IMG/VR virus record: IMGVR_UViG_3300037891_001110
Location: 1-38,802 of that record
Reading direction: 5' to 3' (one strand)
Source of the DNA: a virus
Length of the DNA stretch: 38,802 nt
In this document: positions 1-38,802 of the stretch, one piece after another
Numbering within the stretch: position 1 is the stretch's first letter
Layout: every line of letters starts with the position of its first letter
Notes under the pieces: model-generated
Databases searched by the model: none
The model's input: only the letters and a program-made list of their open reading frames with translations
Told to the model about the DNA's origin: nothing
Position numbers and translations under genes: made by a program

Positions 1-170
1 AATAAAAAAACTAAAAAAATCTAACACACCAATATAAAAATAGACAACTAAAAAAAATAATGACCGAAACAACACCGAAATCACTTTTCTAATTTTTATT
101 ACACCACAATATTAAAACTACAAAAAAAATATTAACCATATTATTATGTTGTGTTTTTACTACAACATTA
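1..170. other. AT-rich leader with a hidden signal-peptide-coding stretch
   Basis: No gene of normal size starts here. The strand is A-rich and low in G. A 10-codon open frame (60-92, ATG to TAA) precedes the thioredoxin gene in the same frame. From 93 to 170 the frame is open into the thioredoxin ATG at 171 and reads like a Sec signal peptide (see finding), but it contains no ATG, GTG or TTG. No convincing Shine-Dalgarno sequence, terminator or sigma70 promoter was found by eye. Confidence 0.5.
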
Positions 171-479
171 ATGGCAAATCCACCTATTTTTAAAACTAAT
201 TATGAAGATGCGGTAAAAGTATCTGCTTCATTAGAGCAAGATATGATACTTATTTTTACTGCAAGCTGGTGCGGCCCATGCAAAAATCTAAAAAGAGACT
301 TAACTAAATACTCAGAATATTTCCAAAATACCACTATATGTATCATAGATATAGATAAAGATCGTAAATTAGCTGGTAAATATGGTGTAAATAAAGTACC
401 TTATTCCGTATTCTTTAGCAAAGGTAAACGAATAAAAAGTGTGATGGGGTATTCTAATATAGATAAATTTAGAAAATAA
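171..479 (+). CDS. Thioredoxin-fold protein, possibly exported
   Basis: This is a thioredoxin-like thiol-disulfide oxidoreductase. The classic active site WCGPC lies at residues 33-37, after the strand MILIFTAS. The cis-proline loop follows (VPYSVFF, about residues 75-81). At 102 residues it has about the length of bacterial thioredoxin. The ATG at 171 is the first usual start codon, but there is no clear Shine-Dalgarno sequence before it. The in-frame upstream codons encode a lysine-rich then hydrophobic segment ending LMANP, like a signal peptide. If translation starts upstream at a rare ATT (position 111) the product would be a 122-residue periplasmic protein. The next gene starts 2 bases after the stop. 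The fold is secure; reducing cytosolic versus exported role is open. Confidence 0.9.
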   Translation: MANPPIFKTNYEDAVKVSASLEQDMILIFTASWCGPCKNLKRDLTKYSEYFQNTTICIIDIDKDRKLAGKYGVNKVPYSVFFSKGKRIKSVMGYSNIDKFRK

Positions 480-481
480 TT

Positions 482-802
482 ATGGATACTTCAACGATTA
501 TACTATGTTCTGTGTTAGTGTGTAGTTACATTATGGTGTTTTCACTAGGAGCAGGACTTGGATACTTATTTTTACCAAGAGGTAGTAGTCTGCAAGACTT
601 TGCAGCCCCTACAAGTTTTCTAAAAAATCAAGGTAAACCAACACAAAAAAATAACTCTATCGAAATAGATGACACAAAAGTAGTCCTAAAAGTTGATACT
701 GATGGGCTAGAGAAAAAATTTGATAAAATAGCAGACTCCAAACAAGTCAAAAGCGATATATCAAGTTCAGTAAATAAACTAAAAAGTATGAAAGGTAAAT
801 AA
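482..802 (+). CDS. Small membrane-anchored protein of unknown function
   Basis: The 106-residue product has one strong N-terminal hydrophobic segment (about residues 5-30, ending GLGYLFLP). A charged, lysine-rich tail follows that is probably cytoplasmic and partly helical. No enzymatic motif is visible. It sits 2 bases after the thioredoxin stop and 1 base before the actin-like gene, so the three are probably co-transcribed. The minus-strand frame opposite it is a shadow. Function is not recognisable; a membrane adaptor for the neighbouring actin-like filament protein is only a guess from position. Confidence 0.75.
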   Translation: MDTSTIILCSVLVCSYIMVFSLGAGLGYLFLPRGSSLQDFAAPTSFLKNQGKPTQKNNSIEIDDTKVVLKVDTDGLEKKFDKIADSKQVKSDISSSVNKLKSMKGK

Positions 803-803
803 T

Positions 804-1805
804 ATGATTGGATTAGATGTAGGCACAAGTTTTATCATTGCTTCATCCTATAAGGGAGATGATATATTATTTAAAGATTTCAGAGATGCATTTTATGTAA
901 TCAAACCAACTACTCCCATTGCAGCAAAAATGGTTGAGAAAGGTTTGAAAGGTAAAATCTTTATTAAAGATACAGATGGATCATTCATTATCTTGGGTAA
1001 AGATGCTATAGAAAAAGCAGTAGAAAGAAATGAAACTGCTCGTCGTCCTATGTATCGTGGAGTAGTATCTGTCAAAGAAAAAAATGCTAAAAGAATATTA
1101 GCTTATATATTAAAAGAAGTAGTCGGCAAAGCAAAAAAAGAGGGTGAGAAATTAGTATTCTGTGTACCTGCTCAACCTGTAGATCAAGAAGACGATGATT
1201 TTGATGTTGGCTATCATGAAGATGTAGTCAAAACTATTTTATCTGAAGTAGGTTATGATGCTAGATCAGTCAATGAAGCTGAAGCATTGTGTTATGCAGA
1301 ATTAGAAAGTTGTGATTATACTGGAATTGGCATCAGTTGTGGTGCTGGTATGACTAATGTTTGTGTTATGCTAAATGGGGAACCAACAGTAGTCTTTAGT
1401 ACTACGAAGTCAGGTGATTGGGTAGACCGCATGAGTGCAGTTGCTACAGGAGAACCTGATAGTGTAGTTCAAGTAGAAAAAGAAGGAGGCAAATTCAAGG
1501 TGGGTGAACCTAATGATAGTCCTGTACTGAGTGCAGTAGCTTCTTACTACGAAAGACTTATAGAATATACAGCTAAACAATTATCGGCAGCGTTATCCGG
1601 TCATAAATCTTTGCCTAAATTTAAAAACGACATTAGAATTGTTGTTGCTGGAGGCACTTCAAAAGCTGACGGTTATGTAGAAAAGTTGCATGAAAAATTA
1701 TTAGAAGCAGACTTTCCACTCAGTATGGAAGTAGTCAAGCATGCCGACGATCCTCTACATTCTGTATCTAAGGGCTGCTTAATTGCTGCTAGTATTTTAG
1801 AATAA
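804..1805 (+). CDS. Actin-like ATPase (ParM/MreB/Hsp70 superfold)
   Basis: The 333-residue protein shows the ordered nucleotide-binding motifs of the actin superfamily. Phosphate-1 is at the N-terminus (IGLDVGTSFI, residues 2-11). A connect-1-like helix has NEAEALCYAE near 152-161. Phosphate-2 is near 172-180 (ISCGAGMTNV), and the adenosine motif is near 280-292 (IVVAGGTSKADGY). Members polymerise on ATP and move or position DNA or other cargo. The usual acidic residue opening phosphate-2 (DxGxGT) is replaced here by serine, so hydrolysis may be altered. No ParR-like partner or centromere-type repeat is seen nearby. It is preceded by a small membrane protein. A ParM-type segregation or positioning role is inferred; the superfold call is firm. 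Confidence 0.85.
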   Translation: MIGLDVGTSFIIASSYKGDDILFKDFRDAFYVIKPTTPIAAKMVEKGLKGKIFIKDTDGSFIILGKDAIEKAVERNETARRPMYRGVVSVKEKNAKRILAYILKEVVGKAKKEGEKLVFCVPAQPVDQEDDDFDVGYHEDVVKTILSEVGYDARSVNEAEALCYAELESCDYTGIGISCGAGMTNVCVMLNGEPTVVFSTTKSGDWVDRMSAVATGEPDSVVQVEKEGGKFKVGEPNDSPVLSAVASYYERLIEYTAKQLSAALSGHKSLPKFKNDIRIVVAGGTSKADGYVEKLHEKLLEADFPLSMEVVKHADDPLHSVSKGCLIAASILE

Positions 1806-1817
1806 TGTGTATATAAA
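1806..1817 (+). promoter_or_regulatory. Copy of the recurrent intergenic GTGTAT motif
   Basis: TGTGTATATAAA begins directly after the stop of the actin-like gene in a 47-base gap. It matches the motif at 6402, 10988, 16139, 19498 and 26553. The downstream gene has its own Shine-Dalgarno (GGAG) before ATG 1853. Candidate promoter or RNA-processing signal. Confidence 0.4.
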
Positions 1818-1852
1818 AATAGAGATATTATACCATATAAATTGGAGTTGGA

Positions 1853-2644
1853 ATGAAAATTGCTAAACACATATGTTTTTACTACATAGAAGACAGAATT
1901 AAATATCTTAATCAACTTATTGATGCCGCCAGTAAGTATGAACATGAAGTAGATATCTTTATACATACTCATAAAAATAAAAAATGGCTATCAGAAAAAA
2001 TTAATAGATATGATAATCTAAACATAGAAATTTTAGAACATAAAATGAAGGAGCATCCCTTCTACTTGAGTTGGAAGCCTCGTATTTTAATGAGAAAGCA
2101 AATCCAAGAAGATGTTTATGACACATATATGTATGTAGAAGACGACATTTTAGTATCAAATGACACTATAAAATATTGGGAAAAATATTCTACAAATCTT
2201 AATAAAGAAAAAATTAATTTAGGATTTTTAAGAATAGAAAAAAACACTCAAGGATCTTATTGCTGGACTGATACTGCATCGTGGGACCTACCTTTATTAA
2301 AAATAGAATCTGATATGTTAAATGTAGGCAAATTATCATATTGTGCATTTTGGATACATGATAAAGAACTAACAAAAAAAATGTTAGACACAATTCCTAA
2401 AACTCGACAAGTAAGTAATTCTAGAGAAAGAGCAGCACTTGGAGCAAATCTTGCAGGATACAACCCTGTTGGTAAGGAAGGATCAGAAGAAATCTTTACT
2501 AAAACATGTATACCTTTAGAAGACAACAAACTATCAAAAAGTTGCATGGTTTATCATTTGCCTAATAATTATGCCAACCATCCAGTATTTTTAGCTATAG
2601 AAGTAGCTAACATATTGAAACGAGCTATAGATAACGGAAAGTAA
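1853..2644 (+). CDS. Putative GT-A-type glycosyltransferase
   Basis: The 263-residue protein opens with a beta strand and a segment resembling the nucleotide-sugar binding half of GT-A enzymes. At about residues 95-104 it carries the acidic cluster YVEDDILVSN, the usual place of the metal-binding DxD motif. Aromatic-rich segments (SYCWTDTASWDLP) follow. A glycosyltransferase acting on a surface or virion glycan is the best reading, though the exact family is not recognised. The ATG at 1853 is chosen because GGAG lies 7 bases upstream. It is followed after 3 bases by a cytidylyltransferase gene and shares a block with a HAD phosphatase and another GT-like gene. Confidence 0.6.
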   Translation: MKIAKHICFYYIEDRIKYLNQLIDAASKYEHEVDIFIHTHKNKKWLSEKINRYDNLNIEILEHKMKEHPFYLSWKPRILMRKQIQEDVYDTYMYVEDDILVSNDTIKYWEKYSTNLNKEKINLGFLRIEKNTQGSYCWTDTASWDLPLLKIESDMLNVGKLSYCAFWIHDKELTKKMLDTIPKTRQVSNSRERAALGANLAGYNPVGKEGSEEIFTKTCIPLEDNKLSKSCMVYHLPNNYANHPVFLAIEVANILKRAIDNGK

Positions 2645-2647
2645 ACC

Positions 2648-3064
2648 ATGAAAATATTATATACTGGAGGTACTTTTGATCTATTTCATTATGGTCATGT
2701 AAGTTTTCTTAAAAGTTGTTATAGTATTTGTAAAAATGTTACTGTAGCACTAAATAGTGATCAGTTTGTTTCTGAATATAAAAGTACACCCATAATGAAT
2801 TATAAGGAAAGAGAACAATCTTTATTAGAATGTAAATATGTAAATAGGGTTGTTCCTAATTTATTTGGTAATGATAGTAAGCCCACTATACTAAGTATAA
2901 ATCCTAATATCATAGCTATTGGAGATGATTGGTGTCATAAAGATTATTATTCTCAAATGAATTTTAGTATGGAATGGTTAGATTTTCATAATATTACTTT
3001 AATTTATATACCATATACTAAAGGTATAAGTACTTCAGAAATTAAAGCGAGAATAAATGAATAA
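2648..3064 (+). CDS. Glycerol-3-phosphate cytidylyltransferase-like nucleotidyltransferase
   Basis: This 138-residue protein closely follows the TagD pattern. It has TGGTFDLFHYGH at the N-terminus with the HxGH catalytic histidines (H14, H17), GDDW near residues 96-99, and GISTSEIKARI at the C-terminus matching the RTxGISTT signature. Such enzymes join CTP to glycerol-3-phosphate (or a related alcohol phosphate) to give CDP-glycerol for teichoic-acid-like polymers or capsule decoration. Its length is close to the usual 130 or so. Substrate is inferred from motif similarity; CDP-ribitol, ethanolamine-phosphate or heptose chemistry cannot be excluded. The gene ends 8 bases inside the next one, a HAD phosphatase. 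Confidence 0.85.
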   Translation: MKILYTGGTFDLFHYGHVSFLKSCYSICKNVTVALNSDQFVSEYKSTPIMNYKEREQSLLECKYVNRVVPNLFGNDSKPTILSINPNIIAIGDDWCHKDYYSQMNFSMEWLDFHNITLIYIPYTKGISTSEIKARINE

Positions 3065-3635
3065 TAAAGAATTAATAATATTTGATTTTGATTACACTTT
3101 AGCTAAAACCATAGAATCAATATGGGTGTGGTCACCAAGAGGTACCAGAGAATTTGAAAAAAAGAAATATATTCCGATTCATCCTAGTGTTCTTTCAAAA
3201 ACAAAACTAGGAGATGATGAACAGATAAACGATGAAAGCTTTACAGAATTTTACAGTTTAGATGTAAAGAAATCTCAACCAATAAATTTAACAATATTTT
3301 TATTAAATTATTACTTATCAAAAGATAAACAATATGATGTTTATATAATTACAGCTAGACCTGAAGCCGCTAAAGATGACATTATGAATTTCTTAAATAA
3401 AAACTGTTCTGATTTAACAAATTTAAACTACATTGGTCTTACAAATTCTGATCCTCAAGCTAAAATTAAATGCATTCAAAATATTTTAGATGAAAAAGAC
3501 TACGACTCTATTTCTTTATATGAAGATAATGAATATATGATAAATAATATTTCGCTACAAATTAGTAAACAAATTAAAAAATATTATATACAATCTTTAG
3601 GAAAAGAATTAAGAATATCTTGTTATGAAAATTAA
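3057..3635 (+). CDS. HAD-superfamily phosphatase
   Basis: The 192-residue protein shows HAD motif I near its N-terminus (IIFDFDYTLA: nucleophile Asp and acid/base Asp, then Thr). Motif II is near residue 100 (IITARP), and a lysine-containing segment is followed by an acidic motif IV-like SLYEDNEY near 157-164. HAD enzymes with this DFDxT start hydrolyse phosphomonoesters. The gene overlaps the cytidylyltransferase by 8 bases and the following gene by 11, so the three are translationally coupled. A job in making the activated alcohol phosphate, or in removing a phosphate from the product, is inferred from context only. A polynucleotide 3-prime phosphatase is an alternative. Confidence 0.75.
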   Translation: MNNKELIIFDFDYTLAKTIESIWVWSPRGTREFEKKKYIPIHPSVLSKTKLGDDEQINDESFTEFYSLDVKKSQPINLTIFLLNYYLSKDKQYDVYIITARPEAAKDDIMNFLNKNCSDLTNLNYIGLTNSDPQAKIKCIQNILDEKDYDSISLYEDNEYMINNISLQISKQIKKYYIQSLGKELRISCYEN

Positions 3636-4323
3636 TATTGCAATAAGTTCTAATAGACGTTTTTTAAATAATACATACAGTCCAATTGTTAATGGATTTT
3701 TAGAATCAGGAATAGATGCAGAAGATATTTATATTTTTAATGGTAATGATAATACTCCAGAAAATAAAGAAATTGAAGACCATAAAAATCAATTAGGTAT
3801 TAATCTTATAAACTTAAATTATAATTGTTTTGAGTTAAACAGTATGTTAGGGATACTTGAACATAAGTTAGATAATTGTGATTATTGGTTTATATGTCAT
3901 GATACTTGTCAAATATTAAAAGAATTTAAAGAGAAACTATATAATTATGATTATAAAAATTTTTCTTGTGTTAGATGTGGTGCAGGTAATGGAACAGGAA
4001 GTATTGGATCATATAGATATTCTTGTCTTGAGGAATCTAAGAAAGACTTTTACAAGGTTAAAAATGCTTTTGATAATGAATCTAGTCAAAACGATATAAA
4101 GGGCATGTGTGTATCTTTAGAAGATAGAATATTTTTACTTGATCCAAACAGTTCCAGCTACGGAGGAACATCAGGTATACCAGACGGGAAAAGACATAAA
4201 GAAGGACGCAAAGCTTTTAAAACCAAAAATTCAAGAATAGCTACATATTATAACGGTATAGGTGTTATAAAATATAAAGCTAATTGGCATCCAAAAAAAA
4301 TATGGGAAATAAATGACCTATAA
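3625..4323 (+). CDS. Glycosyltransferase-like protein of unknown specificity
   Basis: The 232-residue product starts with a hydrophobic strand and an asparagine-rich loop. Around residues 89-96 it has a DYWFICHDT segment, in the position where GT-A folds carry the metal site. The pattern is weak (HDT rather than DxD), so the family call is tentative. A glycine- and serine-rich loop (SSSYGGTSGIPDG) lies near 173-185. It overlaps the HAD gene by 11 bases and ends the block. Then comes a 39-base gap that is almost entirely A/T. Together with the GT at 1853, the cytidylyltransferase and the HAD enzyme it looks like a small glycan or glycerol-phosphate transfer cassette. Confidence 0.45.
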   Translation: MKINIAISSNRRFLNNTYSPIVNGFLESGIDAEDIYIFNGNDNTPENKEIEDHKNQLGINLINLNYNCFELNSMLGILEHKLDNCDYWFICHDTCQILKEFKEKLYNYDYKNFSCVRCGAGNGTGSIGSYRYSCLEESKKDFYKVKNAFDNESSQNDIKGMCVSLEDRIFLLDPNSSSYGGTSGIPDGKRHKEGRKAFKTKNSRIATYYNGIGVIKYKANWHPKKIWEINDL

Positions 4324-4362
4324 CAATAATATATATAAAATATGGACTAGGAGGCATTAACT

Positions 4363-4674
4363 ATGTGGCCATTTAGTAAAAAAGTTAGATATGCAACCAG
4401 ATCTCCGGGATGGTCTAAATTGCGTGAAGAACATATAAAAAAACAACCTTATTGTCAGGCTTGTGGTTCTAAGAAAAGGCCGGAAGTACATCATATTGTG
4501 CCGGTTCATCTAGATCCTTCTCAGGAGTTAGATCCAGATAATTTAATTACTTTATGTGATAAGTATTGTCATTTTATGTTTGGACATTTAATGAATTATA
4601 AAAGTTGGAATGTAAATGTAATAGAAGATTCTAAGGTGTATTATAGTAAGGTAAAAAGAAAACCCTTCAAATGA
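4363..4674 (+). CDS. HNH endonuclease
   Basis: The 103-residue protein has a standard HNH nuclease core. A first zinc knuckle CQACG lies at about 32-36, followed by VHHIVPVH (catalytic His), DNLITLCDKYCH with the Asn, and a terminal His-containing helix. It matches the McrA/HNH type cut to the minimal domain. The start at 4363 has GGAGG upstream (ctaggaggcattaact). The stop codon overlaps the ribosome site of the next gene. Free-standing HNH proteins in phages act in genome packaging or as homing nucleases. No intron or terminase is visible here, so the role is not decided. Confidence 0.85.
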   Translation: MWPFSKKVRYATRSPGWSKLREEHIKKQPYCQACGSKKRPEVHHIVPVHLDPSQELDPDNLITLCDKYCHFMFGHLMNYKSWNVNVIEDSKVYYSKVKRKPFK

Positions 4675-4686
4675 AAGGGGTATTTG

Positions 4687-5460
4687 ATGAAATACCTTAT
4701 TTTAGCACTTCTGTTGCTCATGCCTGTTCAGGCTTATTGCGGCACTATCGACCCTGCAGTTTCTGACGCTAAATATGTAGAATATGGTAAAAAATACGAG
4801 TGCGTACTACCTATCGTTGGAGTCATGGGTGACTCAATGAATAGTCAGTTCAGAGCATCCTGTGTTATAATAGATGAATATCACATACTAACTGCTGCAC
4901 ATATTGTTCATAACACGATCACACAACATGTCCTGTATAAAAATAAAGCCTATCCTTGCTCTATAGTTGCTGTACATGGTAAGTATGATGATTCTAATAT
5001 GGGCTATAATGATATAGCTGTCGCAAGATTAGCAAGGCCGATAAAGTTAGATTATTATCCAAAACTATATACTGATACAGACGAAACAGATAAGGTTTGT
5101 GGTTTATCTGGCTGGGGACATCATGGAAATTTTAATAGTGGATGGATAAGTAAGTATGATAATACTAGACGAGCTGGTTCTAATATTATTGATGGCGTAG
5201 ATAAAAATATATTAAAACATTCAGTCCACACATCAAAAAAAACAGAATTAGAATTTCTGATATGTCCAGGAGATAGCGGTGGTGGATTATTCATCGATAA
5301 AAAGCTAGCGGGTATACATTCATATGTTTATGCTACCGATGGAAAGAGTGACTCTGACTATGGTGATGTTGGATGTAGTACTAGAGTAAGTGATTATGTC
5401 GAATGGGTAGGTAAAACAAAAGAATTAATTGCACAAATTTTAGAAGAGGCAAATAAATGA
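4687..5460 (+). CDS. Secreted chymotrypsin-fold serine protease (S1)
   Basis: The ATG at 4687 is chosen over a TTG at 4684 because AAAGGGG lies at the right distance. The product has 257 residues. It begins with a Sec signal peptide (KYLILALLLLMPVQA) with likely cleavage after A16. The catalytic triad of family S1 is complete: LTAAHIV (H72), YNDIAVARL (D109) and CPGDSGGG (S197). The residue six before the catalytic serine is leucine, not the aspartate of trypsin, so cleavage after Lys/Arg is not expected. The usual Pro after GDSGG is Gly. Cysteines C59 and C194 could form disulfides after export. It overlaps the subtilase gene by 4 bases (ATGA). Target unknown. Confidence 0.88.
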   Translation: MKYLILALLLLMPVQAYCGTIDPAVSDAKYVEYGKKYECVLPIVGVMGDSMNSQFRASCVIIDEYHILTAAHIVHNTITQHVLYKNKAYPCSIVAVHGKYDDSNMGYNDIAVARLARPIKLDYYPKLYTDTDETDKVCGLSGWGHHGNFNSGWISKYDNTRRAGSNIIDGVDKNILKHSVHTSKKTELEFLICPGDSGGGLFIDKKLAGIHSYVYATDGKSDSDYGDVGCSTRVSDYVEWVGKTKELIAQILEEANK

Positions 5461-6371
5461 ACAGAAGAGAATGCAAACTTTTACCACATATCTCTCAACC
5501 TTTATATGGATTAAGTCCACATGATATACAATTTTTACCTTGGGCTATAAAAAGATTTGATGTGCAAAAAGCATGGAGATACTCTAAAGGTGAGAATGTA
5601 ACTGTTGCTGTAATAGATACAGGATGTGATTTAACCCATAGTGATCTTAAAGATAATCTCTTATCTGGCAAAAATTTTGTAGATGATAATAATAATCCAC
5701 AAGATGTTAATGGTCATGGTAGTCATGTAGCAGGAACTATAGCTGCAATTGATAATGATTATGGTATGGTTGGTGTTGCTCCTAAAGCTAAAATAATACC
5801 AATTAAATCTTTGGGAGATAACGGTAGCGGTTCCATGCGTGACGTTGCTAATGGTGTTATGTGGGCTGTAGATCATGGAGCAGAATTAATAACAATGTCT
5901 TTGGGATCTCCTTATCCTTCTAGAGTATTAGAATATGCACTAAAGTATGCAGTAGATAATAAAGTCATAGTATTTTGTGCTGCTGGTAACTCTGGTAATT
6001 CTACAGATGTAAATTATCCTGCTAAATTTTTAGAAACAATAGCTATAGGTTCTATTAATCATGCATTAGGAGTATCTGATTTTAGTTGCTGTGGAAACAC
6101 TCTTGATTTTGTATCACCTGGAGAGGATGTTATTAGTGCTGCACCGGGCAACCGATATGCCAGATTGACAGGTACAAGTATGGCAACACCTTATGCTGTG
6201 GGTTGTGCTGCTTTACTTTTATCATTAAGAAAAAAACAGAATAGAAATGTAAAATTAAAACATAAAAATGGTTATATAGAAGAATTTTCAGAAAACGCAA
6301 TGCCTTTGCAGGATAAGTATGCTGGAGATAAAAAATATCAAGGGAATGGTATAATTGTACCTAAGATATGA
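5457..6371 (+). CDS. Subtilisin-like serine protease (S8)
   Basis: A complete subtilase catalytic domain fills most of the 304 residues: AVIDTGCDL (D54), NGHGSHVAGT (H87), AAGNSGN (oxyanion N178) and GTSMATP (S241). Only about 45 residues precede the catalytic core, and there is no signal peptide or evident inhibitory propeptide. It may act inside the cell, be released on lysis, or ride in the virion. The start ATG sits inside the stop of the S1 protease gene (ATGA), so the two proteases are made together. A 125-base gap with a promoter follows. The family is certain; the substrate is not known. Confidence 0.92.
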   Translation: MNRRECKLLPHISQPLYGLSPHDIQFLPWAIKRFDVQKAWRYSKGENVTVAVIDTGCDLTHSDLKDNLLSGKNFVDDNNNPQDVNGHGSHVAGTIAAIDNDYGMVGVAPKAKIIPIKSLGDNGSGSMRDVANGVMWAVDHGAELITMSLGSPYPSRVLEYALKYAVDNKVIVFCAAGNSGNSTDVNYPAKFLETIAIGSINHALGVSDFSCCGNTLDFVSPGEDVISAAPGNRYARLTGTSMATPYAVGCAALLLSLRKKQNRNVKLKHKNGYIEEFSENAMPLQDKYAGDKKYQGNGIIVPKI

Positions 6372-6401
6372 TTAACACCCTCTGCATCATTATATAACCT
6401 T

Positions 6402-6413
6402 AGTGTATATCAA
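6402..6413 (+). promoter_or_regulatory. Copy of the recurrent intergenic GTGTAT motif
   Basis: AGTGTATATCAA lies 30 bases after the subtilase stop and 42 bases before a separate sigma70-like promoter. It is one of at least six similar sites found in intergenic gaps. Confidence 0.35.
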
Positions 6414-6443
6414 GTCAAGTAAAAAAATTTTTTAATTGGCATC

Positions 6444-6472
6444 TTGACATTTGGTTTTATTCTAATTATCAT
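6444..6472 (+). promoter_or_regulatory. Sigma70-type promoter
   Basis: A perfect -35 hexamer TTGACA (6444-6449) is followed after 17 bases by TATCAT (6467-6472), five of six matches to the -10 box. It lies in the 125-base non-coding gap after the subtilase gene and 25 bases before the next start codon. Gene 6497 has a good ribosome site (AGAGG). This looks like a host-polymerase promoter for the 6.5-11 kb metabolic block. It is the only site of this quality I noticed. Confidence 0.7.
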
Positions 6473-6496
6473 ACTATATAACAAAAGAGGATTTCG

Positions 6497-6676
6497 ATGC
6501 AACAAGACAAAGAAGACAGAAGATTTCATTACAAGCAAAAAAATTCTAAGAAAATTAGTAAGGGTCCTGCGTCGGATAATAAAGACCAGAACAAAGTTAA
6601 AAAAGAATTTAAATATAAAAAAGCTGAAATGGAACAGGATGAGCTTTGGGAAGATTGGCAAGAACAATATAGATAA
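6497..6676 (+). CDS. Small highly charged protein, unknown function
   Basis: This is a 59-residue open frame, ATG 6497 to TAA 6674-6676, with AGAGG six bases upstream. The product is very hydrophilic. Its first 45 residues are rich in Lys and Gln (MQQDKEDRRFHYKQK), and it ends in an acidic, tryptophan-bearing tail (ELWEDWQEQYR). It is the first gene after the 6444 promoter and ends 2 bases before the next start. A longer frame overlapping it (6444-6752) has no ribosome site and an implausible composition, so this frame is preferred. No family is recognised. Confidence 0.65.
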   Translation: MQQDKEDRRFHYKQKNSKKISKGPASDNKDQNKVKKEFKYKKAEMEQDELWEDWQEQYR

Positions 6677-6678
6677 TA

Positions 6679-6939
6679 ATGAAGTATATCGAAGAAATAA
6701 ACCCAGGAGATATCTTTGTCTGGAAAAATCACAGATATGTTTTGTCTGCTGATTACAGACCCTTTAAAAACGGAACAACCCGGCATATGTCTGTCTCTAT
6801 TGATACCGGAATATGTAAATGGTTTCAGTCAACTGAGATTATTGATATATTAGATTTATATTATAGAGATAAAGACGGTAATATACTTTTAGTAAAGGAG
6901 TTTAAAGATGACTCTAATAAAAATAAAAACATTTCTTAA
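6679..6939 (+). CDS. Hypothetical protein, 86 residues
   Basis: The small soluble protein has a beta-rich look (INPGDIFVWKNHRYVLS, then a GICKWFQS turn) and a charged tail. The N-terminal pattern of proline-glycine-aspartate before a strand is common in small SH3-like barrels, but no family can be assigned. It starts 2 bases after the previous stop with no clear ribosome site, so translation is probably coupled. It overlaps the next gene by 32 bases. Confidence 0.6.
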   Translation: MKYIEEINPGDIFVWKNHRYVLSADYRPFKNGTTRHMSVSIDTGICKWFQSTEIIDILDLYYRDKDGNILLVKEFKDDSNKNKNIS

Positions 6940-7156
6940 ATCTTTATTCTTCCATGTGTGGAGTGGATTCCCTAAAAGTACTCAAGAAGAAATTAATTTT
7001 AGATTTAAGATTTGCACTCAGGAGTGCGATATGTATAATATAGATGACAGCACATGTATGATGTGTGGTTGCAATGTAAATAAGAAAAAAAATATTTATG
7101 AACAAATTAGCTTGGGCAGATCAAGAGTGTCCTGTAAAAAAATGGGGAAAAATTGA
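6908..7156 (+). CDS. Small cysteine-rich, probably zinc-binding protein
   Basis: The 82-residue product has a cluster of six cysteines around residues 37-55 (CTQECDMYN, then CMMCGCNV). The four-cysteine CxxxC...CxxC arrangement is typical of a zinc knuckle. The rest is basic. The ATG at 6908 is well supported by AAGGAG seven bases upstream, despite a 32-base overlap with the previous gene. The function is not recognised; nucleic acid or protein binding would fit the composition. Confidence 0.65.
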   Translation: MTLIKIKTFLKSLFFHVWSGFPKSTQEEINFRFKICTQECDMYNIDDSTCMMCGCNVNKKKNIYEQISLGRSRVSCKKMGKN

Positions 7157-7159
7157 AAG

Positions 7160-7708
7160 ATGAGTATGTCTACAAAAACAGTTACCCGCCCAGCTTATAC
7201 TGGTGTTTCCAAAAGAAAGCTCTTTACAGAAATTAAGAATAGAATTCAAGACAAACAAAATGGGGCAACGATAATAGTTCCTCATGTTTGTAATAATATA
7301 GGAGTCTTTAATGGAGGTTTTGCCGCAGCTGTTGCCAAAGAATACCCTTTAGTTAAAGAAAATTATTCTATGTTGGGACAAAAAATGAAGTTGGGTTATA
7401 CACAATTCGTAACTGTAGCTAAAGATCCAGAATATAACTATGAAATTATTTTTGCAAATATGATTGCTCAGAATAAAATTAAAACAACAAAAAATATTAG
7501 ACCTTTAAATTATGCTGCCTTGACATACTGTATGTCTTATGTTAAGATGTATGCAAAGCAATATAGAAAAGACAATGAAAATTTAAACGTAGAAATACAC
7601 TGTCCTAAATTTGGTAGTGGTTTAGCGGGTGGAGATTGGAGATTTGTGTCTGAATTGATTCAAGATTCTTGGTCAGATATTAAAAATATTTTTGTTTATA
7701 CTTTGTGA
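7160..7708 (+). CDS. Macro-domain protein (ADP-ribose binding/hydrolase-like)
   Basis: The 182 residues form a single macro domain of the Poa1p/phage type. The ADP-ribose binding segments are visible: VPHVCNNIGVFNGGFAAAV near residues 40-58 and HCPKFGSGLAGGDW near 146-159. Members hydrolyse ADP-ribose-1-phosphate or remove ADP-ribose from proteins or nucleic acids. The catalytic details cannot be judged here. The start could be 7160 or the in-frame ATG at 7166. It sits before a deoxyribosyltransferase-like gene and GMP reductase, suggesting nucleotide metabolism or reversal of host ADP-ribosylation defences. That role is inferred. Confidence 0.85.
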   Translation: MSMSTKTVTRPAYTGVSKRKLFTEIKNRIQDKQNGATIIVPHVCNNIGVFNGGFAAAVAKEYPLVKENYSMLGQKMKLGYTQFVTVAKDPEYNYEIIFANMIAQNKIKTTKNIRPLNYAALTYCMSYVKMYAKQYRKDNENLNVEIHCPKFGSGLAGGDWRFVSELIQDSWSDIKNIFVYTL

Positions 7709-7715
7709 GGATGTT

Positions 7716-7853
7716 ATGTACGAACCCGGATATATGTATTATTTATTCTTTATATGCATGACAGTTGGCGTGTATCGAGGATTGACACAAAAGCCTACTA
7801 AAACTTACATAAGAGATGATAAAGGTTTCTTCCCCATATTTTATGATGCTTAA
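7716..7853 (+). CDS. Very small membrane protein (45 residues)
   Basis: ATG 7716 follows GAGG by five bases. The frame runs to TAA 7851-7853. The product has a single aromatic-rich hydrophobic segment (MYYLFFICMTVGVY, residues 7-20) and a short charged tail. It lies between the macro-domain and deoxyribosyltransferase-like genes and overlaps the start region of the latter. A one-pass membrane microprotein is the reasonable reading; function unknown. Confidence 0.55.
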   Translation: MYEPGYMYYLFFICMTVGVYRGLTQKPTKTYIRDDKGFFPIFYDA

Positions 7854-8388
7854 TAATATGCAAAGACTAAAAGGACAAAGAGTATATCTAGCTGGCGCTA
7901 TGGATCGCGTTATAGATAGAGGCAAAGGATGGAGAAAAGAGATAACTCCATTTCTAGAGAATTTAGAGGCAGTGGTATTTAATCCTATTTTAAAACCAAC
8001 AGATATAGGATTAGAAGATAGTGATACTCACGCCCATAAACTCAAACTCAAGAAACAAAAAAGGTATGATGAACTTGCTTCTGTAATGAAAGTTATTAGA
8101 TCTGTAGACTTAAGACTAGTAGATATTAGTGATTTTATTATAGTAAACCTAGATTTAAATATTCATCCATGTGGAACTTATGAAGAAATTTTCTGGGCCA
8201 ATAGACAAAAGAAACCTATCATTGTGCATCTTTGTCAGGGTAAACAACATACTCCAGATTGGTTATTTGGAGTTGTCCCACACCAAATGATTTTTTCTGA
8301 TTGGAATGATATATATGGTTATCTTGAATATATTAATAGTTCAGAAAGTGTGAACAGTTATAATAGATGGTACTTTTTTAATTTATAG
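7816..8388 (+). CDS. Nucleoside 2-deoxyribosyltransferase-like protein
   Basis: The protein shows the NDT/Rossmann-like pattern. It has a first strand QRVYLAGAMD about 20 residues in, a middle segment DISDFIIVNLDL, and the catalytic-type GTYEEIFWANRQKKPIIV where the first Glu would be the nucleophile. NDTs exchange bases between deoxynucleosides; relatives cut nucleotides or NAD-like molecules. The start is uncertain. ATG 7816 overlaps the small gene before it by 38 bases, while ATGs at 7843, 7846 and 7858 also fit and the last would begin just before the first strand. Its neighbours are a macro domain and GMP reductase. Confidence 0.7.
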   Translation: MIKVSSPYFMMLNNMQRLKGQRVYLAGAMDRVIDRGKGWRKEITPFLENLEAVVFNPILKPTDIGLEDSDTHAHKLKLKKQKRYDELASVMKVIRSVDLRLVDISDFIIVNLDLNIHPCGTYEEIFWANRQKKPIIVHLCQGKQHTPDWLFGVVPHQMIFSDWNDIYGYLEYINSSESVNSYNRWYFFNL

Positions 8389-8399
8389 TGGGAGTAATA

Positions 8400-8885
8400 A
8401 TGTCTGAGTATATTGATGACGAAAACACAACATTCGGTACAGATAAAATTTATATCAGACGAAATAAAACTGAAGGAAAAGGTGTTTTTGCTAAAGAAGA
8501 TATTAAAACTCATGATCTAATAGAACGATTCCCTTTGATCCCTCTTCAATACAGGACATTATATCAAGGAGACAATTCTTTATTGAGGCATGCTATCGTT
8601 AGAGATGATTGCCCATGCGAAGAGTGTAAAAAACATGGGTCTTCTATGTATATAGCACAAGGATATGCCTCTGCTTATACCTATGCAGATGATAATCGAA
8701 TCAATGCAGAATATAAAATTACTTACGAAAAATATTATGGTTTAGTTTTAGCAGTGAAAGACATTAAGAAAGATCAAGAAATTATTGTTCCTGCTATGCA
8801 ATCATATCATTACAAAAATTTTGTATTACCACAATTGGAATTTAATCAATTTAGAGAAGAACAGAATAATGAAATTAGAACTTGA
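8400..8885 (+). CDS. SET-domain protein
   Basis: The 161-residue protein is a compact SET domain as found in phages and bacteria. The N-terminal part reads IYIRRNKTEGKGVFAKEDI, typical of the first SET strands (GKGVFA). It ends with YYGLVLAVKDIKKDQEI, like the last SET strands before the catalytic tyrosine region. A cysteine pair CPCEEC in the middle may bind zinc. The canonical NH motif is not obvious (DDNRIN instead), so methyltransferase activity is uncertain. The ATG at 8400 is preferred to a GTG at 8388 because GGGAG sits five bases upstream. It overlaps guaC by 17 bases. Confidence 0.78.
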   Translation: MSEYIDDENTTFGTDKIYIRRNKTEGKGVFAKEDIKTHDLIERFPLIPLQYRTLYQGDNSLLRHAIVRDDCPCEECKKHGSSMYIAQGYASAYTYADDNRINAEYKITYEKYYGLVLAVKDIKKDQEIIVPAMQSYHYKNFVLPQLEFNQFREEQNNEIRT

Positions 8886-9903
8886 TATAAAGCTAGACTT
8901 TGACGATGTTTTAATAAAACCTAAGAGATCTAATTTAAATAGCAGATCTCAGGTATCTATTAGTAGGATTTTTAAATTCCCTCATTCTGACAGGGAATTA
9001 AATTGTGTGCCTATTATAGCTGCTAATATGGATACTACAGGTTCTATTGAAATGAACAAAGTATTATCTGGTTTTGATTGCCTAACATGCCTGCATAAAC
9101 ATTATAAGTCAGAAAGGCTGAAAGAACATTTTGGATTTCCTAGACAATATGCATTTTATTCTACAGGAATATCAGAATTTGACATAGAAAAATTAGGATA
9201 TGTATACGATAAATTACAGAAAAAACCTAATCTCTGTATTGATGTAGCCAATGGATACAACGAAAAATTTGTATCAATTATAAAAAGAATAAGAGATTGG
9301 TATCCAGATATTATCATTATGGCAGGTAATGTCGTTACTCCAGAAATGACAGAGGAATTAATATTTCATGGAGGAGTAGATATAGTCAAAATAGGAATAG
9401 GTTCAGGTAGCGTCTGTACCACCAGATTAAAAACAGGCATAGGTTATCCCCAACTTTCTGCCATTATAGAGTGTGCTAATGCTGCTCATAGTGTAGGAGG
9501 TCATATCTGTAGCGATGGAGGATGTACTACTCCAGCAGATGTTTGTAAGGCTTTTTGTGCCAATGCTGATTTTGTTATGTTGGGTGGTATGCTGGCAGGC
9601 ACAGATTGTTGTGAAGGAAATTGGCAATATAATATGAATAGAGAAAAAGAATCTTTACAGTTTTATGGAATGAGCAGCAAGCAAGCTATGGAAAAACATA
9701 GTGGGGGTGTCGCTAATTATCGTACTAGTGAAGGTAAATGTGTGACAATCCCATATAAAGGTAAAACGGAAGATACTATACAGGATATCTTGGGTGGAGT
9801 AAGAAGCTGTTGCACATATATTGGAGCTAAAAACATTAAAGATATGGGTAAAAATACAACATTTATTAAGGTTAACAATACACATAATAGGATATATTCA
9901 TGA
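8869..9903 (+). CDS. guaC: GMP reductase
   Basis: The enzyme reduces GMP to IMP with NADPH, moving guanylate toward adenylate. The product has 344 residues, almost the same as cellular GuaC, and has no CBS domains, which separates it from IMP dehydrogenase. Key segments: FDDVLIKP at the N-terminus; GSGSVCTTR with catalytic Cys183; TGIGYPQLSA, the GMP-reductase version of the flap-side motif; and SDGGCTTPAD and MLGGMLAGTD for phosphate binding. ATG 8869 matches the family start; a longer frame from 8785 would add unrelated residues encoded by the SET gene. A phage guaC in an AT-rich genome may rebalance purine pools (inference). Confidence 0.92.
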   Translation: MKLELDIKLDFDDVLIKPKRSNLNSRSQVSISRIFKFPHSDRELNCVPIIAANMDTTGSIEMNKVLSGFDCLTCLHKHYKSERLKEHFGFPRQYAFYSTGISEFDIEKLGYVYDKLQKKPNLCIDVANGYNEKFVSIIKRIRDWYPDIIIMAGNVVTPEMTEELIFHGGVDIVKIGIGSGSVCTTRLKTGIGYPQLSAIIECANAAHSVGGHICSDGGCTTPADVCKAFCANADFVMLGGMLAGTDCCEGNWQYNMNREKESLQFYGMSSKQAMEKHSGGVANYRTSEGKCVTIPYKGKTEDTIQDILGGVRSCCTYIGAKNIKDMGKNTTFIKVNNTHNRIYS

Positions 9904-10976
9904 ACTTACATTTAATGGCCCCTATAGGTTTTACTGGATATGGATATGCCAGCTATAATTTATTGGCTAGTCTTGTAAAAGAAAATAATGTCGGATTAAG
10001 CATTATTGGTCAGCCCAATTTAGAAAGTAAAGAACAAGCAGAATTAATAAATAGTAGTACTAATTTTGCTAGTCTTATTCCATACAATGCTCCTTGTTTA
10101 AAAATTTGGCATCAATTTGATTTATTAACTAGGGTTGGCTCTGGAAAATATTTTGCCTTTCCTTTTTTTGAAGTAGATGAGTTCAACCAAAGAGAAGTGC
10201 ATCATCTTAATTTTGCTGATGAGATTATAGTCTCATGTGATTGGGCTAAACAAATCCTTAGAGAGAATGATATCAAAAAGCCAATACATATTGCTCATAT
10301 GGGTGTAGATACAACTATTTTTGATCATACTCAACAAAACAAAACTGATAATTATGTATTTATGACTGTTGGTAAATGGGAAAAACGAAAGGCTCATGAT
10401 ACTATCATAGAATGTTTTAGCAAAGCCTTTACCGCTACGGACAATGTAGAACTTTGGTTGGCTACAAATAATCCTTTTTTAAGTACAGAAGAGGAACATC
10501 AATGGTTAAATTTAGTGGAACAATCTCCATTAAGAAATAAAATTAAAGTTTTCCCTAGAATGAAAACACACTCCAATCTTGCAGAACTAATGTCGTATTC
10601 TAATTGCGGTATTTATATTTCTAGAGGTGAAGGCTGGAATTTAGAACTGTTGGAAACTATGGCAATGGATAAGCCAGTTATAGCAAGCAACTATTCAGCA
10701 CATACAGAATATTGCAATGAGAATAACAGTTTCTTAGTTGATATGGACGAGAAAGAATTAGCGGTAGATAACAAATGGTTTTTTGGGACATCACAGTGGG
10801 CCAAAATTGGTCAAAATCAAATTGATCAAACTGTTGAACATATGAAATACTGTTATACAAATAATGTTAAGACCAATGAAAAAGGCTTGGAAACCGCTAA
10901 AAACTTAAGTTGGCAAAATTCTGCTAATCAAATAGTCAAAGCTATGTCACCTCAAGTAGCAGATACTCTTGTATAG
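9900..10976 (+). CDS. GT4-family glycosyltransferase
   Basis: The 358-residue protein has the two-Rossmann GT-B layout. The N-terminal half carries the glycine-rich acceptor loop (PIGFTGYGYASYNLL). The C-terminal half opens with FMTVGKWEKRKAHD, the usual GT4 second-domain start. The donor site is RGEGWNLELLETMAMDKPVIAS with the EX7E motif. Such retaining enzymes move a sugar from an NDP-sugar to a glycan or protein. It overlaps guaC by 4 bases (ATGA). The glycan target is unknown; it stands apart from the main sugar operon at 31.8 kb but could serve it. Confidence 0.88.
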   Translation: MNLHLMAPIGFTGYGYASYNLLASLVKENNVGLSIIGQPNLESKEQAELINSSTNFASLIPYNAPCLKIWHQFDLLTRVGSGKYFAFPFFEVDEFNQREVHHLNFADEIIVSCDWAKQILRENDIKKPIHIAHMGVDTTIFDHTQQNKTDNYVFMTVGKWEKRKAHDTIIECFSKAFTATDNVELWLATNNPFLSTEEEHQWLNLVEQSPLRNKIKVFPRMKTHSNLAELMSYSNCGIYISRGEGWNLELLETMAMDKPVIASNYSAHTEYCNENNSFLVDMDEKELAVDNKWFFGTSQWAKIGQNQIDQTVEHMKYCYTNNVKTNEKGLETAKNLSWQNSANQIVKAMSPQVADTLV

Positions 10977-10987
10977 TATGGCTGTTT

Positions 10988-10999
10988 GGTGTATTAGAA
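10988..10999 (+). promoter_or_regulatory. Copy of the recurrent intergenic GTGTAT motif
   Basis: GGTGTATTAGAA lies 11 bases after the GT4 gene stop in a 65-base gap, 43 bases upstream of the next start. It is nearly the same as the copy at 19498 (GGTGTATTAAAA). Confidence 0.4.
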
Positions 11000-11041
11000 T
11001 AGCAAGATCTATAAATTATTTACATCTAATAGGATTTTAAC

Positions 11042-11557
11042 ATGCCTTTACCTAAACAAAACCCCGGTGAAAATAGACAAAAGTTTATTTCTCGTTGTAT
11101 GAGTGATCCTAAGTCTAAAGAAGAGTTCAAAGACACAGAACAGCGTATATCTTACTGTGTTAAAACAGCTACTGAAGATAGTCAAAGTTCTTTAATAGAA
11201 CAGGTACACGACAACCTTATGGCTTCAAACTGCTCTTGGGATGATGATTGGGATGAATTTACTTGGGAGATAGAAGCTTCTGAAATATATGATGAAGATG
11301 GTAAGGCATTAGGTGCAGAATATCAAGGTCGCAAAGTTACACTTAATAAACCTTTCTTAACACCTAAAGGTCCGAAAAAAAGAAGTGTCTATGTAAAGAA
11401 CGAAAAAGGTAATGTCGTCAAAGTAAACTTTGGTGATCCTAATATGAAAATTAAAAAATCTAATCCAGCAAGACGCAAAAGTTTCCGTGCTAGACACAAC
11501 TGTAGTAATCCCGGACCTAAATGGAAGGCCAGATACTGGTCATGTAAAGCTTGGTAA
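11042..11557 (+). CDS. Conserved phage-type protein with two small cysteine motifs
   Basis: The 171-residue protein joins two modules often seen in marine tailed phages. The N-terminal one (PLPKQNPGENRQKFISRCM ... QRISYC) also occurs at the ends of phage head and protease proteins. The C-terminal one is basic and aromatic (KSFRARHNC, PGPKWKARYWSC). The middle is acidic with several tryptophans. The pattern of family resemblance is from memory and the biochemical role is unknown; association with the virion head is a reasonable guess. Weak AGGA-type ribosome site (taggattttaac). It begins a new transcription block after a 65-base gap holding a GTGTAT motif. Confidence 0.7.
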   Translation: MPLPKQNPGENRQKFISRCMSDPKSKEEFKDTEQRISYCVKTATEDSQSSLIEQVHDNLMASNCSWDDDWDEFTWEIEASEIYDEDGKALGAEYQGRKVTLNKPFLTPKGPKKRSVYVKNEKGNVVKVNFGDPNMKIKKSNPARRKSFRARHNCSNPGPKWKARYWSCKAW

Positions 11558-11563
11558 AATATT

Positions 11564-12250
11564 ATGACTAGACTAATAGCTAAAGTAGACACTCAAATAA
11601 ATTTGGATAATATTCTATATACTCCAAATTTTAATTATAGCAAATCTCCCTATGCTTCCATGGAATTTCCAGAAGTGGGTGGCATAGATATATTTAATAT
11701 TGTAGACAGCCCTCCTAAAAATTCAAGTCAAACGACAAGAAGTGAATTACTGTATCTGCAACAGATTACTACTAATAGAAATAAAGAACAATTAGATTTA
11801 ATATATACTGTTGATGATGATCCCGTATATTTATTTGAAGATATAATCAGTAAGTATAAGCTTGTTTTTCCCAAAGAGTTTTTTATTGCGATGTACTATA
11901 CTTGTGGTATTGCTATCATAGATCATTTAAAATTTTATTATAATAGACCAAGACCTTATCAACTATCAGAACATTATAGTATTACTATAAATAGAATAGT
12001 CACAAAAACACACAAGACCCCAGCGTATCCTAGTGGACACACCATGTACGCAGCTTTGGTTGCAGAGATATTATCTGATAAATATCCAGAACACAGAAAA
12101 GAACTTAATAAGTTAGTTGATTTATGTGGTAAAGCCAGAGAATTGCAAGGAGTACATTATCCTTCTGACAATGAAGCAGCTAAGAAAATCATTAAAACAA
12201 TTTATCCAGAACTTAAAAAATATTATATAGGAGTAGGTCATGAGTTATAA
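11564..12250 (+). CDS. PAP2-superfamily phosphatase, soluble
   Basis: The 228-residue protein carries the three PAP2/haloperoxidase-type phosphatase motifs in order: KFYYNRPRP (motif 1, KX6RP-like), YPSGHTMYAA (motif 2, catalytic-loop histidine) and GKARELQGVHYPSDN (motif 3, nucleophilic histidine). There is no run of membrane helices, unlike lipid phosphatases of this superfamily. It is therefore closer to soluble acid phosphatases. No signal peptide is evident. It lies 6 bases after the previous gene and overlaps the next by 11. Substrate unknown: phosphorylated sugars, nucleotides or polyprenyl phosphates are possible. Confidence 0.88.
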   Translation: MTRLIAKVDTQINLDNILYTPNFNYSKSPYASMEFPEVGGIDIFNIVDSPPKNSSQTTRSELLYLQQITTNRNKEQLDLIYTVDDDPVYLFEDIISKYKLVFPKEFFIAMYYTCGIAIIDHLKFYYNRPRPYQLSEHYSITINRIVTKTHKTPAYPSGHTMYAALVAEILSDKYPEHRKELNKLVDLCGKARELQGVHYPSDNEAAKKIIKTIYPELKKYYIGVGHEL

Positions 12251-12662
12251 AAAATTATTATCAGGTGTAGAAGAAGAACTAAAAACTAAAGCAGAAAAAG
12301 ATATTACAGAATATAAAAAAGATTTTCTAGAAATGAATATAGGAGCATTAACATCTATTATGAGAAATGCTCAACAGATTATTGCTTCACTTGAAGACCC
12401 AAAAGTAAAAGAGAACTTGACAGAGAGCTGGCTACAGGGTAAAATTGCTATAACAGAAGACTACATGACAACAATTCATGATTTCGTAAAGTTTAGTCCT
12501 TCTGATGACGATAAACAAGATATGGCTCCTGCAAGTTTGTGGGAGAACATAAGAAAGAAAAAGCTTCGTGAAGGCAAGAATTATAGACCAGCTAAACCTG
12601 GAGATAAAGACAGACCAACACCAGACGCTTTAAAGAAGGCTCAGAAGAAAAGTAAGAAATAA
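12240..12662 (+). CDS. Conserved helical phage protein, unknown function
   Basis: The 140-residue product is mostly charged helix, with ESWLQGKIAITEDYMTTIHDF in the centre. The C-terminal tail is rich in Lys and Pro and carries the module LWENIRKKKLREG ... PAKPGDKDRP, which I recall as a recurrent ending in marine phage structural proteins. It has GGAG before ATG 12240 and overlaps the PAP2 gene by 11 bases. A role in the head or as a scaffold-like protein is plausible but not shown. Confidence 0.65.
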   Translation: MSYKKLLSGVEEELKTKAEKDITEYKKDFLEMNIGALTSIMRNAQQIIASLEDPKVKENLTESWLQGKIAITEDYMTTIHDFVKFSPSDDDKQDMAPASLWENIRKKKLREGKNYRPAKPGDKDRPTPDALKKAQKKSKK

Positions 12663-12689
12663 ATAATTTTTAGAAAAGGACTTTTGATA

Positions 12690-13277
12690 ATGGAAAATAA
12701 ACAATTTGAGAATTTAAATACGTACTTGCTACTTGCAAAGAAGGTTATTTCTAAGTTTGCTCCCAGTTTTTATAGTGGACTTAGAAAAGAGCTTTTGTCT
12801 AATGAAGAAGCTATATCTGATATCGCCTCTGCTCTTATGACAGCAGATTGGAAATGGGATAAAGATAGAACTGGGTATAACGGACAAAAGAAAACAAGAT
12901 ACTCTTATCGTAATCAGTGTGGTTTATGGGCAATTAAAACATATATTACTAATAAGTATAAAAAGAATAGTTCTAATTTGTCTATTGATAGCATAACTAA
13001 TGATGATACCAAGACTTATGCGTCTAATATAGAAGACAAATCTTTGTCAAACCCTTACGAAATTGCTTCTCATAAAGAACAATCAGAACAACTGAAGATG
13101 ACAATCAATAAACTTTTGGATTCACAAATTCTTTCAGATAAACAAAGAAATCAAATCAAAAAATATTACTTTGAAGAAAAGACTTTGTTACAGATAGGTA
13201 AAGAATACGGAGTGACGAGAGAAGCTATTAGACAGAATATTCAAAAAGGATTAAATAGAATTAGAAGTTATGTTTAA
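12690..13277 (+). CDS. Sigma-70-like transcription factor
   Basis: The 195-residue protein ends in a clear sigma region 4 helix-turn-helix (about residues 143-195: LSDKQRNQIKKYYFEEKTL, then IGKEYGVTREAIRQN, then GLNRIRSYV), the part that contacts the -35 element. The N-terminal half has helices and aromatic residues (TADWKWDKDRTGY, YSYRNQCGLWAI) that could be a diverged region 2. ATG 12690 is preferred over TTG 12684 because of AAAAGGA nine bases upstream. It may direct phage middle or late transcription. It overlaps the next gene by 8 bases. Confidence 0.8.
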   Translation: MENKQFENLNTYLLLAKKVISKFAPSFYSGLRKELLSNEEAISDIASALMTADWKWDKDRTGYNGQKKTRYSYRNQCGLWAIKTYITNKYKKNSSNLSIDSITNDDTKTYASNIEDKSLSNPYEIASHKEQSEQLKMTINKLLDSQILSDKQRNQIKKYYFEEKTLLQIGKEYGVTREAIRQNIQKGLNRIRSYV

Positions 13278-13671
13278 TTTTATGAAAAATATTTTTAGTT
13301 TATTAAAATCTAAAAAAGTAGAAGAATTGCCAACGATACAAAAATTGGCTTCTTTAACGATAGAGGTAAACCAAGATGGAACAATGAACATTTTGTGTGA
13401 TTGGCCAGATTTTGACGAGAACAATGCGGAGTCTATAAAAAATATTTCTAATTATTATGCACTAGCAATACATGCTTTATGTAATGGATATTTAGATGAA
13501 GATATTATTGACACATTAAAATGTTATGATAAAGACAATGTATTTAATGCATTATTTGCACATAACACTTTAATAGAAATAAGCAATGTACAAAAATTAT
13601 CTGGATGGAAAAACAAAGATACAGACAAACCTATCATTTCTCCTTTAGAAGTTTTTAAAACTGAAGAATAA
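13270..13671 (+). CDS. Hypothetical protein, 133 residues
   Basis: This soluble protein of mixed structure has a basic N-terminus (NIFSLLKSKK) and a central strand-turn segment (LTIEVNQDGTMNILCDWPDF). An asparagine-rich helix pair follows. No family is recognised. The first ATG (13270) overlaps the sigma gene by 8 bases; an in-frame ATG at 13282 is an alternative. The downstream gap is 34 bases. Confidence 0.6.
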   Translation: MFNFMKNIFSLLKSKKVEELPTIQKLASLTIEVNQDGTMNILCDWPDFDENNAESIKNISNYYALAIHALCNGYLDEDIIDTLKCYDKDNVFNALFAHNTLIEISNVQKLSGWKNKDTDKPIISPLEVFKTEE

Positions 13672-13705
13672 ATTGCTACTTTACGATTTTGGTTTATGAT
13701 ATAGT

Positions 13706-14164
13706 ATGAACGCAAATATTCACGATTATCGTATAGTGTGGCAAAAATGGTCTGATCCGTTAGGAGAAGATGATTTAGATCTTATACCTGAAGAAGAAAC
13801 AAACACTTCTGATGATGTAAGTGGCATCTTCTATGATGATGAGGGTAATGCTATTGACGTTGATCCTGCCAGTGAAGGTATGGAATTTTTTAAAAAACCA
13901 ACTAAAGTTATAGTAACACCTATGGGCATCATACCATATACAGATAATACAGCCTCTAATAAAATTTTTAATTTTTGGATTGGACACACAAACTTTGATT
14001 TAAACAATGGTATATGTAAACTTATAGAATTACATAGAGGAATAGAAACCTTAGATATTTTTACCAGATATCGTTTTAGAATTGGCATAGGTAAACTATT
14101 TGAAGGTGGAGATATAATGTCTTCAATAAGTGAAGAAATAAATGAATACTTATCAAGAGATTAA
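13706..14164 (+). CDS. Hypothetical protein, 152 residues
   Basis: The protein has a strongly acidic N-terminal third (EDDLDLIPEEE). A beta-rich middle follows (KVIVTPMGIIPY, then IFNFWIGHTNFDLN). It closes with a helix containing a glycine-rich turn (GIGKLFEGGDIM). No enzyme motif is visible. It ends 2 bases before a ClpP-fold protease gene, so a linked role, for example as partner or substrate of that protease, is possible but unsupported. Confidence 0.6.
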   Translation: MNANIHDYRIVWQKWSDPLGEDDLDLIPEEETNTSDDVSGIFYDDEGNAIDVDPASEGMEFFKKPTKVIVTPMGIIPYTDNTASNKIFNFWIGHTNFDLNNGICKLIELHRGIETLDIFTRYRFRIGIGKLFEGGDIMSSISEEINEYLSRD

Positions 14165-14166
14165 TA

Positions 14167-14838
14167 ATGGTTCCAATAGGCAATAATACAGACACAGACT
14201 TACACAATATTCACAATATGTGTATAGACCCAAAAGGCAGGGAAGTATACCTACATTCTAGTTTTGATTCAGAAGAAGAATCCGGCGTAGAGTTCAGGTC
14301 TGCAATAATGTTTGAGAAAAATATTAGATACTTAAACTTATTATCTACTGAACCAATTTTGGTCCATATGCATCTACCGGGAGGAGATTGGCAAGACTGT
14401 ATGGGAATTATGGATGCCATCCGTGCATCTTCTTCGAAAGTTTTTATCCTAGCATATGGCAAAGTAGAATCTGCTAGCAGCATATTGCTTCAGTATGCAG
14501 ATCTTAGGGTTCTTATGCCTAATACACATATGCTTATACATTATGGTTCTTTAAGTATTGATAACGAACACAAAGCTGCAAAAAGCAGTTTCGAGTGGAG
14601 TGAAAAAGAATCACTTAAAATGATTAATATTTTTACGGATAGATGTATTGGTAGTCCAATAGCCAAAGAAAGAAATTGGAAAAAACATATTATAAGAAAA
14701 CATATTATGTCTCAACTAGACAACAAAAGTGATTGGATTTTAAATGCTGAGGAAGCAGTATATTATGGTTTTGCTGACGGTGTATTAGGAGATAGAAAGT
14801 TTAATACAATAGATAAACTTAAAAATAGAAAAAGATAA
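14167..14838 (+). CDS. ClpP-fold serine protease
   Basis: The 223-residue protein follows the ClpP/crotonase fold. HLPGGD (about 69-74) matches the oxyanion loop. AYGKVESASSILL places a catalytic serine at about residue 102, and PNTHMLIHYGS a catalytic histidine at about 125. DWILNAEEAVYYGFADGVL gives the third member, D189, and the typical C-terminal helix. ClpP-type proteases in tailed phages often mature the prohead. Here no capsid gene is recognised beside it, but a putative abundant virion gene lies two genes downstream. An alternative is a modified cellular ClpP. It sits 1 base before the next gene. Confidence 0.85.
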   Translation: MVPIGNNTDTDLHNIHNMCIDPKGREVYLHSSFDSEEESGVEFRSAIMFEKNIRYLNLLSTEPILVHMHLPGGDWQDCMGIMDAIRASSSKVFILAYGKVESASSILLQYADLRVLMPNTHMLIHYGSLSIDNEHKAAKSSFEWSEKESLKMINIFTDRCIGSPIAKERNWKKHIIRKHIMSQLDNKSDWILNAEEAVYYGFADGVLGDRKFNTIDKLKNRKR

Positions 14839-14839
14839 A

Positions 14840-15508
14840 ATGTTGCGATACGTTGAATATGGATATTACGATTTTTCAAGCAACGAAAAAGAAACAAAAG
14901 ACCAAATATTAGATTCTGTTCAATATGGTCCTTCTACTATTTCTGTATTACCTCAATACGTAAAATTTGTTAAAAAAAGTATGCCTCGTAACATTAAATT
15001 AGCCACTATAATAGACTATCCTTTAGGCTTATCTGATTATGAAGAAAGAGAATCTGCTGTAAAAAAAGCAATAAAAAATGGAGTGGATGCTGTAGAAATA
15101 GTGTGTCCAAACCACGCTCTGTGTAACAGGAAATACGATAGATTTAGACTAGAGGTAGATGTATTTAAAAAACTTTGTGAAGAAGCCCAAATCGATTTAA
15201 AATATGTACTAGAGTATAAAACTTTTACATTACCGTTACTGCATAAAATATCAGAAATTTTATATACTAAAAAATTAGGTACTATATATCCTTCTACTAG
15301 TTATTCTTTAGATGGTATATCAGATAATATATTAGTGAGTATGATGCTATTAAAGAAGAATCCACATTTAAATATTATTGTTAATGGTCAGGCTTGGACT
15401 GATGCTCATGTAGAATTAATATTGTCAAATGAGCAGATTTTTGCCTATAAAACTAATAATATACATATACTAGAAAAATTATCTCAAAAAATCAACTTTT
15501 TGGGGTAA
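14840..15508 (+). CDS. DeoC/aldolase-fold protein, catalytic lysines not conserved
   Basis: The 222-residue product resembles deoxyribose-phosphate aldolase along its length. ISVLPQYVKFV and KLATIIDYPLGLS match the first barrel strands, and AIKNGVDAVEIVCPNHAL matches the AxxxGAxEVDVV region. GTIYPSTSYSLDG matches the strand that in DeoC carries the Schiff-base lysine (FVKTSTGF). Here Tyr-Pro replaces that lysine. The strand with the second lysine reads IIVNGQAWTD, and the active-site Asp of EVDVV is Glu. It may bind a sugar phosphate without aldolase activity, or do other chemistry. It starts 1 base after the ClpP-like gene. Confidence 0.65.
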   Translation: MLRYVEYGYYDFSSNEKETKDQILDSVQYGPSTISVLPQYVKFVKKSMPRNIKLATIIDYPLGLSDYEERESAVKKAIKNGVDAVEIVCPNHALCNRKYDRFRLEVDVFKKLCEEAQIDLKYVLEYKTFTLPLLHKISEILYTKKLGTIYPSTSYSLDGISDNILVSMMLLKKNPHLNIIVNGQAWTDAHVELILSNEQIFAYKTNNIHILEKLSQKINFLG

Positions 15509-15513
15509 AAAGT

Positions 15514-15528
15514 ACTGTATATATACAC
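15514..15528 (+). promoter_or_regulatory. Weaker relative of the intergenic GTGTAT motif
   Basis: ACTGTATATATACAC lies 5 bases after a stop codon in the 43-base gap before the putative abundant virion gene. It differs from the other copies at the first G. The T/A core could act as a -10-like element. Confidence 0.3.
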
Positions 15529-15551
15529 ACAAACTTTAAGGGAGAAATAGA

Positions 15552-16133
15552 ATGCCTACAGTACAATCAAACGGTTCTAGTGCAGTTACAGCAACTAGCA
15601 CCGTAAATAACGCAGGGACTGCATTGAATGCAGGAACATCTGCTTCTTCAGTCGATAATTTAGCATTAGGTAAAAGTTTTACAGGTGGAGTATTTGCATC
15701 TACACCAGTTGATGATGCTGATGCAGACAAAGCTCTATCAGGTGGAACATTTGCTTTTGATGGTGGAAGAGGAGCTATCCAAAGAGTCACAGAAACTCTT
15801 GCTGGTGTTAGCAAGCCTTTCCTAGTCAATGCAGCAGGTGATACCAAACATGCTAGAAGTATTGCCCGTCAAGAACAAGTAAGCACAGTCAGAGTAACTA
15901 CTGCTATCCGTGCTGGTCATTTCAATCCTTTTGGAGTTGCCGACCAGAGAAGTAATTTTAGTACTGCTCCAACTGCTGCTGTAGATCAGTTCTTTAGTGT
16001 CTCTGCTGATGCTCTACAGGCTGGTTCCTCAGATACTGCTGCAACACCAACAAGAAGTGCTCCCGGTGAGTTCAGCTTCATGTATGGTAATCCAGTACCA
16101 GATTCTAAAGATTACTCAGCTAAGAATACCTAA
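15552..16133 (+). CDS. Putative abundant virion protein
   Basis: The 193-residue product is rich in Ala, Ser, Thr and Gly and poor in Lys, with a compact basic centre (KHARSIARQEQVSTVRVTTAIRAG). The composition differs from its neighbours and resembles capsid decoration or other structural proteins. The gene has a strong ribosome site (AAGGGAG) and is set apart by its own upstream gap. It is followed at once by the only clear intrinsic terminator in the window. All this points to high, separate expression. No family is recognised, and the exact virion part is unknown. Confidence 0.6.
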   Translation: MPTVQSNGSSAVTATSTVNNAGTALNAGTSASSVDNLALGKSFTGGVFASTPVDDADADKALSGGTFAFDGGRGAIQRVTETLAGVSKPFLVNAAGDTKHARSIARQEQVSTVRVTTAIRAGHFNPFGVADQRSNFSTAPTAAVDQFFSVSADALQAGSSDTAATPTRSAPGEFSFMYGNPVPDSKDYSAKNT

Positions 16134-16138
16134 TATTT

Positions 16139-16150
16139 AGTGTATTAACT
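16139..16150 (+). promoter_or_regulatory. Copy of the recurrent intergenic GTGTAT motif
   Basis: AGTGTATTAACT lies 5 bases after the stop of the putative virion gene and 10 bases before a terminator hairpin. A promoter here would be stopped almost at once. This copy therefore argues either for an RNA-level role or for an attenuated start. Confidence 0.35.
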
Positions 16151-16160
16151 ATTTAGAGAG

Positions 16161-16192
16161 GCCAGGGATGTGAAGGCATCTCTGGCTTTTTT
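16161..16192 (+). terminator. Rho-independent terminator
   Basis: A 10-base-pair stem (gccagggatg with catctctggc, one G-T pair) with a six-base loop is followed by six T residues. It lies 27 bases after the 15552-16133 gene and 24 bases before the next start. It insulates the putative abundant virion gene from the following membrane-protein block. Confidence 0.9.
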
Positions 16193-16216
16193 CATACAAT
16201 TACTTTGGAGCAAAAC

Positions 16217-16540
16217 ATGGCAGATCCGAATTCTTTAGGTCATTTTTTTGAGAACTTTACTGTATCTATGGTTAGTGTTATTGTAGCACTCATAGGTTTC
16301 TGGACTACGTTTGTAAAAAATTTAGTTAGTCGCAAAGAAGTACAAGAAATGATTCAAAATCAAAGTCAATATGGTAGAGATAGGGAATTCATTATGGACA
16401 GACTAAAAGATCATAAAGAAGATAGTGCTACATTATTTAGAGCACTTAGTAAAAATACGGAAGTAATGAGTGAACTCAAAGTACAGATAGCCTTACTTAG
16501 TAAAACTTTAGAAGCTTTAGAACATAGAATAGAAAGGTAG
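16217..16540 (+). CDS. Membrane-anchored coiled-coil protein, holin/spanin-like in layout
   Basis: The start is ATG 16217, with TTTGGAG eight bases upstream; a TTG at 16205 is rejected. The 107-residue product has one membrane segment at about residues 14-35 (SMVSVIVALIGFWTTFV). A long charged helix follows with heptad-like leucines (LFRALSKNTEVMSELKVQIALLSKTL). The layout fits a phage lysis-related or tail-associated membrane protein. Nothing in the sequence proves a lysis role, and no endolysin is recognised beside it. Confidence 0.65.
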   Translation: MADPNSLGHFFENFTVSMVSVIVALIGFWTTFVKNLVSRKEVQEMIQNQSQYGRDREFIMDRLKDHKEDSATLFRALSKNTEVMSELKVQIALLSKTLEALEHRIER

Positions 16541-16545
16541 TCACA

Positions 16546-16749
16546 ATGGCTAACGATATAGAGAGAATAGATACCGGTGCTGTTATAAAAAACGGAACCG
16601 TAGTTTTAGGTGGTTTGCCAACAGGTCCACAGGCAAATATGAAAAACGGTGATAATGTTACTAATAAACCAGTAATTGCTGACATAGAAGATAAGTATGA
16701 CACTAGATTTGATGATCCTAGATACTATACAGGTGACGCTACTTCATAA
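16546..16749 (+). CDS. Small acidic protein, unknown function
   Basis: This 67-residue soluble protein is rich in Gly, Asn and Asp (TGAVIKNGTVVLGGLPTGPQ at its centre) and has no membrane segment. It lies 5 bases after a membrane protein gene with a weak AGG ribosome site. No family is recognised. The composition suggests a small beta structure or a flexible virion component. Confidence 0.6.
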   Translation: MANDIERIDTGAVIKNGTVVLGGLPTGPQANMKNGDNVTNKPVIADIEDKYDTRFDDPRYYTGDATS

Positions 16750-16761
16750 GGTTTATAAGAC

Positions 16762-17220
16762 ATGAAAATTAAAGGATATCAAACTAGTGAGTTTTGGTTT
16801 ACATTAGTAAGCTTTATTATTAGTGGATTATTTTTAGGTGGTGTTATTTTAGAAGCAGACACTAAAGATGATTTAATAAGTGTGTCAACTCATGTAGTTG
16901 AAAGTATAATTCTAATAGGAGGACAATTTGCTCTCTTCGGTAGACATATGGCTAGAAGAAAAAAAGAGAAACAAGAGGATCAACGTGTCAGTAAAGAATT
17001 AGAAGATTATGTCGGGGTTGACAGGATTTATAATAAAATTAGTATAAATACAGCTAATATTGGAGAACTTATTCAACTGCCACATGTAGGTCCTGTAACA
17101 GCACAAAGGATAGTAGATTACAGGAAAGCAAATCTTTTTGAAGATCTAGGTCAATTAAAAAGCATAAATGGCGTCGGTGAATCAAGTTATCAAGATATTG
17201 AACCATACATTGAACTATGA
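16762..17220 (+). CDS. Membrane protein with C-terminal helix-hairpin-helix (ComEA type)
   Basis: The 152-residue protein has two N-terminal membrane segments (about 12-30, LVSFIISGLFLGGVIL, and 45-62, VESIILIGGQFALFG). A basic linker follows (MARRKKEKQE). A clear HhH module ends the protein from about residue 92: ISINTANIGELIQLPHVG, then AQRIVDYRK and LKSINGVGESSYQDI. In ComEA and its relatives this module binds DNA non-specifically. Joining it to a two-helix, holin-like N-terminus is unusual. DNA binding at the membrane is inferred; a host counterpart of DNA uptake is not implied. Confidence 0.8.
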   Translation: MKIKGYQTSEFWFTLVSFIISGLFLGGVILEADTKDDLISVSTHVVESIILIGGQFALFGRHMARRKKEKQEDQRVSKELEDYVGVDRIYNKISINTANIGELIQLPHVGPVTAQRIVDYRKANLFEDLGQLKSINGVGESSYQDIEPYIEL

Positions 17221-17229
17221 GGTATAATT

Positions 17230-17688
17230 ATGAGCGATGAAACTACTAAAGAATTAATTCGTAAAGAAGTAGAAAATTTAATTGTAGAAACTAAAAAAGC
17301 AGTGGCTGATGTTAAGAAATTTGCTGTTAGTGAAGTCTGGAAGATTTTACAACTATTGACTGCTGTTGTTATTCAGTTAATTGAGAATTTTGCTACAGAA
17401 CTTAGTGGTCCAGATAAGAAAAAGCTAGCACTAGAATTAATTAGTGGATTTTATGATAAGGTTTTTGTATATGTAGATCTACCTTGGGTCCCCTCTGTAT
17501 TAGAACCCATCATTCATAGTCATGTTAAGAGCTTCTTAATGTTGCTTGTAGGCTCAGGTATCGACGCTATGGTTGCAACATTTAGGCAGGTTGGTGTTTT
17601 TAAGCCTAAAGAACCTGTGAGTGTACAGCAAAGTAGTAGCGTAGTCCAAGACTTTATTAATAATCTTAAATCAATCACGGGGAAATAA
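17230..17688 (+). CDS. Hypothetical amphipathic helical protein
   Basis: The 152-residue product starts with a charged helix (ELIRKEVENLIVETKKA). Moderately hydrophobic helices follow, around residues 38-55 (ILQLLTAVVIQLIENFA) and 94-112 (SFLMLLVGSGIDAMVA). The conserved-looking middle has the pattern FYDKVFVYVDLPWVPSVLEP. It could be peripheral to or embedded in the membrane. It belongs to the run of small membrane-type genes after the terminator, with gaps of 9 and 3 bases. No function is recognised. Confidence 0.6.
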   Translation: MSDETTKELIRKEVENLIVETKKAVADVKKFAVSEVWKILQLLTAVVIQLIENFATELSGPDKKKLALELISGFYDKVFVYVDLPWVPSVLEPIIHSHVKSFLMLLVGSGIDAMVATFRQVGVFKPKEPVSVQQSSSVVQDFINNLKSITGK

Positions 17689-17691
17689 ATA

Positions 17692-18072
17692 ATGAATTTA
17701 ACACAGAGTTTTGAAGAGTTTAGTACTGGTTTAGCGCCAATGGATTTGGCTTTATATGCTGGTATAGGTATAATCATATGGGTGTTGTTTAAGGATAAGC
17801 TTAGTCCAGTACAAAAAATTATCAAAGATGTAATTGATAGAGTTAAAAAGAACGCACCATCAGTACCAGAACTACCAAACTTTGTTAGGGAAAAGGTAGA
17901 GTCCGAAGATAATAGCAAGCTATTTTTTGATCTTGTAGTTTCTTGGAAACAAACTAGAGATTTAGCTGAAAAAAGTGGTTGTTCAAAAGCTATAGAAGTA
18001 GCCGATCAAATGTTCCCATATTTAAGTCCTATGGTTTGTAAACCAGAAGAGGAGTCTGAAGATGCAGAATAA
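17692..18072 (+). CDS. Single-pass membrane protein, unknown function
   Basis: The 126-residue product has one membrane segment (about residues 17-34, MDLALYAGIGIIIWVLF) after a short N-terminus. A cytoplasmic helical domain follows with a proline linker (KKNAPSVPELPNF) and an acidic tail (PEEESEDAE). It overlaps the next gene by 11 bases. The topology matches its neighbours, suggesting a membrane-associated complex, but no family is recognised. Confidence 0.6.
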   Translation: MNLTQSFEEFSTGLAPMDLALYAGIGIIIWVLFKDKLSPVQKIIKDVIDRVKKNAPSVPELPNFVREKVESEDNSKLFFDLVVSWKQTRDLAEKSGCSKAIEVADQMFPYLSPMVCKPEEESEDAE

Positions 18073-18565
18073 GCTTTTATTGTCTGTAGGTGCTGTTTTA
18101 GTTGTTCTCGGTATTTTTAAACCCGACTTAGGTAGTATCAGACTACCTGTTAACAATGAACCTGTTTGTTGTGTCGAAAGTTATGTTACGGATGCTCCAG
18201 CGGATACAGAACTATTAGATAAAGCCAGAGCTGTTACGGAGATTGTTAAGGCATCAGATGATTCAACTCGTAAGAGTGACTGCTTAAAATTATCTGCTTT
18301 GTATGCAGACATGGCAACTCTTATAGAATTAGATGATGATAAAATTATTGTTGATACATCTTCTATTAAAGAAGCCAACAGTATAGCAGGTAAAATGTTA
18401 AAATTAAATATTAAAGACAAGTATCCTAATTTAGCAGAAGCGGCTCAAGATTTAGTGACTACTGGTATCGGAGATGATGATATTTTACTTACTGAAGAGT
18501 TAAGAGAAAAATCAGCAGAATCTTTCAGAGCCTTATCATGGGCTTTCTATCAAGGAAGTAAATAA
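18062..18565 (+). CDS. Exported or membrane-anchored protein, unknown function
   Basis: The 167-residue product begins with a hydrophobic stretch (LLLSVGAVLVVLGIF, residues 5-19) that is either a signal anchor or an uncleaved signal. A segment with adjacent cysteines (PVCCVESY) follows, then a helical acidic domain. The neighbouring membrane genes suggest it faces the periplasm or outside. It overlaps the preceding gene by 11 bases and shares one base with the following papain-fold gene. Function not recognised. Confidence 0.6.
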   Translation: MQNKLLLSVGAVLVVLGIFKPDLGSIRLPVNNEPVCCVESYVTDAPADTELLDKARAVTEIVKASDDSTRKSDCLKLSALYADMATLIELDDDKIIVDTSSIKEANSIAGKMLKLNIKDKYPNLAEAAQDLVTTGIGDDDILLTEELREKSAESFRALSWAFYQGSK

Positions 18566-19491
18566 TGCCAAGACTAACACCTGCTCAATTATATAATGAA
18601 TATAGAAAAGGCTTTAGCGGATGTCTTTGGGAACAACATGTATACGATGAATTAATGGAAACATCTAAGTATGCGTATTTTAAAGACGGTGCAAAAAAGA
18701 TTAAGAATAGCGGCAAAGGTCAGTTGTCAACTCCTTTTATGTCTGTACTAAAGTTTGATAAGAACGCATATATTGAACGGCAAACTACAGGAGATTGTGT
18801 CAGTCATGCTACTCGAAACGGATGTGATCTGACAAGAGCAGTAGAAATTGATGTTGAGGGAGATAAAGAAAGCTGGATAGCAAGAGGTGCGACAGAAGCT
18901 ATTTATGGTGCTAGAGGTCATGGTGGACAAGGTATGAGTTGCAGTCGAGCAGCCAAATTCGTTAGCCAAGTTGGTGGCGTTCTCGTTAGAAAGAACTATC
19001 CCGGCGTTGGAGACTTTAGTAAGTATAACGGAAATATGGGTGCTAGATGGGGAAGCAGAGGATTACCAGACAAAGTAATAGATAAAGCCGATGAACATCA
19101 AATAAAAACAGTTTCTTTAGTTAAAACTGTAGAAGAAGCTAGAGACGCACTTGCTAATGGATATGGTTTAAGTGTCTGTAGTAGCTATGGATTTTCTAGT
19201 AAAAGAGATAGTAAGGGATTTGCAAGAAAATCTGGAGGATGGAATCACGCAATGGCTTGGACAGCTTGTGATGACACAGGTAAAGAACCTGCTTTTCTCG
19301 TACAAAATAGTTGGGGTAAATTTAATAGTGGAGGACATCCAGAATGGGGTCCAATTCCAGACGGTTCTTTTTTGATCCATGCAGATGTAGCTGCTGGTAT
19401 GTTAAGACAAAATGGAGCATATGCTTTTAGCGATTTTAACGGGTTTCCACCACAAAAACTACCCGATTATGGTTTTGTAGATTATTTATAA
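18565..19491 (+). CDS. Papain-fold (C1-like) cysteine peptidase
   Basis: The 308-residue protein holds the ordered papain active-site pattern. RQTTGDCVSHATRNG gives Gln73 (oxyanion) and Cys78 (nucleophile). GGWNHAMAWTACDD gives His228. VQNSWGKFNSGGHPEWG gives Asn248 in the family motif QNSWG. There is no signal peptide and no classic inhibitory propeptide, though about 65 residues precede the active site. The gene lies directly before two fibre-like genes, and a second papain-fold gene with lost active-site residues lies at 28531. A virion-associated peptidase, or an adhesin-processing enzyme, is inferred. Confidence 0.85.
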   Translation: MPRLTPAQLYNEYRKGFSGCLWEQHVYDELMETSKYAYFKDGAKKIKNSGKGQLSTPFMSVLKFDKNAYIERQTTGDCVSHATRNGCDLTRAVEIDVEGDKESWIARGATEAIYGARGHGGQGMSCSRAAKFVSQVGGVLVRKNYPGVGDFSKYNGNMGARWGSRGLPDKVIDKADEHQIKTVSLVKTVEEARDALANGYGLSVCSSYGFSSKRDSKGFARKSGGWNHAMAWTACDDTGKEPAFLVQNSWGKFNSGGHPEWGPIPDGSFLIHADVAAGMLRQNGAYAFSDFNGFPPQKLPDYGFVDYL

Positions 19492-19497
19492 TTCGCA

Positions 19498-19509
19498 GGT
19501 GTATTAAAA
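19498..19509 (+). promoter_or_regulatory. Copy of the recurrent intergenic GTGTAT motif
   Basis: GGTGTATTAAAA lies 6 bases after the papain-fold gene stop in a 57-base gap leading to the fibre genes. AAAGGA before ATG 19549 is the ribosome site. Confidence 0.4.
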
Positions 19510-19548
19510 CAACATAAACTCTCTAATGTATTCTATGAAAGGATCATC

Positions 19549-20343
19549 ATGGCAGATCGTAAAATATCGGAATTAGCTGAAGCCGCAAGTGTTGCCAGTG
19601 GGGATGTAATGATAGTAGTTACAGGTGTAGGTGTAGGTGGCTCTACATTAACAACCAAACAGATTCCTTTATCTGGATTAACTAATCATATCGTTAACAT
19701 AGAAGAATTAGTCACACCTAATACGGGTATTTTTCTAGTATCAACACCGTCAGCTACTAATAAAAATAAAATAGAAATTAATACAACTGGTTTAGCCTAT
19801 ACTGATCACACTCATGTAGCAGCAAATATTACTGATTTCGGTAGTGCAGTAAGCGGTTTAGTAGAACAAAATGTTAAATTTCAGTCTGCTGACTTAGTAG
19901 CAGTTGGTAAAACGACTGTAGAAAGTACAGACTTAGTTATTCCTTTATCTGCAAATTGTAAATATCTGTGTGAACTAGGAACAATCATTGTAAATAATGA
20001 AACCAATACAACAATTTCTGGATTTGTAGAAATCACAGGAACTACTAGAGTTAATAATCCTACTCAAATGTATGGCACTTGGAATTCTCTAGGAACAAAT
20101 GCTAGTTCACAAGGGGTGGTTACTAATACTATTAATCCTATTAGTAGATCTGGTGCTTTAACAGACAGTTTAAATTCAACACTTAATAATCAAGCTGTCA
20201 CCTTAGTAAATACTTTTATGATCGAAACAACTAATAATGAATCAGATACTGCCACCTTTATGTTTGCTCATGATAGTATAGACGCAGCAACGAATGCGGT
20301 ATTGAAGAAAGGTAGCTGGTTCAAAGCTGAAAAAGTTATTTAA
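19549..20343 (+). CDS. Short tail-fibre-like protein
   Basis: The 264-residue product opens with a motif common at the N-terminus of tail appendage proteins (KISELAEAASVASGDVMIVV ... TKQIPLSGL). The following giant protein shares this motif (KITQLSLSPYALDKDLIVVV). It is rich in Thr, Asn and Val and is probably beta-structured. A YTDHTHVAANITDFGSAV segment near residue 85, typical of phage fibre and collar proteins, lies in the middle. The C-terminal half may form a trimeric head. It probably forms part of the same host-binding structure as the giant fibre, starting 10 bases upstream of it. Confidence 0.75.
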   Translation: MADRKISELAEAASVASGDVMIVVTGVGVGGSTLTTKQIPLSGLTNHIVNIEELVTPNTGIFLVSTPSATNKNKIEINTTGLAYTDHTHVAANITDFGSAVSGLVEQNVKFQSADLVAVGKTTVESTDLVIPLSANCKYLCELGTIIVNNETNTTISGFVEITGTTRVNNPTQMYGTWNSLGTNASSQGVVTNTINPISRSGALTDSLNSTLNNQAVTLVNTFMIETTNNESDTATFMFAHDSIDAATNAVLKKGSWFKAEKVI

Positions 20344-20353
20344 AGGATAAACT

Positions 20354-23300
20354 ATGGCTGATAGTAAAATAACGCAACTGTCGCTATCGCCATATGCGTT
20401 AGACAAAGACCTTATAGTTGTAGTAACAGGACACCTTGAAGAAGGTGCTTTTCCTCGCAACACTAAAATGCCACTTTCTTATATTAGAAGATATGTTGTA
20501 AGACTTAATCTTTTAACTAATCCACAGTCAGGCATTAGTACTTTTTATAATAGTGGATTAAATATATTAACTATTAATCATACTCCGATTACTGGTAACT
20601 TAATGAGGTATGATTATGCTGATACTCATCCTCACGACCAAACTATTAGTACTACGGGCTTAAACTCTATTCAAGGTAATAATATAGAGGTAGAATTTAG
20701 CAAACTCTCTCCCGCTGCTACAAGCATGCACGAAAGAAATGGTTCGTGGTCAGAGGGTTTTAATAAAGAAGCAAATTTAGAAGACCCCTACTATTCTGGA
20801 ATCATATCTGTAACAGGTGTTAATGCTGTTACAGAAAATAATATTATCAAAGATTATGAAAGTGTATGGCCATATAGTGGTCATTACTATAATAGTGGAC
20901 TAAACACTATTGGGGGCAATAGTATTGATATTGCTTTTCTTGAAACAGACGATGCTGCTAATGCTATGTCTACAAGAGGTGGTGGGTGGCACGATGGTTT
21001 TGCTAAAAATAATTTAGAAGGCAGATACTGGAGTGGCATAATATCTTTAACAGGCTTGAATGCTTACAGTGGTGCTCCTTATGGAAATCTCATGAGGGTA
21101 GATATTGATGTCGATCAATGGCCTTATAGTGGAGTGTTATCTACTACAGGACTTAATTCTATTGGAGGTAATTTAGTTGATATACAGTTTGAATCTACTA
21201 GCGAAGCTGCTTCTTGGATGCATAGTAAAAATGGAGGTTGGCATCATACTTTTAATAAGAACAATAACTTAGGCAACAAATACCATTCTGGTATTATTTC
21301 AATTACTGGTTTAAATGCGTATAGCGGGGCTCCCTATGGAAACTTAATGAGAGTAGACTTCGACGTAGACCAATGGCCGTACAGTGGAGTCATTTCACAG
21401 ACAGGTCTTAATGCTATTGTCGGTAATAATATGGACATAGTGTTCAAAGCTACTAGCGAAGCTGCTGTAGGTATGCATGCTAGAGATGGTGGATGGCATG
21501 ATGAGTTTAGTAAAACTAGTAATCTAGGCAATAAATATCATTCAGGTATAATATCTACTACAGGATTGAATGCTTACAGTGGTGCTCCTTACGGCAATCT
21601 AATGAGAGTAGATTTTGATGTAGATGAGTGGCCTTATAGCGGAGTAATTTCGCAGACAGGCTTGAATTCTATCATGGGAAATAATATAGATATACAATTT
21701 CAAGCAACCAGCGAAGCTGCACAATGGATGAACAGCAAAGATGGTGGTTGGCATGATAACTTTAGTAAAACAAACAACTTAGGTAATAAATATCACTCGG
21801 GCATTATCTCGATGACAGGTCTTAATGCCTATAGTGGTGCTCCCTATGGGAACTTAATGAGGGTTGATTTTGATGTTGATCAGTGGCCATACAGCGGAGT
21901 AATTTCGCAGACAGGTATTAATGCTATTGTTGGTAATAATATGGACATAGTTTTTCAATCCACCAGCGAAGCTGCTGTAGGTATGCATGACAGAGATGGC
22001 GGGTGGCATGATGATTTCAGTAAAACTAATAATCTAGGAAATAAGTATCATTCAGGCATTATTTCGATGACAGGTCTTAATGCTTATAGCGGAGCGCCTT
22101 ATGGTAATTTAATGCGAGTGGACTTTGATGTAGATCAGTGGCCTTACAGTGGAGTCATTTCGCAGACAGGCTTAAACTCCATTATGGGGAACAATATAGA
22201 TATACAATTCCAATCAACCAGCGAAGCTGCTCAAGGTATGCATGCCAGAGATGGAGGTTGGCATGATGGATTTAGTAAAACAAACAACTTAGGTAATAAA
22301 TATCATTCGGGTATTATTTCCATAACAGGTCTTAATGCTTACAGTGGAGCACCTTATGGAAACTTAATGAGGGTTGACTTTGATGTTGACCAATGGCCAT
22401 ACAGTGGAGTAATTTCTCAAACGGGTTTAAACTCTATAGTTGGTAATAATATGGATATTGTTTTTCAGGCTACAAGCGAAGCTGCTGTAGGTATGGACGA
22501 CAGAAGAGGTGCATGGGATAGAAAATTTACCACAAATCATTTAGGTAATAAATATCACTCAGGTATTGTATCTACTACTGGTTTAAATGTATATGGTGGA
22601 CATCCGTATGGTAACTTAATGAGAGTAGATTTTGATGTTGATCAATGGCCGTATAGTGGTGTCATTTCGCAGACAGGACTTAACGTTATTCAGGGTAACC
22701 TAATAGATGTAAGATTTAAATCCAATTCCCTAGCTGCTCAAGGAATGCATAGCAGAAATGGTAATTGGTTGGAAGGTTTTAATAAAAGTACTCACTTAGG
22801 CGAAAGATACCATTCTGGTATTATCTCTGTTACTGGTTTAAATGCATATAGTGGAGCACCTTACGGAAATCTTATAAGAGTGGACTTTGACGTTAATCAG
22901 TGGCCTTACAGTGGTGTTATATCACAGACAGGTCTTAATGTTATTCGTGGTAATAATATAGATATTCAAGTTCAATCAACCAGCGAAGCTGCTACAGCTA
23001 TGCATAGTAGAAATGCTAGTTGGTTAAATACATTTAATAAAAATAATCATTTAGGTAATAAATATCATTCTGGTATTATCTCTATTACAGGTGTCAACGC
23101 ACGAACTGAAAATTTGTTAGTTAAAGAATATGAAGATGTATGGCCATATACAGGAGTATATTATAATACTGGGTTAAATGCTACGGCTGGTAATCATGTA
23201 GAGATTCAATTCTCTACCGATACTGATGCTGATTTTCATTATAAAAAACCCAATGGTACTAGCAGGATGGGAGGTAAATATCAAAGTGGTATTATCTCTG

Positions 23301-26300
23301 TAACTGGACTCAATGTAGTTCAAACCACTGGTAATCTAATTGAAAATTATGTACAACATGAAGTTTGGCCTCGTCGTAATGTTTTACATACAGTTAAATT
23401 AAATGCTTATCACGGTCATCCGTGGGGTAATAATGTTAGAGTGGATTTAGACAGTCAATGGCCTTATAGTGGTATCATATCACAAACTGGATTAAATGTT
23501 CTTCGTGGTAATCTTATTGATATTCAATTTGATTCAAGTTCAAACGCTGCTACTAAAATGCATAGTTCTATTGGTGCTTGGGACAATGATTTTAACAAGT
23601 ATAATCATTTAGGTAGTCCATATAATTCTGGTATCATTTCTGTAACAGGGCTTAATGTGGGAGATGATGGAAACAGAACAAGTTATACCATAGAAAATGA
23701 TTGGCCTTATAAATACAATATCGATGCTACTGGACTTAATATTGTTAGAGGTGATGATTTTAGCAATGCTCTTAATGGTATAGGTTATAATATTGAACCA
23801 GATGATCATCATCGTTATGATTTATTTTCTTTAAATAAAATTAAACATGCGACTAATAGTCAAACCTTGACTGTTGACAATTCTAGTAGAAGAACAGAAC
23901 ATTTTCTAGATGATAAAGCTTTTATTAGTTATTGTAATGTAAAAAATATGAGACCTTCTGATAATTTAGTTTTATTAGCAGAATTAGAGCTTAGGTTAAA
24001 TGATAATTGTATTACTGTTACAGTGCCATCAGTGGCTGACTTAAATTCCACTAATTCTCAAAAAGAAACTGAAATAGGTGAGAGTGCGTTTTCGGAAGTG
24101 ACTCTAGGAGGAATAACAGATGCAGCTAATAGTGATTACGGTTTATGGGATCCTTGGCAATTAGAAATTGATAATTCAAGTTTTCCTTTAAAACTAGCTG
24201 TTAGTATAAGTGGAAATAGCGTCACTCTTATGGACGATGATCCAATTGAATTTACAACAAATATTGATACAATTTATAGTAGTGATAAGGGTCAAGCTAA
24301 TCAAGTAAACGGTAATAGTAATTTGAATCTAGGTAGGGATGAATTGATATATGAAAAACATAGAACCAGTAAGGCATTAGGTATATCTAGATCAGCTGGA
24401 CTTAGTATAGATTTTGGTGTTAGTCCTAGCGAACATGGACACAGCATTACTGGAACATTTGATTTTGATCATCAACAAGGTATAACTAATTTAATTAATC
24501 CATCAGCTTCAGGAATTACTCTATCTTTAGATCCTGCTAGTAATCCATATACTTTAGGTTCCACCCAAGCTATGACACTTAAAGCTATTGTGACACCTTC
24601 TATAAATTCATCTACTTATAATATAAATGGTTGTATTGGTATTAAATATAGTGTAACAAATACAAAATATAAAAGACAATACAGAAAACATTTAGGAACA
24701 GCAACTGCTGACGGTACAGATCAATTCGGAGCAGAAATTTTAATAGGTGATCAAGTATATAGATATTTTACATCCACAGCCAGAACAGCAGAGACAAAAT
24801 GTGTTATTTCTAATCATAGGTATTTAAAATGTGAAAATATGGAACAGGCACCAACAATTACTTTTACTACACAGCCTACAAATCAAACATCAGAAGCTGG
24901 AGCTGCAACTTTCACAGCGGTTGCAAAAATAAATGATTATACTGATCCTCTTTACCAATGGCAAGAAGCTCCTGCTGGAACCACAAACTTTACTAACATG
25001 TCAGGAAAGAATAATTCTACTTTAAGTCTAACTGGTATGCAACACCCAGCAGACAATGGTAAGAGATACAGAGTTACAGTAATGGCTTATGATGGACTTA
25101 CAACCTCCACAAGTAATTATGCTACGCTTACCACATCACCACCTACTATTACTGTTATTACTCACCCAACAGATCAAATTATAGCAACGAACGGAACAGC
25201 CTCATTCTATTCGAATGCTACTGCGAATGTTGGTGGAACCACTATTGATAAACAATGGCAGGTTAGTACAAATGATGGAGCAAGTTACAGCGACATATCT
25301 GGTGCTACATCTAATACTGTAAATCTAACAGGATTAACAAGTTCGGATCATAATAATCTATATAGATGTAAATTTAGTTCTTCAGGATTTAGTACAGTCT
25401 ACAGTAATTCAGCAGAGCTATTCTTTGTATCAACAGGTAGTGGTGGTGGTGGTATAGAACTTGCTATTGCCATTAATGGTCATCCTACAAGTCAAACAAT
25501 TAGTAGAGGAATTGCAGTTTGGACTGCTTCGGCTACTCTAAGTGGTAGTAGTTCATTCGAATTATATTATATATGGGAAAAAAGCACTAACGGAGGAACA
25601 AGTTACTCTCAAGTGCGAGCAGGTGTTGATCTGACTAGTATCAGTAATGATCTGTCTGTTAGTTACTCTAACGGTAAGTACGGTCCAAGTCCATCATCGA
25701 CTGACGACACAGGTGGTCTAACGTATGATCCTTATGATCAATCATTATGGAGAATTAAAGTTAGGATAAATGGATTTGGTAATGACGTAGAAGTTATAAG
25801 TAATTCTGCTACTCTCACAGTAAAAGAAATTGATATTACAAGTCAGCCTGACGGAGCTAAAATTAATGGTAAGACTATGATAACTCGTAATTACGCACGA
25901 AACTACATTCCTACCAATAACGGCTCTGCAACACTATCGGTAACAGCTGTTGCTCGTAATAGTTCAGCTACATTGCATTATCAATGGCAAGAATCTTCTA
26001 ACGGTTATACTTGGACAGATATATCTGGAAAAACTAGCGCAACATTATCTCTTGCAGGGTTAACACAAAATACCACAGAAAATGAGTATAGATGCTTAGT
26101 AGATGACGCTGCATTAAGTGGTAGTGACAGTACAGGTAGTATGGTAAGACAAGCTAGTTCACAGGCTAGGATTACTACTTCTACCTTTATCTCAGCTTCA
26201 AACACCAACATAGATGATAATACAAGCTTTGCTACGGTTGACCGAGATTCAACAGGCACAGTTAGTGAAACAATGTTTATCACATTCTGTTATGATCTAA

Positions 26301-26548
26301 CAGATGAAGTTGGTCATGGTGTATCGCTTGATGCACAAGCTGATGGAACTGCGACTATTGAGTTCGGTCAGCCACCAGCGTTGACTTCAGTTGCTTCATT
26401 CTCTGCAACCCATCCTAATCAAGTGACTAACAACAAAAATATCGGAGCATCTAACAGTACAGCATATTCTGCTGGTGATGTTATCAATCTTAAAGTTACT
26501 GGTCAAGTCAGTCAGTATCTAGCTAGACTTAATATTCCATTACCTTAA
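20354..26548 (+). CDS. Giant repeat fibre with Ig-like domains
   Basis: The 2064-residue protein is the largest in the window. Order: an N-terminal attachment motif shared with the gene before it (residues 1-50); about a dozen tandem repeats of usually 85 residues (about 146-1135), each with two SGxxSxTGLN half-units; a non-repeated region (about 1136-1495); four Ig-like domains, recognisable by the YQWQ or WQ strand and the YRC or YR strand (about 1500-1600, 1600-1695, 1700-1815 and 1820-1940); and a beta-rich C-terminal cap (about 1945-2064). It lacks a signal peptide. A long tail fibre or virion surface fibre is the best reading. It is followed by small membrane genes and a second papain-fold protein. 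Confidence 0.88.
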   Translation: MADSKITQLSLSPYALDKDLIVVVTGHLEEGAFPRNTKMPLSYIRRYVVRLNLLTNPQSGISTFYNSGLNILTINHTPITGNLMRYDYADTHPHDQTISTTGLNSIQGNNIEVEFSKLSPAATSMHERNGSWSEGFNKEANLEDPYYSGIISVTGVNAVTENNIIKDYESVWPYSGHYYNSGLNTIGGNSIDIAFLETDDAANAMSTRGGGWHDGFAKNNLEGRYWSGIISLTGLNAYSGAPYGNLMRVDIDVDQWPYSGVLSTTGLNSIGGNLVDIQFESTSEAASWMHSKNGGWHHTFNKNNNLGNKYHSGIISITGLNAYSGAPYGNLMRVDFDVDQWPYSGVISQTGLNAIVGNNMDIVFKATSEAAVGMHARDGGWHDEFSKTSNLGNKYHSGIISTTGLNAYSGAPYGNLMRVDFDVDEWPYSGVISQTGLNSIMGNNIDIQFQATSEAAQWMNSKDGGWHDNFSKTNNLGNKYHSGIISMTGLNAYSGAPYGNLMRVDFDVDQWPYSGVISQTGINAIVGNNMDIVFQSTSEAAVGMHDRDGGWHDDFSKTNNLGNKYHSGIISMTGLNAYSGAPYGNLMRVDFDVDQWPYSGVISQTGLNSIMGNNIDIQFQSTSEAAQGMHARDGGWHDGFSKTNNLGNKYHSGIISITGLNAYSGAPYGNLMRVDFDVDQWPYSGVISQTGLNSIVGNNMDIVFQATSEAAVGMDDRRGAWDRKFTTNHLGNKYHSGIVSTTGLNVYGGHPYGNLMRVDFDVDQWPYSGVISQTGLNVIQGNLIDVRFKSNSLAAQGMHSRNGNWLEGFNKSTHLGERYHSGIISVTGLNAYSGAPYGNLIRVDFDVNQWPYSGVISQTGLNVIRGNNIDIQVQSTSEAATAMHSRNASWLNTFNKNNHLGNKYHSGIISITGVNARTENLLVKEYEDVWPYTGVYYNTGLNATAGNHVEIQFSTDTDADFHYKKPNGTSRMGGKYQSGIISVTGLNVVQTTGNLIENYVQHEVWPRRNVLHTVKLNAYHGHPWGNNVRVDLDSQWPYSGIISQTGLNVLRGNLIDIQFDSSSNAATKMHSSIGAWDNDFNKYNHLGSPYNSGIISVTGLNVGDDGNRTSYTIENDWPYKYNIDATGLNIVRGDDFSNALNGIGYNIEPDDHHRYDLFSLNKIKHATNSQTLTVDNSSRRTEHFLDDKAFISYCNVKNMRPSDNLVLLAELELRLNDNCITVTVPSVADLNSTNSQKETEIGESAFSEVTLGGITDAANSDYGLWDPWQLEIDNSSFPLKLAVSISGNSVTLMDDDPIEFTTNIDTIYSSDKGQANQVNGNSNLNLGRDELIYEKHRTSKALGISRSAGLSIDFGVSPSEHGHSITGTFDFDHQQGITNLINPSASGITLSLDPASNPYTLGSTQAMTLKAIVTPSINSSTYNINGCIGIKYSVTNTKYKRQYRKHLGTATADGTDQFGAEILIGDQVYRYFTSTARTAETKCVISNHRYLKCENMEQAPTITFTTQPTNQTSEAGAATFTAVAKINDYTDPLYQWQEAPAGTTNFTNMSGKNNSTLSLTGMQHPADNGKRYRVTVMAYDGLTTSTSNYATLTTSPPTITVITHPTDQIIATNGTASFYSNATANVGGTTIDKQWQVSTNDGASYSDISGATSNTVNLTGLTSSDHNNLYRCKFSSSGFSTVYSNSAELFFVSTGSGGGGIELAIAINGHPTSQTISRGIAVWTASATLSGSSSFELYYIWEKSTNGGTSYSQVRAGVDLTSISNDLSVSYSNGKYGPSPSSTDDTGGLTYDPYDQSLWRIKVRINGFGNDVEVISNSATLTVKEIDITSQPDGAKINGKTMITRNYARNYIPTNNGSATLSVTAVARNSSATLHYQWQESSNGYTWTDISGKTSATLSLAGLTQNTTENEYRCLVDDAALSGSDSTGSMVRQASSQARITTSTFISASNTNIDDNTSFATVDRDSTGTVSETMFITFCYDLTDEVGHGVSLDAQADGTATIEFGQPPALTSVASFSATHPNQVTNNKNIGASNSTAYSAGDVINLKVTGQVSQYLARLNIPLP
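20789..23758 (+). repeat. Tandem 255-bp repeat array inside the giant fibre gene
   Basis: Unit starts (codon for the Tyr of the YxSGIIS motif) are at 20789, 21026, 21281, 21536, 21791, 22046, 22301, 22553, 22808, 23063, 23279 and 23621. Most are exactly 255 bases apart, one 252. The first unit and the last two are irregular, and a partial relative lies upstream near 20540. Each unit encodes YHSGIIS-TGLNAYSGAPYG, then VDFDVDQWPYSG, then VISQTGLN, TSEAA and GGWHD blocks. The protein is far better conserved than the DNA: synonymous codons differ widely between units. Units from 21281 to 22552 alternate between two types (see findings). Confidence 0.95.
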
Positions 26549-26552
26549 TTAT

Positions 26553-26564
26553 AGTGTATATAAT
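26553..26564 (+). promoter_or_regulatory. Copy of the recurrent intergenic GTGTAT motif
   Basis: AGTGTATATAAT lies 4 bases after the giant fibre stop and 14 bases before the start codon of the next small gene, whose ribosome site is GGAGG. Confidence 0.4.
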
Positions 26565-26578
26565 ATTGGAGGTAAACT

Positions 26579-26737
26579 ATGAGATTTTTAGATAAGATTG
26601 CATTAAATAGATTAATTGCTATTATTACTAGCTTTATTCTAAGTATTATTAAAATTTTTAGTCCTAACAAAGATGTGGTATCTCCTCCTAAAAAGAGAAG
26701 ACCATTAAAAGACTTACTAGATAAATGGATTAAGTAA
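26579..26737 (+). CDS. Small membrane protein (52 residues)
   Basis: The ATG at 26579 is preceded by TTGGAGG, an excellent ribosome site. The frame runs to TAA at 26735-26737. The product has a hydrophobic helix (about residues 11-27, RLIAIITSFILSIIKIF) and a basic tail (PPKKRRPLKDLL). It is too short for automatic listing but well supported by its ribosome site, its place right after the fibre gene, and the 2-base distance to the next gene. Function unknown. Confidence 0.7.
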   Translation: MRFLDKIALNRLIAIITSFILSIIKIFSPNKDVVSPPKKRRPLKDLLDKWIK

Positions 26738-26739
26738 AC

Positions 26740-26973
26740 ATGATTAAATTTATTTTCGGTACACTACTGATAGGTTCTTTAGTTTTTGCTGCAACACCTG
26801 AATATAGTACAACAGCCGTTGTTACACTTGCTGGTGGTATTGTAAAAGCATCTCAGAAGGATGATGTAGTAGAAAAATATAAACGTAAAGACTGTCCTGT
26901 TTGTAAAGGCAAGGGATGGTATTTGAGTGGTGATGGCATAGCCAAAATTAATTGTCAATATTGTGAGCCTTAA
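26740..26973 (+). CDS. Small secreted protein with DnaJ-like zinc motif
   Basis: The 77-residue product starts with a signal peptide (MIKFIFGTLLIGSLVFAATP, probable cleavage after FAA). A second small hydrophobic stretch follows. It ends in CPVCKGKGW ... CQYC, the CxxCxGxG plus CxxC layout of the DnaJ zinc ribbon. In DnaJ this element binds unfolded protein or acts in thiol exchange. A secreted single-unit version is unusual. Whether it binds metal or forms disulfides outside the cytoplasm is open. It lies 2 bases after the previous small gene. Confidence 0.7.
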   Translation: MIKFIFGTLLIGSLVFAATPEYSTTAVVTLAGGIVKASQKDDVVEKYKRKDCPVCKGKGWYLSGDGIAKINCQYCEP

Positions 26974-26993
26974 TTAGAAAGGTAGTTGGTTAT

Positions 26994-27374
26994 ATGAGTA
27001 AACCTAATGAAAAATTAGAAAAAATTGCATTAGATATTCTGGGAACGCAAGAGCTGCCAAAAGAAAAATTCGGTAGTGTCATCATGATTATTATGATGAT
27101 AGCTATTTTGGTGAATTGTATCCGAGTCATACAAGAATGCAATAAAAATAAAGAAGATGAAGATCAGCTTTCTATGTATAAAAAACACATTAAAGAAATA
27201 TGTGAGTATAGAGGTTGGTTTCCTAAAATGAAATTGCGTAAAATGATTAGACAAGAATTAAAACCCGAAGACTATAGAACATATGGTAGACCATTAGTTC
27301 GTGCTATCTTCGATAAAGGAGCCCGTATCACGGATGATGAAGTTTTAACCCTGATGGAGATAACTAAGAAATGA
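26994..27374 (+). CDS. Single-pass membrane protein, unknown function
   Basis: The 126-residue product has a methionine- and isoleucine-rich membrane helix (about residues 27-43, VIMIIMMIAILVNCI). A basic soluble domain follows (GWFPKMKLRKMIRQELKPEDYRTYG), ending with a helix. No family can be named. Its stop overlaps the start of the next gene by 4 bases (ATGA), and the set 26579-27622 reads as four small membrane or secreted proteins made together. Confidence 0.65.
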   Translation: MSKPNEKLEKIALDILGTQELPKEKFGSVIMIIMMIAILVNCIRVIQECNKNKEDEDQLSMYKKHIKEICEYRGWFPKMKLRKMIRQELKPEDYRTYGRPLVRAIFDKGARITDDEVLTLMEITKK

Positions 27375-27622
27375 TTAGTTTAATAATATGGTGTGTATAC
27401 GGTATATTTGTCGGTTCTATTGCTAAAGCTATTATACCGGGAGAAGAAAACTTTGGTTTCTTTAAAACCATTGCTCTCGGTGTGGCAGGATCTTATATGG
27501 GCGGTGCTGTACTGTATCTGTTAGGTTCTTATAATACAGTAGAACCTTCAGGTATTTTTATGGGCGTGGCAGGTGCGGCGCTTAGTATAGTCTTATATAA
27601 TAAACTAACGGATGGCAAATAA
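27371..27622 (+). CDS. Transglycosylase-associated (GlsB/YeaQ/YmgE) family membrane protein
   Basis: The 83-residue product has three hydrophobic helices and the glycine-rich signature of this family: IWCVYGIFVGSIAKAIIPG at the start, then TIALGVAGSYMGGAVLYLLG, and a last helix GVAGAALSIVLYN. Cellular members are small stress-related inner-membrane proteins with no proven enzyme activity. The name comes from an early association only. A phage copy is uncommon but not unknown. It overlaps the next gene by 11 bases. Confidence 0.8.
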   Translation: MISLIIWCVYGIFVGSIAKAIIPGEENFGFFKTIALGVAGSYMGGAVLYLLGSYNTVEPSGIFMGVAGAALSIVLYNKLTDGK

Positions 27623-28538
27623 ATCAGCAGTTATTCTCTGGTTATATCATACAGATCTAGCAGATGAATTTGTGGAATTATTAAAACCTCATGAAAAATA
27701 TGTAGATATATTTCTAGGGGTATGTAAAGACCATGACAATCATCAGGTTGAATCTTTATTTAAGGATAATTTCTCTAATGTATATCTGGAATACCTAAAC
27801 AATGGAGGTACAGATATTTTACCTACTTTAAATTTATTAGAAAAATGCACTGATTATCCACATCTATTCAAGTTACATTCTAAAAAAAATAATTGGGGTA
27901 TGAATAAACAAGTAAATTGGAGAGTTCTACTGTGCAATGACATCCTATATAAAGACAACTTTAAGTGGACATTAGACAGATTGAAACAAGATCATATAGG
28001 TATAGTAGCTTCTAACTGTATGATTATGAAAAATAATGAATATACTAATACTAATAAAATAGCTGAGATAGTAGACATCGTTGGTTTAGATTATAGTCGG
28101 TTAAGAATAAAAAGTTTTATTGGTGGTAATATTTTTGCTATAAAAACTAAATTATTATTACCATTTCTTAACCAGCCTAAATTAAAAAAGTTATTATCTC
28201 AAGAAATTGGCTTGATAAAAGATGACGATGGAGGAACTTACGTGCATAGTATGGAAAGACTTTTTGGATATATGGCAGAGTATTACGGTAAAACTATATG
28301 CGGAGCACCATGTAAAACTCAAATTATACTTAATCCTAGAATAAAAACACGTAGACTTCACCTTATAAAACTTTATAATAATGAATGTTACGTCCAAGAA
28401 AACCCTGATATCTATGGTAGTATATTGGATGATAATGATACATACATCAAAATCAGTTGGAAAAATCAAGATGTATCAACGATAAGGCTATATAAAAAAC
28501 TTAACAATAAATATTTAATAAACTACGATTATGCTTAG
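27612..28538 (+). CDS. RgpF-like rhamnan/polysaccharide biosynthesis protein
   Basis: The 308-residue protein resembles the rhamnan synthesis F (RgpF-like) group. It has AVILWLYHTDLADEFVELL at the N-terminus, then LFKLHSKKNNWGMNKQVNWR (family pattern KLHxKK...WR) near residues 84-103, and IGGNIFAIKTKLLLPF near 182-197. Members take part in rhamnose-glucose polysaccharide assembly. Rhamnose-pathway genes rmlB and rmlC are present at the end of the window, which agrees with this. It overlaps the small membrane gene before it by 11 bases and the papain-fold gene after it by 8. Confidence 0.7.
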   Translation: MANKSAVILWLYHTDLADEFVELLKPHEKYVDIFLGVCKDHDNHQVESLFKDNFSNVYLEYLNNGGTDILPTLNLLEKCTDYPHLFKLHSKKNNWGMNKQVNWRVLLCNDILYKDNFKWTLDRLKQDHIGIVASNCMIMKNNEYTNTNKIAEIVDIVGLDYSRLRIKSFIGGNIFAIKTKLLLPFLNQPKLKKLLSQEIGLIKDDDGGTYVHSMERLFGYMAEYYGKTICGAPCKTQIILNPRIKTRRLHLIKLYNNECYVQENPDIYGSILDDNDTYIKISWKNQDVSTIRLYKKLNNKYLINYDYA

Positions 28539-30321
28539 TCCAGAAGAATTATATAAAGAATACAGTACCAATCCCTGTATAGGTGGATTATCTAGTCCAT
28601 TCACCCAGATAACTGCATCAGAAGTATATAATCAATTAGGTGGGAATGATATGGGTGCAGGAACACCTATGAATTTATTACGTATAGTTAATTTCCTTAA
28701 ATTAGTTAAATATCCTTGTGTAGAAAATGCTCCAGGATATAGTGATATTGTAGATACAGGTGATAATAAATTGTCTCCTACTTTTAAATTTTTACAGAAA
28801 CTAGACATTGAAGCATATAAAGAACGTCAACCTAGTGTTCGAGCAGGCACTTCATATGCAGTCAGAAATTGTTGTGATTTAAGCAGGGCTTGTCATCATA
28901 CAGCAGCAGGGACAACTGATAAGTGGATTCATCGAATGGCTACAGAATATTTAGAATATTTTGCTCATAGATCATTACCTGACTGTTTACTAATGTGTGG
29001 TCCTGATTTAATAGATAAAGTAGCAGCTATGTTTTATCGAGGACCGGGAGGAAAGGTAGGAGCAGGAGAACCTATTGATGCTTCCGGTGCTAGTAGCGAT
29101 GATCCAGGTGGAGATATACTAGCTAATTTTGTAGGTGACCCAGGTATGCTTTGTTTTCCTCTTACTTCTGGAGGTAGAGGAGCGCCGGGTGCTGCTCATG
29201 GATGTTGGACTCCATCACCTAATATTACGGGTGAAGAACCTAAATGCTATGCTTTTGATCAATGTCCAACAGACCCTAATACTGGAGCAGTTACTAATCC
29301 TGATCATCCTTGTTGCAAACAAGGTAGCATATATCATATAAATGAATGTCAAAATGATGGTAAGAAATCTGTTGTGGATAGAGATATGGATTTTTCATAT
29401 TGGATTAAATCCGATGATGGACGTTTTGATGGAACTATAAATAACGGTAGACTAGGAGAATTATTAAAACATGTAGGTATACTTGAACGTAAAATATATC
29501 ATGGATATGCAGACTTTACTAACCAATGTGATGGTACTGCACCTCCAATTAGTCTTGAGGATATATTCTTTTCACATTTTCAGGAAGTTAATGATTTTAA
29601 TTATGTTACAAACTCATCAACTGATACTGATTCTGTTGAAATAGAACGAGCTAAAACAGTGTCTATGATTATAAAAGCATCAGTACAGGCTAGCTCTAGT
29701 AGTATAACCATAAATACTGATACTGATTGGATGTTAAAAAGAGTTAGAGATTTAGTATACAATGGTTATGGAGTAATGCTTTTAAGTAACACAGGTTTTA
29801 ATGACACTAGAGATTCTACAGGAGTCTCCTATCCTGATCGCGTATTTTATCATACATATAATATTATTGGATATGATGATACTAAAATTGATTATCCTGA
29901 ATGTGTTTATGTACTACAACTACCATTTGGAGAATGGAATAGTGGAGGTCATCCTTCATGGGGTCCACTGCCTACGGGTAGTTTTTTAGTCACAGAAAGT
30001 CATCTTAAATGCTTAATAGATTATTATCCTACAAGCGATCATTATGGTTGTAAAAGAGAAGTGTGTATTAATACAGTGGCTAATGACTGCACTGATCCGT
30101 CTGTTGCAGACCAATACAAGGGCTGTGGCTCCGATTATGAAGGCAGATGCAGTCCTTACTACTGTACTAAACAGCAACGAGCTTGTGGGTTGTTACTTAC
30201 TATGTCTTTAAATGATGGTTTTCCAGCTCAGGATCTTAATTACGAACAGTTTTATCCTATATCTCATTGGAAAGAACAATTCAAAGAAAAAACCCTCTAT
30301 TATAAACCACCTCCAGCATAA
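28531..30321 (+). CDS. Catalytically degenerate papain-fold protein with Cys-rich inserts
   Basis: The 596-residue protein is a diverged paralog of the papain-fold peptidase at 18565. Matching landmarks are AYKERQ ... NCCDLSRA (AYIERQ ... NGCDLTRA in the active copy), FYHTYNIIGYDD (WNHAMAWTACDD), and GEWNSGGHPSWGPLPTGSFLV (GKFNSGGHPEWGPIPDGSFLI). At the nucleophile site Gly replaces Cys, and QLPFG replaces QNSWG, so the asparagine is lost; the histidine stays. Compared with the 308-residue copy it has long inserts, including a cysteine-rich stretch (about residues 205-275). A second cysteine-rich tail follows (about 508-560). It is probably a structural or binding protein, not a protease. Confidence 0.8.
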   Translation: MLSPEELYKEYSTNPCIGGLSSPFTQITASEVYNQLGGNDMGAGTPMNLLRIVNFLKLVKYPCVENAPGYSDIVDTGDNKLSPTFKFLQKLDIEAYKERQPSVRAGTSYAVRNCCDLSRACHHTAAGTTDKWIHRMATEYLEYFAHRSLPDCLLMCGPDLIDKVAAMFYRGPGGKVGAGEPIDASGASSDDPGGDILANFVGDPGMLCFPLTSGGRGAPGAAHGCWTPSPNITGEEPKCYAFDQCPTDPNTGAVTNPDHPCCKQGSIYHINECQNDGKKSVVDRDMDFSYWIKSDDGRFDGTINNGRLGELLKHVGILERKIYHGYADFTNQCDGTAPPISLEDIFFSHFQEVNDFNYVTNSSTDTDSVEIERAKTVSMIIKASVQASSSSITINTDTDWMLKRVRDLVYNGYGVMLLSNTGFNDTRDSTGVSYPDRVFYHTYNIIGYDDTKIDYPECVYVLQLPFGEWNSGGHPSWGPLPTGSFLVTESHLKCLIDYYPTSDHYGCKREVCINTVANDCTDPSVADQYKGCGSDYEGRCSPYYCTKQQRACGLLLTMSLNDGFPAQDLNYEQFYPISHWKEQFKEKTLYYKPPPA

Positions 30322-30332
30322 GGATGTAGATA

Positions 30333-31832
30333 ATGGCAAATTATGATATAGACTTATGTAATCTGGAATATTTGTTTGAGGATGTAACAGGAAGAATTCC
30401 TGCTAAAATTGTAGCACAAGTTGGTCAAGACTACAATATAATTTTATCTAATCCTGGTCAATCGTCTACTATAGCTACTTTAAGTATGCAAAGTCAATGT
30501 ATATCTGATATTGGGAAACTTAATATGGTTTTCCCTATTGAAACAGAAAACTCTCCCCTTTTTGGAATAAATATTGGTCTAAATACTTCAATTGGTGAAA
30601 TAGTTTGTAACCCTGCAGCACTTATAAATATAGCATCAAATAGTTTTCCGTTCTCTACATGCCATCTTGGGAAAATATCAAGTTCAAAACCTATAAGTAT
30701 AACTATGTCTCTTGATGCAAATACAACTATTGGTCAGATTGATTCTACTGATTTATCTTTAACTCAAATAACAGGCAGCATCAATGAGATAAAGCCTGGT
30801 CGAGATGCATCAGAGGTAGATATTAATAACTGTATACTTAGTAATATGAAAATAAATACTAGTGGTATTACAATTCAGAATCGTAGTTTAATTACTCAAT
30901 GTGAATTAATAACTAATATAACAGGAGAATTAGCAGGCTATAGAAGAGACTTCGGTGCTGGGAATAACCCTAAAGACGTTAGCGGCTTTTCAGTAGCCCG
31001 AGAGTTACCAACTATAACCATAGCCAACTCTGTAGTTAAGAATTGTACGGTATCAGGATATAATATAAGCTATAAAAGTCCTGGTAACACTCGTATATTT
31101 GGTACACACCCTGAACCTTTCGATTTAGTGTTTCAATACAAAGAAAATGCATCTATTCAGGATTTTCTAACAGTTGCAGGTAGCTTTCAGGCAGATCCCG
31201 ATTGGAGAGTTGAAAGAGAACAGCATAAGTCAGATAATGTCGACAGCTTTTCAATAACTAAATCATCTTTTACAAATACAGTAAGCATTATAAATTTTAA
31301 TAATATTCTATCATCCTTTGTTAATGTAGGTAGTGTTGGTTTGAGCGACCCTGTGCTACGACAGTCAGGACAACTCATACCAGCTAACCCTGATGCAACA
31401 CCACCAACGGAAGAAAGAATGGTTCCCACTTATCTTAGCGGTGCTCCATCTCTTAACTCTAATATACTTACTGTCGCAAAACAGATAGAACCAACCATAT
31501 ATGATCTTGAACCACCACAGCCTATCAGAACATCTATCTCTTTAAAAGGAATTGATCATAGTCATCAGGACTATAAATCCATAGGTTACTTACATGTTAA
31601 TTCTAATATTCAAGCTGATATTATCAGTCTATCAAAGGTAAGTAATTTAGGTACTATAAATTGTGATCATTTGTCTATAGCGGGTGCTGATGGTGCTCAA
31701 TTTGATAATGAACAAGGAGCAGGAAGTTTTTTAAATTATGGTACTATTAACTATGAAAAAAAACTAGGAACTATTATGAATATGCCCGGAGGAATTGTAA
31801 ATGGAGATAATACTACAGGAATAATAGCATGA
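30333..31832 (+). CDS. Beta-rich fibre-like virion protein
   Basis: The 499-residue protein is rich in Ser, Thr, Ile and Asn and shows many short strand-turn units (ISDIGKLNMVF, NTSIGEIVCNP, NTTIGQIDSTD, SSKPISITMSL). The spacing suggests a beta-helix or similar fibre fold. It has no signal peptide and no enzyme motif. A methionine- and asparagine-rich C-terminal segment with GTINCDH, GTINYEK and GTIMNMP echoes the same rung pattern. It follows the degenerate papain-fold gene by 11 bases and precedes the glycan operon with a 4-base overlap (ATGA). A receptor-binding or tailspike-like protein is inferred. Confidence 0.7.
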   Translation: MANYDIDLCNLEYLFEDVTGRIPAKIVAQVGQDYNIILSNPGQSSTIATLSMQSQCISDIGKLNMVFPIETENSPLFGINIGLNTSIGEIVCNPAALINIASNSFPFSTCHLGKISSSKPISITMSLDANTTIGQIDSTDLSLTQITGSINEIKPGRDASEVDINNCILSNMKINTSGITIQNRSLITQCELITNITGELAGYRRDFGAGNNPKDVSGFSVARELPTITIANSVVKNCTVSGYNISYKSPGNTRIFGTHPEPFDLVFQYKENASIQDFLTVAGSFQADPDWRVEREQHKSDNVDSFSITKSSFTNTVSIINFNNILSSFVNVGSVGLSDPVLRQSGQLIPANPDATPPTEERMVPTYLSGAPSLNSNILTVAKQIEPTIYDLEPPQPIRTSISLKGIDHSHQDYKSIGYLHVNSNIQADIISLSKVSNLGTINCDHLSIAGADGAQFDNEQGAGSFLNYGTINYEKKLGTIMNMPGGIVNGDNTTGIIA

Positions 31833-32461
31833 ATATATCTTATACTGTAACGGTTTATAATGAACTAGAAGAACTAAAAATTTTATTACCGCTGCTGCAA
31901 CAGAGCAAACAAAATGGTGATGAAATTATTATTGTACACACTTATAGACAAGAAAAAGATAAAGAAACAGATTTAGATAAAAATATACAATCGTTATGTA
32001 AAAATGTAGCAGATCAATATACTCGTTATCATTTTGATAAAAAGTTTGCAAATATGAAAAATTTCACCAATAGTCTTGCTACAAAAGATTATATTATTAA
32101 TTTTGATGCTGATGAATTTGCTTCTATAGAAACTATTAATATTTGGAAAGAAGCAATCAATCCTAATAATGATCTTTATCATTTGCCCCGCGTAAATACT
32201 GTGAAAGGCTATACTCTAGAAGATATTAAGAAATACAATTGGAATATTAATAATAACGGGTGGATTAACTGGCCAGATTATCAGCCTAGAATATATAAGA
32301 ATAATAGTAAAATTAAATGGATTGGTAATGTACATGAACAATTAACAGGGTTCGAAAATGCTGCTGCCTTGCCAGCCAACCCTAGATATGCTATAATACA
32401 TCATAAAGATATAGAAAAACAAAGATCCCAAAATGCACTTTATGAGAATATAACTAGATGA
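31829..32461 (+). CDS. GT2-type glycosyltransferase
   Basis: The 210-residue protein opens with SYTVTVYNELEELKILLPLL, the GT2 start. It carries the metal-binding triad at about residues 91-95 (NFDADEFASI), followed by WIGNVHEQLTG, a pattern seen in WaaE-like inverting glycosyltransferases. It lacks membrane segments. It is the first gene of a run in which each gene overlaps the next. A role in adding a sugar to a virion or cell-surface glycan follows from family and context; donor and acceptor are not determined. Confidence 0.85.
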   Translation: MNISYTVTVYNELEELKILLPLLQQSKQNGDEIIIVHTYRQEKDKETDLDKNIQSLCKNVADQYTRYHFDKKFANMKNFTNSLATKDYIINFDADEFASIETINIWKEAINPNNDLYHLPRVNTVKGYTLEDIKKYNWNINNNGWINWPDYQPRIYKNNSKIKWIGNVHEQLTGFENAAALPANPRYAIIHHKDIEKQRSQNALYENITR

Positions 32462-33216
32462 ACTTATCTACAGTATTATTGTATTCAACTATCGATCATA
32501 GATGGCTCGATGAATGTTTAGCTGCTGCCTGTCAAGTATCTGACGAAGTAATTGTTACTACTTGTGAAAGATTTTGGAATGGAGACTTTGAAAACGAACA
32601 ATTAATCTTAGACAGTATAGATATTTGTAAGAAATATGATAATGTAAAATATATTACTTTCCCTTGGGAACCAGATCATCCAGCTTTCTTTTTTGAAGTA
32701 CAATGCCGTACCGCAGGAGTGATGACAACAAGCGCAAATACAGACCATATTTTGTTTTTAGATACGGATGAAATTATAGAACCTGAAAAGTTTCAACAGT
32801 GGATTAATACAGAAGAATATAAACAGTATGACTCTATGGCAATGGGAAATTATTGGTATTTTAGAGACAGAAATATTAGAGCTAAAAATTTTGAGGATAG
32901 TCCGGTTTTAGTTAAAAAAGATTTAATATATCTTAATGGTCAAATCATTATAGACATACATCCTTGTGGCAGAGATCAGTATCATTCATATCTTAATTGT
33001 AAGAAAAAAAGTATGATATTAGATCCAAATGGCAAACCTATGGTACATCATTATAGCTGGGTTAGAACTAAAGATGAAATGATACAAAAAGTTAAATCGT
33101 GGGGACATAATAAAGATAGGGATTGGCTTAGTTTAATAGAAGAAGAATTTAGTAGACCATTTAATGGCAAGTGTTTTGTTCATGACTGGGAATTTGAGGT
33201 ATTGAATGATGTTTAA
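32458..33216 (+). CDS. Glycosyltransferase with DTDE metal site
   Basis: The 252-residue protein has a GT-A fold pattern. VLLYSTIDHRWLDECLAAA and DEVIVTTCERFW form the nucleotide half. ILFLDTDEIIEP (about 99-110) provides the DxD site. A PMVHHYSWVRTKDEMI histidine-containing segment closes the fold. It overlaps the upstream gene by 4 bases and the downstream methyltransferase by 11. Family resemblance is to GT2-like enzymes of phage and bacterial glycan clusters; specificity is unknown. Confidence 0.8.
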   Translation: MNLSTVLLYSTIDHRWLDECLAAACQVSDEVIVTTCERFWNGDFENEQLILDSIDICKKYDNVKYITFPWEPDHPAFFFEVQCRTAGVMTTSANTDHILFLDTDEIIEPEKFQQWINTEEYKQYDSMAMGNYWYFRDRNIRAKNFEDSPVLVKKDLIYLNGQIIIDIHPCGRDQYHSYLNCKKKSMILDPNGKPMVHHYSWVRTKDEMIQKVKSWGHNKDRDWLSLIEEEFSRPFNGKCFVHDWEFEVLNDV

Positions 33217-33754
33217 TATAACAGATATACAAAAAAAAGAAATTAATCTGTTGGATTTATCTACAGCAATACGGAATCTAGAATCTAGGGGCTACTTCTT
33301 ATTGGGTCCTGGGGAAGAACACTACTTGTTATTATCTTATATTAGTACTTTATATAATCAATCTCTCTTATATGATATAGGTACATATCGTGGATGTTCT
33401 GCTGTTGCTATGTCTTATAATTCTAATAACATAATTAAAAGTTTTGATATAGTAGATGTTAAAACTGTTAAAGATGAACCGTCAAATATTGAATGGATTA
33501 TTGGTAATTTTATGGAACAGCCAATAGAAGAGATTCATAGTTCTCCATTTATTATGTTGGACATAGATCATACAGGAGTAACTGAACAAAAGATATTAGA
33601 CTTTTTAATCGATAATAATTGGCATGGTAAATTATTACTAGATGATATTAATCTTAATCAATCTATGAAAGATTTTTGGAATGGTATCAGTTACGAAAAG
33701 CATGACCTCACAAATATAGGCCATTGGTCTGGGACAGGACTTGTTGTTTTATAA
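33206..33754 (+). CDS. Class I SAM-dependent methyltransferase-like protein
   Basis: The 182-residue protein shows the SAM-binding motif I (LLYDIGTYRGCSAVAMS, about residues 54-70). Further on are an acidic second strand (SFDIVDVK), FIMLDIDHTG and LLLDDINLN, whose aspartates match the metal or catalytic positions of Methyltransf_24-type O-methyltransferases. The start may be 33206 or the next codon, also ATG (33209). Within the glycan operon it probably methylates a sugar, but protein or small-molecule targets are possible. Confidence 0.75.
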   Translation: MMFNITDIQKKEINLLDLSTAIRNLESRGYFLLGPGEEHYLLLSYISTLYNQSLLYDIGTYRGCSAVAMSYNSNNIIKSFDIVDVKTVKDEPSNIEWIIGNFMEQPIEEIHSSPFIMLDIDHTGVTEQKILDFLIDNNWHGKLLLDDINLNQSMKDFWNGISYEKHDLTNIGHWSGTGLVVL

Positions 33755-34449
33755 TGGAAATATTCTACAGAATTAGTGACTCTGGGTACAATAAGATTAA
33801 ACCTGATTACATAAACAATGAAAACTGTTTGCGTAATTTTTCTCAACATTTCTCTTCTTGTAAAATAAACGTTATTGCAGATAATATCTCTGACGACACA
33901 TATAATATGATATGTAAATACATTGATTCATCTTATATTAACCGAGTTAGCGTTGGTCACGGTGCTGGTACTTTTAATTTAGCCTTAAATGAAGCATTAA
34001 AATTAGACAATAATGAGTATGTGTATTTTGTAGAAAATGATTACTTGCATTTACCTAATAGTTATAATGTTTTAAAAGAAGGTTTAGATTTTGGTGTTCC
34101 ATATGTCTCTTTATATGATCATCCCGATAAGTATTTAGACCCTGGTATTGGAGGTAATCCATATTGTAAGGGTGGTGGAGAATATACTAGAGTCTATTTG
34201 ACCCATTCTACACATTGGAAAGTTACAAATTCTACAACTATGACTTTTGCATCAAGAGTAGAATATTTGAGAGAAGATGAAAAAATATTAAGGAAGTGGA
34301 CTTGTGATACTCATCCTAATGATTTTAAAATGTTTATAGATTTGAATGAACAAAAGGGCAGGAATATTATATCCTCTATACCTGCTTATGCTACTCACGG
34401 AGAAACACAATGGTTGTCTCCTTTAGTAAACTGGAGGAAGGGTGTTTAG
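33754..34449 (+). CDS. Glycosyltransferase-like protein
   Basis: ATG 33754 overlaps the previous stop by one base (TAATG); a longer frame from 33724 would lie inside the methyltransferase gene. The 231-residue product has GT-A features: VYFVENDYLHLPNSYNVL around residues 91-108, with ENDY in the place of DxD, and a glycine-rich loop (GIGGNPYCKGGGEY). It is similar in layout to the proteins at 1853 and 3625. The family is not certain. It overlaps the oxygenase gene by 8 bases. Confidence 0.6.
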   Translation: MEIFYRISDSGYNKIKPDYINNENCLRNFSQHFSSCKINVIADNISDDTYNMICKYIDSSYINRVSVGHGAGTFNLALNEALKLDNNEYVYFVENDYLHLPNSYNVLKEGLDFGVPYVSLYDHPDKYLDPGIGGNPYCKGGGEYTRVYLTHSTHWKVTNSTTMTFASRVEYLREDEKILRKWTCDTHPNDFKMFIDLNEQKGRNIISSIPAYATHGETQWLSPLVNWRKGV

Positions 34450-35080
34450 ATTTACTTATGATACCAATAAATTTAATTTTAGTGAAAAGTTATCTTCTAT
34501 TTTACAAGTAAATAATCTAGCACATATAACCAATGATATATCTGTATTAGACAGATCTCATGATCAGCTCACTAAACATCATCAACAATTCTATAAGTGG
34601 ATGAAACAATCTGAGTTCTTTTCTCTTTATAAGGCTTTTATACAGGAATATATAAGACCACTATATAATGATAAAATTGTAGTACAAAAATATCCTACAT
34701 TCAGAATATGTTATCCTAATAACGTAGCTATAGGCGAATATCATAAAGATAAAAATTATAGAGATGCTAATTGGGCACTACAAGTCAAAGAACTAAATTT
34801 CTTTTTACCCTTTACAAATGCTTTCGATAGCAATACTATATGGGTAGAGTCAAAAGAAGATAAAAAAGATTTTACGGCTATGCATTGCAAATATGGGGAA
34901 TGTATACGCTGGGATGCTTCTAATTTAACTCATGGGAATATGATTAATCAAACAGGCCAAAGTCGTGTCAGTGTTGACTTTAGGGTTATAGAATATGATA
35001 ATTATATACCTAGCGAAACAGGATCTATAAATCAGAATATGAAATTTAAATTAGGAGATTATTACAAATTATATGATTAG
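34442..35080 (+). CDS. 2-oxoglutarate/Fe(II)-dependent oxygenase-like protein
   Basis: A GTG start at 34442 is supported by GGAGGA just upstream. The 212-residue protein has the jelly-roll oxygenase pattern. EYHKDKNY carries the HxD iron ligands (H101, D103). LTHGNMINQTGQSRVSVDFRV holds the distal iron histidine (H164) and the arginine that binds 2-oxoglutarate (R175). The spacing is as in phytanoyl-CoA-type and StrG-like hydroxylases. Inside a sugar operon it may hydroxylate a sugar or a glycan-carrying protein; this is inference. It overlaps both neighbours by 8 bases. Confidence 0.78.
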   Translation: MFRFTYDTNKFNFSEKLSSILQVNNLAHITNDISVLDRSHDQLTKHHQQFYKWMKQSEFFSLYKAFIQEYIRPLYNDKIVVQKYPTFRICYPNNVAIGEYHKDKNYRDANWALQVKELNFFLPFTNAFDSNTIWVESKEDKKDFTAMHCKYGECIRWDASNLTHGNMINQTGQSRVSVDFRVIEYDNYIPSETGSINQNMKFKLGDYYKLYD

Positions 35081-35861
35081 TGTTATTATTCCAACCCTGA
35101 ATACTCCAGAAGCTCTAGATCTATGCCTACACTCTGCCATAGAGGGACAGAGTCAACTAAATGAAATAGTAGTAGTTGTAGATGGGCATTTTGATATTAA
35201 TAAAAAGGTATTAGAAAAATATTCTAGTCAAATACATTCATTAATTTTAGATAATAATGTAGGCACTTCCAAGGCAGCAAATTTTGGAATATATACAGCA
35301 CAATATAATAATATTTTAATTGTAAATGATGATAATGTGTTTCCTAAAGATTGGGATACAATATTATCAAAGATAGATATAAGCAACGCTGTGGTTGCAC
35401 CCAATCAAATAGAACCATATAATAGCATATTCCCTCAGTTTCATATACATGATTTGGGAAGAACAATTGAAGATTTTAGTCTAGAAAAATTTTGGGAGTA
35501 TGAACTAACTTTACGTCAGGACTTAATCGAAGACACAGGATCTACATATCCTATATATATTGATAAATTTAATTTTTTAAGATGTGGAGGCTTTGATAGT
35601 GATTATCCTGGTTTACCAGGCATGGTAGCAGATTGGGAGCTTTTTATGAAATGTGAAATGAACGGATTAAAAATGCTTAGAAGTTATCAGCTATACTTTT
35701 ATCATTTTGTTTCAATAACTCATAAAACCCCTGAGAAAATCGCTAAATCACGACAAGATGAAGAAAATTGTCACTTGTTTTTCAAACATAAATGGGGTCA
35801 GTTTGCACAACACAATTCAGAAAACAATTCTAAGTTATTAATAAGGAAAGAAAATGCCTAA
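35073..35861 (+). CDS. GT2 glycosyltransferase
   Basis: The 262-residue protein is a classical family 2 enzyme. The start is ISVIIPTLNTPEALDLCL. NNVGTSKAANFGI, the GT2 loop before the metal site, follows. NILIVNDDNVFPKDW gives the DxD near residues 89-92, and GMVADWELFMKCEMNG the acceptor-side ED-like pair. It has no membrane helix. The ATG at 35073 lies inside the end of the oxygenase gene (8-base overlap). It forms part of the deoxysugar operon and probably transfers one residue of the glycan. Confidence 0.88.
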   Translation: MISVIIPTLNTPEALDLCLHSAIEGQSQLNEIVVVVDGHFDINKKVLEKYSSQIHSLILDNNVGTSKAANFGIYTAQYNNILIVNDDNVFPKDWDTILSKIDISNAVVAPNQIEPYNSIFPQFHIHDLGRTIEDFSLEKFWEYELTLRQDLIEDTGSTYPIYIDKFNFLRCGGFDSDYPGLPGMVADWELFMKCEMNGLKMLRSYQLYFYHFVSITHKTPEKIAKSRQDEENCHLFFKHKWGQFAQHNSENNSKLLIRKENA

Positions 35862-36858
35862 ATCAATTTTAGTTACAGGAGCAGCAGGTTTTCTAGGTTC
35901 TCATTTTGTAGAAGAACTATTAGTCAATACGGATTGGAATATTATATGTCTATGTAGATTAACCTATGTGGGTGATTTGGAAAGATTATTAGAAAGTTTA
36001 CATGTTAGAGAACATGCAGATAGAATTAAATTAATTTATCATGATTTAAAATTTGAGATTCCTCCTTATATGGAAGAATCTATTGGCAATGTAGACTATA
36101 TTGTACACATCGCGGCCAATAGCCATGTAGATCGTAGTATTATACACCCTAAACAATTCTTTGAAGATAACGTAATGGGTACAGTTAATTTACTAGAATG
36201 GTATAGAAAAACCAATCCTAGTGCTTTATTCATCAACTATCTAACAGATGAAGTGTTCGGTCCTGCTCCAGATAATTACGATTTCAAAGAAGATGACAGA
36301 TGGAGGCCAAGTAATCCATATAGCGCAAGTAAAGCTGGACAAGGTGCAGCTGGTATTGCTTATTGGAACACATATAATCTGCCTATTATCAGTACCTACA
36401 CAATGAATTTATATGGGGCTAGACAACATAAAGAAAAGCTAGTAGCTAAAGCTATTGGTAAAATACATAATGATGAGATCATACCTATTCATGCTAAAAT
36501 GGATGGTGATAAAGTTTTGTATGTAGGACAACGACATTGGTTACATGCTCGTAATGCAGCTAATGCTACGTTGTTTTTACTAAAACATGGTAAGCCGGGA
36601 GCCCATTATAATGTTGTTGGAGATACAGAACAACACAATGATGATCTAGTCAAAGCTATTGCTGTACTTATGGGTAAAGAAGCACGATTGCAATATGTAG
36701 ATTGCGACAAGGCTAGACCCGGACATGATAAAAGATATAGTTTAGATGGTTCTAAACTTAGAAATATGGGTTGGCAACAGCCTATTGACTTTCAAACTTC
36801 TTTACAAACTACAATTGAATGGATGTTAAATGATAAATCTAAAAAATATAGTTTCTAA
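35854..36858 (+). CDS. rmlB: dTDP-glucose 4,6-dehydratase
   Basis: This extended SDR enzyme makes dTDP-4-keto-6-deoxyglucose, the entry step to dTDP-rhamnose and other deoxysugars. The 334 residues include the NAD-binding GAAGFLGS (9-16), the family catalytic triad region LTDEVFG (Thr131, Asp132, Glu133), Tyr156 and Lys160 in YSASK, and the RmlB signature RPGHDKRYSLD near the C-terminus. Length is close to bacterial RmlB. Neither rmlA nor rmlD is seen in the window; they may lie beyond it or be supplied by the host. It has a GGAAAG ribosome site and an 8-base overlap upstream. Confidence 0.92.
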   Translation: MPKSILVTGAAGFLGSHFVEELLVNTDWNIICLCRLTYVGDLERLLESLHVREHADRIKLIYHDLKFEIPPYMEESIGNVDYIVHIAANSHVDRSIIHPKQFFEDNVMGTVNLLEWYRKTNPSALFINYLTDEVFGPAPDNYDFKEDDRWRPSNPYSASKAGQGAAGIAYWNTYNLPIISTYTMNLYGARQHKEKLVAKAIGKIHNDEIIPIHAKMDGDKVLYVGQRHWLHARNAANATLFLLKHGKPGAHYNVVGDTEQHNDDLVKAIAVLMGKEARLQYVDCDKARPGHDKRYSLDGSKLRNMGWQQPIDFQTSLQTTIEWMLNDKSKKYSF

Positions 36859-37753
36859 ATCTTTATTAGCACTAGTAGATACAATAGATGATGGTCGTAG
36901 CATAAACCGTGCTTGGGAATTTGCAAAATATAATAGTGCTTGGATAGAAGAATTTGATACTATAGTTTATAGTGTCAATGGAGACAAAGAATGGGTTGAT
37001 CGTTTCCAGGAAGATATAGATAATATTTTAAGAAAACCAACAGTTGAAATTCTGTATAGTGAAAATCTAGGTCATACTTTTGGCACTTTCGATAATGATA
37101 GAAAGATTTTTGATTACAGCAAAGACAAAGACTATGAATACATTTGGAAACTATCTAATGATGTTATAGCAAATGAGAGTATTTTTGATGTAGAAATAGA
37201 TGAATCTAAAGATTTTTTCTATGTAAATAATATCGGCTATACTGCTTTGGCAGATACAACCAAAAAACAATTAATAGCAAACATAAAAGATCAGTCATAC
37301 TTTTATCCCCAAACTAACTATTACATTATTAAAAATAAAATTAAAAATTGGTTTCCATCATATGAAGAAGCAATTAGTCTAAGAGACCAATTCGAAGAAA
37401 AGCAAAAAGACAATCCAAAAATAACTCCTTGGGCAGCTATAGAGAATTGTGACTGTGAGCACATGCTTGCCAAAACCATTAAAGAAAATAACCTACAATC
37501 ATATCATTTATTGTCAGATATTGAAACTGAAAATATAGTTAATTTTGTTCATCAATATAAGGTTGGTGATGGTAGCCATAAAAATGTTCTTTATGAAAAT
37601 CTTGGTGGCTTATGTCACTATCATGTTGTTAATCATCCTGTAGCAAATATATTACCTAGTCTACAAACTTTTATAAGTGAAGAAGAATACGTCGAACGAA
37701 AAAAAGAAAACGGAAAGACAAATGATAAGCTTATACTCGACAATAATACCTAA
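36830..37753 (+). CDS. Glycosyltransferase-like protein of the glycan operon
   Basis: The 307-residue protein has a GT-A-like N-terminal half. ALVDTIDDGRSINRAWEFA opens it, then VEILYSENLGHTFGTF. Near residues 103-115 is YIWKLSNDVIANE, where NDV takes the place of the DxD motif. The C-terminal half has no known motif. It overlaps rmlB by 29 bases and rmlC by 32, so it is certainly co-translated with the dTDP-sugar genes. Family assignment is moderate; the exact reaction is unknown. Confidence 0.55.
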   Translation: MINLKNIVSKSLLALVDTIDDGRSINRAWEFAKYNSAWIEEFDTIVYSVNGDKEWVDRFQEDIDNILRKPTVEILYSENLGHTFGTFDNDRKIFDYSKDKDYEYIWKLSNDVIANESIFDVEIDESKDFFYVNNIGYTALADTTKKQLIANIKDQSYFYPQTNYYIIKNKIKNWFPSYEEAISLRDQFEEKQKDNPKITPWAAIENCDCEHMLAKTIKENNLQSYHLLSDIETENIVNFVHQYKVGDGSHKNVLYENLGGLCHYHVVNHPVANILPSLQTFISEEEYVERKKENGKTNDKLILDNNT

Positions 37754-38213
37754 TTGTGTGTGGATTGAACCAGACAAATTTGAAGACAAAAGAGGTGTGT
37801 TTTCTGAGACCTTTAAAAGCTCATCTCTACCTCACTTTAAACCTGTCCAAACAAACTATAGTTTTTCTAAAAAAGGCGTGTTACGAGGCGTACACAGAAC
37901 TCCTTATGCCAAATTAGTCACTTGTGTCAAAGGTAATGTCTATGATGTTTGTGTGGATTTAAGACCAGATAGTCCAACTTATAACTTTTATTTTGGCTTG
38001 GTTTTACATGAGACTGTACTTAATAGTCTATATATTCCTCCATACTGTGGACATGCTTTTATAGCTATGACAGATTCTGTGCTGGTTTATCAACAGGATC
38101 ACGAATATGACAAAACTATGGATGAAGCATATTGTTATGGTGACTATGATATAAACTGGCCAATTCCTCCTACAATCGTTTCTGATAAAGATCAAAACTG
38201 CTGTGACCGATAA
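37722..38213 (+). CDS. rmlC: dTDP-4-dehydrorhamnose 3,5-epimerase-like protein
   Basis: ATG 37722 is preferred: GGAAAG lies upstream and the protein then begins at the usual RmlC position; a GTG at 37677 would add an unrelated lysine-rich tail. The 163-residue cupin has FEDKRGVFSETF, NYSFSKKGVLRGVHR with the catalytic His58, LVTCVKGNVYDVCVDLRPDS, and PPYCGHAFIAM, all in family order. It is shorter than the usual 180 or so residues and RGVHR replaces RGLHYQ. An epimerase acting on the RmlB product is likely, though a relative with single (3- or 5-) epimerase action is possible. Confidence 0.85.
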   Translation: MISLYSTIIPNCVWIEPDKFEDKRGVFSETFKSSSLPHFKPVQTNYSFSKKGVLRGVHRTPYAKLVTCVKGNVYDVCVDLRPDSPTYNFYFGLVLHETVLNSLYIPPYCGHAFIAMTDSVLVYQQDHEYDKTMDEAYCYGDYDINWPIPPTIVSDKDQNCCDR

Positions 38214-38802
38214 TATAAAATTACCTAAAGATTTTAATTGGCAGCATTATCTGGCTGTCAATAAAGATTTGCAAAAAGATGGAGTCACAGATGAAACAGC
38301 CGCTATTGAACATTGGCTTAAATTTGGTCATCAAGAAGATAGAGAATATTGTCCCCAAAAAGACACTTTCTCATTAGTAGTAGCTTGCAAAAATAGAACA
38401 GAGAATTTAGTTAAAACTTTACCATCTTGGTTATGCATAGATAAAATTACAGAATATATTGTGGTTGATTATGATTCTGATGAACCTATATCAGAAAATG
38501 CTTCTTTTAAATCTTGGAAACACAATGCTCAAATTGAAATTGTTAGAGTTACGGGTAAAGAAAAATTTAATTTAGGTCAAGCATATAATCTTGCTATAGA
38601 TTGTTGTAATAATAATAATATTATTAAAATAGACGCTGATCATGCGTGTATAGATCCTAGCTTTTTAGACTACTTTACAGAGCCACATTTACAAACCCTC
38701 TTTATTCATGCAGATCATGCTTTTAGCGACAAAGGACTATCTGGATTTTGTATGTTTCCAAGATCAAAAAACGTATACTATAGAGAAGATTTGAATGGTC
38801 GG
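38203..38802 (+). CDS. Glycosyltransferase with viral WxxYL-type leader domain, 3-prime truncated
   Basis: The frame is open from GTG 38203 (11-base overlap with rmlC) to the window end, 200 codons, so the gene is cut. The first 45 residues carry FNWQHYLAVNKDL ... HWLKFGHQEDREY, a module I recall before glycosyltransferases of marine viruses. A GT2-type domain follows (FSLVVACKNRTENL, then KFNLGQAYNLAIDCC and IIKIDADHACIDPSF with the DxD). No good ribosome site precedes the GTG, so the start is tentative; translation is probably coupled. It continues the glycan operon. Confidence 0.75.
   Translation, partial: MTDNIKLPKDFNWQHYLAVNKDLQKDGVTDETAAIEHWLKFGHQEDREYCPQKDTFSLVVACKNRTENLVKTLPSWLCIDKITEYIVVDYDSDEPISENASFKSWKHNAQIEIVRVTGKEKFNLGQAYNLAIDCCNNNNIIKIDADHACIDPSFLDYFTEPHLQTLFIHADHAFSDKGLSGFCMFPRSKNVYYREDLNGR

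Follow-up and report, generated by a model that had tools for sequence, protein, structure and literature searches.

Introduction

Work on pseudoenzymes is extensive in eukaryotes but much scarcer in phages. The locus described here belongs to a large phage and encodes an intact papain-like enzyme (A) and, downstream of it, a longer paralogue without the catalytic cysteine (B). The Pachyrhizus erosus seed protein (PDB 2b1n) resembles B in being a papain fold that lacks the catalytic Cys (Z 12.4, 3.4 Å over 189 residues), although it is a plant seed protein and only about 9% identical to B. In the weevil midgut, Sl-CathL-CS is a pseudo-cysteine protease found beside an active paralogue, with a proposed non-catalytic binding role (PMC8583781). 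Unlike B, it carries a single Cys-to-Ser change, has not doubled in length and is proposed to bind plant inhibitors (PMC8583781).

Among phages, proteins annotated as "Peptidase C1A" in uncultured Caudovirales (BFVD A0A6J7XQB9 and A0A6J5QDM8, 260–270 aa) are weak structural matches to B (E 0.15–0.3). Xylellain and cathepsin-type C1 peptidases have the fold of the B core (Z 14.9, 3ois) and the catalytic set of A, but they do not match A or B at the sequence level. Searches of the PDB with the A and B families, by sequence and by profile, returned no relatives. The spacing from the oxyanion Gln to the nucleophile Cys is 6 in papain and 5 in A. To our knowledge, the seed protein has neither Cys-rich inserts of B's kind nor a fibre partner, and we know of no dead paralogue paired with a fibre for the two phage C1A proteins.

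Results

Phage Group and Data Sets

The window, i.e., the whole stretch of DNA analysed, comes from a virus record in IMG/VR and is a fragment of 38.8 kb. In that database, 229 stretches encode relatives of A, and three scans found B in 28 contigs besides the window, giving 23 distinct B proteins, so A/B pairs like the one pointed out in the first-pass annotation do exist elsewhere. A tblastn search of the 50,697 phage records of INPHARED gave no match to either protein. Judged by sequence, this is a group of large uncultured phages in which a papain-like enzyme is strictly conserved and a further, dead copy is present in some members.

Since a 231-kb relative (G001) encodes rIIA, rIIB, a PolIII-type polymerase, DnaB, UvsX and ribonucleotide reductase, and the window encodes a sigma-70 region 4 protein, the virus is taken to be a large tailed phage of a bacterium. 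The contractile-sheath family PF04984 was looked for and not found. Five common peptidoglycan-hydrolase families (PF00959, PF01510, PF01464, PF13539 and PF01551) had no match in the window or in eight relatives of 161–231 kb, records that are perhaps incomplete. The window (804–1805) and G001–G008 encode an actin-like member of the Volactin family (PF25216, E 4e-64), which is named from a Haloferax cell-shape protein and exceeded the Pfam cut-off in each of the nine phage records searched. The archaeal host hinted at by this actin and by the missing hydrolases is outweighed by the sigma-70 region 4 protein and the bacterial-type replication genes. The window also carries genes for an IMP dehydrogenase (8785–9903), a subtilisin-like protease (5457–6371) and a PAP2 phosphatase (11564–12250), and G001 encodes a 1102-aa protein (L116:9272–12577) with fn3, Mtd_N (major tropism determinant N-terminal) and YHYH domains.

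Protein A

The features of A in the window are as follows.

18565..19491, plus strand: A, papain-like (C1-type) peptidase, 308 aa, full Gln-Cys-His-Asn set in an intact frame; universal in the phage group
18781..18798, plus strand: oxyanion Gln73 to nucleophile Cys78 (QTTGDC)
19246..19248, plus strand: catalytic His228 (WNHAMA)
19306..19308, plus strand: catalytic Asn248 (QNSWG)

The nucleophile motif of A is QTTGDCVSHATRN and its C-terminal tail is NSGGHPEWGPIPDGSFL. The Gln, Cys, His and Asn are invariant across all 67 non-redundant close members of the family. In a second set, each of 84 loci of related lineages encodes a single A-like protein in which the Cys, His and Asn motifs are present; identity is about 52–55% in the examples aligned. 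A evolves under a dN/dS of 0.008–0.08. The Pfam profile PF00112 scored only 12.6 bits against A (E 0.15), below its cut-off of 20.7 bits, and a papain fold is presumed for A from its homology to B together with the catalytic set.

Some relatives carry inteins in A. One lies directly after QNSWG in L086 (5001–6944) and L087 (9–1952), and another directly after the catalytic His (WAH-C) in L218 (3710–5728), where it splits the His motif. The two inteins differ from each other and both adjoin catalytic motifs. Since inteins prefer functionally critical sites, these positions fit an active enzyme, and A is likely a working peptidase.

Divergent A homologues were found in three contigs (L124, L125 and L126) labelled as SAR202 and Lokiarchaeota MAGs, which are probably phage contigs binned there. 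A more distant papain-like relative of 355 aa with GDC, WAH and NQWG motifs (L231:6344–7408) suggests a wider phage family.

Protein B and Its Altered Active Site

The features of B, as read from alignment and from the predicted model, are listed below.

28531..30321, plus strand: B, predicted papain-fold pseudoenzyme, 596 aa (blastp to A; AlphaFold2 pTM 0.78; VIA-align Z 14.9)
28828..28848, plus strand: Gln100 kept; Ala105-Gly106 where the nucleophile Cys is expected
29155..29460, plus strand: Cys-rich insert 1, residues 209–310, with C225, C239, C245, C261, C262 and C273 conserved in 23/23 B
29851..29853, plus strand: His441, counterpart of the catalytic His, retained in 17/23 B
29920..29922, plus strand: Leu464 replacing the catalytic Asn, which is kept in 14/23 B
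29995..30186, plus strand: Cys-rich insert 2, residues 489–552, with 8 Cys, of which C507, C532, C540 and C545 are invariant

A and B align by blastp in two segments, one of 69.7 bits (E 2e-17, 40% identity over 86 aa) and the other of 50.4 bits (E 3e-11, 40% over 73 aa). The match is beyond chance, since 2000 shuffled versions of B scored at most 27.3 bits against A. The nucleophile motif of B, QPSVRAGTSYAVRN, is one residue longer there than that of A, and Cys78 of A corresponds to Gly106 when counted along the helix or to Ala105 when counted from the Gln, neither being a Cys. QNSWG of A is QLPFG in B, and the C-terminal tail of B is NSGGHPSWGPLPTGSFL. The window B therefore lacks any set of nucleophile Cys or Ser with His and Asn (Ala105/Gly106, His441, Leu464); it is not stripped of every catalytic residue, since His441 and Gln100 are retained. 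As a substitute nucleophile, the nearest cysteines (C114 and C115) were rejected, lying 8 to 9 residues further along the helix.

These results bear out most of what the first-pass annotation had read from the letters. The residues Q73, C78, H228 and N248 of A, with their coordinates and frames, were correct, and so was the view of B as a true paralogue with a shared tail. The loss of the nucleophile to Gly holds by helix count (Ala by Gln count), and QLPFG does stand for QNSWG. An alternative active-site Cys, part of what would have undermined that reading, was considered for the window B and rejected. The doubling in length was also right (596 against 308 aa), as were the two Cys-rich inserts.

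Single-sequence prediction of B gave no usable model (pLDDT 32.5), and a model based on an alignment of 37 B and A relatives, A rows included, was used throughout. With this alignment, AlphaFold2 reached a pTM of 0.78, with pLDDT of at least 90 in the core blocks and low values in the inserts. In Foldseek, the best matches of the model were C1 peptidases (E 0.01–0.1). VIA-align gave Z scores of 12–15, with 14.9 for xylellain (3ois) and 14.7 for pro-Der p 1, and the 50 top listed entries were all papain family C1 peptidases, 2b1n included. On this predicted structure, B keeps the papain fold, as had been presumed from its sequence.

B is rich in cysteine, with 24 residues (4.0%) versus 1.5% in the rest of the window; 6 fall in the insert at 209–310 and 8 in that at 489–552. 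Thirteen positions are invariant in 23/23 B, namely C16, C63 and C121 in addition to the ten insert positions listed above. Twenty B have Cys at both 242 and 274, and the other three (the window, L084 and L229) at neither, a joint absence that is expected of disulfide partners. From this conservation we infer that the conserved cysteines form disulfides; they may instead form a metal site.

Distribution and Order of Loss in the B Family

No member of the B family has Cys, His and Asn together (0/23). The Cys is gone from the nucleophile site in 22/23, and the remaining one, L033, has a Cys at Gln+5 without His and Asn. His is retained in 17 members and Asn in 14. The B proteins form a single clade (support 100/99), and the nine Asn-less members, among them the window B, form one derived clade (100/99) inside which the His losses lie. 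From the tree and this residue distribution, the nucleophile would have been lost on the stem, the Asn once and the His several times. Twelve of the 23 have His, Asn and a Ser at Gln+5, in a clade that also keeps NSWG, and L091 (Gly-Gly) and L229 (Ala-Gly) have kept His and Asn. By helix count, the replaced position in B is Gly or Thr (Ala in L028/L030) and never Ser. B shows a dN/dS of 0.10–0.25 and evolves faster than A; by these sequence estimates, it is under purifying selection.

B was absent from 57 loci in which the sequence runs on for 3 kb or more past the conserved 83-aa gene, and present downstream of that gene in 27 loci. The scan with A, in which loci were not chosen for having B, showed it in about 6 of 63 scoreable loci. 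No second papain was found in any of the 84 related-lineage loci.

Duplication followed by loss of catalysis had been proposed for the pair. Common descent and the loss itself stand, but the event was neither recent nor local: a recent local duplication is ruled out by the single old clade, its long stem and the exchange of the cassette independently of A described below. On the tree, in which the branches are long, B may have branched before or after the split of the two A lineages. The tail GGHPxWGPxPxGSFL common to A and B, replaced by GPKxHGQPxGSFW in L124–L126, favours an origin within the lineage of the window.

Gene C and the B–C Cassette

The remaining features of the locus are the following.

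17692..18565, plus strand: two small proteins (126 and 167 aa) with N-terminal TM-like segments, directly upstream of A; 94 loci each
19549..26548, plus strand: fibre genes of 264 and 2064 aa, separating A from B in the window; variable, not at this position in several relatives
26740..27622, plus strand: conserved trio of small genes (77, 126 and 83 aa) whose products have hydrophobic stretches, N-terminal or central; 95–98 loci
27612..28538, plus strand: glycosyltransferase-like gene (RgpF, PF05045, E 4.4e-15) between the trio and B in this lineage
30333..31832, plus strand: C, a beta-repeat protein immediately following B, called fibre-like from repeats, size variation and position

Also conserved upstream of A is a small protein (16762–17220) whose N-terminal part has a hydrophobic segment and whose C-terminal part is a ComEA-like helix-hairpin-helix domain (PF12836, E 2e-14).

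The papain paralogues were first described as flanking the fibre genes, and B was tied to the giant adhesin-like fibre. The arrangement holds in the window, but not in several relatives: L069, L091 and L094 have no fibre gene between A and B. The giant fibre (20354–26548) is thereby ruled out as the partner of B, and the candidate partner is instead the next gene downstream, C.

The C family has a conserved N-terminal module with conserved Cys and ranges from 359 to over 1300 aa, with NYGxVxGxAxF-type repeats in many members. Pfam gave no match and no recognised domain for C, which is regarded as fibre-like from its repeats, size variation and position alone. The gap between B and C is −8 to +17 bp in the 12 loci measured. 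A C-family match was present in 27/27 B loci of the first set and the N-terminal module in 7/8 additional B loci, for a total of 22/23 distinct B. In B-less loci, the module gave three weak matches only (E 0.002–0.006), none convincing. The C proteins of L028, L030 and L033 form a separate subgroup, tied to the other C by position and not by sequence. B can occur without C, as it does in L229, which branches deepest among the B proteins.

The cassette is placed downstream of the 83-aa gene, the B open frame beginning 4–2985 bp past it. Between L069 and L103, A is 99% identical, B 44% and C 22%, and the B–C pair therefore looks exchanged as a cassette. Starting upstream of A, the DNA of these two loci runs at 86% identity as far as the 83-aa gene; past this gene it aligns only in patches. 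In the other pairs with A at least 99% identical, B is 89–98% identical, leaving L069/L103 as the one clear case of exchange. Rank correlations of divergence were 0.87 for B–C and 0.82 for A–B, so the co-divergence of B and C proves little on its own. The B–C pair has two marks expected of an adhesion module, a fibre-like neighbour (22/23 B) and allele exchange (one cassette break).

Discussion

The explanation we favour, with slightly better than even confidence, is that B is a catalytically dead papain-fold protein that would bind or scaffold C within an exchangeable adhesion cassette. A would be a cysteine peptidase of papain-like type, conserved in a group of large tailed phages and with the cell envelope or virion proteins as its probable target, and may have its role in entry, virion maturation or lysis. 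B would descend from an ancient copy of A in which the nucleophile was lost first, the fold and cleft were kept and Cys-rich inserts were gained. It would work without catalysis, binding or scaffolding the C protein encoded directly after it. The probable roles of B are to seat C, to fold it, to cap it or to contribute a binding surface itself; B and C together would make up an accessory, exchangeable adhesion cassette. On this genomic evidence, the two would form a complex, be located in the virion and take part in host binding. The change from enzyme to binding or structural part envisaged in the first-pass annotation is thus still the best reading, strengthened by the near-exclusive pairing with a fibre-like gene, although not in its tie to the giant fibre.

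Other explanations were weighed against this one. A and B could form an envelope or lysis module outside the virion, with A degrading the envelope next to holin-like proteins and B binding it. In both lineages, A does have small proteins with TM-like segments as neighbours, and the five common peptidoglycan-hydrolase families are absent from the eight relatives of 161–231 kb, but only five families were covered in records that may be incomplete, and the B–C cassette behaves as a swapped adhesion allele. We know of no C1-type peptidase that acts as an endolysin, and a literature search for one found none, so that we regard this module as unlikely. A pseudo-protease regulator, in which B pairs with A or competes for its substrate or inhibitor, has precedents: the Cys-to-Ser cathepsin L of the weevil S. 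levis is proposed to act by interacting with canecystatins (PMC8583781), and a dead deoxyhypusine synthase paralogue activates its enzyme (PMC3663545). The position of the B gene, near A, on the same strand and always downstream, is as a regulator would have it. However, A occurs without B in most relatives (the 57 B-less loci and the 84 related-lineage loci), and it stays 99% identical while B is swapped for a 44% allele, which makes regulation of A quite improbable.

B might also be an enzyme of another kind, e.g., a silicatein-like Ser-His-Asn hydrolase in the members that keep those residues. The twelve proteins with Ser at Gln+5, His and Asn, in a clade where NSWG persists, speak for such an enzyme, but the window B has Ala-Gly with neither Ser nor Asn, L091 and L229 have no Ser despite their His and Asn, and the helix count never places Ser at the replaced position; we consider this very doubtful. 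That B is a decaying duplicate without function is hardly credible. Its catalytic residues are lost and it evolves faster than A, but the dN/dS of 0.10–0.25, the long frames, intact in 28 or more contigs other than the window, and the 13 invariant Cys among 23 members speak for selection and conservation, on which decay was rejected.

Under the favoured explanation, a dead papain-fold partner of C, a broader course of events can be proposed tentatively, at less than even confidence: a papain-like protease would have become a dedicated, disulfide-armoured, non-catalytic adaptor that moves together with a fibre as a single swappable receptor-recognition cassette, with its active parent in place and almost unchanged. 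Many genomes bring together, within a small region, a putatively active enzyme, graded catalytic losses and a candidate non-enzymatic partner, and the order of loss, from nucleophile to Asn to His, can thus be read directly. B is a candidate new component of phage adhesion devices.
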